Assembly: GCA_001799615.1 (NCBI GenBank)
Contig: MGTU01000008.1
Coordinates: 1-64,000, forward strand
Direction: 5' to 3'
Origin: Elusimicrobia bacterium GWA2_61_42
GTDB lineage: Bacteria > Elusimicrobiota > Elusimicrobia > Elusimicrobiales > UBA9959
Length of the DNA: 64,000 bases
Positions 1-64,000 of this stretch are shown here, piece after piece; position 1 is the first letter of the stretch; every line of letters begins with the position of its first letter. A program made the translations under genes and the position numbers. The notes beneath the pieces are model-generated. The model worked only from the letters and a program-made list of their open reading frames with translations. It was not told where the DNA came from and ran no database searches.

Positions 1-653
1 TGGCCATCGCCGCCATCGGCTTCTTCTACGTGCTGACCATGTACATGGGCCTCGGCGCCGTGGTCAACGCCGCGCTTAACCCCGTGACGGACAATATGTC
101 CGCCCCGCTGCTGGCGAGGACCTTCGGGACGTTCCTGTTCGCCATCATCTCGGCCATAGCGTTCGCCACAGTGCTGGGAACCGTCAGCGGGCTCATCATA
201 GCCGCCTCGGGCGCCGTCGCGCACGACCTGATGGACCGCTACATGCAGCTGGGCTACAACGAGAAACAGAAGGTGCGCGCCGGCAAGATAGCGGCCTTCG
301 TGGTCGGCATCATCGCCATCATCCTGGGCATCATCTTCCAGGGGATGAACGTGTCGTTCCTGGTGGGCCTGGCCTTCGCGGTAGCCGCGTCGGCGAACCT
401 GCCGTCTATCATCATGATACTGTTCTGGAAGAAGACCACCGCCAAAGGCATAGCGGCCTCGATAGTCACCGGCATGGTCTCCGCCATCGGCATCATCATG
501 TTCTCGCCGAGCATGTATGAAAAGTTCGGGCTGGACCCGCTCACGGCGCCGGTGCCGCTGGATAACCCCGGCATATTCTCCATCCCGCTGAGCTTCGCGG
601 TGCTGGTGTTAGTCTCGCTGTTTACGCAGAAGAAAGAGCAAGCGTCGGCCTGA
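1..653 (+). CDS. Sodium:solute symporter, ActP-like (C-terminal part)
   Basis: The reading frame is open from the left edge, so the N-terminus lies outside the window. The visible ~217 residues form about six hydrophobic helices and carry the stretch AFATVLGTVSGLIIAASGAV followed by HDLMDRY, which is typical of the solute:sodium symporter family near acetate permease ActP. Family knowledge: these inner-membrane proteins import acetate or other short monocarboxylates with Na+ or H+. The protein ends in a short charged cytoplasmic tail (TQKKEQASA), and a strong terminator follows. The substrate cannot be fixed from this fragment; proline, pantothenate or sugar symporters of the same superfamily remain possible, although the helix signature favours ActP. 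Confidence 0.8.
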   Translation, partial: AIAAIGFFYVLTMYMGLGAVVNAALNPVTDNMSAPLLARTFGTFLFAIISAIAFATVLGTVSGLIIAASGAVAHDLMDRYMQLGYNEKQKVRAGKIAAFVVGIIAIILGIIFQGMNVSFLVGLAFAVAASANLPSIIMILFWKKTTAKGIAASIVTGMVSAIGIIMFSPSMYEKFGLDPLTAPVPLDNPGIFSIPLSFAVLVLVSLFTQKKEQASA

Positions 654-666
654 CAGAGGCCTCAAG

Positions 667-699
667 GCGGGAAGGGGCACAAGTCCCTTCCCGCTTTTT
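667..699 (+). terminator. Rho-independent terminator of the symporter gene
   Basis: A perfect 10-bp stem (GCGGGAAGGG at 667-676 with CCCTTCCCGC at 685-694) is followed by five T. The next gene starts only 4 nt after the T run. Confidence 0.9.
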
Positions 700-703
700 A
701 TTT

Positions 704-1402
704 ATGAAAATAGTGGTTTTTACCGACACCCACGCAAACCTGCCGGCCCTTAAAGCCCTGACGCGCGAAATAAAGCGCGAAGGCTATGACGCGGCTTTCC
801 ATACCGGCGATGCCGTCGGGATCGGGCCCTGGCCGGCCGAGACCCTGGAACTGCTGGGGGGAATACCCCGGCTCAGCCTGCTGGCAGGCAACCACGACGC
901 ATGGATGTGCGGCGGCCTGCCCAAAGGGGCGGCCCCGTGGCTTAAAAGCCATTACGAGTGGCTGGCGGGCCGCGTTTCGCGCAGGCAGATAAACTCCGCC
1001 TCGGCCTGGCCTTACCTTACGGAGCACGAATTCGAAGGCGTGAGGGCGGCGTTCGTGCATTACGCGCTAAGCGCCTGCGGCCGCCATGTTTCCCTGCCCA
1101 TAAGCGACCATATAGCCCGGGACCTCGACGCTCTTCTGGGCAGGCACTCCTCGCTGCTCGTCTTCCACGGTCACCGGCATAAGGCCTCGGACCTGAAAGG
1201 AAAAGTGCGCTATATCAACCCCGGCTCCCTGGGCTGTTGGCATAAGCCCGCCGCCCGCTATGCTATCGTGCGGTTTCATAAAGGGAAGGCCTCCATCCAG
1301 CACAAGGCGGTGCCCTATGACCAGGCGGAACTGCTGGCGGGGTTCGAATCACAGAAGGTACCCGACCGGGCGCTGCTGCTCTCCTCATATTTCGCCAGTT
1401 GA
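704..1402 (+). CDS. Calcineurin-like metallophosphoesterase (YfcE/MJ0936-type)
   Basis: The 232-residue protein shows the metallophosphoesterase metal-site motifs in order: DTH near residue 8, GD near 35, GNHD at 62-65, and GHRH near 155. The 'DTHANLPALKAL' opening is typical of the small single-domain YfcE-like group, which hydrolyses phosphodiesters or phosphomonoesters with Mn2+ or Ni2+. There is no signal peptide, so it is cytoplasmic. The ATG lies just after the upstream gene's terminator, with no Shine-Dalgarno sequence in front. Terminators on both sides make it a single-gene unit. The physiological substrate is unknown. Confidence 0.85.
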   Translation: MKIVVFTDTHANLPALKALTREIKREGYDAAFHTGDAVGIGPWPAETLELLGGIPRLSLLAGNHDAWMCGGLPKGAAPWLKSHYEWLAGRVSRRQINSASAWPYLTEHEFEGVRAAFVHYALSACGRHVSLPISDHIARDLDALLGRHSSLLVFHGHRHKASDLKGKVRYINPGSLGCWHKPAARYAIVRFHKGKASIQHKAVPYDQAELLAGFESQKVPDRALLLSSYFAS

Positions 1403-1409
1403 AAAAAAA

Positions 1410-1438
1410 GACCCGGCAGAAAAGCCGGGTCTCTCTTT
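1410..1438. terminator. Bidirectional terminator between convergent genes
   Basis: An 8-bp stem (GACCCGGC at 1410-1417 with GCCGGGTC at 1424-1431) has an A run on its left and a T-rich tract on its right. It can serve both the phosphoesterase gene and the convergent porin gene. Confidence 0.85.
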
Positions 1439-1453
1439 TACCGCGTTTTGGTT

Positions 1454-2554
1454 TTAGAACGGGAACTTCATGCTGAGCTGGTAATGAAGGTTGTCTATCT
1501 CCTCATAGCCGCTGGTCAGCTTGTATTCCGTCACCTGTTTGGCCGCCTCGAAGGTGACGGTCACCTTGTCATAGCACAGCCAGTTGACGTTCGCCAGCGC
1601 GGTGACATTACGGGTCTTAGAGGCGGCGGCAAGCTTGGAGTTTACCGGGTTGTCTATGCCGTAGGCCAGGTTGTAGGAGAACCTGCCGGCCGGTTTAATG
1701 TTGAGGTTGGCAAAACCGCCGGAGGCCTTCACAGAGGCGTTGCCGTACTGGTTCTGGCCGATGCCGCCCAGGAAGTCGTAGAGGTTCTGGCCGGTCCACA
1801 ACTGGCCGTTGAGGGTCAGGCCGTCCAGCAGAGGGACATTATAGCCCAAGTCCACCAGTTTAACCTCGCCCCTCTCGTGCGTGGTCTTCTTCCAGACGCC
1901 GTAAGCGCCCATCAGCGTGAGTTTGGCCTTGCCGAGCTTCAGCTGGGCCTGGGCCTGCATCTGGGGGGCGCCGGAGGCGGTGCCCTCGGCATCGGTCAGC
2001 TTGCGGGTGGGACGCACGGCGGCGGCGGCAAAGGCAAGCTTATCGCTGTGCTTATAGGTGGCGCGCAGCTGCGGGGCGCGCATCCAAAGCACGCCGCTGT
2101 AGCCCATGGCGAACTCGTTATTGGTGCCGGAGAATTCCAGCGGGGTCAAATGCCAGGTCTGGCCGGCGAGGATCTCGAACTTGCCCGCCTTCAGCGTCAG
2201 GTAGGCGTGGCGCAGACGCAGGTCAGTGGTCGACCCGGCCGTGCCGCCTACGCTCTCACTGAGGCCCAGGAAGTCGGTCTCGATCTTGGCGGAAACCTTG
2301 TCACCGTCGGTCACGTCGAAACCGAAGCGGGTGCCGCGGGCGCTGATCCGGAAATCCTGCTCGGCGTCCTTGTCGGAGGCCACGTAGTAGGAGTAGTCGT
2401 CTCCGGACATGCCGTGCGTGTCCAGTGTGACGTCGGTCTTTATATGACCGTAGAAATTAACCTTGTATTTGGAAGTCGCCGACTCCTGCGCCGCGGCCGT
2501 AAGCGGGCAGAGCGCCGCGAGGGTGAGGATAACTGACAGTACTGATTTACGCAT
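1454..2554 (-). CDS. Outer-membrane porin-like beta-barrel protein (DcaP-like)
   Basis: The start is ATG at 2554, because AAGGAG precedes it by 8 nt and a clean Sec signal peptide follows (MRKSVLSVILTLAALCPLTAAAQ); the frame is open upstream but without a signal. The mature ~343 residues have alternating polar and hydrophobic strands and end in Phe, as outer-membrane barrels do. The segment TRFGFDVTDGDKVSAKIETD followed by LRHAYLTLKAGKFEILAGQTW resembles DcaP-type trimeric porins that take up organic acids or aromatics. Substrate and exact family are inferred. The gene stands alone, convergent with the phosphoesterase and divergent from the M28 peptidase. Confidence 0.75.
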   Translation of the reverse strand: MRKSVLSVILTLAALCPLTAAAQESATSKYKVNFYGHIKTDVTLDTHGMSGDDYSYYVASDKDAEQDFRISARGTRFGFDVTDGDKVSAKIETDFLGLSESVGGTAGSTTDLRLRHAYLTLKAGKFEILAGQTWHLTPLEFSGTNNEFAMGYSGVLWMRAPQLRATYKHSDKLAFAAAAVRPTRKLTDAEGTASGAPQMQAQAQLKLGKAKLTLMGAYGVWKKTTHERGEVKLVDLGYNVPLLDGLTLNGQLWTGQNLYDFLGGIGQNQYGNASVKASGGFANLNIKPAGRFSYNLAYGIDNPVNSKLAAASKTRNVTALANVNWLCYDKVTVTFEAAKQVTEYKLTSGYEEIDNLHYQLSMKFPF

Positions 2555-2648
2555 TGTTGTTAGCTCCTTATATATCTGTTCAATGTAACAATAGTTACGA
2601 TGATACAACTTTGGCGGCGCGGCCTACAAGCGGCGGCCCGCCCGGCCC

Positions 2649-2683
2649 TTGACCGGGTACGGGGTTTCCTTTATAATTTAATT
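2649..2683 (+). promoter_or_regulatory. Sigma70-type promoter giving a leaderless mRNA
   Basis: TTGACC at 2649-2654, a 17-nt spacer and a perfect TATAAT at 2672-2677. The GTG start codon lies 7 nt after the last T, exactly where transcription should begin, and no Shine-Dalgarno sequence is present. Confidence 0.85.
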
Positions 2684-3823
2684 GTGAAGAAAGCGCTTTA
2701 TTTGTCCACCCTGCTGGCCCTGCCGCTCTGTTGCGCTGCCGCGCTTGCCGCGCAGCAGCCCGTCGCGGACGGCCCGTCTTACCTGCTGCTCTCCCACGAC
2801 CCGGCCTTCCTGAAGGAAGTCTCGCAATTTTCCGTGCCCGTCTACACAAAAGGCCGTGCCAGGCTTGTAAAACTTACCGTTCCCGCGGCCCAGGTGCCGC
2901 CAGCCATTAGGGCCAAACTCCGCGCGACCGCCCCCGGAGAGATCTATTCCGCGCCCGCGCCGGAACCAAAGGACAAGGCCGCCGACCCGGAGGTGCTCGC
3001 CCTGGTCTCAAAAGTTAACAGCGCCCGCTTGATGGGCTATGCCGAGGCGATAACCATGACCGGCAAACGCGGCGCCGCGCAGTTGGACCTGTCGGCCGCC
3101 TCCGGCAACCGGCTGGCCATGGACTATATCGCCGGCGCTTTCAAGGACATGGGCTACGCGGTGGAACGCCAGTGCTACAAGGACCGCAAGGCGGACAAGG
3201 AGTGCAACATCGTGGCCCGCCGCAAGGCCGGACAGCCAGGCGCTAAAACGATACTTGTGATAGGCCACATGGATTCCGTGGGACACGAGAACGCGGGGGC
3301 GGACGACAACGCCTCCGGCTCGGCCGGCCTCCTTGAGATGGCGAAGATCCTCTCCGGCTACCGTTCGGACCATGACCTGGTCTTCGTGGCGGCGAACGGC
3401 GAGGAGAACGGGATAACCGGCGGCTACGCCTGCGTAAAAAGATTGAAGGCCTCGGGGGAACTCTCCCGCGTGGCCTGGGCCATAAACATGGACATGATAG
3501 CCTGGAACCGGGACGGGATAATAGAGATAGAGACCAACAGGGAGTTTTCGGCCCACGCAGACTGGGTAGGCGCGCGCGCCGCGGTCTACACCAAACTGAA
3601 GCCGTACATCGCCATGCCGGCCTGGGGCAGCGACCATGTGCCTTTCCTGGAAGCCGGCATCCCCACCTACCTTTCCATAGAGCACTGGGAAGACCACAAT
3701 CCCTGCTACCACAAGGCCTGCGACAAGCTGGAAACCCTTTCCTGGGATTACGCCGCGGACATAGTGCGCCTTAACCTGGCGGTCATAGCCGGCAAGGCCG
3801 GACTGGTTCCCCTAAAACCCTGA
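2684..3823 (+). CDS. Secreted M28-family aminopeptidase
   Basis: The GTG at 2684 is chosen because it directly precedes a signal peptide (KKALYLSTLLALPLCCAAALA) and sits at the predicted transcription start. The 379-residue protein has an N-terminal pro-region of about 110 residues and then the M28 zinc-peptidase domain with all ligand motifs: GHMDSVG (His and Asp), GADDNASGSAG (bridging Asp), NGEENG (catalytic Glu pair), NMDMIAW (Asp) and WGSDHVPF (His). Family knowledge: such enzymes remove N-terminal residues from peptides outside the cytoplasm using two zinc ions. With the nearby M14 peptidase and endonuclease it suggests polymer scavenging. Exact specificity is unknown. Confidence 0.9.
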   Translation: MKKALYLSTLLALPLCCAAALAAQQPVADGPSYLLLSHDPAFLKEVSQFSVPVYTKGRARLVKLTVPAAQVPPAIRAKLRATAPGEIYSAPAPEPKDKAADPEVLALVSKVNSARLMGYAEAITMTGKRGAAQLDLSAASGNRLAMDYIAGAFKDMGYAVERQCYKDRKADKECNIVARRKAGQPGAKTILVIGHMDSVGHENAGADDNASGSAGLLEMAKILSGYRSDHDLVFVAANGEENGITGGYACVKRLKASGELSRVAWAINMDMIAWNRDGIIEIETNREFSAHADWVGARAAVYTKLKPYIAMPAWGSDHVPFLEAGIPTYLSIEHWEDHNPCYHKACDKLETLSWDYAADIVRLNLAVIAGKAGLVPLKP

Positions 3824-3841
3824 CAAAACCCGCCCAATAAA

Positions 3842-3866
3842 AAAGCCCGGAGAGCCGGGCTTTCTT
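3842..3866. terminator. Bidirectional terminator
   Basis: AAAGCCCGG at 3842-3850 pairs with CCGGGCTTT at 3855-3863 around an AGAG loop, with A-rich and T-rich flanks. It lies between the convergent M28 peptidase and endonuclease genes. Confidence 0.9.
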
Positions 3867-3882
3867 AATTTGGCTGACAAGC

Positions 3883-4776
3883 TTAATGCGACTGCAGGAT
3901 CTTGAGGCCGATCTTGCCGGCCAGGGAAGCGTCGTCCACGAAAGGATTACGGTTGCCCTGGTAGCTTTCGATGAGATCGTTGCGGCGCTTCTCGGCGGCG
4001 TCGGCGGGGTCCCGTTTGTCCCAGTCCAGGAACATGGGGATGCGGCTGGTCCAGAAATCCTTGTAGTCCATGTTGTCGCTGATATTGACGTTGTAATAGC
4101 GCACCACGAAATAAAGCAGCGCGCGGGCCACGTCGCCTTTTACCGCGTCGCAGGGCTCAAAGCCCTCGGGTCCCAGCTTGGAGCCGCTGAGCGTGGCATA
4201 GTCGGCCCGGGACACTTCGGCAAAAGGCTCGCTGCCCCGCATGCCGTTGACCAGGGTAAAGGTGGGGAAAATGTGGTGCAGGTCCGACTTCATGGGGGGG
4301 CGCTTGTTGAAGAAACCCTGGGGCCAGGTGTGTTCCGCGTTCATGCCGTCCGAATCATAGAGCCCGTCGCCATTGGCGTCGCCCCGCTCCTTGTAATCCT
4401 CACCGTGTTCGCTGTTCCCCTTTACGCAGACCTGGGAATAAAAGGCCGTCACGCCCGGGCCGCCCTCGCAGCCGGTATTGTCCGCTATGGAGAACATGTA
4501 CTTCTTGGCTTTAAGGTAATCCGTGCCGGTGCCGGGAGGGGGATACTCGGTGGCCGTATGAAGGAACTGGAAAAGTTTTTCTCCGGAAAGTCCGGCGGCG
4601 GCGGCAAGGTAGCCGGGGCGCGCGCGCAAAGGGGGGACGGGAGAGGGGACGACCGTACTATCCGGCAAAGCGGACAAAAAATCTTCAAGGCTTGGCAGGT
4701 TCTGCGCCCCTGAGGGGACGGCCAGGAAACCCGCGGCGGCAAAGGCAAATACAAGCAGCAGCGTGATGCGTTTCAA
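3883..4776 (-). CDS. Secreted endonuclease I family nuclease, copy 1
   Basis: The start is TTG at 4776, preceded by GGAGG and followed by a signal peptide (KRITLLLVFAFAAAGFLAVPSGA). The 297-residue protein carries the EndA/NucM (PF04231) core: NAEHTWPQ, DLHHIFPT and GDVARALLYFVVRYY, where the conserved His residues form the beta-beta-alpha-metal active site that cuts DNA or RNA. An EF-hand-like loop DANGDGLYD sits just before the NAEH motif. It is probably secreted or periplasmic and degrades extracellular nucleic acid. It is a close paralogue of the gene at 9325-10215, sharing the TTG start and the loop. No operon partner is on this strand. Confidence 0.9.
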   Translation of the reverse strand: MKRITLLLVFAFAAAGFLAVPSGAQNLPSLEDFLSALPDSTVVPSPVPPLRARPGYLAAAAGLSGEKLFQFLHTATEYPPPGTGTDYLKAKKYMFSIADNTGCEGGPGVTAFYSQVCVKGNSEHGEDYKERGDANGDGLYDSDGMNAEHTWPQGFFNKRPPMKSDLHHIFPTFTLVNGMRGSEPFAEVSRADYATLSGSKLGPEGFEPCDAVKGDVARALLYFVVRYYNVNISDNMDYKDFWTSRIPMFLDWDKRDPADAAEKRRNDLIESYQGNRNPFVDDASLAGKIGLKILQSH

Positions 4777-4889
4777 AATGCCTCCGAAGTACCGGTTTTT
4801 ACGCCAAGGGAATTATAACATTATTTCATTTATTCAGAGTAGCGCGGCGGCCCGAGGGTTTGCTATATTCAATTTATAGACAAACCGCC

Positions 4890-6164
4890 ATGAAAATAAT
4901 ACTCCACGCTTTCCTCCTCTCCGCTTTCGTCTCGGCCGCCGCGGCCGGGCCTTTCGAACAGCTGCGCGGGAGGCTTGCGCTCCCCGCCGCCCCCGAACCC
5001 GCGCTCGACGCGCGGCCGGCCTCCTACCTGGCCGGTGACGACCGCTACTGGATTACCGTCACGGCCGACGACAAGTACGACCGGACCACCCTGCTGAACG
5101 CGGGCCTGGATATAGTGGAAATACGCAAAGACACCGTCCTTGGCTTTATCGCCAGAAGCGAGATGGACCAGCTGGCCGCGAAAGGCTTCATCGTAAAAAG
5201 CCGCCAGACCATACAGAACTACGCCGAAAAGCACCTGAAGGACTTCCCGGCCGCCGACGCCGCCTACCATAATTTCAAAGAGACCGCGGAAACGCTGCGG
5301 AAGCTGGCCGCCGACAACCCCCGCGAAACCTCGCTTTTCTCCATAGGCAAGACCGTCGAAGGGCGCGATATCTGGTGCCTGCGCATAAACCCGTCAGAGA
5401 AAGGGCTTGAACCTTCAGCCCGGCCCGCCGCGTTCTTCATGGGCAACCACCACGGCAGGGAACACCTCTCTAACGAGGTGGCGCTGGGCCTGGCCGCCCA
5501 CCTCCTGGCCCGCAAGGACGAGCCGGAGATCAGGAACTACCTGGACACGCTGGACATCTACATAGCGCCGATGACCAACCCCGACGGCGCGGAATACGAC
5601 ATCCAGACCGGCAAATACCGCTGGCACCGCAAGAACACCAGGATCAACTCCGACAAGACGATAGGCGTGGACCTGAACCGCAATTATGATTCCCTCTGGT
5701 GCCAGGCCGGCGCGTCCCATTCCCCTTCGGCCGACACCTATTGCGGCCCTTACGCCTTCTCCGAACCCGAGACCCGGGCCGTGAAGGAATTCATAGAGGC
5801 CAGGCCTAATCTTAAAACCCTGATGAGCTACCACTCCTACTCCAGCCTGCTGCTCTACCCTTGGGCAGGCAAGGACGTACCGGTGGAGAACGAAAAGGAC
5901 CGCAAAGTCTTCGAGGCCATGGCCAAAGGCATGACGGCCTTTACCGGCTACAGGGCGCAGCAGTCCAGCGACCTTTACACCGCCACCGGGGACACCACCG
6001 ACTGGGCTTACGCCGCGCGCGGCATCTTCGCTTTTACCACCGAACTGGAAGGCACCACTTTTTATCCGGGAGCGGCCATGATAGACAAAGCCGTGGCCAG
6101 GAACGTAAAAGCCGCCGTTTATCTGCTGGGCGTCACGGGGGACCCGTATAAGCTGTTGAATTAG
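4890..6164 (+). CDS. Secreted M14 zinc carboxypeptidase
   Basis: ATG 4890 begins a signal peptide (MKIILHAFLLSAFVSAAAA); the frame is open 30 nt upstream without one. The 424-residue protein has an N-terminal pro-domain of ~95 residues and a peptidase M14 domain: HHGREH holding the HxxE zinc pair, NPDGAEYD, the WHRKN and DLNRNYD substrate-binding elements, SYHSYS with the third zinc His, and TTELEGTTF with the catalytic Glu. Family knowledge: M14A carboxypeptidase T-like enzymes remove C-terminal residues from peptides outside the cell. TATATT at 4864-4869 and TATAGA at 4875-4880 are candidate -10 boxes. The TonB receptor gene begins 32 nt downstream, so they may be cotranscribed. Confidence 0.9.
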   Translation: MKIILHAFLLSAFVSAAAAGPFEQLRGRLALPAAPEPALDARPASYLAGDDRYWITVTADDKYDRTTLLNAGLDIVEIRKDTVLGFIARSEMDQLAAKGFIVKSRQTIQNYAEKHLKDFPAADAAYHNFKETAETLRKLAADNPRETSLFSIGKTVEGRDIWCLRINPSEKGLEPSARPAAFFMGNHHGREHLSNEVALGLAAHLLARKDEPEIRNYLDTLDIYIAPMTNPDGAEYDIQTGKYRWHRKNTRINSDKTIGVDLNRNYDSLWCQAGASHSPSADTYCGPYAFSEPETRAVKEFIEARPNLKTLMSYHSYSSLLLYPWAGKDVPVENEKDRKVFEAMAKGMTAFTGYRAQQSSDLYTATGDTTDWAYAARGIFAFTTELEGTTFYPGAAMIDKAVARNVKAAVYLLGVTGDPYKLLN

Positions 6165-6196
6165 ACAATTCCGCATTTTGGGGAGGGGGGACAGGA

Positions 6197-8395
6197 ATGA
6201 ACATACGCAAGATCTTCTGCGCCGCGCTGTGCGGCGCCGCCTGCTGCGCTCTTGAGGCGCCGCCCTGCCGCGCCCAGGATACCGGCGGGGTGGATTTCTT
6301 TCAAAGCACCCTCGGCGATATCCTGGACACCCCGCTGCTGGCGGCTTCTTACGCCGAAGAGCGCCCTTCCGACGCGGCGGCCATGGCTTACGTGTTTACC
6401 GCAGAAACCATAGACAAGCGCGGCTACGCTTCCCTGGCGGACCTGCTCAACGATACGCCGCAGTTCCAGGTGCAGCGCAACTCAGACGTCAGGCGCCTGA
6501 ACCTGGTCAGCGTGCGCGGCATTCCCAACAACGAACGCCTGGTCATACTCTATGACGGGGTGCGCGTTACCCCGCCGACCGGGGACCTGCTGGCCCTGGC
6601 GGAACAGTTCTCGCTCAAGGACGCGGAAAAAGTGGAAGTGGTGCTGGGCCCGATGTCTTCCGTCTACGGCGCCGACGCTTTCAGCGGCGTAGTAAACGTG
6701 GTTACCCGCAGCGGCAGGGAACAGCGGGCGGGCGCCTCTTACGGCAGCTTTTCAGCGCGGTCCGTCAGCCTTTCCGCCGCCGCCGACCTGTCCAGTGAAA
6801 AAGAGGGGGCCGCCGCGCCTTCCATTTACCTGGCTTATACCGCCCAGGCTTCCGAAGGCCCGAAACTACCCGACTTCTACAGGAAAGACTACGCCTGGTA
6901 CAACAACCAGTACAAAACCGGCCTGGCGCAGAACAAGTACTACGACCCGACTACCGTCAATGTGCCGGTAAGCGCCTACGACGCCAGGCAGGATTCCTCT
7001 TTCCTTAATTCACGCCTGAAACTCGGGAACTTCGAGGCCGGCCTGGTACGGATGAAGGAATCCCACTCCTCCTCCATAGGCGTGAAGCCCGAACTGACCC
7101 TGTACGTGGACGACGCGCGCTTCGCCACGGAATACTGGACCATTTTTCTCCGTCACTCCTACGAATCGCCCGAAGACAATTGGAAGCTGACCACCCTTGG
7201 CTCCTACTATAACTATGAAATAGCCCCGGAAACCAAATTCATCAACAGCTTTTCTGACTACAACGACGCCTACAAATACGCTTCCTCCAGGACCGCTTAT
7301 ATCGAGGAAACGCTGTCTTTCAAGCTGGCGGAAGGCTACCCCGCTCTGCTCGGGTTCTCCTACCAGGAAAATTCCGTGCTGCCCTATACGACGGACCTCG
7401 GCCACAAGTTCGACGCCGACAAAAGCCCGCTGTCGCAGGGATTCACCTACACAGGGTCCACCATCCCGGTGGATTTCTATTCGCTCAACTACAGCAATAC
7501 CGGCGCTTTTTTGCGGCTGCAGGCCAGGGAGATCGGCAACGCCACTTTCTCGCTGGGCCTGCGCTATGACTATAACACGGCCTACGGCGAAACCTGGAAC
7601 CCCAGGGCCGGGATCGTCTGGAAACCGGGGGGAGAGGACCGCACGGTAATAAAACTTCTCTACGGCGAAGCCTACCTGGCCCCGTCGCCTTTCAACAGCC
7701 ACAAGCACTTCGGCGCCTTCACCCCCGCAAGCAACCCCTCGGGCTATACGAGCGGATTTTTCCATGTGCCCAACGAGAACCTGAAGCCCGAAAACATACG
7801 CTCGATAGAAGGGGTTTTAACCCAAAGTTTCAGCCACGCCCTGCGCGTCTCTGTCAACCCTTACTATAACAAGGTCACCGACCTGATACAGGACGTCATT
7901 ACAGGCGCCGGGACCTTTCACGGCGTCCCCGTAACGAATATAGAGCGCGCCGAGAACCAGGGAACAATGGAAACCTACGGCGGCACGCTGCGCGCGGACG
8001 GGGTGATGCGCTCCGGGCGCTGGAATTTTGAACCCTGGGCGGCCTATACCTATTCGGAAGGGCGGCTGGCAGGCAAAACGATACCTTTCAATTCCCTGCA
8101 TACCATACAGGCCGGCGTTTCGGCCCTGCGCGGCAGGTGGACTTTTACGCCGAAAGTCCTGCACCGGACCGCCAGCCGCGACCAGGACGGCGGGCGCGTG
8201 GCGCAATTCACGGTAGCGGACCTGTTTATCCGCTACGCCTCCCAAAGGGTAGCAGGGCTTACGGGCTACGCGGAACTTAAAAATATTTTCGACCGCCGCT
8301 ACTATAACGCCGCGTACGGCGGCGGGCCGGATCACCTGGCCGGGGCGCCGCAGAGCCCTTTCGAGGCGGCGGCCGGGTTTAACTATAAATTTTAA
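6197..8395 (+). CDS. TonB-dependent outer-membrane receptor, copy 1
   Basis: A GGGGAGGGGGGACAGG purine run precedes ATG 6197. The 732-residue protein has a signal peptide, a plug domain at about 45-170 (SLADLLNDTPQFQVQRN, SVRGIPNNERLVILYDGVRV, EVVLGPMSSVYGADAFSGVV) and a ~550-residue beta-barrel ending in Phe (FNYKF). TonB receptors import scarce ligands such as metal chelates, vitamins or glycans across the outer membrane with energy from TonB-ExbBD, none of which is in the window. A binding-protein gene follows 9 nt downstream; the same receptor-binding protein pairing recurs at 40160-42983. The ligand is unknown. Confidence 0.9.
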   Translation: MNIRKIFCAALCGAACCALEAPPCRAQDTGGVDFFQSTLGDILDTPLLAASYAEERPSDAAAMAYVFTAETIDKRGYASLADLLNDTPQFQVQRNSDVRRLNLVSVRGIPNNERLVILYDGVRVTPPTGDLLALAEQFSLKDAEKVEVVLGPMSSVYGADAFSGVVNVVTRSGREQRAGASYGSFSARSVSLSAAADLSSEKEGAAAPSIYLAYTAQASEGPKLPDFYRKDYAWYNNQYKTGLAQNKYYDPTTVNVPVSAYDARQDSSFLNSRLKLGNFEAGLVRMKESHSSSIGVKPELTLYVDDARFATEYWTIFLRHSYESPEDNWKLTTLGSYYNYEIAPETKFINSFSDYNDAYKYASSRTAYIEETLSFKLAEGYPALLGFSYQENSVLPYTTDLGHKFDADKSPLSQGFTYTGSTIPVDFYSLNYSNTGAFLRLQAREIGNATFSLGLRYDYNTAYGETWNPRAGIVWKPGGEDRTVIKLLYGEAYLAPSPFNSHKHFGAFTPASNPSGYTSGFFHVPNENLKPENIRSIEGVLTQSFSHALRVSVNPYYNKVTDLIQDVITGAGTFHGVPVTNIERAENQGTMETYGGTLRADGVMRSGRWNFEPWAAYTYSEGRLAGKTIPFNSLHTIQAGVSALRGRWTFTPKVLHRTASRDQDGGRVAQFTVADLFIRYASQRVAGLTGYAELKNIFDRRYYNAAYGGGPDHLAGAPQSPFEAAAGFNYKF

Positions 8396-8404
8396 AAGAC
8401 GACA

Positions 8405-9262
8405 ATGACCACCCCCGCATACAAAGCAAAAGCGCTGCAGCAGGCCGCCCGCAAGGCCGCCTGCGCGCTGCTGCTTTGCCAGGCGGGGGCGTCGCAAGCC
8501 GCCGAAGTGGCCGCGATCATTCCTTCAAACACCGGCCCGTACGCGGAGGCCTATGCGGGGTTCAGGGCCGCCATGCAGGGACCTTTCGAACTGTACGATC
8601 TCTCCAAGCCCGGAGTCACCGCTCCTGAAGAGGCCAGGTATGCCGTCGCTTTCGGCGCCAAAGCGGCGGCCCTGCAATACCCGCCCGGCACCCACATGGT
8701 TTACGCCCTTACGCCCGTGACCGGGCGCGGCCGGGGCTGGCACGAGATCTCCATGGCGCCCGCCCCGGGGCCGGCGCTGGCCGCGTTCAAGGGGCTGCAG
8801 CCGGAGCTGAAGCGCCTCGCCGTCTTCTGGACCGCCTACCCCGGCGAAACATACATAACCCGGCTGCGCAAGGCCGGTGAAGCCGCGGGGATAGAGATAA
8901 TCTCCTCCAGGCTTAAGAACCCGGACAGTTTCCCGGAGCGCCTGCGCCGCCTGATGGGGCAAATGGACGCCTTCTGGCTGATGCCGGATCCCGCCCTTAT
9001 CACGCAGTCCAGCGTAATGGTGCTGGCGAGTTTTTCCTGCGCTAACTCCATCCCGTTCTACGCTCCCACCTACGCGCTCGTAACCAGCGGGGCCACGGCC
9101 TCGTTCGCCCCGGATTTCGGGGAAGCGGGCGCCGCCGCCGCCAGGGCGGCTATGGCGCTCTATAATGGGGAGGGGCTGGCGGAAGTTACCTACGTGGACA
9201 AGGTCAGCCTGCGCGTAAACGAGGAGCTTAAGGCTAAATGCCGGTGGCCGCTCAAAAAATAA
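8405..9262 (+). CDS. Periplasmic ABC-type substrate-binding protein (PF04392-like), copy 1
   Basis: The 285-residue protein has an alanine-rich N-terminus (signal peptide ending near CQAGASQA) and a two-lobed binding fold with the landmark ELKRLAVFWTAYPG, DAFWLMPDPALIT and NSIPFYAPTYALVTSGATAS segments seen in the PF04392 family. No ABC permease or ATPase gene is nearby. It starts 9 nt after the TonB receptor gene, so the two are almost certainly cotranscribed and may pass a ligand from the outer membrane to the periplasm. It is paralogous to 42105-42983, where the partner is a histidine kinase. Ligand unknown; aromatic amino acids are bound by some family members. Confidence 0.75.
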   Translation: MTTPAYKAKALQQAARKAACALLLCQAGASQAAEVAAIIPSNTGPYAEAYAGFRAAMQGPFELYDLSKPGVTAPEEARYAVAFGAKAAALQYPPGTHMVYALTPVTGRGRGWHEISMAPAPGPALAAFKGLQPELKRLAVFWTAYPGETYITRLRKAGEAAGIEIISSRLKNPDSFPERLRRLMGQMDAFWLMPDPALITQSSVMVLASFSCANSIPFYAPTYALVTSGATASFAPDFGEAGAAAARAAMALYNGEGLAEVTYVDKVSLRVNEELKAKCRWPLKK

Positions 9263-9276
9263 GCCCGGCTGCGCCA

Positions 9277-9312
9277 AATAAGAAAGGCCTCAGGTGAGGC
9301 CTTTCTTATTTT
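9277..9312. terminator. Bidirectional terminator with a 16-bp stem
   Basis: AATAAGAAAGGCCTCA at 9277-9292 pairs perfectly with TGAGGCCTTTCTTATT at 9295-9310. It lies between the convergent binding-protein and endonuclease genes. Confidence 0.9.
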
Positions 9313-9324
9313 GAAGCGGCTGTT

Positions 9325-10215
9325 TCAATGCGCTCTGAAAACCAGCTCGCCTATTTTGTCCGCCAGTTCCGGGTTATCTATGAAGGGGTTGCGGTTGCCC
9401 TGAAAATCCTCCACGGCCGAGTTGCGGCGGCGTTCGTTGGCGTCGGGGGGATCCTGCCGGTTCCACTCCAGCAGCATGGGCACGTTTTTGGTCCAGAAGG
9501 CGTTGTAATCCATGCCCTGCCGGATATTCCTGTCGTTGTAGCGCACGACGAAGTATAAAATGGCCCGCGCGGCGTTTCCCTTTACGGCATCGGCGGGCTC
9601 AAAGCCCTCTTTGCCCAGTTTGGAACCCGCGGAGGTGGAATAAGTGGCGCTGGCCACCTTGGCGAACTTAAGGTTGCCGCGCCGGCCGTTAGGCGTTACA
9701 AAGGTGGGGGCGAGGTGATGCAGGTCGGCGACCATGGGCAGGGAGCTGTTGAAGTAGCTCTGGGGCCAGAGGTGTTCGGCGTTTATAAAGGCATCGACGA
9801 CGCCGTCTTTGTTCAGGTCGCCGCGTTCGCTGTAATCGCCGCCGTTGCTGCTGGCACCGTTGACGCAGATCTGGGAGTAGAAGGTCACTATGCCGGGGCC
9901 GCCGTTGCAGCCCGCGTTGTCCGCTATGGAATACATGAAGGATTTAGAGGCGGAGTAGGAGGGAAGGGCCTTGCGGGGAGCGGGAGCCGTGGCCTCATGG
10001 AGATAATCGAAAAGCTGCTCTCCGGCAAGAGAGCTCTCCGGGATCCGGTCCGCGTTATAAAGCGCGGGCATTCCCGGGAGGGGGACGCTATTATATAAGG
10101 AAGAGGCGGGATACGAAGCCTTCAGGGCGTCAAGGGCCGGAACCTGGGCCGCAAGGGTTGAGAAGGGAAGGAGCGCGAAGACTGACAAGGTGAGTAAAGC
10201 GACGTTGCGTTTCAA
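9325..10215 (-). CDS. Secreted endonuclease I family nuclease, copy 2
   Basis: The chosen start is TTG at 10215: GGAGGA precedes it and it aligns with the TTG-AAA-CGC start of copy 1 (the frame is open to 10257). A signal peptide follows (KRNVALLTLSVFALLPFSTLA). The 296-residue product has the PF04231 motifs NAEHLWPQ, DLHHLAPTF and GNAARAILYFVVRY, and an EF-hand-like loop DLNKDGVVD ahead of the catalytic His. It should be a secreted, metal-dependent, non-specific nuclease. The paralogues are diverged enough that the duplication is not recent. Tandem genes on the minus strand with MarC upstream, but a palindrome-rich spacer separates them. Confidence 0.9.
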   Translation of the reverse strand: MKRNVALLTLSVFALLPFSTLAAQVPALDALKASYPASSLYNSVPLPGMPALYNADRIPESSLAGEQLFDYLHEATAPAPRKALPSYSASKSFMYSIADNAGCNGGPGIVTFYSQICVNGASSNGGDYSERGDLNKDGVVDAFINAEHLWPQSYFNSSLPMVADLHHLAPTFVTPNGRRGNLKFAKVASATYSTSAGSKLGKEGFEPADAVKGNAARAILYFVVRYNDRNIRQGMDYNAFWTKNVPMLLEWNRQDPPDANERRRNSAVEDFQGNRNPFIDNPELADKIGELVFRAH

Positions 10216-10290
10216 AATTCCTCCACCGGCTTGACTGGGGTCAATGACTAATGTCAAACATAGTTTAAGTCATATGGCCTATTTCGCAAG

Positions 10291-10343
10291 GGCCAAAGGA
10301 CCTATGCCGTATATAGGTCCTTTGGCCTATATAAAAATATAGG
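10291..10343. repeat. Overlapping perfect inverted repeats
   Basis: A 15-bp perfect inverted repeat (GGCCAAAGGACCTAT at 10291-10305, ATAGGTCCTTTGGCC at 10313-10327, 7-nt spacer) shares its right end with a second one (CCTATAT 10326-10332, ATATAGG 10337-10343). It lies in the 175-nt gap between the MarC gene and endonuclease copy 2, both on the minus strand. It lacks a T run for minus-strand termination, so it is not a standard terminator. Confidence 0.8.
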
Positions 10344-10390
10344 GGGGCCGGGAGCATGCCGACCTTGCTCCGGTCATGGATACTGAGGTA

Positions 10391-11041
10391 TTAGTTTATC
10401 CCGGCGGCCAGGAGGCCGCGGATGCCTTCCCACACTATCTGCACGCCTATAGCCAGGAGAATGAAGGCCGAGATCTTGGAAATGGTCTGCGCGCCGGTCC
10501 TGCCCAGGCGGCGCAGCAGGTACTCGGAGTACCGGTAAAAAAGGAAGACGCTGAGGGCGGCCAGGGCGATGCCGCAGGAGATACCCGCAAAATTAACCCA
10601 GGTGGGCGGCATGAGCAGGGAACCGGCAGGGACCAGGGTAAGGGTCACGGCGATAGAGCCCGGGCCGGCGGTGACCGGCATGGTCATGGGGAAAAAAGCC
10701 TTGGCGGTCATCCTGCCCTTCAGCTCGTCCTGCTCCGCCTGGGAGAACTTGGGTTCGTTGTTGAGCATTTTCCAGGCCGTGTTAAAGAGCAGCAGGCCTC
10801 CCGCCACCCGGATGACCGGCACGGAAATACCGAAGATCTTGAGCAGCCAGCCGCCGGCCACCAGCACCGCGAACAGCAGGATGAAAGTATTCTTGCCTAT
10901 CAGGCCGGCCAGCCGGTGGCGGTCCGCGTCCGGCAGCGCCGAGGTCATATCCAGGAAGATAGGGGACATGGCCGGGGGATTGAGGATGGGAAAAAGGGCT
11001 AGAAAAGCGAAAGCGGAGTAGTTAATGAAATCGTGGATCAT
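10391..11041 (-). CDS. MarC-family integral membrane protein
   Basis: The 216-residue protein has about six hydrophobic helices and the MarC/UPF0056 hallmark opening FAFLALFPILNPPAMSPIFL, then RVAGGLLLFNTAWKML and MTMPVTAGPGSIAVTLTL. MarC proteins are widespread inner-membrane proteins of uncertain transport function; the old link to multiple antibiotic resistance is not supported. ATG at 11041 has a GATAAT box at 11051-11056 on the minus strand, only 9 nt upstream, and no good Shine-Dalgarno sequence. It is divergent from the GNAT gene at 11117. Confidence 0.85.
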   Translation of the reverse strand: MIHDFINYSAFAFLALFPILNPPAMSPIFLDMTSALPDADRHRLAGLIGKNTFILLFAVLVAGGWLLKIFGISVPVIRVAGGLLLFNTAWKMLNNEPKFSQAEQDELKGRMTAKAFFPMTMPVTAGPGSIAVTLTLVPAGSLLMPPTWVNFAGISCGIALAALSVFLFYRYSEYLLRRLGRTGAQTISKISAFILLAIGVQIVWEGIRGLLAAGIN

Positions 11042-11050
11042 GGCAGGAAT

Positions 11051-11056
11051 ATTATC
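11051..11056 (-). promoter_or_regulatory. Candidate -10 box of the MarC gene
   Basis: GATAAT on the minus strand, 9 nt before the start codon; the predicted transcript would have almost no leader. No clear -35 box was seen. Confidence 0.5.
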
Positions 11057-11104
11057 GCATTTTATAAAACGTTTTTCCCGGCGGCGGGCCGGCGCGTTTT
11101 TTGA

Positions 11105-11110
11105 TATTAT
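11105..11110 (+). promoter_or_regulatory. Candidate -10 box (leaderless) of the GNAT gene
   Basis: TATTAT ends 6 nt before ATG 11117, so transcription is expected to begin at the start codon. No Shine-Dalgarno sequence is present; the -35 region is not obvious. Confidence 0.6.
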
Positions 11111-11116
11111 TTATCC

Positions 11117-11596
11117 ATGACAAACATCCGTCTGCTGAGATCCGCCAAAAAGCTGCGCGCCGCGGCGTTGCGCATGAGCGCCTGCGACCCGTGGCTGAAG
11201 CTGGGGCTGGACGCGCGCCAATGTTTCAGGGGGCTGACCGCCCCGGGCCGGCGCACCTACGAAGCCTCCGCCGGCGGCCGGCCGGCCGGGCACGTGACCA
11301 TAAACATGGCGGGCACGCTGAGGGGTTATATCCAGGTGCTCTTCGTGGCCGGCGACTTCAGGGGGCGCGGCGTGGGGGAACTGCTGCTGCGCTTCGCTGA
11401 GAAAAAGATCTTCTCCGCCTCGCCCAACGTTTTCCTCTGCGTTTCCTCCTTTAACAAAGGGGCCGCCCGTTTTTACCGGCGGCAGGGCTACGACCGGGCC
11501 GGCCTCTTCAGGGACTTCCTTGTAAAAGGGCACGACGAGATCCTGCTGCGCAAGACCAGGGGCCCGCTGCTTTCCTACAACCCCGCCAAGAAATAA
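11117..11596 (+). CDS. GNAT-family N-acetyltransferase
   Basis: The 159-residue protein shows GNAT motif A (VLFVAGDFRGRGVGELLLRFAE, with the RGxGxG-type acetyl-CoA loop) at about residues 76-97 and motif B (NKGAARFYRRQGYDRAGL) near 117-134. Family knowledge: it transfers an acyl group from acyl-CoA to an amine; the acceptor cannot be predicted. The initiator is at the predicted transcription start. A beta-CASP nuclease gene follows 8 nt downstream, so the two form an operon, perhaps a functional link to RNA or translation, but this is only inferred from spacing. Confidence 0.85.
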   Translation: MTNIRLLRSAKKLRAAALRMSACDPWLKLGLDARQCFRGLTAPGRRTYEASAGGRPAGHVTINMAGTLRGYIQVLFVAGDFRGRGVGELLLRFAEKKIFSASPNVFLCVSSFNKGAARFYRRQGYDRAGLFRDFLVKGHDEILLRKTRGPLLSYNPAKK

Positions 11597-11604
11597 AGGA
11601 CAAC

Positions 11605-13014
11605 ATGACGAACAATAAAGCGAAGCTCTCTTTTCATGGCGCCGCCGGAGAAGTTACGGGCTCCAGGCACCTGCTCGAGCTTGACGGAAAAAGCATCCTG
11701 CTGGACTGCGGCATGTTCCAGGGGCACCGCAGCGACGCGGACATGAAGAACCGGACTTTCCGTTTTCCGCCGGCCTCGGTGGACGCGGTGCTGCTCAGCC
11801 ACGCGCACGTGGACCATTGCGGCCTGCTGCCGCTGCTTTACAAGAACGGCTGCGACGCCCCCATTTACGCGACGCCGGCCACGGCGGAAATAGCCGGGAT
11901 AATGCTGGCCGATTCGGCCCGCCTGCAGGAGGGGGACGCGCAGTATTACAACAAGATCCACGCCGCGGAGAACCTGACCATAGAACCCATGTACGACGCG
12001 GAGGACGCTGACAAGGCGCTGCAGCATTTCTCCCCCGGCGACTACAACGCGCCCTTCGAGCCGGTCCCCGGGGTAAAGGCCCGGTTCCTCAACGCGGGCC
12101 ACGTCCTTGGCTCGGCCATGGTGCAGCTGGACGTCACGACCGGCGCGGGCCCCCGCCGCCTGCTCTACACCGGGGACCTCGGCCGCGCGGAAACCCTGCT
12201 GCTCGACGACCCCGTGGCGCCGCAGGGCGTGGATTACCTGGTAATAGAGAGCACTTACGGGGACCGGCTGCACGAGCCGCTCGCCGACGCGGCGGGAAAA
12301 CTGGCCGGGTTGATAAAAAAAGCCGCGAGGGAGGGAGGGAAAATAATAATCCCCAGTTTCGCCCTCGAGCGGACCCAGGAGATCATCGTCATCCTGGACA
12401 AGCTGCGCAGCGACCAGACCGTGCCGGAGATCCCCATCTACGTGGACAGCCCGATGGCGGTAAGCCTGACGGAGATCTTCAACAAGCACCGGGAGAATTT
12501 CTGCTTCGACGAGAAATTCCGCGAGTACGCCCGCCTGGACGGCGACCCGTTCGGCTTCGACTACATAAGCTACGTGCGCAGCAAGGAGGAGTCCCAGGCG
12601 CTTAACCACAGGAAGGGGCCGATGCTGATAATCTCGGCTTCGGGCATGTGCGAAGGCGGCCGCATCCTGCACCACCTGCGCAACAACCTGGGCGGGGAGA
12701 ACAACACCGTCCTGCTGGTGGGCTACCAGGCCCACGGCACGCTGGGCCGCAGGCTGCAGGACGGCGAGAAGAAAGTGCGCATCTTCGGCCTTGAGCACGA
12801 AGTGTGGGCCCGGGTGGAGACCATGCATACCTTTTCCTCGCACGCCGACAAGAACGACCTGCTGGCCTTCATAAAGGCCGCCAAACCCGCGCGCGGCGTC
12901 TTTCTGGTGCACGGCGACACCGAAGCCCGCGCCGCCCTCGCCGCCGCCCTCGAGGCCGAAGGCATCAAGAACGTTAAATGCCCCGCCCTGGGCGAGGAAT
13001 TCGAACTTAACTAA
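11605..13014 (+). CDS. MBL-fold/beta-CASP RNase (YSH1/CPSF-like)
   Basis: The 469-residue protein carries the metallo-beta-lactamase motifs (LLSHAHVDHCGLLP = HxHxDH near residues 70-75, AGHVLGSAMV, YTGDLGR), a beta-CASP insertion containing YVDSPMAVSLTEIF and SASGMCEGGRILHHL, and the terminal HTFSSHADK and HGDTEA motifs. Family knowledge: such proteins are zinc-dependent RNA endo- or exonucleases; the bacterial TTHA0252-like group matches in length and order. There is no signal peptide or KH domain. It follows the GNAT gene by 8 nt. Confidence 0.9.
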   Translation: MTNNKAKLSFHGAAGEVTGSRHLLELDGKSILLDCGMFQGHRSDADMKNRTFRFPPASVDAVLLSHAHVDHCGLLPLLYKNGCDAPIYATPATAEIAGIMLADSARLQEGDAQYYNKIHAAENLTIEPMYDAEDADKALQHFSPGDYNAPFEPVPGVKARFLNAGHVLGSAMVQLDVTTGAGPRRLLYTGDLGRAETLLLDDPVAPQGVDYLVIESTYGDRLHEPLADAAGKLAGLIKKAAREGGKIIIPSFALERTQEIIVILDKLRSDQTVPEIPIYVDSPMAVSLTEIFNKHRENFCFDEKFREYARLDGDPFGFDYISYVRSKEESQALNHRKGPMLIISASGMCEGGRILHHLRNNLGGENNTVLLVGYQAHGTLGRRLQDGEKKVRIFGLEHEVWARVETMHTFSSHADKNDLLAFIKAAKPARGVFLVHGDTEARAALAAALEAEGIKNVKCPALGEEFELN

Positions 13015-13035
13015 GTCAGTATCCGCAAAGCCCTG

Positions 13036-13170
13036 GCCGTTGCCGTGGGGGTCGGGTTAGCAAAACCCTGTCGGAGCCCGACGCTTGCGTAAGCGCGGAG
13101 GGCGAGACGGGGAAGGGCGAGCACGGTGTGCGAGACCCTGTTTTTGCGTTCCGACCCCCATGGCAACCGC
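13036..13170. repeat. Structured intergenic element with 20-bp inverted termini
   Basis: The 250-nt gap between the nuclease and helicase genes holds no credible gene. Imperfect 20-bp arms at 13036-13055 and 13151-13170 (18/20 complementary; core TGGGGGTCGG/CCGACCCCCA) enclose ~95 nt with smaller hairpins, for example CGCTT/AAGCG at 13082-13095 and GCAC/GTGC near 13121-13131. It may be a MITE-like repeat, a structured RNA, or a complex terminator for the upstream gene (CCTGTTTTTG near 13137). Confidence 0.6.
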
Positions 13171-13247
13171 CAGCCGTCTTTTTATAATTCCGGGGACTCT
13201 CCTCACTAATTCATACCGCTCTCCCTGCAGGAGGGGGAGAAAAAGGC

Positions 13248-13253
13248 TATAAT
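13248..13253 (+). promoter_or_regulatory. Candidate -10 box of the first helicase gene
   Basis: TATAAT, 11 nt before ATG 13265. A GGAGGGGGAG run lies upstream of it rather than between it and the start codon, so this mRNA too may have a very short leader. Confidence 0.5.
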
Positions 13254-13264
13254 ATAGATAATAT

Positions 13265-14530
13265 ATGAAAAAGCTACTCACAAAAATCGGCCTCAAAGCC
13301 CTGCATACGCTGGGCTTGAAGAAAAAGGCCACAGGCTTCTACGGCCTCGGCATAGCCCCCAAACTGATGGAAGCGCTCGACAAGAAAGGCTTCGTAACTC
13401 CGACCCCCATACAGGAGAAATGCATACGGATCGCCACGGAAGGCAAGGACATGGTCGGCATAGCCCAGACCGGCACCGGCAAGACCATCGCCTTCTCCAT
13501 CCCCATGATACAGCGCCTGGCCTCCGGGCCCGGCAAGGCCCTCGTCCTGCTGCCCACGCGCGAGCTCGCTCAGCAGGTGGCTGACGTCTGCCGCGACTTC
13601 GCCCCGCAGCTCGGGATGGGCGTCGCCTGCCTTATCGGCGGCGAAAGCAAAGAAGGCCAGCTGAGGGACCTGTTCAAGAAAGCCCGCATCATCATCGGCA
13701 CCCCGGGCCGGGTCTACGACCATATAGAGCGCGGCACGCTCAAAGTAAGCGACGCGCGCATCCTCGTCCTCGACGAAGCGGACCGCATGTTCGACATGGG
13801 CTTCGCCCCGCAGATCAACCGCATCATCCGCTGCCTGCCCCGGGAGCGCCAGACCATGCTCTTCTCCGCCACCATCCCGGACGAAGTGATGAGGCTGGCC
13901 AGCCAGCACATGAAACTGCCCATACGCATAGAAGCGGCCAAGTCCGGCACGGCGGCCGCCAACGTGGTACAGGAACTGTACGTGGTGCGCACCGGCTCCA
14001 AACCCATGCTGCTGTCGAAGCTGCTGGAGAAATACGCCGGCACGGTGCTGATCTTCGTGGAAACGCGCTATGACGCGGCCAAGGTGGCCAGCATTCTCTC
14101 CTACATGGGACACTCAGTGGCCGAGATCCACTCCGACCGCACGATGGGCCAGCGCAAGGACGCGATGGCGGGCTTCAAGTCCGGCAAGTACCGCATCCTC
14201 GTGGCCACCGACATCGCCGCCCGCGGCATCGACGTCACCGGCATTGAGCTGGTCATCAATTACGAGCTGCCCAGCGAAGACGACGCCTACGTGCACCGCA
14301 TAGGCCGCACCGGCCGCGCCGGCCAGCCCGGCCGCGCCATCACCTTCGCCACGCCCGAGCAGGGCGGGGACGTGCGCAGCATCGAGACCCTTACGGGCGT
14401 GCCGCTCACCCAGATGACCCACCCCGAAATCCCCGCTGAAACCCTCTGGGGCTATGACAAAGCGGCCACGGGGCGCGGCTGGAACCAGCGCACCTCCCGC
14501 AGGCCCGGCGGCGGCGGCCGGCGCAGATAG
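13265..14530 (+). CDS. DEAD-box RNA helicase, copy 1
   Basis: The 421-residue protein has all DEAD-box motifs: Q motif (GFVTPTPIQ), I (AQTGTGKT), Ia (PTRELA), Ib (TPGR), II (DEAD), III (SAT), IV/V (ATDIAARGIDV) and VI (HRIGRTGR). It unwinds short RNA duplexes with ATP in ribosome assembly or mRNA turnover. A short basic N-terminal extension (residues 1-24) precedes the GFYGLGIAPKL element shared with copy 2 at 16979. The tail is short (~30 residues, ending RRPGGGGRRR). The gene is closed by a strong terminator. Confidence 0.95.
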   Translation: MKKLLTKIGLKALHTLGLKKKATGFYGLGIAPKLMEALDKKGFVTPTPIQEKCIRIATEGKDMVGIAQTGTGKTIAFSIPMIQRLASGPGKALVLLPTRELAQQVADVCRDFAPQLGMGVACLIGGESKEGQLRDLFKKARIIIGTPGRVYDHIERGTLKVSDARILVLDEADRMFDMGFAPQINRIIRCLPRERQTMLFSATIPDEVMRLASQHMKLPIRIEAAKSGTAAANVVQELYVVRTGSKPMLLSKLLEKYAGTVLIFVETRYDAAKVASILSYMGHSVAEIHSDRTMGQRKDAMAGFKSGKYRILVATDIAARGIDVTGIELVINYELPSEDDAYVHRIGRTGRAGQPGRAITFATPEQGGDVRSIETLTGVPLTQMTHPEIPAETLWGYDKAATGRGWNQRTSRRPGGGGRRR

Positions 14531-14547
14531 ACTTGAGCCGTTAAAGC

Positions 14548-14585
14548 GAAGAAGGCCTCCCGGACAGGGAGGCCTTCTTCTTTTT
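14548..14585. terminator. Bidirectional terminator with a 14-bp stem
   Basis: GAAGAAGGCCTCCC at 14548-14561 pairs with GGGAGGCCTTCTTC at 14567-14580, followed by TTTTT, between the convergent helicase and PLD-family genes. Confidence 0.95.
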
Positions 14586-14600
14586 GCGCTCAGGGACAGG

Positions 14601-15755
14601 CTATTCGAATTTGGAAACGGAAGACTTCAGGAACAGCTTGTCGAATTCGGCCTGGTAGGGGCCGACGTATTCAGGCGCCGTGGTGAAGATCGTGTTCTCG
14701 GTATTGCTGTTCTCGGCGGTGACGGTCCAGTTGAAAGAGCCGTTTATCAGCAGGCGGCCGTCGAGCACCGCGAACTTGTTGTGCATCTGGCCTTTCTCGA
14801 GCCGGCCGGTCTTGTAGCGCAGTTCCATGCTGCCGGTCTTGGCTTCCTGGGCGAAAGGGAACTTCTGCCCGATGAAGAGCAGCAGCTTCACGCGCACGCC
14901 CCTCGCCGACGCGCGCCTGAGGGCCTCCATGATGTTCTTTGAGGTGAAGGTGAACATGGCCACGTCCGCCTCGGAACGGGCGGCGTCGATGGCCCTGATG
15001 ATCGCGGCCTCGGTGCCGCCGCGCGGGGAGAACGCGTAATCCGGAAGCAGGGTCCCGTTGAAGTTCACGTCCGGGGTGGGGTCCGCGGGGGGAGCGGAAG
15101 GTTTGGCCGCGCCGGCTTCGGGCTGCCCGGCGGGCCGGGCCTGGGCCCACATCCAGTCGAAATTCCTGCCGTAGCCGGACACGATATCCTGGTCCGCCGT
15201 GAACAGGATGTTCTCATAGCTGAAGGTTTCGGCGAAACCGCTCCAGTTGGCGGAGCCGGTCTGCAGCAGGACGCCGTCGAAAAGGGCGTATTTGCAGTGC
15301 ATGGCGCCGGTGCCGCCGCGGCCGTGCATCGCGCGGGTCTCTATGCCGGAATCTATCACGGCCTGTATCTGCTTGCCGGCCTGGGGATAGACGTGGGCGT
15401 GGTCGAAGAGCACGCGCACCTTAACGCCGCGCTCCCTGGCCTTTAACAGCGCGGTCACCGTATCGTCTATCTGCAGGTTGTAGAGCGCCACGTCCAGGGT
15501 TTTCCTGGTGCGGTTTATGGCCTCCACTATGGGTTTGGCCAGCTGCTCCTCTTCGGTAAAAATATAGGCGGGAAGGCCCGACCAGTCGTAACTTCCTTTT
15601 TCGGGGACCGGCGTATAGAAAGGCGGCGGCACCGCCGGCACCGCCAGGGGCGGCAGGGTTTTAAGCGTCAGGGCTTCGAGCCCCGCGGGGGGGGCGGAAA
15701 AAACAACGGGAACCGCGATGAACAGCAGCAGCAGGGAACTGATAAATTTCTTCAC
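14601..15755 (-). CDS. Secreted phospholipase D-like protein with two HKD motifs
   Basis: GTG 15755 is chosen: GGAGG lies 6-10 nt upstream and a signal peptide follows (KKFISSLLLLFIAVPVVFS). The 384-residue protein contains two PLD active-site motifs, MHCKYALFDG...GSANWS and MHNKFAVLDG...GSFNWT, each HxKx4D. This double-HKD arrangement fits phospholipase D, phosphatidyltransferases and PLD-type nucleases. The preceding strands (YNLQIDDTVTALLKARERG, AMFTFTSKNIMEALRRASARG) resemble the PLD-nuclease branch. It is exported, so phospholipid or nucleic-acid hydrolysis outside the cytoplasm is likely; which one cannot be told from sequence alone. Confidence 0.85.
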   Translation of the reverse strand: MKKFISSLLLLFIAVPVVFSAPPAGLEALTLKTLPPLAVPAVPPPFYTPVPEKGSYDWSGLPAYIFTEEEQLAKPIVEAINRTRKTLDVALYNLQIDDTVTALLKARERGVKVRVLFDHAHVYPQAGKQIQAVIDSGIETRAMHGRGGTGAMHCKYALFDGVLLQTGSANWSGFAETFSYENILFTADQDIVSGYGRNFDWMWAQARPAGQPEAGAAKPSAPPADPTPDVNFNGTLLPDYAFSPRGGTEAAIIRAIDAARSEADVAMFTFTSKNIMEALRRASARGVRVKLLLFIGQKFPFAQEAKTGSMELRYKTGRLEKGQMHNKFAVLDGRLLINGSFNWTVTAENSNTENTIFTTAPEYVGPYQAEFDKLFLKSSVSKFE

Positions 15756-15880
15756 TATGTGCCTCCGTCGCCAAGCGTGACTATAGCTATATGTTAACAC
15801 CTGCCGGAGAGCGGCAAAAGAGGCTTTAGCCCCAGGCGGGGCGCGTTATTGGACCTACGGGCCGCTGGGGCCTATGGCCG

Positions 15881-15909
15881 ATGGCAACCAGGCGGCATTT
15901 CTGTATAAT
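15881..15909 (+). promoter_or_regulatory. Candidate promoter giving a leaderless mRNA
   Basis: TATAAT at 15904-15909 ends 7 nt before ATG 15917. A weak -35 (ATGGCA, 15881-15886) lies 17 nt upstream, and the word GGGCCTATGGCC (15868-15879) is just above it. Confidence 0.6.
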
Positions 15910-15916
15910 TTACGAT

Positions 15917-16381
15917 ATGACACCCAAGCTCGGCGACCTGACGGTAAAAAAAGTGGAGCGGGAGGACGCAGAGTGGAAAACCCGCTACGACGCTTTTTAC
16001 GCCGGGTGCGGCGTCAGGAAACTAGGCAGCAGGCCCCACGCCTATTTCGCGGCCTACGCCGGCAAGGAGCTGGCCGGGCACAGCGTTATCTATTTTGAAA
16101 AAGGCCGCTGGATAATGGACGGCCTGCGGGTAAAGGCGGAGTTCCGCGAGCTGGGCGTGGCCAAGCGGCTTACCGCGGCCCGCATCCGCTACGCCATCGA
16201 ACAGGGGGCGAAGGAGATCTGGTACGCCTGCGAAGACGGCAACCTGGTCACCATCTGCTGCCACCTGCGCTTCGGTTTCGAAAAGATCTGCCCCGACAGC
16301 CACCGCTGCACCGCGGCCACGGCCCACTGGTACCGCCTGAAGATCACGCCTGAACTCAAACTGGAATACAGCGATAAATAA
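15917..16381 (+). CDS. GNAT-family N-acetyltransferase
   Basis: ATG 15917 is preferred over an in-frame ATG 36 nt upstream because the upstream one would lie before the -10 box. The 154-residue protein has GNAT motif A (LRVKAEFRELGVAKRLTAARIRYAIEQG) at about 75-102 and a later NLVTICCHLRFGFEKI segment that matches motif B. It is probably a cytoplasmic acetyl-CoA-dependent acyltransferase with unknown acceptor. It is a single-gene unit closed by a terminator. Confidence 0.8.
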   Translation: MTPKLGDLTVKKVEREDAEWKTRYDAFYAGCGVRKLGSRPHAYFAAYAGKELAGHSVIYFEKGRWIMDGLRVKAEFRELGVAKRLTAARIRYAIEQGAKEIWYACEDGNLVTICCHLRFGFEKICPDSHRCTAATAHWYRLKITPELKLEYSDK

Positions 16382-16382
16382 A

Positions 16383-16408
16383 AAAGACCCGCCCGGCGGG
16401 TCTTTGCG
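16383..16408. terminator. Bidirectional terminator
   Basis: AAAGACCCGC at 16383-16392 pairs with GCGGGTCTTT at 16396-16405; lies between convergent genes. Confidence 0.9.
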
Positions 16409-16424
16409 TTAAAGCGCGGCGCGC

Positions 16425-16928
16425 TCAGTCGGCGCCGTAGGCCTCCTGTTTCTCCAGGGAAACGGTCAGTTCCCCGGCCTTGAGCAGCTTCAGGTATTCC
16501 TTTGTCTGCTCGCTGGAAACCGCCAGGGTGACCGGCACCCGCTGCCCCGGCTGCAGCTGGTCGCTGTAGCCGTAGGCTTTGGTCCAGACGACGGCGCCGG
16601 CAGAGTCGCGGAAAACGAGGACGCCGTTAAAGGCGTAGTAGCGGCGGTTGGAAACGTTCTCGAATTCGAGGTACAGCTTGACCCCGATCTTCTCCTGCCC
16701 CACCACCTGTTTTTTCTTCAGGAGCTGAACGGCTATGGGCGCGGCCGGCCCTTTTTCTGCGGGAGCGGCCGCGGCGCCGGCGGAGCCGCCGCCTTCTTCC
16801 AGCCTGCTTACCCGCTTCTCAACTTTAGAAACGCGCTTTTCGAGGCCGGTCAGGCGTTTCTCCGTTTTGGTCTGGGAGAAGGCCGGGCTGACCGCCAGCA
16901 ACAGGGCCAGGCAGAAGTAAAATCTCAT
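16425..16928 (-). CDS. Secreted protein of unknown function with a coiled coil
   Basis: The 167-residue product has a signal peptide (MRFYFCLALLLAVSPAFS), a short coiled coil with LEKRVSKVEKRVSRLEE heptads (residues 27-45), an Ala/Gly/Pro-rich linker, and a ~95-residue beta-rich C-terminal domain (VKLYLEFENVSNRRYYAFNGVLVFRD...GQRVPVTLAV) that looks like the FxLYD/immunoglobulin-like domains of bacterial exported proteins. No function can be assigned. The -10 box TATAAT lies 6 nt before ATG 16928, and it is divergent from the second helicase with promoters only ~30 bp apart. Confidence 0.75.
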   Translation of the reverse strand: MRFYFCLALLLAVSPAFSQTKTEKRLTGLEKRVSKVEKRVSRLEEGGGSAGAAAAPAEKGPAAPIAVQLLKKKQVVGQEKIGVKLYLEFENVSNRRYYAFNGVLVFRDSAGAVVWTKAYGYSDQLQPGQRVPVTLAVSSEQTKEYLKLLKAGELTVSLEKQEAYGAD

Positions 16929-16934
16929 TTGTAA

Positions 16935-16940
16935 ATTATA
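16935..16940 (-). promoter_or_regulatory. Perfect -10 box (leaderless), minus strand
   Basis: TATAAT on the minus strand ends 6 nt before ATG 16928. No Shine-Dalgarno sequence. Confidence 0.65.
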
Positions 16941-16967
16941 GCACTACCTACGCCGCCCCATATATGG

Positions 16968-16973
16968 GATAAT
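16968..16973 (+). promoter_or_regulatory. Candidate -10 box (leaderless) of the second helicase
   Basis: GATAAT ends 5 nt before ATG 16979. No Shine-Dalgarno sequence. Confidence 0.55.
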
Positions 16974-16978
16974 GGTAT

Positions 16979-18763
16979 ATGACCGACACAACAACAACAC
17001 CCGCCGCGGGCTTTTACGGCCTGGGCATAGCTCCCAAACTCCTCGAAGCTTTAGACAAACTTAAGTTCAAGGTTCCCACTCCCATACAGCAGAAAGCCAT
17101 CCCCGTGGCCTCTGAAGGCAAGGACATGGTGGGCATAGCCCAGACCGGCACCGGCAAGACCATCGCGTTCGCCATCCCCATGATACAGCAGCTGGCCGCC
17201 AAAGAGGGCAAAGCCCTCGTGCTGGTGCCTACCCGCGAGCTGGCGCAGCAGGTGGCCGAAGTGGTAAAACAATTCGCCCCGATCATGGGCATGCAGACCG
17301 CCGTGATCATAGGCGGCGAAAGCCTGGGCCGCCAGCGGCAGGAGCTGTTCCGCAGGCCGCGCATCATAATCGCCACCCCCGGCCGCATGATAGACCACAT
17401 AGCCCAGCGCAACGTCGTAATGTCCGACGTGCGCGTGCTGGTGCTGGACGAAGCGGACCGGATGTTCGACATGGGGTTCGCGCCCCAGATAAACAAGATC
17501 ATCGCCTGCCTGCCCAAAGAGCGCCAGACCATGCTTTTCTCCGCCACCATGCCGGACGAAATAATGAAACTGGCTTCCGCCCACATGAAGCTGCCTATCC
17601 GCATAGAGGTGGCCCGCTCCGGCACCGTGGCCGACAAAGTGGACCAGGAGCTTTTTATCGTAAGCCGCGGGGACAAACTTCCCCTGCTCACCAAGATCCT
17701 GGATAAATACTGGGGCAGCGTACTTATGTTCGTGCGCACCAAGCATAACGCCAAAAAGCTGGCCAAAGAACTGCGCGATAAAAAGCACAGCGCGGCGGAG
17801 ATCCACTCCAACCGCTCGCTGGCCCAGCGCCGCGAAGCCCTGGAGGGCTTCAAAGCCGGCAAATACCGCATCCTGGTGGCCACGGATATCGCGGCCCGCG
17901 GCATAGACGTGACCGGCATAGAGCTGGTGATAAATTACGACCTGCCAGACGAGGACGAGAACTATATCCACCGCATAGGCCGCACCGGCCGCGCCGGGCA
18001 GCCCGGCCGGGCCATCACCTTCGCCGCCCCGGACCAGGGCCGCGACGTGCGCAACATAGAGCGCCTCATGCGCATGCAGCTGCCGGTCTCGGTACACCCC
18101 GACATCGTGCCGGCCAGCTTCGGCTTCAGCCACAACGGCGGCGGCCAGCACCAGCCCGGCGATAAGCGCCGCCCCGGCACCAGGACCTCTTCCCGGCTTG
18201 GCTCGCCGGCCAGACCTCCGCGCGAAGCCCAGCCCGAAGCCGCGCCCGCGCAGATCTCCCACCTGCCGGAACCCGGCGAAAAGAATTACAACCGTGAACC
18301 GGAGCCCCAGGCGCCGCCCAGGCGCGAACGCCCGGCTCCCTCGCGCGGCAATTTCAGCCGCGGGCCCTCGCGCCCGCAGGCGGGCGGACAGCGGCGCGGC
18401 CAGTCAGGCCCTCCCCGCGAAAGCTCTTTCAACCGCGAACCGCGCGGGGACTCGCGCCCCGGTTACGGCGCCAGGCCCGGCCCCCGCGGACCGCAGAACA
18501 GGCCGGAACGCAGGGACGCGCGCCCGGGTTACGGCGCAAGGCCGGCAGGAGCCCGGCCCGGGCCCAACCGCTACGGGGTAGACCCGGCCAAGCGCAGCAG
18601 GATCGTGAGCCCTTCGCCTTATTTCGAGGAACCTTCGCGCAGGCCTCCGGCCCGCGGCAACAGGACCGACCGGCCCAGGACCGAACAGCCCGGCAAGCCC
18701 GCGGCGGGAAGCTGGTTCTCCCGGTTCCTGAAGAAGAAAAAAGAAGACTACAAGAGCGAATAA
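16979..18763 (+). CDS. DEAD-box RNA helicase, copy 2, with a long Arg/Gly/Pro tail
   Basis: The 594-residue protein has the full DEAD-box core in residues 1-~370 (PTPIQ, AQTGTGKT, PTRELA, DEAD, SAT, ARGIDV, HRIGRTGR) and is about 65% identical by eye to copy 1. The remaining ~220 residues are a low-complexity basic tail rich in Arg, Pro, Gly and Gln, with repeated RPGYGARPG units near residues 497, 515 and similar segments. Such disordered tails bind RNA and can promote condensate formation in other DEAD-box proteins such as RhlE/DeaD types. Likely role: ribosome assembly or cold-adaptive RNA remodelling (inferred). Confidence 0.95.
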   Translation: MTDTTTTPAAGFYGLGIAPKLLEALDKLKFKVPTPIQQKAIPVASEGKDMVGIAQTGTGKTIAFAIPMIQQLAAKEGKALVLVPTRELAQQVAEVVKQFAPIMGMQTAVIIGGESLGRQRQELFRRPRIIIATPGRMIDHIAQRNVVMSDVRVLVLDEADRMFDMGFAPQINKIIACLPKERQTMLFSATMPDEIMKLASAHMKLPIRIEVARSGTVADKVDQELFIVSRGDKLPLLTKILDKYWGSVLMFVRTKHNAKKLAKELRDKKHSAAEIHSNRSLAQRREALEGFKAGKYRILVATDIAARGIDVTGIELVINYDLPDEDENYIHRIGRTGRAGQPGRAITFAAPDQGRDVRNIERLMRMQLPVSVHPDIVPASFGFSHNGGGQHQPGDKRRPGTRTSSRLGSPARPPREAQPEAAPAQISHLPEPGEKNYNREPEPQAPPRRERPAPSRGNFSRGPSRPQAGGQRRGQSGPPRESSFNREPRGDSRPGYGARPGPRGPQNRPERRDARPGYGARPAGARPGPNRYGVDPAKRSRIVSPSPYFEEPSRRPPARGNRTDRPRTEQPGKPAAGSWFSRFLKKKKEDYKSE

Positions 18764-18776
18764 GCGACAGCGCCCG

Positions 18777-18813
18777 AAAAGATCCCCGCGCAGTATGGCG
18801 GGGATCTTTTATT
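18777..18813 (+). terminator. Rho-independent terminator
   Basis: AAAAGATCCCCGC at 18777-18789 pairs with GCGGGGATCTTTT at 18798-18810, downstream of the helicase. Confidence 0.9.
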
Positions 18814-18887
18814 TGCGCCCCTATAAACTCCTGCCGGCACTAACATTCCGCCCGTATTTTTTGTATATTTGCCTAATAGGAGGGGGA

Positions 18888-21260
18888 ATGACCGCTGAAG
18901 CCGAGAATCCTTATGAACGTTTTTTCAATGTCCTGTCGACCATGCTCGGCACGGTCTCCTTCGACGGCTCCTTCAGGGAACTGAACCGCGCCTGGGAGAC
19001 CCAACTGGGCTTCAGCGCCCGGGAAATGGCCGGAAAGCCCTGCCTGGACTTTATCCACCCCGACGACCGCGAACGCGTCGCCGATCACCAGAAAAAGCTC
19101 ATCGCCGGAGAGAAAAAGGAACTCTTCGAAGCCCGCTTCGTCTGCAAGGACGGCAGCTGCAAATGGCTGTATATGCGCTGCACGGCCGACCCTGAAAAAA
19201 ACCTGTTCTACGCCGCCGCTACCGACATCACTGCGCGCAGACTTACCGAAGACGCGCTCCGGGAAAGCGAAACCACCCTGCGCAAGATCCTGGACCGGGC
19301 CCCGATGTCCATGTCCATCGTAAGCATGGACGGGACCATAGAATATATTAACAGCAAGGCCGTGGAGACCTTCGGTTTCCCGCACGAAGAGATCCCGAAT
19401 ATGGACAGGTGGTGGACGCTGGCCTACCCGGATGAAAAATACAGGAAGGAAGTCTCGGCGAGATGGATGGGCCGCGTTCAGAAAGCTCTTGAGGAGAAAA
19501 CCGAGATCAATGGCGGGGAATACCTGGTAACCTGCAGGGACGGCTCGCTCAAGACGGTGTTCATCTTCGGCGTAATAGCCGCCGGCAAGGTCTTCGTGAT
19601 GTTCGACGACATTACGGCCCGGGTGAAGGCGGAGAAGGCCCTGAGGGAGAGCGAGTTTACACTGCGCCGCATCCTGGACCAGGCCCCCATCTCCATAGCC
19701 ATAGCCGACATGGAAGGGAAAATAGAGCACATAAACCGTAAATTCAGCCAGACTTTCGGCTACCGGCACGAGGAGATCCCGACCCTGCAGAGCTGGGCGC
19801 TGAAAGCCTACCCGGAGGAGGCCTACCGCAATAAACTCCTGGCCCATTGGGCGGGACTGATAGAGAAGGCCGGCAGGACCAACGGGGAGATCGAAGGCGG
19901 GGAATACCGCGTGGTCTGCAAAGACGGCACGGCGAAGACGGTCCGGATATACGGCGTCGTCACCGCCGATAACAAAGTGGTTTCACTGCTGGAAGACGTG
20001 ACCGCCCGGGTTGAGACGGAGAAGGGCCTGCGGGAAAGCGAGAGCCGCTACCGCGCCATGGTGGAAACGACCCGCACCGGCTACGTGATCATCAACAAGG
20101 AAGGGCGCGTACTGGACGCCAACACCGAATACGTGCGCCTGACCGGCCACAGGGACCTGAAAGAAGTGCTGGGCAGGAGCGTGCTGGAATGGACCGCGGA
20201 CTACGAGAAGGACAAGAACGCCGCCGCGGTGGCGCAATGCGCCAAAGACGGCTACATCTGGAATTTAGAGGTGGATTACGCCGGAGAATCAGGGCGCATA
20301 ATCCCGGTAGAGGTCAACGCCACGGTCATACAGAAAGACGGCGTGCCGCAGATAATGTCCCTGTGCCGCGACATCACCGAACGGCGCCGAGCGGAGGCGG
20401 AGATAAAAAAACTGAACCAAGAACTGGAAAAGCGCGTCCAGGAGCGCACGGCCCAGCTGACCGCGGCCAACGAAGAACTGGTGGCCGAGATCTCGCAGCG
20501 CCTGCAGGCGGAGCACACCAAGGACAACCTCCAGGAGCAGCTGCTCCAGTCGCAGAAGCTGGAAGCGGTGGGCCGCCTGGCCGGGGGCATAGCCCACGAC
20601 TTCAATAATATCCTTGTTTCCATAAGCGGCTACGCGGAGCTCCTGCTGGACACCATGCCGCCGGGCGCGCCCGCCAGGGCCGACCTGTCGGAGATCCTGC
20701 TGGAGACGGAGAGAGGGGCCGCCCTGACGCGGCAGCTCCTCACCTTCAGCACAAAACAAAAGATCAAGATGGAAGTGCTGGACCTGAACGGCATCGCGAT
20801 CGGCAGCGAAAAAATGCTTAAGCGCCTTATAGGGGCCAACATGCACCTGGAGACCCGGCTTGCCCCCGGGCTCTGGCGCGTAAAGGCCGACCCCGGGCAG
20901 ATCTCCCAGGTGATAATCAACCTGGTGATAAACGCCAGGGACGCCATGCCCGACGGCGGCAGGATAATAATGGAAACGCGCAACGCGGAGGTGGGCCCTG
21001 GGGACGGCAAGATGCGCCTCGCGCCGCCGCCCGGCCAATACGCGGAGCTGTCCGTGACCGACACAGGCTGCGGGATGACCCCCGAAACTCTGGGGCATCT
21101 GTTCGAACCGTTCTACACCACGAAAAAGCCCGGGCAAGGGACCGGCCTGGGGCTTTCCACGGTCTATGGCATAGTCAGCCACTCCGGCGGCGGCATAGCG
21201 CTAGACAGCGGGCCCGGGCGCGGCACCGTGTTCAGGATCTATTTCCCGCGCGCTGATTAG
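18888..21260 (+). CDS. Four-PAS sensor histidine kinase (soluble)
   Basis: AGGAGGGGG precedes ATG 18888, so this start is preferred over in-frame upstream codons. The 790-residue protein has four PAS domains (about 10-125, 130-265, 270-400, 405-525; the second and third are near-duplicates), a coiled coil (EELVAEISQRLQAEH), a HisKA domain with the phospho-accepting His in GGIAHDFNNIL, and an HATPase_c domain with NLVINARDAMPDGG, DTGCGM and GTGLGLSTV. No transmembrane helix or C-terminal receiver is present, so it senses a cytoplasmic signal and must use a separate response regulator, which is not adjacent. The signal is unknown. Confidence 0.9.
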   Translation: MTAEAENPYERFFNVLSTMLGTVSFDGSFRELNRAWETQLGFSAREMAGKPCLDFIHPDDRERVADHQKKLIAGEKKELFEARFVCKDGSCKWLYMRCTADPEKNLFYAAATDITARRLTEDALRESETTLRKILDRAPMSMSIVSMDGTIEYINSKAVETFGFPHEEIPNMDRWWTLAYPDEKYRKEVSARWMGRVQKALEEKTEINGGEYLVTCRDGSLKTVFIFGVIAAGKVFVMFDDITARVKAEKALRESEFTLRRILDQAPISIAIADMEGKIEHINRKFSQTFGYRHEEIPTLQSWALKAYPEEAYRNKLLAHWAGLIEKAGRTNGEIEGGEYRVVCKDGTAKTVRIYGVVTADNKVVSLLEDVTARVETEKGLRESESRYRAMVETTRTGYVIINKEGRVLDANTEYVRLTGHRDLKEVLGRSVLEWTADYEKDKNAAAVAQCAKDGYIWNLEVDYAGESGRIIPVEVNATVIQKDGVPQIMSLCRDITERRRAEAEIKKLNQELEKRVQERTAQLTAANEELVAEISQRLQAEHTKDNLQEQLLQSQKLEAVGRLAGGIAHDFNNILVSISGYAELLLDTMPPGAPARADLSEILLETERGAALTRQLLTFSTKQKIKMEVLDLNGIAIGSEKMLKRLIGANMHLETRLAPGLWRVKADPGQISQVIINLVINARDAMPDGGRIIMETRNAEVGPGDGKMRLAPPPGQYAELSVTDTGCGMTPETLGHLFEPFYTTKKPGQGTGLGLSTVYGIVSHSGGGIALDSGPGRGTVFRIYFPRAD

Positions 21261-21274
21261 ACCGTTAAACGATC

Positions 21275-21299
21275 CCCGGCCGCTAATGCCGGGCATTTT
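21275..21299. terminator. Weak terminator hairpin
   Basis: CCCGGC at 21275-21280 pairs with GCCGGG at 21288-21293, followed by CATTTTCC, between the convergent kinase and GYF-like genes. Confidence 0.45.
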
Positions 21300-21305
21300 C
21301 CTTAA

Positions 21306-22580
21306 TTAAAAAACCGCAAGTGTTTTGGGCTTAGGCCTGGCGATCGGCACCCGGCCGGCCGCTTTTTGCAGCACCCGGCGCGAACCGCTGTTGAGGGGGA
21401 CCACGTCCTTGTTCGGGATATCCGCGGAAAAATAATAGTACACCGGGCCCAAGCCGCGGGACCGGGGGGCCTCGGCCACAACGCGCGGCAGCCCGTCCGG
21501 ACCGGCCTCCTCGGCCCACGACAGGGCGGCGGGGTTCGCGCCGCGCGCGGCGGCATCGCGCATTATCGCGCTTTCCAGGGGCGAGCCCGGCAAACCGAAA
21601 GTTTTCACGAACAGAACAGGATCCGGCCTGGGCGCCGCCGGCTCCGCTTTAGCCCTCCTGTCCGGAAACGAGAAATTTACCTGGTGAGCGCCCTGAACGA
21701 TTACCCATTGCGCGGCGCGGTAAAGGCCTATGAATGCCGCCCCGGCCACGAGAACGGTGAGTATAACCGTACGGGCCGGGTGGGCGGCCGCGCGGGCGGC
21801 GGCGGGAACACCGGGAGCATGCTTCAGTTCGTCCCTTAGACCTGAGACGTCCTGGTCCAGCTGTGAGAGCTTTTCCAGCAGCGCCCGTTGTAAATTATTT
21901 TCCTCTTCTATGGCTGTTTCAGTCCGGGCTACGCGTTCAGAGAGCGGGGCCAGGTCTGAGTGAATCGAGGCGTCCTGCTTATCTACGGCCTCCTTGAGCT
22001 GCTCCAGCGCGTTTTCAGCCAGGTCGAGCTTGGCGCTCAGCGGCTCCATGGAAACCGCGGCGGGCCGCACACGCACGTCCGCGGCTATCTCCTCTATTTC
22101 GCGTTCCGCCTGGTCGAGTTTGCGGTTCAGCGGTTCGAGTTCGGAATGGATACGGGATTCCTGCAGCGCCACGCTGTCGCGCAGCTCGCCCAATTTTTTT
22201 TCTATCGCCCCCAGGTTCGTATTCAGCGGCTCTATGGCGCCGGTGCCGGCCTTGGCGGCGGGGGCGCGCAGCAGCTGGTCCAGCTTGCTGTTGATCTGCG
22301 CTATAACAGCAGCGTCCTCCGGCGCGGCAGCGGGGGCAGAGACCAAGACGGGCTCTTCGGTAAGGCGGGGCGGCTGCCGGGCAGCCTTCGGGTAGTCGGG
22401 GAAAAAGCAGGCGGCCAATTCGGGAAAAGATACGGCCCTTTTCCATTGGCGGTCCCCGGCGTTGTGCCCCGCATCCTCCGGGCAGGCCCAGGTAGTCACT
22501 GAAAACCCTTTGATCCCGGCCAGTTTTTCCGGCTCGAGCGGGCCGAAGATATCGCTGTTAATGGAGATCCAGTATCGCAT
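21306..22580 (-). CDS. Single-pass membrane protein with a GYF_2-like N-terminus and coiled coils
   Basis: ATG 22580 follows a GGGAGGGGAG ribosome-binding site; upstream in-frame codons lack one. The 424-residue protein opens with MRYWISINSDIFGPLEPEKL, resembling the GYF_2/DUF4339 display domain, then Trp-containing segments to residue ~65. A long region (about 100-260) repeats 'PL..KLDQAE..IEEI' units with coiled-coil heptads, followed by one transmembrane helix (TVILTVLVAGAAFIGLY) and a ~110-residue C-terminal domain. It may be a scaffold or tether at the inner membrane; no function is assigned. The central repeats have a ~35-residue period. Confidence 0.65.
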   Translation of the reverse strand: MRYWISINSDIFGPLEPEKLAGIKGFSVTTWACPEDAGHNAGDRQWKRAVSFPELAACFFPDYPKAARQPPRLTEEPVLVSAPAAAPEDAAVIAQINSKLDQLLRAPAAKAGTGAIEPLNTNLGAIEKKLGELRDSVALQESRIHSELEPLNRKLDQAEREIEEIAADVRVRPAAVSMEPLSAKLDLAENALEQLKEAVDKQDASIHSDLAPLSERVARTETAIEEENNLQRALLEKLSQLDQDVSGLRDELKHAPGVPAAARAAAHPARTVILTVLVAGAAFIGLYRAAQWVIVQGAHQVNFSFPDRRAKAEPAAPRPDPVLFVKTFGLPGSPLESAIMRDAAARGANPAALSWAEEAGPDGLPRVVAEAPRSRGLGPVYYYFSADIPNKDVVPLNSGSRRVLQKAAGRVPIARPKPKTLAVF

Positions 22581-22610
22581 AGTCGCTCCCCTCCCAACCC
22601 GTATAACACA

Positions 22611-22640
22611 AAAAAACTCCGCGCTTGTCAACAGCGCGGA
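22611..22640 (-). terminator. Terminator of the Mpv17-like gene
   Basis: On the minus strand a 7-bp GC-rich stem (22618-22624 with 22634-22640) is followed by seven T. Confidence 0.65.
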
Positions 22641-22669
22641 AGAGGCCGACCGCGGGGAGGAGCCCGGAG

Positions 22670-23191
22670 CTATTTGCGGTTATACCAGCCGAGGAGGAGG
22701 CCGAGGGCCAGCGACCAGACCGCGGCCAGGCCTATGCGGAGGTCGGGTGGCAGCAGGAAGGTGACGGTGTGAGCCGGCACCCAGAACCAGAGCAGCGACA
22801 GCAGCCCCTTGTCCAGGTTGGCCCAGTTAGGCGCGCCGTCTATCGTATTGTCTATGAGGCGGTGCACTATCACCAGGAACGGCCCGAACTGCAGGTTCAT
22901 CGCGAGAGAGACGGCGAAAGCTTTGCCGGGCGCGCCCAGCTCCGGCACCAGGCCATGACTTACGAGCCCGTCCACAAAGGCTACAAAACCGGTAAAAGCG
23001 TATTTGATACAGACGGCCAGCGCTGCCCAGCCCAGCATCCGGAGCAATGTGCCCCGCAGGCCGAAAGGAGAGAAGAAGCGCCGCGCGCCCAGCCACTTGG
23101 ACGCGGCTTCGCCCAGGGTCCCCAGCACGGCGAACTGCGCCATGGCGGTGGTTATAGGATAAGCCTTAACAAGTTGTATGTACCAGTCCAT
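22670..23191 (-). CDS. Mpv17/PMP22-like integral membrane protein
   Basis: The 173-residue protein has four predicted helices. Its N-terminus (WYIQLVKAYPITTAMAQFAVLGTLGE) matches the Mpv17 opening 'Y...L..YP..T....G....GD', and its C-terminus (LSLLWFWVPAHTVTFLLPPDLRIGLAAVWSLALGLLLGW) matches the family's 'WP..Q..NF..VP...R......W...LS' block. Mpv17/PMP22 proteins are best known from mitochondria and peroxisomes, where they form channels or affect nucleotide pools; bacterial members are uncommon. Similarity here is judged by eye. A GATAAT box ends 6 nt before ATG 23191, so the message is probably leaderless. Confidence 0.6.
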   Translation of the reverse strand: MDWYIQLVKAYPITTAMAQFAVLGTLGEAASKWLGARRFFSPFGLRGTLLRMLGWAALAVCIKYAFTGFVAFVDGLVSHGLVPELGAPGKAFAVSLAMNLQFGPFLVIVHRLIDNTIDGAPNWANLDKGLLSLLWFWVPAHTVTFLLPPDLRIGLAAVWSLALGLLLGWYNRK

Positions 23192-23197
23192 ATAACT

Positions 23198-23203
23198 ATT
23201 ATC
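23198..23203 (-). promoter_or_regulatory. Candidate -10 box (leaderless), minus strand
   Basis: GATAAT on the minus strand ends 6 nt before ATG 23191, with no Shine-Dalgarno sequence. Confidence 0.6.
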
Positions 23204-23250
23204 GCAATTTTAAACCGCTGCCTGAAGCCCTGCCGCGGCGCTTATAGTAT

Positions 23251-23284
23251 AAAAAGCCGCGGGTCCCGGCAAGGAACCCGCGGC
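23251..23284 (-). terminator. Terminator of the WrbA-like gene
   Basis: A 9-bp stem (GCCGCGGGT 23256-23264 with ACCCGCGGC 23276-23284) is followed on the minus strand by TTTTT. Confidence 0.85.
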
Positions 23285-23298
23285 CTGTCAGCTTTTTC

Positions 23299-23922
23299 CT
23301 ACCCTAGCTTTATTCCCGCAAGCCGCTCCGCCAGCTGGGCCACGTATTTGCCCTGGAACCTGGCCCCGTCCAGTTCGTTCTTGCTGGGCAGTCTCTCGCC
23401 CTGGCCGCCGGCTATGGTAGAAGCGCCGTAGGGGGAACCGCCCGTGATCTCGCCTATGCCCATCTGCCCCTGGAAGGCGTAGGGCAGCCCGGCTATGACC
23501 ATGCCGTGGTGCAGCAGGTTGGTGTGGAAAGTAAGAATGGTGGACTCCTGACCGCCGTGCTGGGTGGCGGAGGAAGCGATGACGCCGCCGACCTTGCCGA
23601 CCAGGGCCCCCTTGGCCCACAGCCCGCCGGTAGAATCCAGGAACTGCCGCATCTGGCCGCACATGTTGCCAAAGCGGGTGGGCGTGCCGAAAATTATGCC
23701 GTCGGCCGCCGCCAGGTCTTCCGGAGCGCAGACGGGCACCGCGGCCTGCGCTTTCTGCGCGTTGAGCGCGCCCATTTTACCCAGCACTTCCTCCGACAAC
23801 GTCTCCGGCACGCGTTTGATTACTACTTCCGCGCCCTTCACGCTTTTGGCGCCTTCGGCAGCGGCCTTGGCCATTTCGTAAATATGGCCGTACATGGAAT
23901 AATAAACGACGAGTATTTTCAT
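23299..23922 (-). CDS. wrbA: NAD(P)H:quinone oxidoreductase WrbA
   Basis: ATG 23922 is chosen: AGGAG lies upstream and [13 protein letters not shown] is the canonical flavodoxin-like start. The 207-residue length is typical of WrbA. Diagnostic blocks are [36 protein letters not shown] and the terminal [15 protein letters not shown]. Family knowledge: an FMN-dependent tetramer that reduces quinones by two electrons and protects against redox stress. It is a single-gene unit on the minus strand with its own terminator, divergent from oligoendopeptidase F. Confidence 0.93.
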
Positions 23923-24000
23923 GGTTTTCTCCTTGAATGTAAAAAACGGACCCTCCAACAGAAGAATCCTATATCTTTAGCCCCATGCGGTCAAGATTTG

Positions 24001-24006
24001 TATAAT
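24001..24006 (+). promoter_or_regulatory. -10 box of the oligoendopeptidase operon
   Basis: Perfect TATAAT. Here, unlike at several single genes in the window, a ~28-nt leader with AGGAGAGGGG follows, so ordinary SD initiation coexists with leaderless starts. Confidence 0.6.
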
Positions 24007-24040
24007 TTTACACGGAGCACACTTCAGGAGAGGGGAAACT

Positions 24041-25861
24041 ATGGCAAACAAACAACAGGGCGTGCAGTGGGACCTTACAAGTTATTTCCCGGCCTTCAAC
24101 GGCCCGGAGATGATAAAATTTAAAAAAAAGCTGGCCGCCGACATCGCGGCCCTCCAAAAAAAAGCCTCCAAACTGGCCCCGCTCTCGCCCAAGACGGCCG
24201 CGGCCTGGGAAACCCTGCTGCTGGCCGCCGAAGACGCGGAAATGCGCCTCGGCCACATCAGTTCCTACGTCGGCTGCCTTGAAGCCGCCCACGCCGACAA
24301 GGATGAATACGCCGCCGAAAGCGCCAAACTTTCCTCGCTGCTCGCCGAATACTCCAAGTTCGGCGTAGACATGCTGCGCGCTTTCAAAGAAGTGCCGGAA
24401 AAAGTCTTTGCCGCGTTCCTAAAGCGGCCGAAGCTTAAAGGGACGGAGCATTCGCTTAAGCGCACGCGGGAGTCGGCTAAGCGCACCATGACTCCGGCGG
24501 AAGAGAAACTGGCCGCGGACCTGGGCGTGGACGGCTTCCAGTCCTGGGAACGGCTCTACAACAAGATCTCCGGCAAGCTCGAATTCGACATGCAGTGGCC
24601 CGACGGCCGAAAGGAGCGCCTGCCGATCTCCCGCTGGCGCGCGCTGATGTCCGACACCGACCGCCGCACGGGCCGCGCCGCCTTCGAGGGCGGCAACAAG
24701 GCCTGGGCAAGCATTGAAGACTCCTGCGCCGCCGCCCTGAACGCGCTGGCGGGGACCCGCCATACGCTTTACCGCCACCGCGGCGTGAACCATTTCCTCG
24801 ACCAGGCTTTGTTCGGGGCCGGCATCAAGCGCTCCACGCTGGACGCCATGTACGCCGCCGTGAACAGGAACCTGGAGCCGGTGCGCGAGATACTGCGGGT
24901 GAAAGCCGCGGCCCTGGGCAAGAAAGGCATAGCCTTCTTCGAGCGCGAGGCCCCGCTGCCGCTCAAGGATTCCGGGACCTATACCTGGGAGCAAGGCTCC
25001 GCCAAAGTGGAAGGCGCTTTCAGCCGGGTGTACCCCGCGCTCGGACGCTACTACAAGGACTTCCTGGCGAAAAAGCATCTTGAGAGCGAAGCCCGCCGCG
25101 GCAAGCGCCCCGGCGCCTTCTGCACGGGCTCGCATTTGATCAACGAGGGCCGGGTTTACATGACCTTCAACGGCACGCTGGGCGACGTGAACACGCTGGC
25201 GCACGAGATGGGCCACGCCTGGCACGGCCACCTGATGAAGGACCTGCGCCCCTGGGCCAGCGAATATCCCATGACGCTGGCGGAGACCGCCTCCATCTTC
25301 GGCGAGCACCTGCTTTCCGAAGGCATACAGAGCGACCCCGCCATCAGCGAGGCGCAGAAACTGATACTGCTCGACGAATACCTGACCGGCGCGGCCGTGA
25401 CCATCCTGGACATCACCGTCCGCTTCGAGTTCGAGAAGGCCTTCTACGAGGAACGGCAGAAGGGAGAAGTTTCCGTAGCCCGGCTCAAGGAATTAATGAC
25501 CGCCGCGCAGCAGCGGATCTTCGGCGACGCGCTGGAACCGGGCGGAGAGGATTCCTTGTTCTGGGCGTCCAAACTGCATTTCTACATAGCCGGGGTTTCC
25601 TTCTATAACTTCCCGTACACCTTCGGCTTCCTGATGGCGGCCACGCTGTTCCGCAAGTTCAAGGCAGAAGGCCCCGCCTTCCTGCCCAAGTACGAAGCCT
25701 TCCTGCGGCTGACCGGCTCGGACACGGCGGAAGCGGTGGCAAAGCGCAGCCTCGGCGCGAACCTCGGCGACCCGGCCTTCTGGGAAACCGCGATAAAAGG
25801 CCTGGCCGAACCGCTGGCCCGCTACAAGGCGCTGCTCGAGGCCAATAAGGTCAAGGCATGA
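24041..25861 (+). CDS. pepF: Oligoendopeptidase F (M3 family)
   Basis: The 606-residue protein has the M3B architecture: an N-terminal helical domain (YFPAFNGPEM, DLAALQKKASKLAPL-type helices) and the zinc motif HEMGHAWHG near residue 388, with the third ligand Glu in LAETASIFGEHLL. It hydrolyses oligopeptides of about 7-17 residues in the cytoplasm, completing breakdown of peptides released by the secreted M28 and M14 enzymes. AGGAG precedes the ATG. Its stop overlaps the start of the next gene (ATGA), so at least three genes are translationally coupled. Confidence 0.93.
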   Translation: MANKQQGVQWDLTSYFPAFNGPEMIKFKKKLAADIAALQKKASKLAPLSPKTAAAWETLLLAAEDAEMRLGHISSYVGCLEAAHADKDEYAAESAKLSSLLAEYSKFGVDMLRAFKEVPEKVFAAFLKRPKLKGTEHSLKRTRESAKRTMTPAEEKLAADLGVDGFQSWERLYNKISGKLEFDMQWPDGRKERLPISRWRALMSDTDRRTGRAAFEGGNKAWASIEDSCAAALNALAGTRHTLYRHRGVNHFLDQALFGAGIKRSTLDAMYAAVNRNLEPVREILRVKAAALGKKGIAFFEREAPLPLKDSGTYTWEQGSAKVEGAFSRVYPALGRYYKDFLAKKHLESEARRGKRPGAFCTGSHLINEGRVYMTFNGTLGDVNTLAHEMGHAWHGHLMKDLRPWASEYPMTLAETASIFGEHLLSEGIQSDPAISEAQKLILLDEYLTGAAVTILDITVRFEFEKAFYEERQKGEVSVARLKELMTAAQQRIFGDALEPGGEDSLFWASKLHFYIAGVSFYNFPYTFGFLMAATLFRKFKAEGPAFLPKYEAFLRLTGSDTAEAVAKRSLGANLGDPAFWETAIKGLAEPLARYKALLEANKVKA

Positions 25862-26463
25862 AATTCAAACTGCCGCATTTCCTGCTGGCGCTGTACGCAG
25901 TCCACTTCACGGTGTTCGGCCTGAGCCCGTACAGCCGCGAAGTCTGGGTAGCGGAGAACATCCCCATGCTGATCATAGTGCTGGGCCTGGCCGGCACCTA
26001 CCGCAGGTTCGCCTTCTCCAACACGTCCTACCTGATGATGAGCGTGCTGGTGTTCCTGCACACGCTGGGGGGGCATTATACCTTCGAGCGGGTGCCGTTC
26101 GGCTTCATAACGGACCTGTTCGGCTTCACGCGCAACCACTTCGACCGCATCGCCCACTTCTCGGTGGGGTTCTACGCCTACCCGATAGCCGAATACATCT
26201 ACCGCAAAGGGCTTACGGCCTCCAAAGGCCTGCTGGCTTTTACCGGGATCACGGCCATCTTCACGGTAGCCGCGGTTTACGAGATCATAGAGTGGTGGTA
26301 CGCCGCCTCGGCAGACCCCGCGGCCGGCCTGGCCTTCCTGGGCAGCCAGGGAGACCTGTGGGACGCCCAGAAGGACATGCTGTCCGACGGGCTGGGCTCG
26401 ATCTGCGCCTCGCTGTTCTTCCTGTTCCATTATCCTGTCAGCAAAACGGAGACCTCGCTATGA
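25858..26463 (+). CDS. DUF2238 (YjdF-like) integral membrane protein
   Basis: The 201-residue protein has about six helices and DUF2238 landmarks: YTFERVPFGF near residue 78, HFDRIAHFSVGFYAYPIAEY, AVYEIIEWWYA and LGSQGDLWDAQKDMLSDGLG. The conserved Asp/His/Glu residues in the membrane suggest an enzyme or transporter, but no function is established. It overlaps the peptidase stop codon by 4 nt and the next GNAT gene in the same way. Confidence 0.85.
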   Translation: MKFKLPHFLLALYAVHFTVFGLSPYSREVWVAENIPMLIIVLGLAGTYRRFAFSNTSYLMMSVLVFLHTLGGHYTFERVPFGFITDLFGFTRNHFDRIAHFSVGFYAYPIAEYIYRKGLTASKGLLAFTGITAIFTVAAVYEIIEWWYAASADPAAGLAFLGSQGDLWDAQKDMLSDGLGSICASLFFLFHYPVSKTETSL

Positions 26464-26972
26464 ACGACATCGATTTCACCCTCAGGCCTTTCCGCAAGGG
26501 CGACGAGCCGTCCCTGGCCGCCAACATCAACAGCAGGAAAATAGACCGCTACACCATCAATATCCCCTACCCGTATAAACCCGAGAACGCGCGGCAGTGG
26601 GTAGCCCTCAACGTTAAAGAGGACAGGAAGAAGCTCCCAGGCATGCGGAATTTTGTGATAGACGTGGAGGGAAAAGTTATAGGCAGCGTGGGACTGTCCG
26701 GCATCAGGACCGCCCATCGGGCCGAGATAGGCTATTGGCTGGCGACGAAATACTGGGGCCGCGGCATAACCACCGCCGCCGTAGAAATGGTCACGGCCTA
26801 CGCCTTCAAAGAACTGGGCCTGCGCCGGGTCTACGCTTATGTCGTGCCGGCGAATAAAGCTTCTGTCGGCGTCCTTAAGAACTGCGGCTACGAATATGAA
26901 GGCCTGATCCGCAAGCACAGCATGAAGCACGGAAAACCGCACGACGTGCTGCTCTTCGCCAAAACCAGGTAG
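26460..26972 (+). CDS. GNAT acetyltransferase, RimJ/RimL-like
   Basis: ATG 26460 forms an ATGA overlap with the preceding gene, fixing the start. The 170-residue protein has the Acetyltransf_3 pattern: LRPFRKGDEPSLAANINS, IGYWLATKYWGRGITTAAVEMV (acetyl-CoA loop, about residues 88-109), LGLRRVYAYVVPANKASVGVLKNCGYEYEG, and KHGKPHDVLLFA. RimJ/RimL relatives acetylate protein N-termini or small molecules. It is the last gene of a three-gene operon with pepF. The acceptor is unknown. Confidence 0.88.
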   Translation: MNDIDFTLRPFRKGDEPSLAANINSRKIDRYTINIPYPYKPENARQWVALNVKEDRKKLPGMRNFVIDVEGKVIGSVGLSGIRTAHRAEIGYWLATKYWGRGITTAAVEMVTAYAFKELGLRRVYAYVVPANKASVGVLKNCGYEYEGLIRKHSMKHGKPHDVLLFAKTR

Positions 26973-26990
26973 AAAGCCGTCCAAAAAAAG

Positions 26991-27023
26991 GAAGCGCCGG
27001 GGAAATCCCCGGCGCTTCTTTTT
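26991..27023. terminator. Bidirectional terminator
   Basis: GAAGCGCCGGGG at 26991-27002 pairs with CCCCGGCGCTTC at 27007-27018 around an AAAT loop, followed by TTTTT. Confidence 0.95.
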
Positions 27024-27039
27024 ATCAGCGGGTAAAAGC

Positions 27040-27972
27040 TCAGTCGTCGGTGGTGATGCCGTTGAAGAAACCGCGGTTCAGCACGGTCTCGCCGGCAGCC
27101 TCGCCGGAGGCTTGCGGCTTTACGCCGGTCCAGTATTTGGGGCTGAGCATGGTGCCGGTATTGAGGTAGGTCTGGTCGGCGGAGTAGATCACGTTGCAGT
27201 CGCGCTTGTAGGGCATCTCGGGGCAGCCGAACTTGCTGAACACGGCGTAGCGGTAATCGAAACCGCCCTCGCCCGCGGCCAGGCGGCCCTGCGAGGAGAA
27301 ATACTTGAAGCCGACCACGCTGGCGTCGTATTTGGGCAGCACCTTGCCGGCCTTGTTGATGTAGCCGATGAACGCCACGGCGTGCCCGGTCCTGGTGGTA
27401 CGGTTGATGTTGACGAAGTCGCCGGGCTTCAGGTTCTCGAAAAGGCGGCGCTCGCCCATGCCGAAATTAATAAGAGCGTCGGCCGTGCCGTCGGCGTTGA
27501 ACTCGTGGTTGACCCAGATATGCCCCTTCAGGTCGGTAATGGCCAGGCCTTCGAAACTGCGCTTGGGCAGGTAGTAATAAACGGAAAGGTCGCCGGTTTC
27601 CTTCGCGTAGATCTCGTAGGCGGTAAGGATTATCTCCATCTGGGCGGCCACGCACATGGTAAGCGGGGCGTGCCGGGCGGGAATGACGCCGAAGGTGTTG
27701 TAGGTGATGTCGTGGGTGAGGATAGAGTTGATGTCGTAGCCGAGCAGGCCGTAGTTCTTATAGAGATGATCTATGGCCTTGAGGATATAGGCGTTGAAGT
27801 ATTTCTCCTCAGGCTGGGGATCGGCGCGCAGCGGCACCGAAACGGCGGGGGAGAAGGGGACGGGAAGCTCTAGGAGGACCCGCAGCGTCACGCTTTCCAG
27901 GTTGAAGGCGGGCTGCGCGGCGCGCGCCCCGTTGGGCAGCAGGAAAAGCAGGGGAAGAAGGAGTTTGATCAT
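27040..27972 (-). CDS. Putative secreted NlpC/P60-like cysteine hydrolase
   Basis: ATG 27972 starts a signal peptide (MIKLLLPLLFLLPNGARA); two ATGs lie just upstream in frame and none has a clear Shine-Dalgarno sequence. The 310-residue protein has a possible papain-like triad in the right order: Cys in APLTMCVAAQMEIILTAY, His in KPGDFVNINRTTRTGHAVAF, and a polar residue in the following strand (VVGFKYFSSQG). This order and the 'GD.V......GH.VAFIG' block are typical of NlpC/P60 and CHAP amidases that cut peptidoglycan peptides. I judge it by pattern only. Adjacent to an L,D-transpeptidase gene on the same strand, which supports a cell-wall role. Confidence 0.5.
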   Translation of the reverse strand: MIKLLLPLLFLLPNGARAAQPAFNLESVTLRVLLELPVPFSPAVSVPLRADPQPEEKYFNAYILKAIDHLYKNYGLLGYDINSILTHDITYNTFGVIPARHAPLTMCVAAQMEIILTAYEIYAKETGDLSVYYYLPKRSFEGLAITDLKGHIWVNHEFNADGTADALINFGMGERRLFENLKPGDFVNINRTTRTGHAVAFIGYINKAGKVLPKYDASVVGFKYFSSQGRLAAGEGGFDYRYAVFSKFGCPEMPYKRDCNVIYSADQTYLNTGTMLSPKYWTGVKPQASGEAAGETVLNRGFFNGITTDD

Positions 27973-28087
27973 TGACATTGCATTCGCAGGTGCCGTATCA
28001 GGGCCTATGGCCATCAGACGGCCATTCCTCAAGTCAGCCGTCAAGCCTAATTATACAACTTACGGGAACCCGGTCAATACGCTGTAG

Positions 28088-28771
28088 TTAAGGTTTAGGG
28101 GCAGGTGTGACGCCCTGCACGCAGATCACGGCTTTGGACTTGCCGTTGGCGCGCACCAGCGCGTAAACCGTCTTTGCGTCCGCCTTGGAAAGGCGGATGC
28201 AGCCGTGGGAGGCGGGCCGCCCCAGCATGGCCTCGGCGTTGGTGCCGTGCATGGCGATATTGCCGTTGAAGAAGATGCTGTTGGGCATGGGCGCTTTGTT
28301 GTAAAGGCTGGAATAGTGCATTTCCTCTATAAAGTCGGGGGCGTAGCAGCTGCCGCTGCCGGGGGTAGCGTGCTCCGGCGGCAGGCCGGAGGAGATCTTG
28401 AATTCCTTGTTAGTGCCGGAGGAGACCACCACGAGGCGCTGACGGGTGAGGTCCACGGTCAGCTTCACCGCGGCCGCCTCTATCCGCTTGGGGTCCGTTA
28501 TCTTGAAGCGGGAAGGCTGGAGCCCGAAAGCCGCGCCGACTTCCTGCGGGGAATGCTCGTCGATGAAAGCGGCGGGGTCGGCCAGGGCCTCGGCGCGCAG
28601 CCGCGCGACAAGTTCCTCGCCGGACAAAACCTCGGGGACGCTGCCGGGCTGGGCCAACTGGCCGTCTGAAAGGCCCAGGGCGGGAAGCTGGCGCTTAACG
28701 CTGACAAAATCCATGCTGAAAACGGGAACAGAACCGAAAATCATTATAAGCAGGCTAAGAAATGTCTTCAT
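28088..28771 (-). CDS. L,D-transpeptidase (YkuD domain), exported
   Basis: GAGGAG lies 7 nt before ATG 28771, which starts a signal peptide (MKTFLSLLIMIFGSVPVFS). The 227-residue protein ends with the YkuD catalytic motif: HG at NIAMHGTN and SHGCIRLS with the nucleophilic Cys. Such enzymes make 3-3 peptide cross-links or attach proteins to peptidoglycan in the periplasm. A proline-containing tail (GVTPAPKP) ends the protein. A 149-nt spacer separates it from the hydrogenase-like operon upstream. Confidence 0.9.
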   Translation of the reverse strand: MKTFLSLLIMIFGSVPVFSMDFVSVKRQLPALGLSDGQLAQPGSVPEVLSGEELVARLRAEALADPAAFIDEHSPQEVGAAFGLQPSRFKITDPKRIEAAAVKLTVDLTRQRLVVVSSGTNKEFKISSGLPPEHATPGSGSCYAPDFIEEMHYSSLYNKAPMPNSIFFNGNIAMHGTNAEAMLGRPASHGCIRLSKADAKTVYALVRANGKSKAVICVQGVTPAPKP

Positions 28772-28920
28772 TTGTAGTCTCCTCACGCTCTTAATACCTG
28801 TAAACTGTATCTTTAATCCGGCCGAGCCCGAATGAGCCAAAAGCCCCATCAGCGGCAAGTCTTTTGCCGGCATCAGGATAGGACCTTAGGCTGGATAAAA
28901 GGACCCTTTATGTTTCCAGG

Positions 28921-29658
28921 TCAGGGTATGCGCCCGATGAGGCGGAGGATGGCGTCCAGGATGGTAAGGGGATGGGGGGGGCAGCCGGGGATATAGAGGT
29001 CCACCGGGATGTCCTCCGGGATACCGACGCATTCCTCGTGGCCCGCGTAAGGGCCGCCGGAAATGGCGCAGGCCCCGCAGGCTATGACCACCTTGGGGGA
29101 AGAAACCGCGAAATAGGTTTTACGCAGCGCCAGTTCCATGTTCCTGGTGACCGGGCCCGTCACAAGAATACCGTCCGCGTGGCGCGGCGAAGCGACGAAC
29201 TGCACGCCGAACCGGCCGAGGTCCCAGCCGATGGTCTGCAGCACGTTGCAGTCCGCTTCGCAGGCGGCGCAGCCGCCGGCGCTGACCTGGCGCAGCCGGA
29301 ATGAGCGCCCGAAAATACGCCGGAGGTCCGCTCCCAGGGTCTCGGCCCGCTTGAAATCGCTCTCCGTTATCATCAGATTTTGCCGGGCGCTCGCGCAGAG
29401 CCGGTAGTCCTGCGTGAACTCTACCGCCTCCGGCGCCGCCTGGGCGCAGGCCCCGCAGAACACGCAGCGCCCCAGGTCCAGCGCCGGGTTCGCGCCGGCC
29501 GAGATAGCGCCGTAAGCGCAGGCCGCCGCGGCCGCCTCGAGTTTCAGGGACTTAAGTTTAGGCAGGCCCAGATACCTGGCCGGCAGTTTGATATCCGCCG
29601 ACGGGAACTCCATGGTCCGGTAGCCCTGCCTGAACCGCGCGATCAAAGCCTTTATCAT
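28921..29658 (-). CDS. NuoI-NuoB-like fusion subunit of the Ehr-like complex (small subunit)
   Basis: The 245-residue protein begins like NuoI/HyfH (MIKALIARFRQGYRT), continues with a ferredoxin-like stretch, and then a NuoB/HycG domain (GGCAACEADC near 129-137, LVTGPVTRNM, IACGACAISGGPY, PGCPPHP). In the ferredoxin part, Cys47, 65, 68 and 71 remain (the set ligating one [4Fe-4S] cluster), while the other four positions (37, 40, 43, 75) are Ser, Leu, Ala and Ala. So one cluster is retained and the second is lost. The NuoB N2-type ligands look complete. It is the last gene of the operon and overlaps the large-subunit stop by 4 nt. Confidence 0.85.
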   Translation of the reverse strand: MIKALIARFRQGYRTMEFPSADIKLPARYLGLPKLKSLKLEAAAAACAYGAISAGANPALDLGRCVFCGACAQAAPEAVEFTQDYRLCASARQNLMITESDFKRAETLGADLRRIFGRSFRLRQVSAGGCAACEADCNVLQTIGWDLGRFGVQFVASPRHADGILVTGPVTRNMELALRKTYFAVSSPKVVIACGACAISGGPYAGHEECVGIPEDIPVDLYIPGCPPHPLTILDAILRLIGRIP

Positions 29659-31106
29659 AGGTCACGCCCGCAATAGGAAAGGTTGAAACTTTTGTTGCAC
29701 AGCGGGAAATCCGAGATCTCGCCGCCGCGCAGCGCCATGGCCAGCCCCTGCCAGTTATGAAAAGACGGGTCCACGACCTTATAATGACGCAGCTTGCCGT
29801 CCGGGCCGGTGACGGCGAAATGGCAGATCTGCCCGCGCCAGCCCTCGATCAGGGAAATGGCCGCGCTGTCGGGCCTCAACTGACCGCACGCGGCCTCTAC
29901 GGGGCCGGCGGGCAGGTTCTCCAGCCAGCCGCGCACGAGCTCCACGGACTTCTGTATCTCCAGCCAGCGCACGTAAGCCCTGGAGTAAACGTCTCCGCTG
30001 CCCGAGACGCTAAGGGTGAAATTCTCGTAAGGCCCGTAAGGGAAATTGCGCCGCGTATCCAGCCCCACGCCGGAAGCGCGCGCAGCCGGTCCCACGAGCC
30101 CGAGGCCTTCGGCCGCTTCTTTGGAAACCGTGCCGGTGCTTTCGAACCTGTCGCAGACCGAACCGGTGTCCCACAGCAGGGAGACCGCGTTCTCAACGTC
30201 GCGGTAGGTGCGCTCCAGGCGCAGCAGAAGTTCCTTGAGAAGCGCGTCGTCCAGGTCGAACGCCGCGCCGCCCGGCTTGAACATGCTGCGGCCGAAACGG
30301 TTGCCGCAGACAAGGGCCGTCATGTTGAGGAAATCTCCGCGCAGACGGCCGCAGAAAGAAGCCGTGGGCAGGTAAGCCACGTCCCCGGCCAGCGCCCCGA
30401 GGTCGCCGGTATGGTTGGCCAGCCGTTCCAGCTCCAGCATGACGCCGCGCAGCGCCTGAGCGCGGGGAGGCACGTTGACGCCGGAGAGCGCCTCGACGGC
30501 GCCGCAGTAGGCCCAGGCGTGGCCTGCCGTAGTATCTCCGGCCAGCGTTTCGGCGTAATGAAGGGACCGCTTGTCCGGGCCACCGATAAATCTTTTTTCT
30601 ACGCCCCGGTGCTGATACCCCAGCATGATCTCCAGGTGGAAAACCCGTTCTCCGTGGCACTGGAACCGGAAGTGCCCCGGCTCGATAACCCCGGCGTGCA
30701 CGGGGCCCACGGCCACCTCGTGCACCTGGCTGCCGTGCACGGTGAAGTAATCGGCTACGCCCGGCACGGCGCCCGGGGTGTTAAAGCGTATGGGCTTGAG
30801 CCAGGGATGCCCTTCGGGCTTGAGGCCGCTCTGTTCCCAGATCTCGCGCTCGAAAAGATGCAGCTGCGGGAAAGAGGGGGTAAGCGCCCGCAGCGGGCCG
30901 GTAAAAAGGGCGGAGTAGACTTCCACGCGGCTTTCCCGGTCGAAACCCACGGCCATCACCAGGCGGTGCGCCGTCCCCTCTGGCAAGGCGAAATAAGCCA
31001 GCGCCCGGCCGCCGGCGGCCAGGCGGGAAGCCGCCGTCTCCAGGAAGAGCGCGGGGTCCAGGTCGACGGCGCCGAAATTGAAAGAGGAAAGGTGGTCTAT
31101 CTTCAT
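29655..31106 (-). CDS. NuoCD/HycE-like large subunit lacking Ni-binding cysteines
   Basis: The 483-residue protein has a NuoC-like N-terminus (FEREIWEQSGLKPEGHPWLKP) and a NuoD/[NiFe] large-subunit domain (MLGYQHRGVEKRF, VPPRAQALRGVMLELERLANHTGDLG). Where [NiFe] hydrogenases have the L1 motif RxCGxC, this protein has LAGDTTAGH (about 188-196); where they have the C-terminal DPCxxC, it has DPSFHNW (446-452). All four Ni ligands are therefore absent, as in complex I and in Ehr complexes, so it should not be a hydrogenase. The start at 31106 is fixed by the ATGA overlap with the upstream gene. Confidence 0.88.
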   Translation of the reverse strand: MKIDHLSSFNFGAVDLDPALFLETAASRLAAGGRALAYFALPEGTAHRLVMAVGFDRESRVEVYSALFTGPLRALTPSFPQLHLFEREIWEQSGLKPEGHPWLKPIRFNTPGAVPGVADYFTVHGSQVHEVAVGPVHAGVIEPGHFRFQCHGERVFHLEIMLGYQHRGVEKRFIGGPDKRSLHYAETLAGDTTAGHAWAYCGAVEALSGVNVPPRAQALRGVMLELERLANHTGDLGALAGDVAYLPTASFCGRLRGDFLNMTALVCGNRFGRSMFKPGGAAFDLDDALLKELLLRLERTYRDVENAVSLLWDTGSVCDRFESTGTVSKEAAEGLGLVGPAARASGVGLDTRRNFPYGPYENFTLSVSGSGDVYSRAYVRWLEIQKSVELVRGWLENLPAGPVEAACGQLRPDSAAISLIEGWRGQICHFAVTGPDGKLRHYKVVDPSFHNWQGLAMALRGGEISDFPLCNKSFNLSYCGRDL

Positions 31107-32638
31107 AGCCCGGCTCCCGCCGCGCCGCCTAGCCCGGCCGCGGCGCTTTCCAGCAGCATATTGAGCCACCCGGGCAGGTAAAGGCCGAGCGAGACGACGA
31201 TCACGAAGAATACCGCGGCGGGAACCAGCATGCCGCGCGGTTCCTCGAAAGGTTTTTCTCCGGCCTTAGCCTCGCGCTCGCCGAAAGTCATGGCGATAAA
31301 AACTTTTGCCATCCCGGCGAAGAGCACGGCCAGGAAGAACAGGTAGCCGCCCGCCAGCCAGTAGTGCCCGAGCCGTATCGCCTCTTTAAGCACCAGGAAT
31401 TTGGCGAGGAAGATGCCGGAGGGCGGCATGCCGGTTATGAGGAAGAAGCCGGCCAGCCAGAGCACGGCCGTAGCGGGGGCGCGGCGCCAGAGGCCGCGCA
31501 CGTCGGCGATGCGCTTGGTCTTTTCGGAGGCCAGCACCACGCCGGAGGTAAAGAACAGGCCGGCCTTGGTCAGCGAATGGCTGAGCGCGCCCAGCATGGC
31601 GCCGAAAGCCGCCCCGCCGCCCAGGCCCGCGCCCAGCGCCAGGATCCCCATATGCTCTATGCTGGAATAGGCGAGCAGGCGCTTATAGTCCCGCTGGCCC
31701 AGCATAAAGAGCGCCGCCGTAAGGATGGATAAAAAACCGAAAAGCATAAGGATGCCGCCGGTGAAATCGGCCAGCCCCGCCTCGGCGCAGACGGCGTTGG
31801 CGCGCAGGATGCCCAGGAAAGCGCAGTTGAGCAGCGCCCCTGAAAGCAGGGCGGACACCACGGCCGGAGCCTCGCTGTGAGCGTCCGGCAGCCAGGTATG
31901 GAAGGGGGAAAGGCCCATCTTGGTGCCGTAGCCGACAAAAAGGAACAGGAAAGCCGCCTTCAGCAGCGGCTTGTCCAGGGCCGCGGCGTTGTAAAACAGC
32001 GCCGGCAGGTCCAGGCCGGCGCCGGTCTTAAGCCCGGCGGCGCCGAGGAAGAGGTTGCCCATAAGGGCCAGGGCGATGCCTACGGAGCAGATGAGCAGGT
32101 ACTTCCAGGTGGCCTCCAGAGAGCGCTTGTGCCGGTGGAAATAAATGAGGGGAGCGCTCAGCAGGGTGGTGGCCTCCACCAGCGCCCAGAGCAGACCCAT
32201 ATTGCGGCTGGCCGTCACGGCGGTCATGGCAGCCAGGAAGAGCAGCAGGCAGCCGGTAAAAACGGTCTCGGGGGCGTTATTGAAGATGAAGCCGGCGTCG
32301 GCGTCTTCGCCAGGGTCGCGCTTCTCCGCGGCCAGGTAGGCGACGGCGTAATGCGCCGCGCCCAGGAACAGCAGCGAAGTGATGCCGATGAAGAAAAGCC
32401 CGAGCGCGTCGTAGGCGAACCAGGCCGGGGCGTGGTCGCGCGGGGAAAGGCCGCCGAAATAACCTGAGAAAAGATTCAGTCCCATGCCGTAACGGACGTG
32501 CATCCAGACGGTAAGCGCGGTAAGCAGGAAATGGAGGCGCGCCGTCCATTGCAGCAGCGCGCGGCGGGCTTTGTCGTTCCTTATTATAAAGGCGGTCACG
32601 CCGGCGGCCAGCGGCAGCGTCATCATCAGGGTTATCAT
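31103..32638 (-). CDS. Antiporter-like membrane subunit, HyfF/NuoN-type
   Basis: ATG 32638 overlaps the previous stop (ATGA), so the longer open frame upstream is not used. The 511-residue protein has about 14 helices and the proton-antiporter core: GLLWALVEATTLLSAPLIYF, FVGYGTKMGLSPFHTWLPDAHSEAP, LLSGALLNCAFLGILR, YSSIEHMGILALG. The conserved Lys and Glu of ion-pumping subunits are present (TKMGLSPFHTW; VEATTLLSA). It corresponds to HyfF of hydrogenase-4 and should take part in H+ or Na+ translocation. Confidence 0.88.
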   Translation of the reverse strand: MITLMMTLPLAAGVTAFIIRNDKARRALLQWTARLHFLLTALTVWMHVRYGMGLNLFSGYFGGLSPRDHAPAWFAYDALGLFFIGITSLLFLGAAHYAVAYLAAEKRDPGEDADAGFIFNNAPETVFTGCLLLFLAAMTAVTASRNMGLLWALVEATTLLSAPLIYFHRHKRSLEATWKYLLICSVGIALALMGNLFLGAAGLKTGAGLDLPALFYNAAALDKPLLKAAFLFLFVGYGTKMGLSPFHTWLPDAHSEAPAVVSALLSGALLNCAFLGILRANAVCAEAGLADFTGGILMLFGFLSILTAALFMLGQRDYKRLLAYSSIEHMGILALGAGLGGGAAFGAMLGALSHSLTKAGLFFTSGVVLASEKTKRIADVRGLWRRAPATAVLWLAGFFLITGMPPSGIFLAKFLVLKEAIRLGHYWLAGGYLFFLAVLFAGMAKVFIAMTFGEREAKAGEKPFEEPRGMLVPAAVFFVIVVSLGLYLPGWLNMLLESAAAGLGGAAGAGL

Positions 32639-33300
32639 TTGCCGTACTCCCCGCGGCGCCAGTCGCTCAGTTCCGAAAGCTCGGCGGTGTCGATATGGTC
32701 GAATTCGCGGCTGATATGGAAGATGGCTATGCCCATCACGAACACGGCGACGAAGACGTCCAGCAGGATGGCCAGTTCCACCATCATCGGCTGTTCCACG
32801 AACAGCGCCAGGCCGAAGATATAGATGCCGTTCTCTATCACCAGGTACCCGAGCACCTGCGTGATGGCCTTGCTGCGCGTGGTGATGAGCAGGAAGCCGG
32901 TGAAGATGGTGGCGAGCGAGGCGGGCACGATCCAGGCCACCTGCGTCTCGGGCAGCGGCAGGCGCGAGCCCATCCACGACGAGGCGATGAAAGCCCCGAT
33001 ACAGAGCAGGATGGAGGCGGGGTAGCTGATAAGCGGCTCCACGTCCTTGCGCGCGCCGCTCTTGTCGCGGGCCCGCATGAGCAGCCAGGGGAACACCGCG
33101 CCCTTAAGCGTAACGATCACGGCGGCGAACAGCAGGGCCCGCGTGTGCGGCGCCCCCGCGCCGGCCATGAGCGGCAGCAGGCCCGCCACCACGCCCTGCA
33201 CGGCCACCAGCCTGATGCAGGAGGAAAGCGAGCCGGTCACCGCCAGCGCCAGGTCGAGCAGTATAATAAGGACGATAATGAGTTCGGCGAATGTGTGCAT
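32635..33300 (-). CDS. HyfE/NuoK-like membrane subunit
   Basis: The 221-residue protein has about seven helices. The second half contains ITQVLGYLVIENGIYIFGLAL, the NuoK-type segment with the conserved membrane Glu, followed by VELAILLDVFVAVFVMGIAIFHI. Length and order match HyfE of hydrogenase-4-type complexes. It ends with cytoplasmic SELSDWRRGEYGK. It begins 6 nt after the HyfC-like gene and overlaps the HyfF-like gene. Confidence 0.87.
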   Translation of the reverse strand: MHTFAELIIVLIILLDLALAVTGSLSSCIRLVAVQGVVAGLLPLMAGAGAPHTRALLFAAVIVTLKGAVFPWLLMRARDKSGARKDVEPLISYPASILLCIGAFIASSWMGSRLPLPETQVAWIVPASLATIFTGFLLITTRSKAITQVLGYLVIENGIYIFGLALFVEQPMMVELAILLDVFVAVFVMGIAIFHISREFDHIDTAELSELSDWRRGEYGK

Positions 33301-33306
33301 TAAAAG

Positions 33307-34224
33307 TTATCTTCCCATCTGGAATATCAAAGCCAGCGCCGAGAAAGCGAAAGCGGTAATGAGCATATACGGCACCTTGGTCAGGCGCAGGCGCCCCATC
33401 GCCGACTCGACCACGCCCACCGCGGCGGCCACGGCCGCCATCACCAGCAGGAACAGCCCGCAGTCCGTAGCCCACGAACCCGAGTGCCGCGGCAGCACCA
33501 TGCAGCCGATCAGGGAACCGAACACCCACAGTTTCAAAGAGGCGCCGTAAAGGATATACGCCAGTTCCGGGCCGCTGTGGTCCAGCACCATCACCTCGTG
33601 GATCATCGTAAGCTCCAGGTGGGTGTTGGGGTCGTCGGCCGGCACGCGGGAATTTTCGGCCAGCAGAACTATGAAGAAAGAAGCCGTCAGCAGGGCCAGC
33701 ACCGGGGCCGCCACGCGCCAGGTATCCCCGGTGAGGGCGCCGAACATCCCGGCCAGCGAGGTCTGGCCGGTAACGCGGGCCAGCGCCGTGAGGCCCAGGA
33801 AAAAAGCGGGCTCGGCAAAAACGGCGAACTGCATTTCGCGGCTGGCGCCCATGCCCTCGAAAGCGGAGCCGGTATCCAGGGCGGCCAGCACCGTGGCGAA
33901 CCTGGCCAGCCCCAGCAGGTAAATGATGAAAATAAAATCGCCCTCGAAGGACAGGAACGAAGGGCGCCCCGCGAAAGGCAGGACGGCCAGGATCGTGACC
34001 ATGGCGCTGACCCCGATCACGGGCCCGGCCTTGAACGCCCAGGTGGTGGTGCGGCTGTAGACCGGGGTCTTGGCCAGGAGTTTGTGCAGGTCGAAATAAA
34101 GCTGCAGCAGCGGCTGGCCCCGGCGGCCCGCGAAAAGGGCCTTGACCCGGTTTATGATACCGAGCAGCAGCGGCGACAGCAGCATCACCGCCAGGTACTG
34201 GGAGAGGGGCTTTATAATTTCCAT
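33307..34224 (-). CDS. HyfC/HycD (NuoH-like) membrane subunit
   Basis: The 305-residue protein has eight helices. Family marks are the cytoplasmic loop ALFAGRRGQPLLQLYFDLHKLLAKTPVYS, RVPADDPNTHLELTMIHEVMVLDHSGP (the conserved acidic loop next to the quinone or ferredoxin site in NuoH) and KLWVFGSLI. It anchors the hydrophilic Fe-S arm to the antiporter modules. Its start overlaps the end of the first operon gene by 13 nt. Confidence 0.9.
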   Translation of the reverse strand: MEIIKPLSQYLAVMLLSPLLLGIINRVKALFAGRRGQPLLQLYFDLHKLLAKTPVYSRTTTWAFKAGPVIGVSAMVTILAVLPFAGRPSFLSFEGDFIFIIYLLGLARFATVLAALDTGSAFEGMGASREMQFAVFAEPAFFLGLTALARVTGQTSLAGMFGALTGDTWRVAAPVLALLTASFFIVLLAENSRVPADDPNTHLELTMIHEVMVLDHSGPELAYILYGASLKLWVFGSLIGCMVLPRHSGSWATDCGLFLLVMAAVAAAVGVVESAMGRLRLTKVPYMLITAFAFSALALIFQMGR

Positions 34225-36179
34225 AGCAAAAGCCCCATGAGCGTGACCACTATGTACATGATATAGATCTGCAGGCGGCCGTGCTGTATCCAGCTGAACC
34301 TGTAAGCCAGGTCCCGCAAGCGCGCGGCGGCGGGGTAATAAAAGGAATTATAGAACACGGCCTGGGCTTCGGTGGAAAAAGAGGCTTTGCCCGGGAAGTA
34401 CTCCGAGATGACCGGGTACTGCCCCAGCTTGCGCAGCACCGGCTGGAAGAAGTCCGTGAGCGGCTGGGAAAAAGAAGACGCGCCGTACTGCATGCGCGGC
34501 GTAGGCGCGGCGTAGCCGCAATCCCAGGTAACGCCTTCGGCGGGCTTCCTGCCGCCGAGGAAAGCCCGGCGCTTCGCCCAGGCCAGCGCGATCAGCGCCA
34601 GCAGCAGCAGGCCGCCGGCCGAAACATAGATAAGAGGAACGGCGGCCGCTTCAGCGGCCTCCAGCCCGGCGGCCGGGCCGAACCCGGAGCCGACCGCCCG
34701 GGCCAGCGGCAAAAGCAGGAAAGGGGAGAACAGGCCGGCCAGCAGGCATAGCGCCGCCAGCGCCCGCATGGAGAACAGCATCAGCGGACCGCACTCCCGG
34801 GCTTTGGCCGCGCGTTCGGTGCGGGGCTCGCCGAGGAAGGCGGCGCCGCCGGCGCGGGAGAAAGCGGCGGCGGCCAGCGCCCCCGCGCAGGCCAGCGACA
34901 GCCCGGCGATAACGCCCGCCAGGGCTATGGAACCGGTGGAGCTTACGGAACGGAAAGCCCCGAGATAAACGAGGAATTCACCGGCAAAACCGTTGAACGG
35001 GGGCAGCGCGCAGGCCGCGGCGGCGCCGGCCAGGAACAGCATGGCCGTCCCCGGCATGCGCTTGGAGAGCCCGCCGAGAGCCTCGAGTTCCGCCGTGCCG
35101 GCCCCCTGGAGCACCGAGCCGGCGCCCATGAAAAGCAGCCCTTTAAAAAGGGAATGGTTAAAAACATGCAGCAGGGCGCCGGCGAAAGCCAGCGCCGCCA
35201 GCGGGTAGGCGCGGTTGGCGGCGCCGATCACGCCCAGGCCGAGGGCCAGCAGGATTATCCCCACGTTCTCTATGCTCGAATAAGCCAGCACCCGCTTCAG
35301 TTCGTGCTGGGCCAGGGCGAAGAGCGCGCCCAGCAGGCAGGAGGCCGCTCCCAGCAAAAGCAAAGTCCAGCCCCACCATTCCGGGCAGGGGCCCGCCAGG
35401 CTGAGCGTTCTTATTATGCCGTAGACGCCGGTCTTTATCATGATGCCGCTCATGACGGCCGAAACGTGGCTGGGAGCGGCCGGGTGGGCCTCCGGCAGCC
35501 AGACATGCAGCGGGATGAAGCCGGCTTTAAGGCCGAAGCCGCAAAGCGCCAGGAGAAAGACCGCCGAAGCCGCCCGCCCCGCGGGGAAGACGAAAGAACT
35601 GAAATCCATCACGGGAGAACCGGCCCCCAGCAGGGAGAAAGCCGCCAGCAGCAGCAGCGCGCCCGCCCCGCCCGCGGTTATATAGATAAAGGCGGCCCTC
35701 CTGGCCTGCGCTTTTTCGTGTTCAAAGAGGACGAGCAGGAAAGAGGAAGCGGCCATCAGCTCCCAGCCCAGCATGAACAGCACGGCGTTGCCGGCCGTAA
35801 AGACCAGGGCCATGGAGGCGGTAAGAACGTTAAAAGCGGCCCAGGCCAGGCCCAGCGGTTTCTTGCCGGTATAATGGGCAAGGTAATCCACGCCGTAAAC
35901 CGCGGAGAGGCCGGTAAGGATAAAAACGGGGACCAGGAAAAAAGCGGAGAGGGGGTCCAGCACGAGCGTAAAAGAGCCGAGCGGCACCGGCCAGGGGAGG
36001 GCAAGGGTTTCTGAAACGCCTGAGAAGAGGACTTTAACCGAGGGAATGAGCCCGGCCAGGGAAGCGGCGACGGCGCCGTAAGCGCCGGCGTCCTGGGCGC
36101 GGCGCGGGTTGCGGGCAAGGCAAAGCGCCAGGAAGGCGCTAAGCAGCAGAATGACAAAAGAAAGCAGAACCAAAGCCAT
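34212..36179 (-). CDS. Antiporter-like membrane subunit, HyfB/HycC-type
   Basis: The 655-residue protein has about 16 helices and the proton_antipo_M core (GWELMAASSFLLVLFEHEK, GFGLKAGFIPLHVWLPEAHPAAPSHVSAVMSG, YSSIENVGIILLALGLG, HVFNHSLFKGLLFMGAG). Its C-terminal WDCGYAAPTPRMQYGASSFSQPL segment is a signature of HyfB/HycC. It is the first gene of a six-gene operon (36179 to 28921) whose genes all overlap or nearly so. A TTGACA/TAGAAT promoter lies ~85 nt upstream. Confidence 0.9.
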   Translation of the reverse strand: MALVLLSFVILLLSAFLALCLARNPRRAQDAGAYGAVAASLAGLIPSVKVLFSGVSETLALPWPVPLGSFTLVLDPLSAFFLVPVFILTGLSAVYGVDYLAHYTGKKPLGLAWAAFNVLTASMALVFTAGNAVLFMLGWELMAASSFLLVLFEHEKAQARRAAFIYITAGGAGALLLLAAFSLLGAGSPVMDFSSFVFPAGRAASAVFLLALCGFGLKAGFIPLHVWLPEAHPAAPSHVSAVMSGIMIKTGVYGIIRTLSLAGPCPEWWGWTLLLLGAASCLLGALFALAQHELKRVLAYSSIENVGIILLALGLGVIGAANRAYPLAALAFAGALLHVFNHSLFKGLLFMGAGSVLQGAGTAELEALGGLSKRMPGTAMLFLAGAAAACALPPFNGFAGEFLVYLGAFRSVSSTGSIALAGVIAGLSLACAGALAAAAFSRAGGAAFLGEPRTERAAKARECGPLMLFSMRALAALCLLAGLFSPFLLLPLARAVGSGFGPAAGLEAAEAAAVPLIYVSAGGLLLLALIALAWAKRRAFLGGRKPAEGVTWDCGYAAPTPRMQYGASSFSQPLTDFFQPVLRKLGQYPVISEYFPGKASFSTEAQAVFYNSFYYPAAARLRDLAYRFSWIQHGRLQIYIMYIVVTLMGLLLWKL

Positions 36180-36263
36180 GGTAAATGAAAAGATCCTGAA
36201 ATTTTAAATTGCGCCGTGAGGTGGTCGAGCGGGCCATCGAATATTAACTGCGGCGTTACTATA

Positions 36264-36293
36264 ATTCTAAAACTAATACCGAAAGGCTGTCAA
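36264..36293 (-). promoter_or_regulatory. Promoter of the Ehr-like operon
   Basis: On the minus strand TTGACA (36293-36288) and TAGAAT (36269-36264) are 18 nt apart; transcription would start near 36257, leaving a ~78-nt leader. No operator was identified. Confidence 0.75.
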
Positions 36294-36299
36294 CGAACG

Positions 36300-36803
36300 T
36301 TATTTTTCCCGTTTAACCTGCGGAATATATTCCGCGTAGCCCTCCTTTTCCATCTCTTCAAGCGGCACAAAGCGCAGCGCGGCCGAATTTATGCAGTAGC
36401 GCAGTCCCTTGGGGCCCGGGCCGTCGGGAAAGACGTGGCCGAGGTGGGAATCGCTGGACCGGGAGCGGACCTCGGTGCGGCTCATGCCGAGAGCGCCGTC
36501 GGGCTTTTCCTCTATGGCGGCGCCGGCCGCCGGCCTGGTGAAGCTCGGCCAGCCGGAACCGGAATCAAATTTATCGCTTGAGACGAAAAGCGGCCGCCCA
36601 TCGACTATATCGACGTAGATGCCGGCGCGGTGATTCTCCCAATATTCGTTCCTGAACGGCGGTTCGGTGCCGCAGTTCTTCGTTACTTCGTACTGGAGGG
36701 GGGTGAGCTTTTTTGTTTTTTCATCCATGTTTTTCGCCTCCGGCGTCTCGCGCGCGCAGGAAGAAAGGCAGAGCAGGACCGAAAGAAGCAAAGCGGCCCT
36801 CAT
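36300..36803 (-). CDS. msrB: Peptide-methionine (R)-S-oxide reductase, lipoprotein form
   Basis: ATG 36803 overlaps the upstream stop (ATGA). The 167-residue protein begins with a lipoprotein signal ([12 protein letters not shown], lipobox LSSC) and has the MsrB domain: [46 protein letters not shown] and [12 protein letters not shown] with the catalytic Cys. The two CxxC zinc pairs of many MsrB proteins are absent (GSGWPSF, no CGxC). It should reduce oxidised methionine residues in envelope proteins. It is the last gene of a minus-strand operon with a DUF1667 protein, FAD oxidoreductases and a small protein. Confidence 0.9.
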
Positions 36804-37162
36804 TTTTTGCCCAGGGGCCGGCACGCTACCAGGTCGACGGCGAGGCCCAGGAAAGCCGGCACGATCACCGCGCCGGTCTCGACCGGGGAGGAGACGACGA
36901 TACGCCTGACCTCGGCCATCGCCTCGAAAAGTTTTTGTTTGGGAATAGGCCCGGAAGTGCGCACGGGCAGCATCTTCAGCTCCAGCCCCCGCGTCAGTAC
37001 CGACGTGGAGAGAGTGCGCAGGGGCGCCTCGGTCTCCTGCCTGGCGTAGGCCGCGCCGCGCGCGCATTTATTGCCGGAGACGCTTATCACCCTGGTGCCG
37101 TCGGCCTCTATTTCCAGGCGGCAGCCCTGCGGGCATTCTATACAGGTCATAGTCCTTTTCAT
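36800..37162 (-). CDS. DUF1667 Cys-rich protein
   Basis: The 120-residue protein begins [16 protein letters not shown], with CxxCxxxC and a further Cys ([11 protein letters not shown]) that probably bind an Fe-S cluster or zinc, then [14 protein letters not shown] and [19 protein letters not shown], the DUF1667 pattern. DUF1667 genes commonly accompany GlpA-like and FAD/NAD oxidoreductase genes, as they do here. It may pass electrons between these flavoproteins. Overlaps of 4 nt on both sides show translational coupling. Confidence 0.88.
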
Positions 37163-38139
37163 AAGGCGGCCCCCGCCAGGTAGGCCGCGGCCGTTCTGCC
37201 GGCCAGTTCACTGTCGCGGGTGACCCAATCCGCCAGGTCATAGACCTTGAAAGCGTTGCCGCAGGCGAAGACGCCGGGAAGGGAGGTCAGGTTCACTTCT
37301 TTCGCCACCGGCGTATTCGTCCTGCCGTCCATCTCGGCGCCGGCCATCTCGAGCAGTTCATTCTCGGGGATAAGCCCGACGGAAACCAGCACCGTGTCGC
37401 AGCCTATCTCGAAGCCGGAGCCGGGAATATCCCTGAGTTCTTCGTCCACTTGCACCACGCTCACTTTTTCCACGCGGTCCCGGCCGTGGATCCTGGAAAC
37501 GCGGTGCCGGAAATAAAGAGGGATACCGAAATCCTCGAGGCACTGCACCACGTTGCGCACCAGGCCCCGGCTCACGTTCTGGATCTCTATCACGGCCTTT
37601 ACCGCCACGCCCTCGAGCGCCAGGCGCCGGGCCATGATCAGGCCGATGTCGCCGGAGCCCACTATCACGGCCTGCCTGCCGGGGATCCAGCCCTCCATGT
37701 TCACCATCTTCTGGGCCAGGCCGGCCGGGTAAACGCCGGCGGGGCGCGAGCCGGGTATAGTTATCATTTCGCGGGTGCGTTCGCGGCAGCCCGTGGCGAG
37801 TATTACCGCGCGGGCCTTCACTTCCTCCAGCGCTCCGGGCCGAAGGTAAGAGAGTTCCCTGGTCCCGGTCAGCCTGACGGCGAAGGAGCGCAGGCTTACT
37901 TCTATGCCCCGGTCCTCTTGCACCAGGCGGACAAAGCGGTCGGCGTATTCCGGCCCCGTCAACTCCTGCTTGAAGTGATGCAGGCCGAAGCCGGGGTGGA
38001 TGCACTGGTTGAGGACGCCGCCCAGGTGCTGGTCGCGTTCGAGAAGGAGGACGTCCTTCACTCCGGCCCGGCGCGCGGCCAGCGCCGCCGCCATCCCGGC
38101 GGGGCCTCCTCCAACTATTACCAGTTCCCGTTCTTTCAT
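37159..38139 (-). CDS. FAD/NAD(P)-dependent oxidoreductase
   Basis: ATG 38139 is preferred because AGGAG precedes it. The 326-residue protein has an N-terminal FAD motif (VIVGGGPAGMAAALAARRAG), an NAD motif (AVIVGSGDIGLIMARRLA), RAVILATGCRERTREM and the C-terminal PGVFACGNAFKVYDLADWV. In glp-type operons this protein pairs with a GlpA-like dehydrogenase and a DUF1667 protein. Reaction: probable electron transfer from the substrate dehydrogenase to a nicotinamide or Fe-S acceptor (inferred). It lies downstream of the 77-residue protein gene with a 14-nt gap from its stop codon. Confidence 0.88.
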   Translation of the reverse strand: MKERELVIVGGGPAGMAAALAARRAGVKDVLLLERDQHLGGVLNQCIHPGFGLHHFKQELTGPEYADRFVRLVQEDRGIEVSLRSFAVRLTGTRELSYLRPGALEEVKARAVILATGCRERTREMITIPGSRPAGVYPAGLAQKMVNMEGWIPGRQAVIVGSGDIGLIMARRLALEGVAVKAVIEIQNVSRGLVRNVVQCLEDFGIPLYFRHRVSRIHGRDRVEKVSVVQVDEELRDIPGSGFEIGCDTVLVSVGLIPENELLEMAGAEMDGRTNTPVAKEVNLTSLPGVFACGNAFKVYDLADWVTRDSELAGRTAAAYLAGAAL

Positions 38140-38153
38140 GGTCTCCTGCGAAG

Positions 38154-38387
38154 TCAATTCTGGTTCAGGTTCGCCCGCAGGCCGCTGCGGCAGATGAAAG
38201 CGAACATCCCGGGGGACATGTCGTTAAGGAAAGTCACCAGGCAGTCCCGCCGGCTCCCCGGGGCGGGGGCCAGGCAGCAGTCGCCCGCCTCCATGCCGTA
38301 AAGCGAGGCGCCGCCTTTGGCGCGGAGCTTTTTTTTAAGGAATTTGCGGGCCTTGGAGGCGCCGGGGCGCAGGTAGATAAGGTTCAT
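38154..38387 (-). CDS. Small protein of unknown function in the GlpA-like operon
   Basis: The 77-residue product overlaps the upstream GlpA-like gene by 4 nt (ATGA) and is followed 14 nt later by the oxidoreductase, so it is almost certainly translated. It is basic at the N-terminus (ARKFLKKKLRAKGG) and has four cysteines (GDCCLAPAP, RRDCLVTFL, AFICRSG). No family is recognised. The Cys pattern might bind a metal, or the protein may simply be a small regulatory or structural subunit. Confidence 0.65.
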   Translation of the reverse strand: MNLIYLRPGASKARKFLKKKLRAKGGASLYGMEAGDCCLAPAPGSRRDCLVTFLNDMSPGMFAFICRSGLRANLNQN

Positions 38388-39814
38388 TTGCGTTCATCCT
38401 TTATAAGTTCGGAACCGGGCCCCCGCTTGGTTATGGCCGTAACGGGAAAACCCAGTTCCTCCTGCATGATCTTCATTATACGCGTGGTACAGAACCCGCC
38501 GTGACAGCGGCCGGACTGGGCGCGCGTGCGGAACTTGACGCCGTCCAGGGTGCTGGCGCCGCGCTTGACCGCGTCGCGCACTTCCTGGGCTGAGACCAGT
38601 TCGCAGCGGCAGACGATGTCGCCGTAAGCCGGGTTCTTTTCTATCAGCTGGCGGGTTTCAGCGAGGGGGACCTGAAAAAGATGAACGGGGCGCGGCCTGA
38701 GGCGGTGGAACTGCTCTTTAGGCTCGAGACGGAGACCGCGGCCCTTGAGAATGTCCGCCACCATTACGGCTATGGCCGGCGCGGCGGTCAGGCCGGGGGA
38801 CTGAATGCCGGCCACGTTGACCAGCCCGGGGACGGAATCCTCGTGGCGGATGATAAAATCCTTGCCGGCGGCGGGGCGCAGGCCCGCGAAGTAGGCGATG
38901 ATGTCGCCCGGAGAAATGGTCGGCATCATGCGGCGTGCGCCCGCCAGCACCTCCGCCAGCCCTTCGTCCGTGGTGGAGAGGTCGCTCTTATCGCAGGTAT
39001 CGTGCGCGGTCGGCCCTATCATGGGGTTCCCGTCCGAAGTCTTTATGATGAGGATGCCCTTGGAGGTCTTGGACGGCAGGGGAAAAATAAGATGGTTGGC
39101 GAGGTGCTCGCGTTTGCGGTCCAGCAGGTACTCTTCGCCCTTGCGCGGGGTGATCGTGAACGAGGGCGCCCCGGCCATGGCCGAGATCTCGTCCGCGAAA
39201 AGGCCGGCCGCATTGACCAGGAAGCGCGCGCGGCAGACCTCGCCGCCGGCTACCACTTCGAATTCGCCCTTTTCCGTGCGGCGGATCGCGGCGACCTTGC
39301 GGGAGGTTTTAAGCTGGACGCCGTTGCGGACGGCGTTCTCCACCAGCGCGTACACAAAACGGTAGGGGCTTATGATGCCGGCGGTGGGCGCGTAAAGCGC
39401 GGCTTTCACCTCCGGCCCGAGGTTCGGCTCGTGCCGGTCAAGCCAGGCCCGGTCCACCAGCTCAAGGCCTTGGACGCCCAGCTCTTCACCCTCTTTTTTG
39501 ATTTTCTCAAGTTCGGCAAGGTCGGCAAGGTCGAAGATCACTACCAGCTGGCCGCACTGCACGAAATGGAGGCCGAGGTCGGCGGCCAGTTCTTCGCGCA
39601 GCAGGCGGTTGCCCTCCACGCATAGCCAGCCCTTAAGGGAGGATGGGGGATTCTGCGTGCCGGCGTGGATGATGCCGCTGTTGGATTTGGAAACGCCGAA
39701 AGCGGGCTCCGCCTCCTTTTCAAGCAGCAGGACTTTCAGTTTGTAGCGCGAAAGCTCCCTGGCTATGGCGGCGCCGCTGACGCCCGCTCCTATAATTATG
39801 ACGTCTGAAAACAT
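38384..39814 (-). CDS. GlpA-like FAD-dependent dehydrogenase with C-terminal [2Fe-2S] BFD domain
   Basis: The 476-residue protein has an N-terminal DAO fold with the FAD motif (VIIIGAGVSGAAIARELSRY), SNSGIIHAGTQNPP, NAAGLFADEISAMAG and GLVNVAGIQSPGLTAAPAIA, then a BFD-like [2Fe-2S] domain (DIVCRCELVSAQEV...TRAQSGRCHGGFCT). This combination fits anaerobic glycerol-3-phosphate dehydrogenase GlpA or related L-2-hydroxyacid dehydrogenases. The operon with a second oxidoreductase and DUF1667 is the common bacterial context. TAAGAT ends 7 nt before the ATG (39822-39827), so this mRNA may also be leaderless. Confidence 0.87.
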   Translation of the reverse strand: MFSDVIIIGAGVSGAAIARELSRYKLKVLLLEKEAEPAFGVSKSNSGIIHAGTQNPPSSLKGWLCVEGNRLLREELAADLGLHFVQCGQLVVIFDLADLAELEKIKKEGEELGVQGLELVDRAWLDRHEPNLGPEVKAALYAPTAGIISPYRFVYALVENAVRNGVQLKTSRKVAAIRRTEKGEFEVVAGGEVCRARFLVNAAGLFADEISAMAGAPSFTITPRKGEEYLLDRKREHLANHLIFPLPSKTSKGILIIKTSDGNPMIGPTAHDTCDKSDLSTTDEGLAEVLAGARRMMPTISPGDIIAYFAGLRPAAGKDFIIRHEDSVPGLVNVAGIQSPGLTAAPAIAVMVADILKGRGLRLEPKEQFHRLRPRPVHLFQVPLAETRQLIEKNPAYGDIVCRCELVSAQEVRDAVKRGASTLDGVKFRTRAQSGRCHGGFCTTRIMKIMQEELGFPVTAITKRGPGSELIKDERK

Positions 39815-39885
39815 TACCCTTATCTTACAATTTTAAGGGCGGGTTTCAGACTAAAAAAAACGTACTGCTTAAGGTAATAATATAT

Positions 39886-39891
39886 TAGAAT
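39886..39891 (+). promoter_or_regulatory. Candidate -10 box (leaderless) of the PspC gene
   Basis: TAGAAT ends 6 nt before ATG 39898; no Shine-Dalgarno sequence. Confidence 0.6.
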
Positions 39892-39897
39892 ATTCGC

Positions 39898-40101
39898 ATG
39901 AAGCGCCTTTACAGAAGCAACGACAACAAGGTTTTTGCCGGGGTACTCGGGGGGTTGGGCGAGTATTTCGAAGTGGACCCGGTGCTGCTGCGCCTGGGGT
40001 TCGTCTTCCTGCTGCTGGCGACAGCGGTGGTCCCGGGCGTCATAGCCTACGTAGCCGCCGTCTTTATAGTGCCGAAAAGGCCGGCGGACGCGCAGCGGTA
40101 G
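39898..40101 (+). CDS. PspC-domain membrane protein
   Basis: The 67-residue protein is a stand-alone PspC domain: RLYRSNDNKVFAGVLGGLGEYF, DPVLLRLGFVFLLLA and GVIAYVAAVFIVPKRP, with one or two membrane helices. PspC proteins associate with phage-shock and envelope-stress control. It begins at the predicted transcription start and lies 58 nt upstream of the TonB receptor, so it might be the first gene of that operon, but a separate unit is also possible. Confidence 0.9.
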   Translation: MKRLYRSNDNKVFAGVLGGLGEYFEVDPVLLRLGFVFLLLATAVVPGVIAYVAAVFIVPKRPADAQR

Positions 40102-40159
40102 GCGGCAGTACGAGGAGCGGCGGAACTGAAGTGCCCATATCTATCCGGGGGGATTTACG

Positions 40160-42115
40160 GTGCCATATTTTCTAATATTCTTGTTCCTTCTGCTGCCCGG
40201 GACGGCTTTGGCCGAGTGGCCGTCATTGAGCGAAGAAGACGAATTTTTCAGCCTTGAGAGAGCCTCTCTCGAGGAAGCCCTCAACATAAAAACCTCCGTG
40301 GCGAGCCGCAGCGCGATGAGCCTGCGCGAAACCCCCGGCCTGGTGACGGTGATCACCCGCGAAGAGATACAGGCCATGGGCGCGCGCGAGCTTAAAGACG
40401 TGCTGAGACTGGTGCCGGAATTCGACTTCGGCATGGACGTGCAGGGCAACCTGGGCCTCGGCGTGCGAGGCAACTGGGCCAACGAGGGAAAAGTCCTGCT
40501 GATGTGGGACGGGCAAACCTACAATGAAACCCTTTATTCGACCATACAATTCGACCGTTTCCCCATAGACCAGGTCGAAGAGATAGAGATCATCAAAGGC
40601 CCGGGGTCGGCGCTCTACGGCGGCTTCGCGGAGCTGGCGGTGATAAACATAAAGACCGGTTCCGCCAGGGCCCTTAACGGCAGCCGCGCTTACGCGGCCT
40701 ACGGCCAGGGGGAAAGGGCCGGGGCCAGGCATTACGCCGGGTACGCCTTCGGCGGGGTATTCAGCGGCACGGAGCTCTCCGCCAAAGCGCACTGGGGAGA
40801 AGCGCAGCGCAGCGACCGCCGCTACACCGACTTCGACGGGGCCTCCTCCAACATGAACGGCGCCTCCGACCTCCGGCCCAGGAGCCTGAACCTCTCCGCC
40901 GCCAACAAGAAAAGCTCTTTCCGCCTGATACTGGACGACTATACGCTGCGGGCCCGGGACGCCATAGACGGCACCGTCCTCTCCACCGGCTCGGCCAAAG
41001 TGCAGTTCCCGGTGGTTTTCGCCGAGGCCAGGCATACAGTCTACTTGCCGGGGCTGGTGCGCCTGGAACCGCGCTTAAGCTATTCCAAGGCCATGCCCTG
41101 GCTGGAAAAGGACGAATATTTCAGCTACGATAAAAGGACGGAGCGCGTGACGGCGGCCCTTACGGCCTTCTACCGCCGCAGCGCAGGGGCGGAGTTCGTG
41201 GCGGGCGGGGAATATTTCCACGACGGGGTCGAAGTCGACGCCATCACCGCGCCGGCTTCGCAGTACACGGGCGGCAAGACCAGGGCGGGTTACGATAATT
41301 ACGCGTTCTTCGGCCAGGGGAGCTTTAACGGGGCCCTGGCCAACTTCATCGCCGGCGCCCGCTACGACAAGCACTCACAGTACGGCGCCTCGCTGGTGCC
41401 CCGTATCGCGGTCACCAAGCTGGTGGACAGCTTCAATTTCAAAGCCATCTACAGCCAGGCCTTCCGCGCCCCGGCCATAGAGAACATCCGGCTCAACCCG
41501 GACATAAAGCCGGAAACGGCCACCTCAGGAGAGCTGGAAGCGGGCTACAAAGTCTCGGAAACGTTCTATATTTCGGCTAACGCCTTTCAGACCACAATAA
41601 AGAACCCGATAATCTTCGTCCTGGAGAACGGGGCGGAAGTCTACCGGAACTACGACCGGACCGGCACGAGGGGCGGCGGGCTCTCGGTAAAATTCAAGGA
41701 TGGCGCCTACCGCGCGGACCTCGCGTACCAGAGCTATTCGGCCCGCAGCAACCGCGTGGACGGCTACAAGGTCCCCGGCCGCGGCAGCTGCCTGCTAGGC
41801 TTGCCGCGCCACAAGCTGGTGCTGAACTCCTCCATGCCGCTGGGCGCCGGCTTAAGCCTGAACCCGTCGGCTATTTATCTCTCCAGGCGCTATGGCTACG
41901 CGGGGAGCAATTCCATAAGGCCTTTCGGGGAGCGGGTGATCGCCGACGTCAACCTACAGCTGAAAGACCGGCCCCTCGCCCGGCTCACCCTTAACCTGGG
42001 CGTCAAAGACCTGTTCAACGCCAATTACAACTACCTGCAGCCTTACGACGGCGGCCACGCCCCGCTGCCGGCCTCCTCCAGGGAGATCTTCTTCAAGGCG
42101 GCCTATGAATTCTAG
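40160..42115 (+). CDS. TonB-dependent outer-membrane receptor, copy 2
   Basis: GTG 40160 follows GGGGGGA and starts a signal peptide (FLIFLFLLLPGTALA). The 651-residue protein has a plug domain (VASRSAMSLRETPGLVTVITREEIQ, LKDVLRLVPEFDFGMDVQG, EEIEIIKGPGSALYGGFAEL) and a barrel ending in YEF. Its last 11 nt overlap the start of the PF04392-like gene. The following kinase and regulator suggest that ligand uptake or sensing is linked to signalling. The ligand is unknown. Confidence 0.9.
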   Translation: MPYFLIFLFLLLPGTALAEWPSLSEEDEFFSLERASLEEALNIKTSVASRSAMSLRETPGLVTVITREEIQAMGARELKDVLRLVPEFDFGMDVQGNLGLGVRGNWANEGKVLLMWDGQTYNETLYSTIQFDRFPIDQVEEIEIIKGPGSALYGGFAELAVINIKTGSARALNGSRAYAAYGQGERAGARHYAGYAFGGVFSGTELSAKAHWGEAQRSDRRYTDFDGASSNMNGASDLRPRSLNLSAANKKSSFRLILDDYTLRARDAIDGTVLSTGSAKVQFPVVFAEARHTVYLPGLVRLEPRLSYSKAMPWLEKDEYFSYDKRTERVTAALTAFYRRSAGAEFVAGGEYFHDGVEVDAITAPASQYTGGKTRAGYDNYAFFGQGSFNGALANFIAGARYDKHSQYGASLVPRIAVTKLVDSFNFKAIYSQAFRAPAIENIRLNPDIKPETATSGELEAGYKVSETFYISANAFQTTIKNPIIFVLENGAEVYRNYDRTGTRGGGLSVKFKDGAYRADLAYQSYSARSNRVDGYKVPGRGSCLLGLPRHKLVLNSSMPLGAGLSLNPSAIYLSRRYGYAGSNSIRPFGERVIADVNLQLKDRPLARLTLNLGVKDLFNANYNYLQPYDGGHAPLPASSREIFFKAAYEF

Positions 42116-42983
42116 GCTGCGCGCTCTGGCGTTCCTGCCGCTGCTCCTCGCCTGCGCGACGGCGGCGTCGGCCGGCAACACCCTGGCCGTGCTGACGGCC
42201 GACAGCGGGGCTTACCTGGAAGCTTTTTCCGCTTTCCAGGCGGCCTACGGCAGTGAGGTTCCCTATTTCAACATTTCACAGGAGACGCCCGTACTGCCTC
42301 CCGGCACGGAAACCGTGGTAGCGTTCGGCGGCAAGGCCGCCAATTACTCTTACCCCCAGGGCGTTTCGGTAGTCTACTGCATGGCCCCCGGCATCTTTGT
42401 CAAAAAACCTCCGCCCGTCGGCAAAGCCGTCAAGATCAGCCTCATCCCGGAGTTCGAAGTTATTTTCACGAAGCTCAAACAGATACAGCCGGAGCTAAAG
42501 CGCCTGCGCGTTTTCTGGATGACCCCTTCTTTCGCAGCTTTTTATGAGCCGGTAAGAACGATAGGAGAGCGCCTGGGGATAGAGGTTACCCCGGTGAAAG
42601 TCTCAAGCCAGGAAGAAATGCCCACCCTGCTAAGGGACGCGCTCGGCTCCGCGGACGCCTTCTGGCTGCCGCCGGACCCGCTGCTGGTAACCCCGGAAAA
42701 CCTTATGATAATGCGCGAGTTCTCCTGGGCCAACGCCATACCTTTTTACGGTTCCACCAAGGGCATGACCAAGGAAGGAGCCGCGGCTTCGGTAGGAGTC
42801 AGCTTCAAGGATATGGGGACGGCCGCGGCCGGAGCGGCGCTCCAGCTGAACGAGGGGAAAGTAATGCCGGGACTGTTCTTCCCGGCGGACGTAGAACTGA
42901 CGCTAAACGCCTCGGCCGCGAAAAAGTGCCGCCTGGAGCTGACCCCGGAGATCCTGCGCCAGGCGAATTACCTGTTCCCATGA
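42105..42983 (+). CDS. Periplasmic substrate-binding protein (PF04392-like), copy 2
   Basis: The 292-residue protein has a signal peptide (MNSRLRALAFLPLLLACATAASA) and the same blocks as copy 1 (QPELKRLRVFWMTPS, SADAFWLPPDPLLVTPENLM, NAIPFYGSTKGMTKEGAAAS, VELTLNASAAKKC). It overlaps the TonB receptor by 11 nt and the histidine kinase by 4 nt. With no ABC permease in the window, it may present its ligand to the periplasmic domain of the adjacent kinase rather than to a transporter. That role is inferred from gene order only. Confidence 0.78.
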   Translation: MNSRLRALAFLPLLLACATAASAGNTLAVLTADSGAYLEAFSAFQAAYGSEVPYFNISQETPVLPPGTETVVAFGGKAANYSYPQGVSVVYCMAPGIFVKKPPPVGKAVKISLIPEFEVIFTKLKQIQPELKRLRVFWMTPSFAAFYEPVRTIGERLGIEVTPVKVSSQEEMPTLLRDALGSADAFWLPPDPLLVTPENLMIMREFSWANAIPFYGSTKGMTKEGAAASVGVSFKDMGTAAAGAALQLNEGKVMPGLFFPADVELTLNASAAKKCRLELTPEILRQANYLFP

Positions 42984-44827
42984 AACTGTACTCTAAAATA
43001 TTCGCGTTCATCATAACCCTCATCGGCATCTCGATGTGGGTGAACATCCATTTTTCCAGGAAAACGGTCACCGAGGCGATGAGCGCCCAGATCACAGACA
43101 ACGCGGCTTCCGCGGTAAGGGACCTGGGCCCCACGCTCCAGCTGGCCATAGAATCCAGGAAAGAGCTTGAAGCCATAAAAGCCCTGCACGCTTTCGAGCA
43201 GAAAACCGGCGCCCTTTACGCCGCCATAGTGGCCCTGGACGGAACCATAATCGCCCATACGAACGTGGCGCTTACGGGCACACGGCTGGAAAGCCCGCTG
43301 CTGAAAAAGTTCGGGCAGACCGGGGCCAAACTTTTCAGGCGCGATACCCATAAAGGCGAGGAAACGGTGGAAGTGCTGCTGCCGCTCAACAACCGCACCC
43401 GGCCTTCCAACGAGGATATCCTGTTCGAAGGCCTGGGGGGAGGGGAGGCCCCGTCCGGCTTCATCCAGGCGGGACTGCCGCTGACCCAGGCGAAGAAGGC
43501 CGAGAAGGACATAATTTTCAAGCTTTTCATCCTGGCCATCCTGATCTCCGCCTCGGCGCTGGCGCTGTCGGCCATTTTCGTCCGCCTGATCATGGGCCAG
43601 CTCAACCACATCAGGGACGGCATACGAAAAGTACGCGACGGGAATTACTCGGTCGCGGTGCCGGTAGTGACCGGGGACGAGCTGGGTGACATCGCCGTCA
43701 GTTTCAACAAGCTGGCCAGCGGCCTGGCCGACACCACGGTCTCAAAACAGTACCTGGACTCCATCCTGGAGGGCATGCCCGACCCGCTTATCATCACCGA
43801 CGAAGAAGGCAACGTGCTGAAGGCCAATATGGCGGCGACGGAGTTTTCCGGCTACGACTTCATGCCGCCGGGCTCGCTGAACCTCAAAACCCTGCTGGAG
43901 CCGCAGACCGACGGCGGAGTGGCGCCTTTCAGCCTGCTTTCCTGGACCGGCCACACCAAGGAAATGGACCTGCTGCTCCTGGCGGAGGACGGCAGGCGCA
44001 TCCCCGTCATGCTTTCCGCCGCCTTTACCGGGGGCCCGGGCCGCAGGGAAGCCGTGATAGTGCTGAAGGACACCACCCAGCACAAGCAGTCGGAAGCCCG
44101 CGTGAGCCAATACCTCAAAGAGGTTGAAACCGTGAACAGCGAGCTGGACGCCTTCGCCCACACGGTCTCCCACGACCTCAAGGAACCGCTGCGCGGCATA
44201 GAGATGTTCTCGAATATCCTGCTTTCAGACTTCGGCAAGCAAATGGACCCGCAGGCCGCCGACTATCTCGCCCGCATCGTAAAGGCCGCCGGGCGCATGC
44301 GCCGCCTGATAGACGACCTCCTGGGCTACGCGCGGCTGGCGCGGGTAAGGAACCCCTACGAAGACGCGTCCACGGCCCAGCTGGCGGCCGAAGCCGCGGC
44401 GGCGCTGGCGCCGCTCATCGAAGAGAACAAGGCGCAGGTCAGCGTGGCCGAAAGCCTGCCCGTCCTTTTCTGCGACCCGGTCAAGATCCGCCAGGCTTTC
44501 CATAACCTTATCACCAACGCGATAAAGTACAACAAGAGCGGCGCCCCCAGGGTGGAGATAGCGGCGGAGAAGTTCGGCGAGTACTACTGGAAATTCTCCG
44601 TAAAGGACAACGGCATCGGGATCCCGAGCCAGTATTACGAAGACATCTTCAAGATGTTCAAACGGCTGCATTCGCGGGTAGAGTTCGGCGGGGGCACCGG
44701 GGCCGGGCTGACCATAGTGAAGAAGATCGTGGAAGAGCACGCCGGAAAAATATGGGTGGAATCCGTCGAGGGCAAGGGCTCCGTATTCTATTTTATAATC
44801 CCGGCCGACCTGCGGAACAAGCCTTAG
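42980..44827 (+). CDS. Membrane sensor histidine kinase (HAMP-PAS-HisKA-HATPase)
   Basis: The ATGA overlap with the binding-protein gene fixes the start. The 615-residue protein has a helix at about 6-26, a ~160-residue periplasmic sensor domain (YAAIVALDGTIIAHTNVAL is Cache/PAS-like), a second helix near 190-212, HAMP (GIRKVRDGNYSVAVP), PAS (YLDSILEGMPDPLIITDEEGNVLKANMA), HisKA with His in FAHTVSHDLKEPLRGIEMFS, and HATPase_c with NLITNAIKYN, DNGIGIP and GTGAGLTIVKKIV. The kinase core resembles the bacteriophytochrome/Rcp1 group, which matches the next gene, an Rcp1-like regulator. Confidence 0.92.
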   Translation: MKLYSKIFAFIITLIGISMWVNIHFSRKTVTEAMSAQITDNAASAVRDLGPTLQLAIESRKELEAIKALHAFEQKTGALYAAIVALDGTIIAHTNVALTGTRLESPLLKKFGQTGAKLFRRDTHKGEETVEVLLPLNNRTRPSNEDILFEGLGGGEAPSGFIQAGLPLTQAKKAEKDIIFKLFILAILISASALALSAIFVRLIMGQLNHIRDGIRKVRDGNYSVAVPVVTGDELGDIAVSFNKLASGLADTTVSKQYLDSILEGMPDPLIITDEEGNVLKANMAATEFSGYDFMPPGSLNLKTLLEPQTDGGVAPFSLLSWTGHTKEMDLLLLAEDGRRIPVMLSAAFTGGPGRREAVIVLKDTTQHKQSEARVSQYLKEVETVNSELDAFAHTVSHDLKEPLRGIEMFSNILLSDFGKQMDPQAADYLARIVKAAGRMRRLIDDLLGYARLARVRNPYEDASTAQLAAEAAAALAPLIEENKAQVSVAESLPVLFCDPVKIRQAFHNLITNAIKYNKSGAPRVEIAAEKFGEYYWKFSVKDNGIGIPSQYYEDIFKMFKRLHSRVEFGGGTGAGLTIVKKIVEEHAGKIWVESVEGKGSVFYFIIPADLRNKP

Positions 44828-44847
44828 TCATACTAGGAGAGAACACC

Positions 44848-45291
44848 ATGGTAAAGGAACCCGAGAACCTGAGCGTACTTCTTGTAGAGGACAACGAGGA
44901 CGACGTGCTCATAGCGCAGCGCGCCTTCCGCGAGTTCAAGGTAATTAACGAGGTGAACGTGGCGCGCGACGGGCAGGAGGCGCTGGACATGCTGTCCGCC
45001 TCCGGCCGGCATACCGGCAAAAAACCGCTCAGGCCCGCCCTCATCCTGCTGGACATCACCCTGCCGCTGATGGACGGGATGAACGTGCTCAAGCGCCTCA
45101 AAGCGGACCCGGCCCTGCGCGGCATCCCGGTGATCATGCTGACCACCTCCTCCAGGCACGAGGACATCGTGCGCAGCTACGAGAACGGCGCCGCCTCCTA
45201 CATCACCAAGCCGGCCTCGCTCGAAGACTTCCTTGAACTGGCCCGCAGGTTCGAAGCCTACTGGGTTACCGTTTCAAAGCTCCCGGTATAA
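44848..45291 (+). CDS. Rcp1-like single-domain response regulator
   Basis: AGGAG precedes ATG 44848. The 147-residue protein is a receiver domain only: VLLVEDNEDDVLIAQRAF (acidic pair), LILLDITLPLMDGMNVLKRLK with the phospho-accepting Asp, VIMLTTSS and ASYITKPASLEDF with the conserved Lys. Rcp1-type regulators partner phytochrome-class kinases like the one immediately upstream. It has no output domain, so it must act by protein contact or phosphorelay, perhaps with the GAF protein that follows. Confidence 0.93.
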   Translation: MVKEPENLSVLLVEDNEDDVLIAQRAFREFKVINEVNVARDGQEALDMLSASGRHTGKKPLRPALILLDITLPLMDGMNVLKRLKADPALRGIPVIMLTTSSRHEDIVRSYENGAASYITKPASLEDFLELARRFEAYWVTVSKLPV

Positions 45292-45300
45292 GAAGGACCT

Positions 45301-45990
45301 ATGGCCGACCCGCACAAGCTGAGAATCCCGGATATAGCCGTCCTGAAGTGGCGGAACATCGCCGAACTGCTGGCCCAGGTGGCCGCGGTGCCGGCCGCGA
45401 CGATAAACGTGGTGGAGGAGAATTATCTGCGCGTCATCGGCGTCAGCCAGGGGCCCGGCGCACCCTTCCAGCAGGACGAGCGGGTGGAAATGAAGCCCGG
45501 CCTGCGCATCTACTGCTCAGCCGTGGTGCAGGCCAGGGAAAAACTTATAATCCCGGACGCCACTAAGAGCGAGTTCTGGAAGGAAAGCGAAGGGGCGAAA
45601 GCCGGCTTTGTCGCCTACGTCGGCGTCCCCGTCTTCCACCCCGACGGCGATATTTTCGGCAGCATCTGCCTTTTCGACCGCAAGCCCAATACTTTCGAGG
45701 GGCCGATCGTGCGCCTGATGGAGGAGTTCAGCGAAATAATAACCGGCCACCTTTCCATCATAACCAAGAACCTGCAGCTCGAGGACACCCTGAAGGAAGT
45801 GCGCACCCTGCAGGGACTCATCCCGATCTGCGCCAACTGCAAGAAGATCCGTGACGACAAGGGCTTCTGGCAGAAGGTGGAGGTGTACCTGGAGGAGCGC
45901 TCCAACGCGCGCTTCACGCACGGCCTCTGCGAGGACTGCATCCAGAAGCTCTACGGGAAGGAGAAATGGTTCAAGGAGAAAGACAAGTAG
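45301..45990 (+). CDS. GAF-domain protein with a Cys-rich C-terminal motif
   Basis: The 229-residue protein has a GAF domain at about residues 15-155 (INVVEENYLRVIGVSQGP, FVAYVGVPVFHPDGDIFGSICLFD) and a ~45-residue tail PICANCKKIRDDKGFWQKVE...HGLCEDCIQKLY. This tail, with CxxC and a later CxxC, is found at the C-termini of many PAS and GAF signalling proteins and probably binds zinc or an Fe-S cluster. There is no catalytic output, so it may act as a ligand- or redox-responsive adaptor for the kinase/regulator pair, 9 nt downstream of the regulator gene. Confidence 0.85.
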   Translation: MADPHKLRIPDIAVLKWRNIAELLAQVAAVPAATINVVEENYLRVIGVSQGPGAPFQQDERVEMKPGLRIYCSAVVQAREKLIIPDATKSEFWKESEGAKAGFVAYVGVPVFHPDGDIFGSICLFDRKPNTFEGPIVRLMEEFSEIITGHLSIITKNLQLEDTLKEVRTLQGLIPICANCKKIRDDKGFWQKVEVYLEERSNARFTHGLCEDCIQKLYGKEKWFKEKDK

Positions 45991-45993
45991 GAC

Positions 45994-46569
45994 CTAGAAC
46001 AGGCCCAGGTGTCCGAGCAGGATCTTGAGGCCTATACCGATCAGGATCACCCCGCCGGCGGCTTCCATTTTATTCTCGAAGAAATGGCCGCCGGCGGAGC
46101 CTATTTTAACCCCGGCCACGGACATCAGGAAAGTTACCAGCCCGATTACAAGCACGGGCGCGATGATGGAGACCTGCAGCAGCGAGAAGGTAAGCCCCAC
46201 GGCCAGGGCGTCTATGCTGGTGGCGATGGCCAGCACGGTCAGCGTACCGGTATCGAAAGGGCAGGTCTTCGCCCCGCCGCATTCCTCCTCTTCCTTTATC
46301 TTGACGGCCTCGTAAAGCATTTTGCCGCCGACCGCCGACAGCAGGCCGAAAGCTATCCAGTGGTCCCAGCCGGCTATGAAATTCTTCATGCTCAGGCCCG
46401 CGGCCCAGCCGAGCACGGGCATCAGCGCCTGGAACCCGCCGAAGAACACGCCCATCTTGAGCGCGTTGGGGAGATGGAGCCGCTTCATGGTGGCGCCGCT
46501 GGCCACCGAAACGGCGAACGCGTCCATAGAAAGTCCGAGCGCGATAAAAAGTATCTCGAGAAGTTTCAT
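45994..46569 (-). CDS. mntP: Manganese efflux pump MntP
   Basis: The 191-residue protein has six helices and the MntP/DUF204 duplicated signature (ALGLSMDAFAVSVASG and AIATSIDALAVGLTFSLL, each with the membrane Asp). It exports Mn2+ from the cytoplasm. TATAAT ends 6 nt before ATG 46569, so the mRNA is leaderless and has no room for the Mn-sensing yybP-ykoY riboswitch found before mntP in other bacteria. Divergent from the DUF2062-like gene; 101 nt separate the two start codons. Confidence 0.92.
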   Translation of the reverse strand: MKLLEILFIALGLSMDAFAVSVASGATMKRLHLPNALKMGVFFGGFQALMPVLGWAAGLSMKNFIAGWDHWIAFGLLSAVGGKMLYEAVKIKEEEECGGAKTCPFDTGTLTVLAIATSIDALAVGLTFSLLQVSIIAPVLVIGLVTFLMSVAGVKIGSAGGHFFENKMEAAGGVILIGIGLKILLGHLGLF

Positions 46570-46575
46570 GTACAG

Positions 46576-46581
46576 ATTATA
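46576..46581 (-). promoter_or_regulatory. Perfect -10 box (leaderless) of mntP
   Basis: TATAAT on the minus strand ends 6 nt before ATG 46569. Confidence 0.7.
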
Positions 46582-46635
46582 CCAAGTAGCTTTCCGCGCG
46601 AAACAGGGCTGGCCCGCCGTCCGGCCAACGAAGGC

Positions 46636-46664
46636 TTGAACCCGCGCGCGAGTTTTAATATATT
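46636..46664 (+). promoter_or_regulatory. Promoter (leaderless) of the TIGR03546-type gene
   Basis: TTGAAC at 46636-46641, a 17-nt spacer, TATATT at 46659-46664, then 6 nt to ATG 46671. Confidence 0.8.
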
Positions 46665-46670
46665 AAATCT

Positions 46671-47183
46671 ATGAACCCAATAGGACTTATCCGCCAATTC
46701 ATCCAGGGACTTACCAGCGACACCGACCCGCGCCAGATCGGCGCCGGCATCGCCCTCGGCTTCCTTATAGGCCTGATGCCCAAAGCCACCCTGACCGCCC
46801 AGCTGCTCATAGTGCTGCTGATGGCCACGCGCGTCAATATCCCCATGGCCCTGCTCTCCGTGCTGGCCGTCAGCCTGGCCAACCCGCTGCTGGACAGGCT
46901 CAGCGACCCCGTCGGCTACGCCCTGCTGACCAGCGAGGCCCTGCGGCCCCTGTGGACCAAACTTTACAATACGCCCTTGATGCCCTGGACCGGCTTCAAC
47001 AACACCGTGGTGCCGGGAGGACTGGTGCTCGGCGCTCTGCTGCTCGCGCCGGTCTATTTCGCGGGCAAGCGCTTCGGGGTTTTCTATAACGAGAAGTTCC
47101 GCGAGCGCGTGATGAATTCCAGGATCGTAAAAGGCCTTAAGGCGTCCTGGCTCTTTGACTGGTACTTCAAGGGGGCCGTGTAA
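46671..47183 (+). CDS. TIGR03546/DUF2062-like membrane protein
   Basis: The 170-residue protein has about four helices and a DUF2062-like core (DPRQIGAGIALGFLIGLMPKATLTAQLLIVLLMATRVNIPMALLSVL, NPLLDRLSDPVGYALL), ending in a basic amphipathic tail. It matches my memory of TIGR03546, which is found next to TIGR03545 as here. The pair has no known function; membrane or envelope assembly is a guess. It starts exactly at the predicted transcription start, and the partner's start codon follows its stop immediately. Confidence 0.8.
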   Translation: MNPIGLIRQFIQGLTSDTDPRQIGAGIALGFLIGLMPKATLTAQLLIVLLMATRVNIPMALLSVLAVSLANPLLDRLSDPVGYALLTSEALRPLWTKLYNTPLMPWTGFNNTVVPGGLVLGALLLAPVYFAGKRFGVFYNEKFRERVMNSRIVKGLKASWLFDWYFKGAV

Positions 47184-47184
47184 T

Positions 47185-48942
47185 ATGCGCAAATCCTACC
47201 TGCTGCCCCGCCTCATACTGCTGGCGCTCGTCTGGGCCTTCTTTTTCTTCGCCTTCGACCCGCTGCTGAAGTGGGGCATGATCAAGGGCGTTGAAAAAGG
47301 CGCCAAGGCAAAAGCGGAGATAGCTTCGCTGCATACGACCTTCCTGCCGCCCTCCCTCAAGCTGACCGGCTTTGCCGTGGCGGACGCCAAAGACGAGTAC
47401 AAGAACCTGCTGGAATTTTCCGAGCTGGCCTTCGCGGCTGAGGGGAAACCGCTGCTGGAGAAGAAACTCGTGGTGGACAAAGCCGCGCTCTCGGGCCTGC
47501 GCTTCGGCACGGCCCGCAAAACCTCGGGCAAGCTGGCTTTCGTCAAAGAGGAACCCTCCGAACTGGTGGAAGGCTTCAAGAAGGAATCCAGGGATTTCGC
47601 GCTGGACCGGGCCGCCGACGTAAAAGCGGGCGCCGTAGAGGATTACAAGGTGGACCCGTCGGAGCTGGGCTCGGTGAAACTGGCCAAACAGCTGGAAGAG
47701 AGCTACCAGAAGGACTACCAGGACATCTCAGCCCGCGTCGACACGAAGAAATACGAGGCCGGCCTGGAAGCGCTGAAAGCCCGCTACGAGAAGGCCAAGG
47801 GCGAGAGCAACTTCGCCAAACAGGCCAAGGATTACGCCGACATCGGCAAGGAAGTTAAAAAGCTCACCGCCGACTTCAAGAAAGACAAGGCGGAAGCCGA
47901 GGCGGCCCTGGCGAAGGCCAGAGATTCTTTTAAGGCCGTCGACGAGGCCCGCAAGCAGGACCTGGCAGCGGTAATGGCCAGGATGAAGCTGCCGTCCCTG
48001 GACACGCAGTCCCTGGCGCGCATGCTGGCCGGCCCGGTGATAGCCGAAAAAACGGCGACCGTTATGAAGTGGGTCGCGATGGGGCGCAAATACATGCCCT
48101 CCAATTCGAAGGGCGTGCTTAAGAACGAAGCCCGCCGAGGCCGCGAGGTTCACTTCCCCAAAGCGGAGAGCTACCCCAACTTCCTCGTGCGAACACTGTC
48201 CGTCACCGGCGAACTGGGCACCGAAGACCCGCTGGAGTACAAAGGCGCCATAGAAGGCCTGACCACCCAGCCGCAGGTCTACGGCAAACCGACTACCGCC
48301 GTCATAAAAGGCGCGAAAGGCGCGCGCCGGCTGGACTTCCGCGCCTCGCTCGACGCTTCAGGCGCGGAAATAAAGACCGACTCGGCGCTGCTGTACACCG
48401 GCATGCCGGTAAGCCAGCTGCAGCTGGGCTCCCCGTCGTCGTTCATGGTGGATATAACCGGCGGTACCGGGGCTTTCGAAGGCGGGCTGAAAACCGCGGG
48501 CGAGAACCTGGCCGGCAAGGCCGCCCTGCGCCTGGCCGGGGCCTCGTTCAAACCCAAGGCAGACAATATCAAGGCCGCGCCGCTCCGGTCCGCGGTGGAG
48601 TCGTCTTTCGCCGGGCTGTCTTCCGCTTATATCGGCGCCGACATCTCCGGAACGATAAAGGACCCCAAACTCTCGGTAAACACCGACCTGGCGAACGCCC
48701 TCTCCAAAGCCTTCAGCGGCGCGATGGGCGCGGAGGTCAAAAAGGCCCAGGCGGAGGCGCAGAAGAAAATAGACGAGGCCTTGAAGCCTTACCGCTCCAA
48801 ACTGGACGACACGGCCGCGGCCAAACAGGCAGAGCTCGGCGGCAAGCTCAAGGAGGCCGAGTCCAGGATCTCCGGGCTTGGGGACGGGCTGCTGAAGAAC
48901 CTGACCCCGGGGAAAATGAAGCTTCCCAAATTCAAGCTGTGA
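47185..48942 (+). CDS. TIGR03545-like AsmA-type envelope protein
   Basis: ATG 47185 is chosen, right after the previous stop; GGGGGCC provides a weak ribosome site. The 585-residue protein has one N-terminal helix (LLPRLILLALVWAFFFFAFDPLL), a GVEKGAKAKAEIASLHTTFLPPSLKLTGFAVAD segment like AsmA/DUF748 proteins, a long coiled coil (about residues 150-260) and beta-rich C-terminal repeats ending with another helix (KKAQAEAQKKIDEALKPY). With TIGR03546 it forms a conserved pair. AsmA relatives bridge inner and outer membranes for lipid transport; a similar role is inferred. Confidence 0.8.
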   Translation: MRKSYLLPRLILLALVWAFFFFAFDPLLKWGMIKGVEKGAKAKAEIASLHTTFLPPSLKLTGFAVADAKDEYKNLLEFSELAFAAEGKPLLEKKLVVDKAALSGLRFGTARKTSGKLAFVKEEPSELVEGFKKESRDFALDRAADVKAGAVEDYKVDPSELGSVKLAKQLEESYQKDYQDISARVDTKKYEAGLEALKARYEKAKGESNFAKQAKDYADIGKEVKKLTADFKKDKAEAEAALAKARDSFKAVDEARKQDLAAVMARMKLPSLDTQSLARMLAGPVIAEKTATVMKWVAMGRKYMPSNSKGVLKNEARRGREVHFPKAESYPNFLVRTLSVTGELGTEDPLEYKGAIEGLTTQPQVYGKPTTAVIKGAKGARRLDFRASLDASGAEIKTDSALLYTGMPVSQLQLGSPSSFMVDITGGTGAFEGGLKTAGENLAGKAALRLAGASFKPKADNIKAAPLRSAVESSFAGLSSAYIGADISGTIKDPKLSVNTDLANALSKAFSGAMGAEVKKAQAEAQKKIDEALKPYRSKLDDTAAAKQAELGGKLKEAESRISGLGDGLLKNLTPGKMKLPKFKL

Positions 48943-48956
48943 AAAAACCGGGAAGG

Positions 48957-49373
48957 ATGCCCGCCGTTTTTATCGGGCATGGCTCGCCCATGAACGCCGC
49001 GCTGGACAACCGGTTCACGCGCGCCATGGCGGCGCTGGGGAAAACCCTGCCCAGCCCCAGGGCCGTTCTCTGAGTTTCAGCCCACTGGTTTACCGCCGGG
49101 GAACTTAAGGCGAACGGGGCCGGGAAGTTTTCCACCATCCACGACTTTTCCGGCTTCCCCAAAGAACTGTACTCCATAACCTAAGAGCCGCCTCCCACGG
49201 CGGAACTGGCGGACTACGCCGGGCTGCCTGGCGGGCCGCTCGCCGTACCCACCCCGGACCATTACTGGCCTTTCCTGGCCGCCCTCGGGGCGGGGGGAGC
49301 AGACAAGGCCTCCTACCCCTACGAAGGCTTCCACCATGCCTCGCTCTCCATGAGAGCAGTGCGCTTCGGTTAA
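48957..49373 (+). pseudogene. Decayed extradiol dioxygenase gene (YgiD/LigB type)
   Basis: Reading one frame from ATG 48957 (or GTG 48939) gives MPAVFIGHGSPMNAAL, RFTRAMAALGKTLPSPRAVL, stop (TGA 49071), VSAHWFTAGEL, FSTIHDFSGFPKELYSIT, stop (TAA 49182), EPPPTAELADYAGLPG, then LAVPTPDHYWPFLAALG and SLSMRAVRFG with a final TAA. These are the conserved blocks of 4,5-DOPA extradiol dioxygenase-like proteins, including the metal-binding GHGSPM and SAHW and TPDHY. Two nonsense mutations and a missing middle part (total ~138 codons against about 260) make it non-functional. The frame is otherwise kept, so the decay is fairly recent. Confidence 0.85.
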
Positions 49374-49448
49374 ACCGCGTTCATCGTTACTTTAGTTTTC
49401 AGGCACTTCCCAGCGGGAGGGGGAGCAGGCGCGTCCGCGGCCCGAGCG

Positions 49449-49484
49449 TTAACGGCTCCGGCAGCGGCGGCGCCGCCGTTTTCT
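49449..49484 (+). terminator. Possible hairpin terminator after the pseudogene
   Basis: AACGGC near 49450 can pair with GCCGTT near 49475-49480, with a central GGCGGCGCCGCC palindrome, followed by TTTTC. The rest of the 302-nt gap 49374-49675 up to the promoter shows no gene. Confidence 0.35.
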
Positions 49485-49556
49485 TCCGGAATACTTTACA
49501 GTAACGATGGAGTAACTCTGGCTGCCCGTCGTAATTCATAGCCATATAAATAGGGA

Positions 49557-49585
49557 TTGACAAAACACAAACGATGACGTATACT
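49557..49585 (+). promoter_or_regulatory. Near-consensus promoter of the hydrogenase locus
   Basis: TTGACA at 49557-49562, exactly 17 nt, then TATACT at 49580-49585. Transcription is expected near 49592, leaving an ~84-nt leader before the first regulator gene. Confidence 0.85.
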
Positions 49586-49598
49586 ATTTACGTAGTCA

Positions 49599-49616
49599 AC
49601 GTTAATTGTGTAACGT
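49599..49616. promoter_or_regulatory. Candidate Rex operator
   Basis: An 18-bp palindrome, ACGTTA-N6-TAACGT, whose centre GTTAATTGTGTAAC matches the core of the clostridial/Thermotoga-type Rex site (GTTAA-N4-TTAAC) in nine of ten positions. It lies about 8 nt after the predicted start site, a repressor position, and the rex gene itself is the second gene of the locus. Confidence 0.45.
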
Positions 49617-49675
49617 GAATAAATAACGATGCCGCAGGCGCCGTTACAATCTAAACGAAGCGGATGGAGGAATGT

Positions 49676-50092
49676 ATGGCTAAGATACTCTGCATAGACG
49701 ACGATAAGGATATCCTGGACACCTGTGAAGTGGTGCTGCAGGGCCAGGGACACACCGTTGAAACCGCCATCAACGGCAGGGAAGGCTTCGAGAAGGCCGC
49801 CAAGCTCAAGCCGGACCTCATAATACTGGACGTCATGATGGACGATTCCACCGAAGGCTTCCAGACCGCCCAGAAGTTCCGCCGCACCGAAACCCTGAAA
49901 TACGTTCCGATACTGATGCTCACCTCGGTCAACGAAACCTCGCCCCAGAAGTTCGGCGAGAAGGACGGGGAATTCCTGCCCGTGGACGGTTTCATGGAGA
50001 AACCGGTAAAACCCAAGGAGTTCGTAGCCAAGGTAAAAGAACTGCTCGCGCTAACGAAAGACCAGGTCAACGTGGAAGGCCGCACGAAATAA
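49676..50092 (+). CDS. Single-domain response regulator
   Basis: GGAGG precedes ATG 49676 by 5 nt (an ATG 12 nt upstream overlaps the ribosome site and is not used). The 138-residue protein is a receiver domain: ILCIDDDKDILDTCEVVL, LIILDVMMDDSTEGFQTAQ with the phospho-accepting Asp, LMLTSVNETS and GFMEKPVKPKEF with the Lys. It resembles the regulator at 57003 (shared 'MMxx...GF' loop). It has no DNA-binding output, so it may take phosphate from the hydrogenase-linked kinases downstream. First gene of the hydrogenase operon. Confidence 0.9.
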   Translation: MAKILCIDDDKDILDTCEVVLQGQGHTVETAINGREGFEKAAKLKPDLIILDVMMDDSTEGFQTAQKFRRTETLKYVPILMLTSVNETSPQKFGEKDGEFLPVDGFMEKPVKPKEFVAKVKELLALTKDQVNVEGRTK

Positions 50093-50100
50093 GGAGCTTT

Positions 50101-50742
50101 ATGACGAGGATTCCCCAGCGTACCGTAGAAAGGTTCTTCCGTTACTGCCAGTTCCTGCACACCCGGCTGGAGGCCGGCTCGGAGCATGTCTTCTCCCATG
50201 AACTGGCCGCGGCGGTAGGAGTTTCGCCGGAACAGGTACGGCGCGACCTGATGAACTTCAAGCTGAAGGGCACCCCGCAACGGGGCTATCCCATACAGGA
50301 GTTCATGACCGAACTGTACGCGCACCTGGAATCCTCGTCCCTGACCAAGATGGTCCTGCTGGGGGTGGGGAACCTGGGAAAGGCCATCCTTTCCTATTTC
50401 CTCAAGCGCCGGCCCAACCTCTCCATAGTGGCGGCTTTCGACCAGGACCCGGAAAAGACCAACCGGGTCTACTCCGGCTGCCAGGTGCACCACATAGGCC
50501 AGCTGGAGAAGATCGCCTCGAGGGAAAAGGCCGCCGTGGGGATAATAACGGTGCCGGCTTCCGCCGCCCAGGAGGCCGCCGACGCGCTGGTACGCGCCGG
50601 GGTCAAAGGGATAGTCAACTTCGCCCCGGCCCAGATCAAGGTCCCGGCCGGAGTTTTCCTGGACCAGATCGACATCACGCTGTCCATAGAGAAAGCGGCG
50701 TATTTCGCACGCAAGAATTCACTCAAGGAGCAACTAAGATGA
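50101..50742 (+). CDS. rex: Redox-sensing transcriptional repressor Rex
   Basis: AAGGAG precedes ATG 50101. The 213-residue protein has an N-terminal winged helix (IPQRTVERFFRYCQFL, SHELAAAVGVSPEQVRRDLMNF) and a Rossmann domain with GVGNLG at 88-93, AAFDQDPEK and VPASAAQEAADALVRAGVKGIVNFAP. Rex represses fermentation and respiratory genes when NADH is low and releases DNA when NADH rises. Its place inside a NAD(H)-linked hydrogenase operon with a candidate operator in the leader suggests autoregulation and control of H2 production. Stop and next start overlap (ATGA). Confidence 0.95.
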   Translation: MTRIPQRTVERFFRYCQFLHTRLEAGSEHVFSHELAAAVGVSPEQVRRDLMNFKLKGTPQRGYPIQEFMTELYAHLESSSLTKMVLLGVGNLGKAILSYFLKRRPNLSIVAAFDQDPEKTNRVYSGCQVHHIGQLEKIASREKAAVGIITVPASAAQEAADALVRAGVKGIVNFAPAQIKVPAGVFLDQIDITLSIEKAAYFARKNSLKEQLR

Positions 50743-51224
50743 GCGCGCAAAGCAGGGTTGAAAAAGTCCTGGAAAAATACAGCTTCGCCACGCGCGACAA
50801 GCTGATCCCTATTTTACAGGACGTGCAGGGCGAGGACGGCTATATTTCCAAGCACGCCGCCCTCAAGGTCGCCAAACATCTCAACATCCCGGCCAGCAAG
50901 GTTTACGGGGTAGCCACGTTTTACAACCAGTTCCGCTTCAAACCCGTGGGCCGCAACCATATCCTGGTCTGCCGCGGCACCGCCTGCCACGTCAAAGGCT
51001 CCGCCGCTGTACTCAAGATGGCGGAGGAAGTCCTGGGCATCAAGGCGGGAGACACTACGCGCGACGGCCTTTTCAGCATCGAAGTGGTGGCCTGCATAGG
51101 GGCCTGCGGCCTGGCCCCCGTCATCAGCATCAACGGCGAGTTCCACGCGAAGATAACCCCGGACAAGCTCCGCAAGCTCGTGGACGACATCAGGAAAACG
51201 GAGAAATCCAATGGCGCAAAATAA
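50739..51224 (+). CDS. hydC: Bifurcating [FeFe] hydrogenase subunit C (NuoE-like)
   Basis: The 161-residue protein has the NuoE/HndA thioredoxin-like [2Fe-2S] fold with its four Cys in CRGTACHVKG and CIGACGLAP (C-x4-C ... C-x3-C), preceded by the NuoE-typical LIPILQDVQGEDGYISKHAALKVAKHLNIPASKVYGVATFYNQF. It relays electrons within the HydABC complex, close to the NADH/FMN subunit. It overlaps rex by 4 nt and hydB by 14 nt. Confidence 0.93.
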   Translation: MSAQSRVEKVLEKYSFATRDKLIPILQDVQGEDGYISKHAALKVAKHLNIPASKVYGVATFYNQFRFKPVGRNHILVCRGTACHVKGSAAVLKMAEEVLGIKAGDTTRDGLFSIEVVACIGACGLAPVISINGEFHAKITPDKLRKLVDDIRKTEKSNGAK

Positions 51225-53172
51225 CGGCGTTATAGAACACAACCTGGCCGGCATCCCAGCCTCGGCCCGCAAGGCCTTCCTTACCAGGGCCTTCGGCTCG
51301 GAAGAGTTCGCCGCGAAGGCGGCTCAGCTCAGAAGGGAAAACCCCGCCAGGCCCGTCATCTACGTAGGGGCCGGCACCTGCGGCCTGGCGGCCGGCGCGG
51401 CAAAAACCCTGGAGGCCGTCCGCAAGTATTTAAAGGACAACGGCCTGGACGCCGACGTCCTGGAAGTGGGCTGTATCGGCTACTGCGCCGCGGAGCCGCT
51501 GCTCGACGTGCAGCTGCCGGGGCAGGCCCGTCTCTCATTCCAGCGCGCCGCCGGCGACGTCACCCCGGCCCTGCTGGATTCCGTTTTCAAGGACAAAGCC
51601 CCGCTGAAGGACCACGTGCTCGGCCAATTCGAGGACGGGGGGAAGAAATGGCCCAAGGTTCCGCTGTTCTCCGAACACCCCTTCTTCTCCAAGCAGCTGC
51701 GCTACGTGCTGAAACACGTGGGGATAGTGGACCCGCTTTCCATCCAGGAGCACATCGCCCGCGGCGGCTACGGTGCCTTCCTTAAAGTAATACATACCAT
51801 GACGCCGGCCCAGGCCTGCGACGCGGTGGAGGCCAGCGGCCTGCGCGGCCGCGGCGGCGGCGGTTTCCCCACCGGCAAAAAATGGAAGATAGCGCTGTCT
51901 TCCGACGCCGACCAGAAGTACATAATCTGCAACGCCGACGAGGGAGACCCCGGCGCCTTCATGGACCGCTCCGTCATAGAGGGCGACCCGCACCGGGTGC
52001 TGGAAGGCATAGCCATAGGGGCCTACGCCATCCACGCCTCCAAGGCCTACATCTACATCCGCGCGGAATACCCGCTGGCGATCAAGAACCTTAAGAAGGC
52101 CATAGCCGAGGCCAAAGCCTACGGCCTGCTGGGCGAGAACGTCTACGGCAGCGGCTTCGATCTGGACGTGATCATAAAGATGGGCGCCGGCGCCTTCGTC
52201 TGCGGCGAGGAAACCGCCCTGATGAACAGCATCGAGGGCCGCCGCGGCATGCCCAAGCCCCGCCCGCCCTACCCGGCGGTGAAGGGCCTGTTCGGCAAGC
52301 CCACCGTCATCAACAACGTGGAGACCTTCGCGAACGTCCCCGAGATCATGTCCCAGGGGCCCGCGGCCTTCGCCGCCATCGGCACTAAAGGGTCCAAGGG
52401 CACCAAGGTGTTCGCGCTGTCCGGCAAGGTGAACCGCACCGGCCTGGTGGAGATCCCGATGGGCACGACCCTCAGGGAAATAGTTTTCGACATCGGCGGC
52501 GGCATAGAGAACGGGCTCGCCTTTAAAGCCGTGCAGATAGGCGGCCCGTCGGGCGGCTGCATCCCGCAAAGCCACATGGACATCCAGGTGGACTACGAGT
52601 CCCTCAAGACCGTAGGCGCCATGATGGGTTCGGGCGGCCTCGTCGTGATGGATGAAAAGACCTGCATGGTCGACGTGGCCAAGTTCTTCATGGACTTCAT
52701 AAAGAAAGAATCCTGCGGCAAGTGCATCCCCTGCCGCGAGGGCACGCTGCGCATGCTCGAGATCCTCAAAGCGATCACGCGCCACCGCCGCGGCGAGAAG
52801 GACGCCGACGCCCTGGCCCGCTTCTCCGGCATCATTAACCTGGAGAACCTCTCGCAGGTGATACGCGAAACCAGCCTCTGCGGCCTCGGCCAGACCGCCC
52901 CTAACCCGGTGCTGTCCACGCTGCGCTGGTTCCGCGACGAGTACGAGGCGCATATCTTCGAGCGCAAGTGCCCGGCCGGCGCCTGCACCGAGATGCTGGA
53001 GTTCACCATCGACGCCGACAAATGCAAAGGCTGCACGCTCTGCGCCAAGGGCTGCCCGACGCAGGCCATAGTCGGCAAGCCCAAAGTCCCGCACTACATC
53101 ATAGCCGAGAAGTGCATCTCCTGCGGCTCCTGCAGGACAGTGTGCAAATTCAAGGCCGTCAACGCGGCCTGA
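51211..53172 (+). CDS. hydB: Bifurcating [FeFe] hydrogenase subunit B (NuoF-like, NADH/FMN)
   Basis: The 653-residue protein has an N-terminal thioredoxin-like [2Fe-2S] part (YVGAGTCGLAAG, LEVGCIGYCAAEPL), the NuoF core with GLRGRGGGGFPTGKKW (FMN) and NADEGDPGAFMDRSVIEGDPH, the [4Fe-4S] site ESCGKCIPCREGT, and two C-terminal ferredoxin clusters (CKGCTLCAKGCP and CISCGSCRTVC). This is the full architecture of HydB/HndC in trimeric bifurcating hydrogenases, which couple H2 to both NAD+ and ferredoxin. An 11-nt gap separates it from hydA. Confidence 0.95.
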   Translation: MAQNNGVIEHNLAGIPASARKAFLTRAFGSEEFAAKAAQLRRENPARPVIYVGAGTCGLAAGAAKTLEAVRKYLKDNGLDADVLEVGCIGYCAAEPLLDVQLPGQARLSFQRAAGDVTPALLDSVFKDKAPLKDHVLGQFEDGGKKWPKVPLFSEHPFFSKQLRYVLKHVGIVDPLSIQEHIARGGYGAFLKVIHTMTPAQACDAVEASGLRGRGGGGFPTGKKWKIALSSDADQKYIICNADEGDPGAFMDRSVIEGDPHRVLEGIAIGAYAIHASKAYIYIRAEYPLAIKNLKKAIAEAKAYGLLGENVYGSGFDLDVIIKMGAGAFVCGEETALMNSIEGRRGMPKPRPPYPAVKGLFGKPTVINNVETFANVPEIMSQGPAAFAAIGTKGSKGTKVFALSGKVNRTGLVEIPMGTTLREIVFDIGGGIENGLAFKAVQIGGPSGGCIPQSHMDIQVDYESLKTVGAMMGSGGLVVMDEKTCMVDVAKFFMDFIKKESCGKCIPCREGTLRMLEILKAITRHRRGEKDADALARFSGIINLENLSQVIRETSLCGLGQTAPNPVLSTLRWFRDEYEAHIFERKCPAGACTEMLEFTIDADKCKGCTLCAKGCPTQAIVGKPKVPHYIIAEKCISCGSCRTVCKFKAVNAA

Positions 53173-53182
53173 GGATAACATC

Positions 53183-54907
53183 ATGAAACTGATCGTCAAC
53201 GGACAGACCGTAGAGGCCCAGGCGGGGGAAACGCTGCTCACCGTGCTCAAGCGCGAGGGGATAAACGTCCCCACGCTCTGCCACATGGAAGGCATGCTGC
53301 CCTCGGGCGCGTGCCGCATCTGCGTGGTGGAAGTGGAAGGGCAGAACAACCTGATCCCCAGCTGTTCCTTCCCCGCCGCGGAGGGCATGAAGATACAGAC
53401 CAACAGCCCGCGCGTGATAAACGCCCGCAAGACCGTGGTCGAACTGCTGCTGGGGTCCCACCCCGACGACTGCCTTTACTGCGCCAAGCAGCCCACCTGC
53501 GACCTCAACCGCCTCAGCCGGGATTACGGCGTGACCAGCCGCCGCTTCCCGGTGGCGAAGAAGAAGAAACCCCTGGACATCTCCAGCCCGTCCATCTCCC
53601 GCGACCCGGACAAGTGCATCCTCTGCGGCAAATGCGTGCGCGTCTGTGAGGAAGTGCAGAGCGTGGCCTGCATAGATTTCGTCAAGCGCGGCTCCGACTC
53701 TTTCATCGGCTGCGCCTTCGACTCCAGCCTCAACGTTTCCTCCTGCGTCAACTGCGGCCAGTGCATCAACGTCTGCCCCACCGGCGCGCTGATGGAGAAG
53801 AGCGATATCCAAACCGTTACGGAAGCGATGGCGGACAAGAATAAATACGTGGTCGTGCAGCATGCCCCGTCCATCTCCGTGTCTTTGGCCGAGGAGTTCG
53901 GACTGGCGGCCGGGACCGACGTCAACGGCGTGATGACCGCGGCTTTCAGGAAGATGGGGTTCAAGGCGGTCTTCGATACCTCCTTCGCGGCGGACCTTAC
54001 AATAATGGAGGAAGCCTCCGAACTGGCGCACCGCATAAAGACGGGCGGCGTACTGCCGATGATGACCTCCTGCTCCCCGGGCTGGATAAAGTTCGTGGAA
54101 ACCTTCTACCCGGAACTGCTGCCCAACCTCTCCACCTGCAAAAGCCCGCAGCAGATGCTGGGCGCGATGATCAAGACCTATTACGCCAAGAACCAGGGCC
54201 TTAACCCCGGCAAGCTCTTCAGCGTTTCGGTCATGCCCTGCACCGCCAAGAAGTTCGAAGTGACCCGCCCCGAGATGGGCCGCGAAGGGAACCCCGACAT
54301 AGACGCCGTGCTCACCACGCGCGAACTCGCCCAGATGCTGCGCATCCACGGCATCGACCTCAAGACCCTCTCGCCCGAAGAGCCCGACATGCCCTTCGGC
54401 GACCGCAGCACGGCGGGAAAACTGTTCGGCGCCTCGGGCGGCGTGATGGAAGCGGCGCTGCGCACCGCGCATTTCCTGCTCACCGGCAAGGAACTGGGCG
54501 CCCTGAAGGTGGAAGCCGTGCGGGGCCAGGCCGGCATAAAGGAAGCCAGGCTCAAGATCGGCGCCCTGGAAGTGGGCGTGGCGGCCGTCAGCGGCCTGGG
54601 CAACGCCCGCAAACTCGCCGAGGAGATCAAGAACGGCCGCAAAGACCTGCACTTTATCGAAGTAATGACCTGCCCCGGCGGCTGCATCAACGGGGGCGGC
54701 CAGCCTTTCGCCCGCAACAAAGCCGCCATTGTAGAGCGCATGCGCGCCCTCTACACCATAGACGCCACGGAGAAGCTCCGCACCTCGCACGGCAATAAAG
54801 CCGTGCAGTCCCTCTACAAGGATTTCCTGGGCAAGCCCCTGGGAGAGAAGAGCCACCATCTGCTGCACACCAAGTACACGAAAAGGAAGGCGTCCGACGT
54901 GGCCTAG
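53183..54907 (+). CDS. hydA: [FeFe] hydrogenase catalytic subunit A (HndD/HydA-like)
   Basis: The 574-residue protein has an N-terminal [2Fe-2S] domain (CHMEGMLPSGACRIC), a His-ligated cluster (HPDDCLYCAKQPTC), two [4Fe-4S] clusters (CILCGKCVRVC, CVNCGQCINVCP), and the H-cluster domain with L1 TSCSPGW (295-301), L2 MPCTAKKFE (351-359) and L3 EVMTCPGGCINGGGQP, and a small C-terminal extension. It catalyses reversible H2 formation. The second Cys of the usual TSCCPxW is Ser here; see findings. It is the M3-type subunit of a trimeric complex with HydB and HydC. Confidence 0.95.
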   Translation: MKLIVNGQTVEAQAGETLLTVLKREGINVPTLCHMEGMLPSGACRICVVEVEGQNNLIPSCSFPAAEGMKIQTNSPRVINARKTVVELLLGSHPDDCLYCAKQPTCDLNRLSRDYGVTSRRFPVAKKKKPLDISSPSISRDPDKCILCGKCVRVCEEVQSVACIDFVKRGSDSFIGCAFDSSLNVSSCVNCGQCINVCPTGALMEKSDIQTVTEAMADKNKYVVVQHAPSISVSLAEEFGLAAGTDVNGVMTAAFRKMGFKAVFDTSFAADLTIMEEASELAHRIKTGGVLPMMTSCSPGWIKFVETFYPELLPNLSTCKSPQQMLGAMIKTYYAKNQGLNPGKLFSVSVMPCTAKKFEVTRPEMGREGNPDIDAVLTTRELAQMLRIHGIDLKTLSPEEPDMPFGDRSTAGKLFGASGGVMEAALRTAHFLLTGKELGALKVEAVRGQAGIKEARLKIGALEVGVAAVSGLGNARKLAEEIKNGRKDLHFIEVMTCPGGCINGGGQPFARNKAAIVERMRALYTIDATEKLRTSHGNKAVQSLYKDFLGKPLGEKSHHLLHTKYTKRKASDVA

Positions 54908-54944
54908 GCGGAACCGGAAAAGGCCGGCAGTAAGTCACAACGCT

Positions 54945-56984
54945 ATGACACCCGATAATGAGCCGCTGGTAAAGACCTTAAAAGAACGCTGCAAGGCGTG
55001 CTATACCTGCGTCCGCGGCTGTCCCGCCAAGGCCATCCGCATCTCCGGCGGCCAGGCCGAGGTCATAAAAGAGCGCTGTATAGGCTGCGCCAACTGCGTG
55101 CTGATGTGCAGCCGCGGCGCCAAGGAGACGCTCGATTCCACGCGCGCGGTGATAGCCCTGCTTAAAAGCGGCGCGCCCGTAGCCGCGGCGCTGGCCCCCA
55201 GCTTCCCCGTGGAGTTCGGGGGCATAGACCCGCTGCGCTTCGCCGGCATGCTCAAAGCCCTGGGATTCAAATTCGTCTGCGAAGTCGCCTTCGGCGCCGA
55301 CATGGTCTCCACGCAGTACCGCAAGCTCATCAACGAAAACCCCGGCAAGAAATTCATCAGCACGGCGTGCCCCGCCGTGGTCTCCTTCGTGGAAAAATAT
55401 CACCCGGCCCTCGTGCCCAACCTGGCGCCCATAGTCTCCCCGATGGTCGCCGAAGCCCGCGTCATCCACGAGCTGTACGGGCGCGACGTTAAAGTGGTTT
55501 TCATCGGCCCCTGCGTCGCCAAGAAGGAAGAAACCTCGCGCAACCTGGCCGACATCGAGGAATCCATAACTTTCATCGAGCTCCGCGCCCTCTTAAAAGA
55601 AGCCGGCGTGGACCGCAACACGGCCCTGGACTCGCAGTTCGACCCGCCGCACCCCGCCAAGGGCGTGCTCTACCCCATGGGCGGCGGGCTGCTCAACTCG
55701 GCCGAGCTGCCGGAGGACCTGCTGAGCGGGCGCTTCCTCTCCGCCGAAGGCCTGGAGAACTTTCCCGAAGTGCTCAAGAACCTAGAGCACGGGGACATTG
55801 ACGCCGATTTCATAGACCTGCTCTGCTGCAACGGCTGCATCATGGGCCCCGGCATCAGCGTTAAATCTTCCAAGCACGCCCGGGAAGCCGCGCTGCGCCG
55901 CTACGCCCGCAAAAGCTATTTCAGCATCCGCCTCAACGACTGGGAAGAATCCGTGCGGCGCTTCCGCAGCATGGACTACTCCGCCTCCTTCGCCCCCGAG
56001 GACAGGCGCATGAAGCTGCCCAACAAGGAAGAGCTCCGGGCGGTCCTGGCCAAGATGGGCAAGGTAAACCCGGAGGACGAACTGAATTGCGGCGCCTGCG
56101 GGTACCCGAACTGCGTAGAGCACGCCGTCGCCATCATCCGGGGCATCGCCGAAAGCGAGATGTGCCTGCCGTACACCATAGACCGCCTGAAGAGCACGGC
56201 CGAGGAACTGACCCTCTCCTACAACCAGCTGGGCAAGACCAAGCAGGCCCTGATGCAGTCCGAGAAACTGGCCAGCATGGGCCAGCTGGCCGCCGGCGTG
56301 GCGCACGAGCTCAACAACCCGCTGGGCGTGGTACTCCTTTACTCTCACCTGCTGGCGGAGCAGTGCCAGAAGGATTCCCGTACCTTCGCGGACGCCAGGA
56401 TGATAACGGAGCAAGCCGACCGCTGCAAGAAGATCGTGGGCGGGCTGCTCAACTTCGCCCGCAAGAACAAGCCTTTCTTCCGGCAGACCAGCCTGGTGCG
56501 GCTGGTAGACAGCTATTTCAAGACGGCCCCGCTGCCCGCCTCCATCAGGATCACGGTAGACCGTTCGGGAGAGGACCTGCAGGCGGAGATGGACCCGGAC
56601 CAGATAATCCAGGTGCTGACCAACCTGGTGACCAACGCGCTGGAAGCCATGAGCGGCGGCGGGGCGCTGACCATACGCACCTTCGCCGAGCGCGAGAGCG
56701 TGGCGTTCAGCGTTTCGGACACCGGCGGCGGCATAAAGCCGGATAATATTAAAAAGATCTTCGAGCCGTTCTTCACCACCAAACAGATCGGCAAAGGCAC
56801 CGGCCTGGGCCTGGCGGTCTCCTACGGCATCATCAAGGTGCACCGCGGCAACATCACCGTGCAGAGCAATTCGGACGCGGCGAACGGCCCGACTGGCACC
56901 ACCTTCACGGTGAAGCTGCCGCGCGTGGCCAAAGACGCCGGCGCCATCAAGATGAAGCCGGAAGCGCCCGGCAAACAAATTTAG
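54945..56984 (+). CDS. Hydrogenase-like H2/redox sensor fused to a histidine kinase (HydS-HK)
   Basis: The 679-residue protein has a two-[4Fe-4S] ferredoxin ([23 protein letters not shown]; residues 16-55), a hydrogenase-like H-domain with altered motifs STACPAV (139-145), GPCVAKK (188-194) and [12 protein letters not shown] (292-303), an additional Fe-S domain (CGACGYPNC...C, 382-407, PF04060-like), then HisKA with His454 in GVAHELNNP and HATPase_c with [18 protein letters not shown] and [12 protein letters not shown]. The L1 proton-relay Cys is Ala, a mark of sensory (HydS-type) domains. It should report H2 or redox state to the adjacent regulators. No clear Shine-Dalgarno sequence. Confidence 0.9.
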
Positions 56985-57002
56985 GAGCGACAGGAGAATA
57001 CT

Positions 57003-57413
57003 ATGACCGACAAGAAGAAGATAAAGATCCTGGTGGTGGAAGACGACCCCGATATGATGGACCAGATGAAGATCTACCTGGAATCCGAGAACTACGAAGT
57101 TATCGCCGCCTGCAACCAGAAAGAGGCGGAACCGCTCATCCAGCCCGGCGGGTTCCAGGCGGCCGTCCTGGACCTGATGATGGAGAACCCGGACTCCGGT
57201 TTCGTGCTGAGCCACAAGATCAAGAAGCTCGACGCGAAGATCCCGGTCGTCATAGTTACCTCCGTCACCAAGGAAACCGGCTTTTATTTCGACAAAGCCC
57301 ATGACCCGAAAGCCTGGATCAAGGCCGACGCGATTATCCACAAAGAGCTGCGCTTCGAGCAGCTCAAGGCCGAGCTTAAGCGCCTGCTGGGCGCGGGTGA
57401 GAGTCATGCCTGA
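57003..57413 (+). CDS. Single-domain response regulator
   Basis: AGGAG lies 10 nt upstream. The 136-residue receiver has KILVVEDDPDMMDQMKIYL, AVLDLMMENPDSGFVLSHKI with the phospho-accepting Asp, VVIVTSVTKET and an unusually long C-terminal region (YFDKAHDPKAWIKADAIIHKE). It lies 18 nt after the HydS-kinase and overlaps the receiver-kinase gene by 8 nt. It is the most likely direct phosphate acceptor of the HydS-kinase. No output domain. Confidence 0.9.
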   Translation: MTDKKKIKILVVEDDPDMMDQMKIYLESENYEVIAACNQKEAEPLIQPGGFQAAVLDLMMENPDSGFVLSHKIKKLDAKIPVVIVTSVTKETGFYFDKAHDPKAWIKADAIIHKELRFEQLKAELKRLLGAGESHA

Positions 57414-58581
57414 CCCCCTGCCCCTGCACCAGCTCGACGTGCTTATCGTCGACGACGAAGCCGGCATGCGCACCGGCGCGGAGCGGTCGCTCGAGGGCTT
57501 CTCGGTGCCGCTGCCGGACTTCAACGAAACCGTCGCCTTCACGGTGCGCGCCGCCGCCACCGGAGAGGAGGCCCTGGCCGCCCTTAAGGCCAAGACCCCG
57601 GATATCGTGCTGCTCGACTACAAGCTGCCCGACATGACCGGCATAGACGTGCTGGCCGCCGCCCCGGAACCTCACTTCCTGACCATAATGATAACCGCGT
57701 TCGCTTCCCTGGAAGTGGCGGTGACCGCCACCAAGCGCGGCGCCTTCGATTTCCTGGCCAAGCCGTTCACGCCGGAGGAGCTGCGCGCCACCATCTCCAA
57801 GGCCGCCCGCAGCATCTACCTGCACCGCAAGGCGAGGAAGCTGGAAGAGGAGAAGCGCCAGGTACGCTTTGAGTTCATCTCAGTGCTGGCGCACGAGCTG
57901 AAATCCCCGCTGGCCGCGGTGGAAGGCTATATGCATTTGATGAAGGAGCGCATCAAAGGCCCGGAGCTGGCCGGTTACGACTCCATGGTGGACCGCAGCG
58001 TGGTAAGGATAGCGGGCATGAGAAAGCTGGTGATGGACCTGCTGGACCTGACCCGCCTGGAGTCTGGCAAGAAAAAGCGCGCCCTGGAGACCGTGGACCT
58101 GGTGAAAGCCGCCGGGCTGGCCATGGAAGCCGTCGCGGCGCTGGCGGAAGCGAAGGGCATAAGAGTGGAGCTGAAGGCCCCGCCCGCGCTGCCCATGAAC
58201 GCGGACGCCGGAGAGATAGATATTATGCTTTCGAACCTGCTCACCAATGCCGTAAAATACAACAAGCAGGGCGGCAGTGCCGTACTGGAGCTGGAACGCT
58301 TGGCGCCGGGCTCGGCGCTCATCCGCTGCACTGACACCGGCATAGGCATGACCGAAGAAGAACTGGGCAAACTCTTCGGTGAATTCGTCCGGATGAAGAA
58401 CGAGCACACGCGCGCCATAGACGGCAGCGGGCTGGGCCTGTCCATCCTTAAAAAAGTGGTAAAGCTTTACGGGGGGGAAGTACGGGTGACATCGAAATAC
58501 GGGGAGGGTTCGTCCTTCGAGCTGTCGCTGAAGGACGCTGAAGTGCCCGCTGCCGGCACCGAACCGGCGCTGCGCCCCTAG
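57406..58581 (+). CDS. Receiver-histidine kinase (REC-HisKA-HATPase)
   Basis: ATG 57406 is used; the longer frame upstream is only open. The 391-residue protein has an N-terminal receiver (VLIVDDEAGMRTGAERSL, IVLLDYKLPDMTGIDVL with Asp, FDFLAKPFTPEEL), a HisKA domain (FISVLAHELKSPLAAVEGYMH) and HATPase_c (NLLTNAVKYNKQGG, DTGIGMT, GSGLGLSILKKVV). Receiver-first kinases act as relays whose kinase activity is set by phosphorylation. It probably sits second in the H2-sensing cascade. It is 19 nt from hydG. Confidence 0.92.
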   Translation: MPDPLPLHQLDVLIVDDEAGMRTGAERSLEGFSVPLPDFNETVAFTVRAAATGEEALAALKAKTPDIVLLDYKLPDMTGIDVLAAAPEPHFLTIMITAFASLEVAVTATKRGAFDFLAKPFTPEELRATISKAARSIYLHRKARKLEEEKRQVRFEFISVLAHELKSPLAAVEGYMHLMKERIKGPELAGYDSMVDRSVVRIAGMRKLVMDLLDLTRLESGKKKRALETVDLVKAAGLAMEAVAALAEAKGIRVELKAPPALPMNADAGEIDIMLSNLLTNAVKYNKQGGSAVLELERLAPGSALIRCTDTGIGMTEEELGKLFGEFVRMKNEHTRAIDGSGLGLSILKKVVKLYGGEVRVTSKYGEGSSFELSLKDAEVPAAGTEPALRP

Positions 58582-58600
58582 CCTGGGCGCGGGAGGGTTT

Positions 58601-60076
58601 ATGCAGACCACTACGGTCAACGCGGACAGTTATGCCGGCCATCTTAAAGACGGCCGCGACTTCATAGACGACGCCGCCCTGCGCCGGGCCCTCGCGGCCC
58701 CGCAGCCCTCCGCGCAGCGCGTGCGGGACATCCTCGCCCGCTCCCTGGCGGTTTCCGAAGCCCTCTCGCCGGAAGACGCGGCGGCCCTCATAGCCGTGGA
58801 AGACCCCGGCCTGCTGGAAGAGATCTTCGAAGCGGCCCGCGCCGTGAAACGCAAGGTCTACGACAACCGCATCGTCACCTTCGCGCCGCTCTACGCCTCC
58901 AACTTCTGCGTCAACAACTGCCTCTACTGCGGCTTCCGCACGGGCAACGAAGGGGCGGTCCGCCGCAAGCTCTCCATGACGGAGATAAAGGCCGAGGCGG
59001 AGGCGCTGGCCGGCAAAATAGGCCATAAACGCATAATCTTCGTGACCGGCGAGCACCCCGCCACCGGCGCGCAATACATAGCTGACGCGATGCGCGAGAT
59101 CTACGCCGTAAAGGTTAAGACCCGGCGCGGCTTCGGCCAGATACGCCGCGTCAACGTCAACGCCGCCCCCATGAGCGTGCCCGACCTGAAACTTTTAAAA
59201 ACGGCCGGCATCGGCACCTACCAGGTCTTCCAGGAAACCTACGACCGCGAACTTTACGCCAAACTCCACCCCGGTACTACCCCCAAAGCGGACTACCGCT
59301 GGCGCCTTTACGTCATGCACCGCGCCTTCGAGGCCGGCATCGACGACGTGGCGCTGGGCGCCCTGTTCGGGCTGGGCGACTGGAAATTCGAAGTGCTGGG
59401 GCTGGTGGCGCACTCCCGCGAACTCGAAGCCCGCTTCGGCATAGGCCCGCATACCATCTCCTTCCCGCGGCTGGAAACCGCCGACGGCACGGACCTGCCC
59501 AGCCGCAGCCTCGAGAACGTGCCGGACAAGGACTTCAAAAAACTGGTGGCCGTGCTGCGCCTTTCCGTGCCCTACGCCGGCATAATAGTTACCGCCCGCG
59601 AGCGCCCCGAGACCATCCGCGAAGTCATCGGCATGTGCACCCAGCGCGACGCCTCCACCCGCATAGGCATAGGCGCCTACTCCGAGCGCTACGGCGCCCA
59701 GGAAGCCGAAAAACAGCAGTTCCTGCTCGGCGACACCCGCACCCTCGACGAAGTCATCGGCGAGCTGGCGGACCTGGGTCATATCACCTCCTTCTGCACC
59801 TCCGGCTACCGCTGCGGCCGCACCGGCGACCACATCATGAAGCTCCTCAAGAGCGGCCACGAGTCGCGCTTCTGCAAGCTCAACGCCGTGCTCACCTTCC
59901 GCGAATGGCTGGACGACTTCGCCTCCGACGCCACCCGCGCCAAAGGCGAAGCCCTCATAAAAAAAGAAATCGCCGAGATCCGCGCCCGCGAAAAAGACTT
60001 CCCTCCCGAAACCGTAAAACTCCTGGACGCCTACTACGCCCGCATCGAGAAAGGCGAGAGGGACCTATGCTTTTAA
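58601..60076 (+). CDS. hydG: [FeFe] hydrogenase maturase HydG (radical SAM, tyrosine lyase)
   Basis: GGGAGG precedes ATG 58601. The 491-residue protein is a ThiH-like radical SAM enzyme: CVNNCLYC (CxxxCxxC, near 104-111), GEHPATGAQYI, RVNVNAAPMSV, YQVFQETYD. HydG splits tyrosine to make the CO and CN ligands of the H-cluster. At its C-terminus, where the auxiliary cluster needs CX2CX22C, the protein has Cys399, Gly402, Cys405 and Cys425 (CTSGYRCGRTG...FCKLN), so the middle Cys is shifted by three positions. Assignment is secure from the whole-protein match and the neighbours. Confidence 0.93.
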   Translation: MQTTTVNADSYAGHLKDGRDFIDDAALRRALAAPQPSAQRVRDILARSLAVSEALSPEDAAALIAVEDPGLLEEIFEAARAVKRKVYDNRIVTFAPLYASNFCVNNCLYCGFRTGNEGAVRRKLSMTEIKAEAEALAGKIGHKRIIFVTGEHPATGAQYIADAMREIYAVKVKTRRGFGQIRRVNVNAAPMSVPDLKLLKTAGIGTYQVFQETYDRELYAKLHPGTTPKADYRWRLYVMHRAFEAGIDDVALGALFGLGDWKFEVLGLVAHSRELEARFGIGPHTISFPRLETADGTDLPSRSLENVPDKDFKKLVAVLRLSVPYAGIIVTARERPETIREVIGMCTQRDASTRIGIGAYSERYGAQEAEKQQFLLGDTRTLDEVIGELADLGHITSFCTSGYRCGRTGDHIMKLLKSGHESRFCKLNAVLTFREWLDDFASDATRAKGEALIKKEIAEIRAREKDFPPETVKLLDAYYARIEKGERDLCF

Positions 60077-60127
60077 TAATGAAGGGGTGGCAGGGGTGTT
60101 CCCCCGCGAACCCTTTGCGGAAGGTGA

Positions 60128-60244
60128 GGCCCGGCTTTAGAGCGAAGCATAATTATGCTTCGCGTCCGGGCCGCAAGGGCGGAGGCGGTTTTAAGCTTTG
60201 CGAAAACCGCCGAGCCGGGGTCGCGCAAAACCGCTATGCGGTTT
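60128..60244. repeat. Array of three hairpins between hydG and hydE
   Basis: The 212-nt gap has no gene. It holds GGCCCGG/CCGGGCC (60128-60134/60066+100, i.e. 60166-60172) around a perfect 22-bp palindrome (60142-60163, centre AATT), then GGCGGTTTT/AAAACCGCC (60184-60192/60203-60211) and AAACCGC/GCGGTTT (60228-60234/60238-60244). No T run follows, so it is not a simple terminator. It may set maturase expression by attenuation or mRNA processing. Confidence 0.75.
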
Positions 60245-60288
60245 ATGCGTGACGGCCCCCGCGACTTTACAACCTGTGTTCTGATTTT

Positions 60289-61281
60289 ATGAACAAGAAA
60301 GAACTAGTCGACGCGCTCTCCCCGGATACGGACCCGGCGCCGCTCTTCGCCCTGGCCGATAAGATCCGCCGCGAGCAGGTCGGCGACGGCGTCCACCTGC
60401 GCGGCCTCATAGAATTCTCCAACCACTGCCGCCGCCGCTGCTACTACTGCGGCATCCGCGCCGCCAACGCCAAAGTGCGCCGCTACCGCCTCACCCCCGA
60501 GCAGATCCTCGACTGCGCCCGCACCGCCGTCAGCCTCAACTATAAAAGCGTAGTGATGCAGTCGGGCGAAGATCTCCATTGGAACCCCAAGGAACTGGCC
60601 TCCGTGGTCGAGAAAATAAAGACCACCACCAGCCTCGCCATCACCCTCTCCGTCGGCGAACACTCCAAGGAAGACTACACAACCCTGCGTTCCGCCGGCG
60701 CCGACCGCTTTCTCCTCCGCTTCGAGACCTCGGACCGCCGGCTCTTCTCCATGCTCAAACCCGACTCCAATTACGACCAGCGCTTCCGCTGCCTCGCCTG
60801 GCTCAAAGAAGCCGGTTTCCAGGTCGGCTCCGGCGTCATGGCCGGCCTCCCCGGCCAGACCGCCGCCAGCATGGCCGACGACATCCTCCTTTTCAAAGAA
60901 CTCGACCTCGACATGGTCGGCATCGGGCCCTTCATAGCCAACCCCGACACCCCGTTGGGAGCCGCGCCCAACGGCAGCCTGGATACCGCGCTCAGGATGG
61001 TAGCCCTCACCAGGATAGTCACCAGGAACACCCATATCCCCGCCACCACCGCCATGGGCACCCTGCACCCCCAGGGACGACAGAAAGCCCTCAAATGCGG
61101 CGCCAACGTGCTGATGCCCAACATCAGCCCCACCGAGCACCGCACCGATTACAGCCTGTACCCCGGCAAGATCTGCGTCAACGAGGCCCCGGAACAATGC
61201 GCCGGCTGCGTCGACGCCATGCTGGCCGGCCTCGGCCGCCAGCGCGCCGAAGGCTTCGGCCACTCTTTAAAGCAGGTGTAA
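60289..61281 (+). CDS. hydE: [FeFe] hydrogenase maturase HydE (radical SAM)
   Basis: The 330-residue protein has CRRRCYYCG (CxxxCxxC) at about 45-53, VVMQSGEDLHW, LSVGEHSKEDY and the HydE/BioB-type GPFIANPDTPLG and PTTAMGTLHPQGRQKAL blocks. HydE acts in building the di-iron dithiolate subcluster. No Shine-Dalgarno sequence precedes ATG 60289, and the hairpin array separates it from hydG, so translation may depend on its own message or on coupling. hydF follows 10 nt later. Confidence 0.93.
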   Translation: MNKKELVDALSPDTDPAPLFALADKIRREQVGDGVHLRGLIEFSNHCRRRCYYCGIRAANAKVRRYRLTPEQILDCARTAVSLNYKSVVMQSGEDLHWNPKELASVVEKIKTTTSLAITLSVGEHSKEDYTTLRSAGADRFLLRFETSDRRLFSMLKPDSNYDQRFRCLAWLKEAGFQVGSGVMAGLPGQTAASMADDILLFKELDLDMVGIGPFIANPDTPLGAAPNGSLDTALRMVALTRIVTRNTHIPATTAMGTLHPQGRQKALKCGANVLMPNISPTEHRTDYSLYPGKICVNEAPEQCAGCVDAMLAGLGRQRAEGFGHSLKQV

Positions 61282-61291
61282 GACTCTAATT

Positions 61292-62548
61292 ATGAACACC
61301 ACACCAAAATCCATGCGGCTGCAGATCGCCATCTTCGGGCGCACCAATGTCGGAAAATCCAGCGTCCTCAACATGCTGGCCGGCCAGGACGTCGCCATCA
61401 CCTCGCCCGTCCCCGGCACCACCACCGACGTCGTAGAGAAAGCCATGGAACTGCTCCCCGTCGGGCCCGTAGTCTTCCTCGACACCGCCGGCCTCGACGA
61501 CAAAAGCGAACTCGGCGCCCTGCGCACCGCGCGGGCGCGCAAAGTCTTCGACCGCGCCGACGCCGCGCTCCTGGTAGTAGAGCCCTCGGGCTGGGGCCCC
61601 TGTGAAGCCGACATAGCCGCCGCCGCCGAAGAAAAGAACATCCCTCTCATAGTCCTCATCAACAAAACCGACATCAGCGGCCCCTCGCCCGAACTCACCG
61701 AAGCCCTCAAAGCCCGCGGCATCACCCCCATAACCTGCGCCGCCACCGTCAAAGAACACCGGGAAGCCGCCGTAGAAGCCGTCAAACAGCGCCTCCTGGC
61801 GCTGACCGGACGCGCCGCGCAAAGTCAGCGCGCCATACTCGGAGACCTGGTCCGCCCCGGCGAAACCGTCATCTTCATAATCCCCATAGACAAGGAAGCC
61901 CCCAAAGGCCGCATCATACTGCCGCAGGTGCAGGCCATGCGGGACCTGCTGGACCACGGCGCCCTCTTCCTGACCGCCAGGGAGCACGAATACCCCCAGG
62001 CCCTGGCCGCCCTGAAAAAAGCGCCCGCGCTGGTGGTCTGCGACTCGCAGGTGGTGGACTTCATGGTCAAGCACACCCCGGCGGGCGTGCCCTGCACCAC
62101 CTTCTCCATACTCTTCGCCCGCTTCAAAGGCGACCTGGCCGCCTACGCGCGCGGCGCGGCCGCGATACGGAACCTGCGCCCCGGCGACAGCCTGGCCGTG
62201 CTGGAGGCCTGCTCGCACCACGCCATCGAGGACGATATCGGCCGCGTAAAGCTACCCAAATGGCTGAAAGAAACCGCGGGAGGGGAACTGAAGATAGATA
62301 CTTTTTCAGGCAGGGACCTGCCGGCTAACATCGCGGACTACAAACTGGTCATCCAGTGCGGCGGCTGCATGCTCACCCGCACCGAGATCCTGGGCCGCAT
62401 GGGCAAAGCCGCCGGCGCAGGGGTACCGATAAGCAATTACGGGGTGGCCATCTCGGAGTGCAAAGGCGTATTGGAAAGAGTGCTGTCGCCGTTCCCGGAA
62501 GCCCTGGCGGCTTACCGGGAAGGGGCCGGCGCCAAAGCCAGGCAGTAG
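61292..62548 (+). CDS. hydF: [FeFe] hydrogenase maturase HydF (GTPase and scaffold)
   Basis: The 418-residue protein has an Era/TrmE-like GTPase (FGRTNVGKSSV, VPGTTTDVV, DTAGL, INKTD), a dimerisation middle domain, and a C-terminal Fe-S domain with SHHAIEDDIGR, KLPKWL and CGGCM, matching the conserved HydF cluster motif (H...CxxC). It carries and delivers the diiron subcluster to HydA. Its last 37 nt overlap convergently with the next gene on the other strand. Confidence 0.93.
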   Translation: MNTTPKSMRLQIAIFGRTNVGKSSVLNMLAGQDVAITSPVPGTTTDVVEKAMELLPVGPVVFLDTAGLDDKSELGALRTARARKVFDRADAALLVVEPSGWGPCEADIAAAAEEKNIPLIVLINKTDISGPSPELTEALKARGITPITCAATVKEHREAAVEAVKQRLLALTGRAAQSQRAILGDLVRPGETVIFIIPIDKEAPKGRIILPQVQAMRDLLDHGALFLTAREHEYPQALAALKKAPALVVCDSQVVDFMVKHTPAGVPCTTFSILFARFKGDLAAYARGAAAIRNLRPGDSLAVLEACSHHAIEDDIGRVKLPKWLKETAGGELKIDTFSGRDLPANIADYKLVIQCGGCMLTRTEILGRMGKAAGAGVPISNYGVAISECKGVLERVLSPFPEALAAYREGAGAKARQ

Positions 62549-63360
62549 TTCTCCAGCACCAGCCGCTCCGAGCCCGGCGTGATCTTGCGCAGCTTGCAGA
62601 CGTCTGAGTTGGGCGGGCAGAGCCTGGCCAGTTCGTCGCCGGCGGCCACGTGGCCGGCGCAGTTGTCGCAGATAGTGGCCAGCGTTTTCAGGATGTGCTT
62701 CTTCTTTTCTTCCTGCAGCAGACCTATAAGCTTCATAACATCGCCCTTCATGCGCCCCGCGAAAGTGCGCGTGGGGTAGACCAGGCCCAGCCGCGGCTTG
62801 CAGAATTTTACCCAGGAATCAGGCGCGGCCCCGGCCGCGTCGTACAGCACTTCTGTGCGGCTTAAAACCCGGCCGCGAGCCGTCTTTGGGGCCGGCGAGG
62901 CCGGGGAATACTTGCTGTGGGAAGTGAAGCCGCCGAACACGTCGTAGGCGGAGAGGCAGGCGGAGAAATCCGGGTAGACCTTTTCCCGCTCCGGGCCGGT
63001 AATAAAACCGCCTTTGGCGTCGCCCTGCCCTACGAAGAAGAAGCCGAGCACGTTCGGGCGCATCAGGCTTTCCAGCACCTCGTCGGCGGTCAGCCCGGAA
63101 TACGGCTCCACCGTGGCGTTCGGGTAAAGCAGCGGCAGCGCCTCCCCCAGCACCGAGACCACGTCGCCGCAGGCCTTGCGGCTTATGACGTCTTTCTCCT
63201 TCGCGCCCGGGACGCAATCCCCGGCGTAAATAAGGAATTTTCCCTGCGCGCAGAAATTCAGCGGCGGCGCGTCCTCGCGGGCGGCCTGCTGCCCGAACGG
63301 AGCGAACTCCGCGGCGGCCTGGGAAACCAGCAGAAGAAGGACGGGGAAGAGCTTTATCAT
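62512..63360 (-). CDS. Secreted cysteine-rich protein of unknown function
   Basis: The 282-residue protein has a signal peptide (MIKLFPVLLLLVSQAAA) and about ten cysteines after it (NFCAQGK, AGDCVPG, ISRKACGD, FSACLSAY, KFCKPR, TICDNCAGH, RLCPPNSDVCK, NYCLA), suggesting disulphides or a metal site. The middle has LIYAGDCVPGA and VLGFFFVGQGDAKGGF, which recalls the strand-loop pattern of caspase-like peptidases, but the catalytic His-Gly is not evident, so I do not assign it. It is the gene downstream of the Mrp gene (4-nt overlap). Confidence 0.7.
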   Translation of the reverse strand: MIKLFPVLLLLVSQAAAEFAPFGQQAAREDAPPLNFCAQGKFLIYAGDCVPGAKEKDVISRKACGDVVSVLGEALPLLYPNATVEPYSGLTADEVLESLMRPNVLGFFFVGQGDAKGGFITGPEREKVYPDFSACLSAYDVFGGFTSHSKYSPASPAPKTARGRVLSRTEVLYDAAGAAPDSWVKFCKPRLGLVYPTRTFAGRMKGDVMKLIGLLQEEKKKHILKTLATICDNCAGHVAAGDELARLCPPNSDVCKLRKITPGSERLVLENYCLALAPAPSR

Positions 63361-64000
63361 TTTTCCGCTCCCGCGATTACGGCTTCCAGCGCCTGTGTCA
63401 GCGCCAGGGCGGGGGGCGAATTATGGCGTTCAAGCACATAGATGCGCCCGGCGTCCCCGGCCGCCACCATGGCGGAATCGAACGGAACGCTGCCCAGGAA
63501 AGGCACGCCGAGGTCCCGCGCGGCTTTTTCGCCGCCGCCCGTTTTAAAAAGGTCTATCTCTTTGGCGCAGTGCGGGCAGCAGAACGAGGTCATGTTCTCC
63601 AGCACGCCCAGCACCGGGATGCCGACCTGTTTAAGGAAATTTACGGCCTTGCGGGAATCGAGCAGGGCCACTTCCTGCCCCGTGGTCACCACTACCGCCC
63701 CGGTCATCTCCGGGATGAGCTGGCAGATGGTGAGCGGTTCGTCGCCGGTGCCGGGGGGGGCGTCTATCACCAGGGCGTCCAGGTCTCCCCAGTTCACGTC
63801 CGACAGGAACTGCTTCAGCACGCCGAGCTTCAGCGGCCCGCGCCAGATCACCGGCGCGTCGCCCTCCTTCATAATGGAGCCCATGGAGATCATCTTTAGG
63901 TTGGGAGCCGCTTCCAAAGGCTCGATGAAATTCCCATCAGAGGCGTGGGGCTTGCCTTCCTGGCCGGTCATGCGCGCCACGGAGGGGCCGTGGATGTCTA
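63357..64000 (-). CDS. Mrp/ApbC Fe-S carrier ATPase (partial, N-terminus outside)
   Basis: The C-terminal ~214 residues are visible. They contain DIHGPSVARM (P-loop ATPase downstream block), SMGSIMKEGDAPVIWRGPLK, DALVIDAPPGTGDEPLTICQL (Walker B-like), VTTGQEVALLDSRKAVNFLK, and the CPHC Fe-S ligand pair in ENMTSFCCPHCAKEIDLF. Mrp/NBP35 proteins carry [4Fe-4S] clusters to target enzymes, here plausibly including the hydrogenases. The gene continues past the right edge of the window, so its start is not seen. Confidence 0.92.
   Translation of the reverse strand, partial: DIHGPSVARMTGQEGKPHASDGNFIEPLEAAPNLKMISMGSIMKEGDAPVIWRGPLKLGVLKQFLSDVNWGDLDALVIDAPPGTGDEPLTICQLIPEMTGAVVVTTGQEVALLDSRKAVNFLKQVGIPVLGVLENMTSFCCPHCAKEIDLFKTGGGEKAARDLGVPFLGSVPFDSAMVAAGDAGRIYVLERHNSPPALALTQALEAVIAGAEK

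Follow-up and report, generated by a model that had tools for sequence, protein, structure and literature searches.

The window analysed here is a 64,000-nt stretch of DNA (Elusimicrobia bacterium GWA2_61_42, contig MGTU01000008.1, positions 1 to 64,000). It comes from an Elusimicrobiota genome and holds an operon with the order RR1-rex-hydCBA-SK-RR2-RRHK-hydGEF, in which the gene SK encodes a hydrogenase-like sensor histidine kinase, HydSK. The features, including sites within HydSK, are as follows.

49557–49585, + strand: sigma-70-type promoter TTGACA-17-TATACT ahead of the operon (11/12 consensus bases)
49600–49615, no strand: inverted repeat CGTTA-N6-TAACG, directly 3′ of the −10 box, candidate operator
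49664–50092, + strand: RR1, single-domain receiver (Pfam Response_reg)
50101–50742, + strand: Rex, redox-sensing repressor (NCBIfam Rex; only copy found in the genome)
50739–51224, + strand: HydC, NuoE-like (Pfam, NCBIfam)
51211–53172, + strand: HydB, NuoF-like with C-terminal 4Fe-4S sites (Pfam, NCBIfam)
53183–54907, + strand: HydA, group A catalytic subunit, bifurcating type (Pfam; NCBIfam group A6, score 818 bits, cut-off 765)
54945–56984, + strand: HydSK, hydrogenase-like sensor histidine kinase, 679 aa (domain search, AlphaFold2 model)
54981–55121, + strand: HydSK, two 4Fe-4S sites with 8 Cys (Pfam; all Cys invariant in 70/70 aligned fusions)
55176–55850, + strand: HydSK, H-domain with H-cluster ligands C142, C190, C295 (or C294) and C298 (Pfam, alignment)
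56082–56171, + strand: HydSK, C-terminal Cx2Cx4Cx16C cluster site, PF04060 (Pfam, alignment)
56166–56363, + strand: HydSK, single predicted helix, aa 408–473, extending from the last Fe-S Cys and taking in H454 as phospho-acceptor (AlphaFold2 model, heptad spacing)
56277–56924, + strand: HydSK, HisKA and HATPase_c kinase (Pfam, alignment)
57003–57413, + strand: RR2, single-domain receiver; D14, D15, D57, T86, K114 (Pfam, alignment)
57406–58581, + strand: RRHK, receiver with HisKA and HATPase_c; D71, H163, N277 (Pfam, alignment)
58601–60076, + strand: HydG maturase (NCBIfam)
60289–61281, + strand: HydE maturase (NCBIfam)
61292–62548, + strand: HydF maturase (Pfam)

By Pfam, HydSK joins, in this order, a ferredoxin region with two [4Fe-4S] domains (aa 13–59), Fe_hyd_lg_C (aa 78–302, E = 4.2e-45), the Fe-S domain PF04060 (aa 380–409, E = 6e-9), HisKA (aa 445–508, E = 1.2e-11) and HATPase_c (aa 550–660, E = 2.9e-25). 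The same search returned no PAS domain after the Fe-S domain, the place where group C/M2f has one; a kinase stands there instead. C382, C385, C390 and C407 of the C-terminal site, as well as the kinase H, N, G1 and G2 residues, were kept in 70/70 aligned fusions. The first-pass annotation had given this protein the same coordinates and domain layout, describing a HydS-like sensor with STACP, GPC and CCNGC motifs, fused directly to a histidine kinase and tied, with its relay, to a bifurcating [FeFe] hydrogenase. The Pfam search agrees with that layout, all three motifs were found, the N-terminal clusters, H-cluster cysteines and C-terminal site are all there, and HydC/HydB/HydA, Rex and HydG/HydE/HydF could be identified as neighbours.

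The fusion is not a chance or assembly join, because the gene occurs in 17/32 genomes of the genus, counting the window's own, and in every one of them hydA, a receiver and a receiver-kinase lie next to it; its recurrence among the best-scoring loci rules out such a join as well. The gene order of the window was kept in 15/17 genus carriers, the receiver preceding the kinase in L047 and L048, and in one genome (G030, L035) an in-frame TAA in both hydA and the fusion gene leaves the fusion in two pieces. Both halves of HydSK showed dN < dS against each of 9 genus members. Within the taxonomic family, 25/26 genomes having an H-domain match carried HydSK. No relative was found on viral contigs. 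More widely, the kinase fusion was present in 74/79 of the loci with the highest scores, spread over at least 15 phyla; loci were taken as the 80 top scorers against HydSK out of at least 587 candidates, so 74/79 is not an estimate for all HydS. Five loci had no kinase in the same frame: L090, where the frame is interrupted, L099, which lies at a contig end, and L125, L126 and L128. L090 and L099 were retained among the 76 loci used for neighbour counts. HydA lay directly upstream of HydSK in 61/72 loci.

The fusion is neither rare nor new, having been described earlier (PMC11406978): where the first-pass annotation took a direct kinase fusion for an undescribed arrangement, the text of that paper already reports a kinase-bearing group C3 hydrogenase. 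In the Hydrogenedentota, a histidine-kinase domain is borne by the group C3 hydrogenase ‘BfuT’ (sub-type V), adjoining bifurcating hydrogenase genes; the text gives the sub-type V organisation as common to Calditrichota, and places bfuT genes in three Bacteroidota clusters (PMC11406978). HydSK likewise has a kinase on an H-domain protein and a gene beside the bifurcating A subunit. Like BfuT, it would be a group C hydrogenase that bears a histidine kinase and is encoded among bifurcating [FeFe]-hydrogenase genes, although the two come from different phyla (Hydrogenedentota and Elusimicrobiota). Two Hydrogenedentota loci, L056 and L097, were among the HydSK matches, and L056 also had a receiver and a receiver-kinase. 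The term ‘response regulator’ has 0 occurrences in the main text of PMC11406978, and the passages considered here do not speak of a relay, a changed L3 or heptad steps. What the present analysis adds to earlier descriptions is the conserved relay, the heptad spacing, a shortened L3 and a conserved promoter with its inverted repeat.

Other sensory hydrogenases resemble HydSK in part. TmHydS (group C/M2f) is described as having two N-terminal clusters, no C299, Gly at 353, a C-terminal cluster and a link to another hydrogenase's operon (PMC10055695, PMC8163306), all as in HydSK, but it carries a PAS domain in place of HisKA and HATPase_c, and Ser rather than Leu at 497, without the altered L3. 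TamHydS (group D/M2e) shares the Cx2Cx4Cx16C site, the lack of PAS and Leu at 497, whereas its histidine-kinase-like ATPase is a separate flanking gene (PMC8163306, PMC13104023) and it has Ser, not Gly, at 353. For HydDB classes C1 (‘histidine kinase-linked’) and C3 (‘phosphatase-linked’), a sensory H-domain is predicted to be coupled to kinases, as in HydSK; the passage on these classes is silent on fusion (PMC5037454).

The H-domain of HydSK combines conserved and remodelled parts. C142, C190, C295 and C298 were invariant in 70/70 aligned fusions. All the Fe-S ligands whose absence would have refuted the first-pass reading are present in the alignment, with the spacing of L3 altered clade-wide: L3 lacks one residue and reads CxxC in 69/70. 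The window's CCNGC fits both CxxxC (from C294) and CxxC (from C295), but position 294 was Cys in only 36/70 fusions and CxxC alone was constant; counts were taken from the alignment, a regular expression being ambiguous for CC types. By contrast, CxxxC was kept in 9/9 kinase-free HydS (the second copy of L045, L049–L052, L128 and L143–L145), of which five lay outside the clade in the tree and four were absent from it, L049–L051 being near-copies. HydSK has STACP and GPCVAK and no Cys at 299, rather than the TSC.P, MPC..K and C299 path of catalytic group A; the positions of C299, the proton path and 353 are occupied by Ala141, Tyr125, Leu128, Ala161 and Gly188, a loss of the sensory type. C299 and E279 were missing in 70/70 fusions, E282 was Glu in only 2/70 and S319 was Ser in only 1/70; position 353 was Gly in 70/70, not the Ser or Thr of group D/M2e, and position 497 was Leu in 69/70 (CpI residue numbers were transferred by hand). 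A230, P231 and S232 (69/70 each) and K358 (70/70) were conserved, residues which we take to hold the [2Fe] cofactor through contacts with its cyanides.

These changes might mean that the [2Fe] site is lost or changed and that the H-domain senses redox state (ferredoxin/NADH poise) or O2 through its [4Fe-4S] clusters, H2 not being the ligand. The short L3, Leu at 497 and the absence of the classical proton path would fit this, and CxxC together with C142 and C190 could bind a plain [4Fe-4S] cluster. No GPC..K-type L2 motif was found in 13/13 Bacteroidota paralogues examined; these relatives lost their H-cluster motifs, so an H-domain of the clade can persist without the cofactor. Set against this, the kinase-fused proteins keep K358 and the A230-P231-S232 stretch, and we regard such a sensor as unlikely. 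In CpI M497L the [2Fe] unit is reported as not properly integrated (PMC10055695), yet TamHydS is active although it has Leu at 497, and the proton path is also lost in known sensory enzymes (PMC8163306). Maturase genes do not discriminate here, because HydA alone needs them. In another, very improbable reading, HydSK reports cofactor supply, an empty as opposed to a HydEFG-filled H-domain switching the kinase so that the operon checks H-cluster maturation. Maturases in the same operon, and H-cluster residues that are conserved where catalytic proton-path residues are not, would suit it; nothing speaks for it directly, however, and maturase genes were detected in only 23/76 loci, with short flanks.

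In the tree, the Bacteroidota kinase-free proteins without H-cluster motifs nest inside the HydSK clade, and hence the kinase-bearing proteins do not form one side of a branch; the L052 HydS and the group B sequence are on long branches, their placement being unsure. Kinase-free HydS are not all of the PAS type. Pfam found PAS in the second copy of L045, L052, L128 and L086, and none at E ≤ 0.001 in L049, L126, L064, L078, L123, L131, L074 or L088; L050, L051 and L143–L145 were assessed by eye only.

At the junction between sensor and kinase, 46, 39 or 32 residues lay between the last Fe-S Cys and the phospho-His in 70/70 fusions, exact heptad steps. By comparison, the distance between the H-domain and the Fe-S domain (74–87) varied mostly in single steps. 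Judged from sequence, such spacing would fit a coiled-coil signalling helix. The AlphaFold2 model of HydSK had a mean pLDDT of 88.6, block means dropping to 61–70 at aa 431–460.

Downstream, the start of RRHK overlaps the end of RR2 by 8 nt. These are the two relay proteins, receiver and receiver-kinase, that the first-pass annotation had placed after the fusion; Pfam agrees, and both were detected in 52/64 testable HydSK loci (receiver-kinase undetected in 7/64, lone receiver in 8/68). Conservation was 1.00 for the phospho-Asp and Lys of RR2 (63 aligned sequences) and for the Asp, Lys, His and Asn of RRHK (61 sequences). Pfam detected no DNA-binding domain on RR1, RR2 or RRHK, nor does one occur on a fourth receiver protein, which a profile search detected in the window. 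The relay might therefore act on the enzyme and not on genes, RR1 and RR2 binding HydABC or its partners to tune activity post-translationally; the recurrence in relatives of lone receivers beside hydC or hydA is in keeping with this. We hold a post-translational relay to be rather unlikely. DNA-binding outputs at some relatives' clusters argue against it: in L125, a Clostridial relative, hydA is followed by this sensor joined to a sigma-54 activator that has an HTH, and regulators near the cluster include NtrC-type (L102, L109, L121) and NarL-type (L079, L084, L098) response regulators. These relatives give indirect evidence for a transcriptional output, the kind of output implied by the first-pass suggestion that the H2 level may govern hydrogenase expression through the relay together with Rex.

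The promoter pattern ahead of the operon was present in 0/100 shuffles. TTGACA was conserved in 15/15 aligned upstream sequences (the window and 14 genus members), the second hexamer being changed in L047 and L048. CGTTA-N6-TAACG is a single site in the 2.95-Mb assembly and was exact in 14/15 of the same sequences, the exception being L045. The scan took in 15/17 genus loci (in L036 and L042, left out, RR1 was off the stretch), and L054 was not picked up by the motif. We suspect that the repeat may be a Rex operator. A Rex operator could not be assigned by consensus: best matches to a clostridial Rex consensus were 9–12 of 14, with at least 10 in 251/2000 shuffles, and the window's best match (9 of 14) falls elsewhere than the repeat. 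Our claim is therefore limited to the inverted repeat itself.

As the best explanation of these data, HydSK is probably a cytoplasmic H2-sensing kinase that matches HydABC to H2 via the relay. Its input would be the HydS-type [FeFe]-hydrogenase domain, and we infer that H2 (or H2/redox poise) is the ligand, altering the state of a modified but complete H-cluster. The change would spread to the C-terminal Fe-S domain and from there into the helix whose start directly follows the fourth Cys of that domain, a putative coiled coil of fixed register leading to the dimerisation helix with H454, where it may set the balance of kinase and phosphatase activity. Phosphate would then pass to RR2 as well as to the RRHK receiver; from there RRHK, perhaps with RR1, would carry it onward, the presumed end point being adjustment of the neighbouring bifurcating HydABC to the H2 level; Rex may in parallel read NADH/NAD at the promoter. 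A precedent is the [NiFe] regulatory hydrogenase with HoxJ, in which an H2-sensing hydrogenase feeds a two-component system controlling hydrogenases, as proposed for HydSK, although metal site and proteins are unrelated and the kinase is separate. Against the H2-sensing reading count the short L3, Leu at 497, the lack of a DNA-binding domain on the four receiver proteins, the loci in which a relay partner went undetected and the Bacteroidota relatives that lost H-cluster motifs; nor is any kinase-fused member known to have a measured response to H2. The [NiFe] regulatory hydrogenase with HoxJ kinase is classed as group 2b (PMC5037454).

It is possible, though we put it forward tentatively, that the kinase-linked clade constitutes a gas-sensor class of its own, with a remodelled H-cluster pocket, a heptad-locked coiled coil and a fixed three-protein phosphorelay governing bifurcating hydrogenases in at least 15 phyla. 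L3 would have shortened to CxxC once, on the stem of the clade; the Clostridial output would be a sigma-54 activator, and the motif-less, kinase-free Bacteroidota paralogues, beside an active copy, would perhaps be partners or antagonists. The physiological role of HydS is called unclear or putative (PMC10055695, PMC13104023), and how it passes on the H2 signal is given as an open question, its interaction partners being unknown (PMC13104023). With the sensor joined to a kinase and receivers adjacent, that question can be put to a direct test by following phosphotransfer in the presence and absence of H2, and the shortened L3 loop would probe how much change the H-cluster site tolerates before it no longer binds its cofactor.

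HydSK, the hydrogenase-like sensor histidine kinase, is encoded by one 679-aa ORF (54945–56984, forward strand) in which Pfam recovers, from N- to C-terminus, 2×4Fe-4S ferredoxin, [FeFe]-hydrogenase H-domain, PF04060, HisKA and HATPase_c, the architecture proposed in the first-pass annotation. Downstream lie RR2, a lone receiver, and RRHK (receiver, HisKA and HATPase_c), which overlaps RR2 by 8 nt; HydG, HydE and HydF follow these relay genes, and RR1 (a further lone receiver), Rex, HydC, HydB and HydA are 5′ of HydSK. From HydA through HydG no more than 37 nt separates adjacent genes, so these genes are likely one operon. The HydA itself (53183–54907) has TSCSP at H-cluster motif L1, placing Ser at the C300 position of the reference hydrogenase CpI; A. 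woodii HydA1 has identical letters, and Ser here is common in four of five sub-types in the accessible text of PMC11406978. Two features lie ahead of RR1:

49557–49585, near-consensus promoter
49600–49615, inverted repeat

The window was aligned with 14 genus members, and 14 of these 15 sequences have the repeat without a mismatch; it is found at a single site in the genome, in which a search found one Rex. Rex plausibly binds this candidate operator; scores against the Rex consensus were by themselves not above chance.

Within the genus, 17/32 genomes carry the gene (sensor identity 68–100%); the best sensor match in the remaining genomes, 15 in number and in several cases incomplete, was no better than E 5.7e-5, where HydA alone scores about 1e-10 to 1e-15; the phylum-wide search gave a concordant result. 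The gene adjoins hydA, a receiver and a receiver-kinase in all 17 carriers (the receiver-kinase being cut by a contig end in L044, and some operons being incomplete at contig ends). At two loci, L047 and L048, the receiver precedes the kinase instead of following it. HydB is ~1,085 aa at both (L047 2105–5362, L048 3553–6798), that of L047 having an extra Fer4_20 plus pyridine-nucleotide-disulphide oxidoreductase (GltD-like) part by Pfam. In one genome, G030 (locus L035), hydA (2319–2321) and the sensor kinase (4151–4153) each have a single in-frame TAA codon, which splits the kinase gene; these codons represent either operon decay or sequence errors. Both halves of HydSK are under purifying selection.

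Matches of ≥393 bits occurred in 27/340 genomes of the phylum, with open frames of ≥675 aa except in G030. At this threshold 25 of the 26 genomes of the same family with any H-domain match carry HydSK (exception G036), and the phylum search did not find it in the order's second family, some members of which have HydS without a kinase (566–595 aa; Pfam PAS domain in L052, none in L049). A second HydS, this one with a PAS domain, is encoded in genome G029 (L045 11655–13427); its gene shares a contig with the kinase-bearing operon, lies upstream of that operon and follows the end of a further hydA-like gene.

Named genomes were scanned with the sensor alignment, and the best 79 of at least 587 candidate loci were retained. 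These best-scoring loci cover at least 15 phyla (by record titles and taxonomy labels), and in 74/79 the kinase follows the sensor in the same frame. Home-made profiles, used for neighbours at distant loci, placed HydA immediately 5′ of the fusion in 61/72 of this set, an adjoining lone receiver in 60/68, a 3′ receiver-kinase in 57/64 and both relay proteins together in 52/64. Part of the misses are contig ends; at L109 the partner is a receiver-PAS-HisKA protein truncated by the locus edge. Rex (31), maturases (23) and NtrC-type regulators (3) were detected among 76 loci.

In the relay proteins, conservation is complete for the phospho-Asp and Lys in RR2 (63 rows) and for Asp, Lys, His and Asn in RRHK (61 rows). 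Pfam found no DNA-binding domain in RR1, RR2 or RRHK, and the sole further receiver protein detected by profile in the window (44506–45288) is receiver-only. Two other kinases are present in the window (42548–44824 and 18732–21257), of which one combines HAMP/PAS with a weak Cache match and the other has several PAS domains; no link of these kinases or that receiver to the hydrogenase operon was seen. A clostridial locus, L125 (JAAYOX010000124.1, 2108–4318), encodes behind hydA a HydS-type sensor in direct fusion with a sigma-54 activator domain and a Fis-type HTH; from its domains, this single protein would be a transcription activator with a built-in hydrogenase domain. In L121 the kinase is followed by an NtrC-type regulator, and upstream regulators are NtrC-type in L102 and L109 and NarL-type in L079, L084 and L098. 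Because these relatives carry DNA-binding outputs, transcription is a likely ancestral output of the sensor system, and a putative one for the window relay.

An AlphaFold2 model of HydSK (mean pLDDT 88.6, pTM 0.70), for which Foldseek returned [FeFe]-hydrogenases first and the kinase ZraS at rank 9, has a single helix (aa 408–473) that starts directly after the fourth Fe-S Cys, C407, and runs through H454, with pLDDT of only 61–70 in blocks 431–460. C407 and H454 are separated by 46 residues (53 proteins), 39 (16 proteins) or 32 (one protein), differences of whole heptads, requiring about four independent changes on a tree read by eye, each with a one-in-seven chance by our own estimate. The rule is particular to this helix, since the linker between H-domain and Fe-S domain takes lengths of 74 and 80–87.

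The Fe-S ligands, for which the first-pass annotation had suggested an alignment, are present in all 70 aligned fusions: the eight ferredoxin Cys show no variation, and the same holds for C142, C190, C295 and C298 of the H-cluster and for the C-terminal Cx2Cx4Cx16C motif. With residues mapped by hand to CpI numbering, the C299 position lacks Cys in every fusion and is occupied by Ser (18), Asp (18), Thr (17), Ala (9), Pro (7) or Asn (1); position E279 has Tyr in 67/70 and Glu in none, position E282 has Glu in 2/70, S319 is Ala in 62/70 and Ser in 1/70, M353 is Gly in 70/70 and M497 is Leu in 69/70; K358 is kept in 70/70, and A230, P231 and S232 in 69/70 each. This pattern agrees with that published for sensory enzymes in the accessible parts of PMC10055695 and PMC8163306. 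At motif L3, two residues rather than three separate the last two invariant ligands in 69/70 (exception L082), an apparent shortening that is a new point in the active-site reading. The window L3 is CCNGC, and its first Cys, present in 36/70 fusions and absent in 34/70, could restore canonical spacing. Ten more phylum members have a short L3 with a kinase; eight are of the CC type, which makes them individually ambiguous. Canonical CxxxC is retained by nine kinase-free HydS. In the tree the short-loop proteins, L125 included, fall in an 85-row clade (support 100/99), with L125 sister to the other 84 rows (90/80).

Thirteen Bacteroidota kinase-free H-domain proteins (loci L064, L078, L123, L074, L086, L088, L131 and six others) bear on a redox reading, in which the H-domain has a lost or changed [2Fe] site and senses redox or O2 through [4Fe-4S], H2 not being a ligand. 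Most of their genes are encoded on the opposite strand ~6.7 kb upstream (at L126 the gene is the one that was matched), in agreement with the two bfuT genes in each of three Bacteroidota clusters in the accessible text of PMC11406978. A GPC..K-type L2 motif was found in none of the 13, PC..K/R is absent from the seven re-read, and L3 is C-x-G-C in nine, no L3 cysteine pair being found in L074, L086, L088 and L131. Eight are in the tree, nested among kinases; the H-domain can therefore outlive its cofactor-binding motifs within the kinase clade. This counts somewhat for redox sensing, against which stands the retention of cofactor-binding residues in the kinase-fused proteins, and the relative odds of the H2 and redox readings are left as before. 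Beside an intact sensor kinase, the degenerate paralogues are possible partners or antagonists.

The kinase fusion, put forward as a distinct arrangement, is less novel than thought. BfuT of sub-type V, like HydSK a hydrogenase-kinase fusion, is described for Hydrogenedentota in the accessible text of PMC11406978: it is a hydrogenase of group C3 that bears a histidine-kinase domain and stands next to bifurcating hydrogenases, and the same cluster organisation occurs in Calditrichota. In the available portions of the sources, HydDB classes C1 as 'histidine kinase-linked' and C3 as 'phosphatase-linked' (PMC5037454), and kinase-linked C1 hydrogenases are published (PMC8542988, PMC6163223, PMC7768429). 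No reference to the relay of receiver and receiver-kinase, to the heptad rule or to the altered L3 was found in the literature searched; the evidence that these are new points is weak because most subscription papers lie outside it. The HydSK system is real, well conserved and functionally meaningful, and it is the relay, the helix register and the H-cluster loop that deserve attention.
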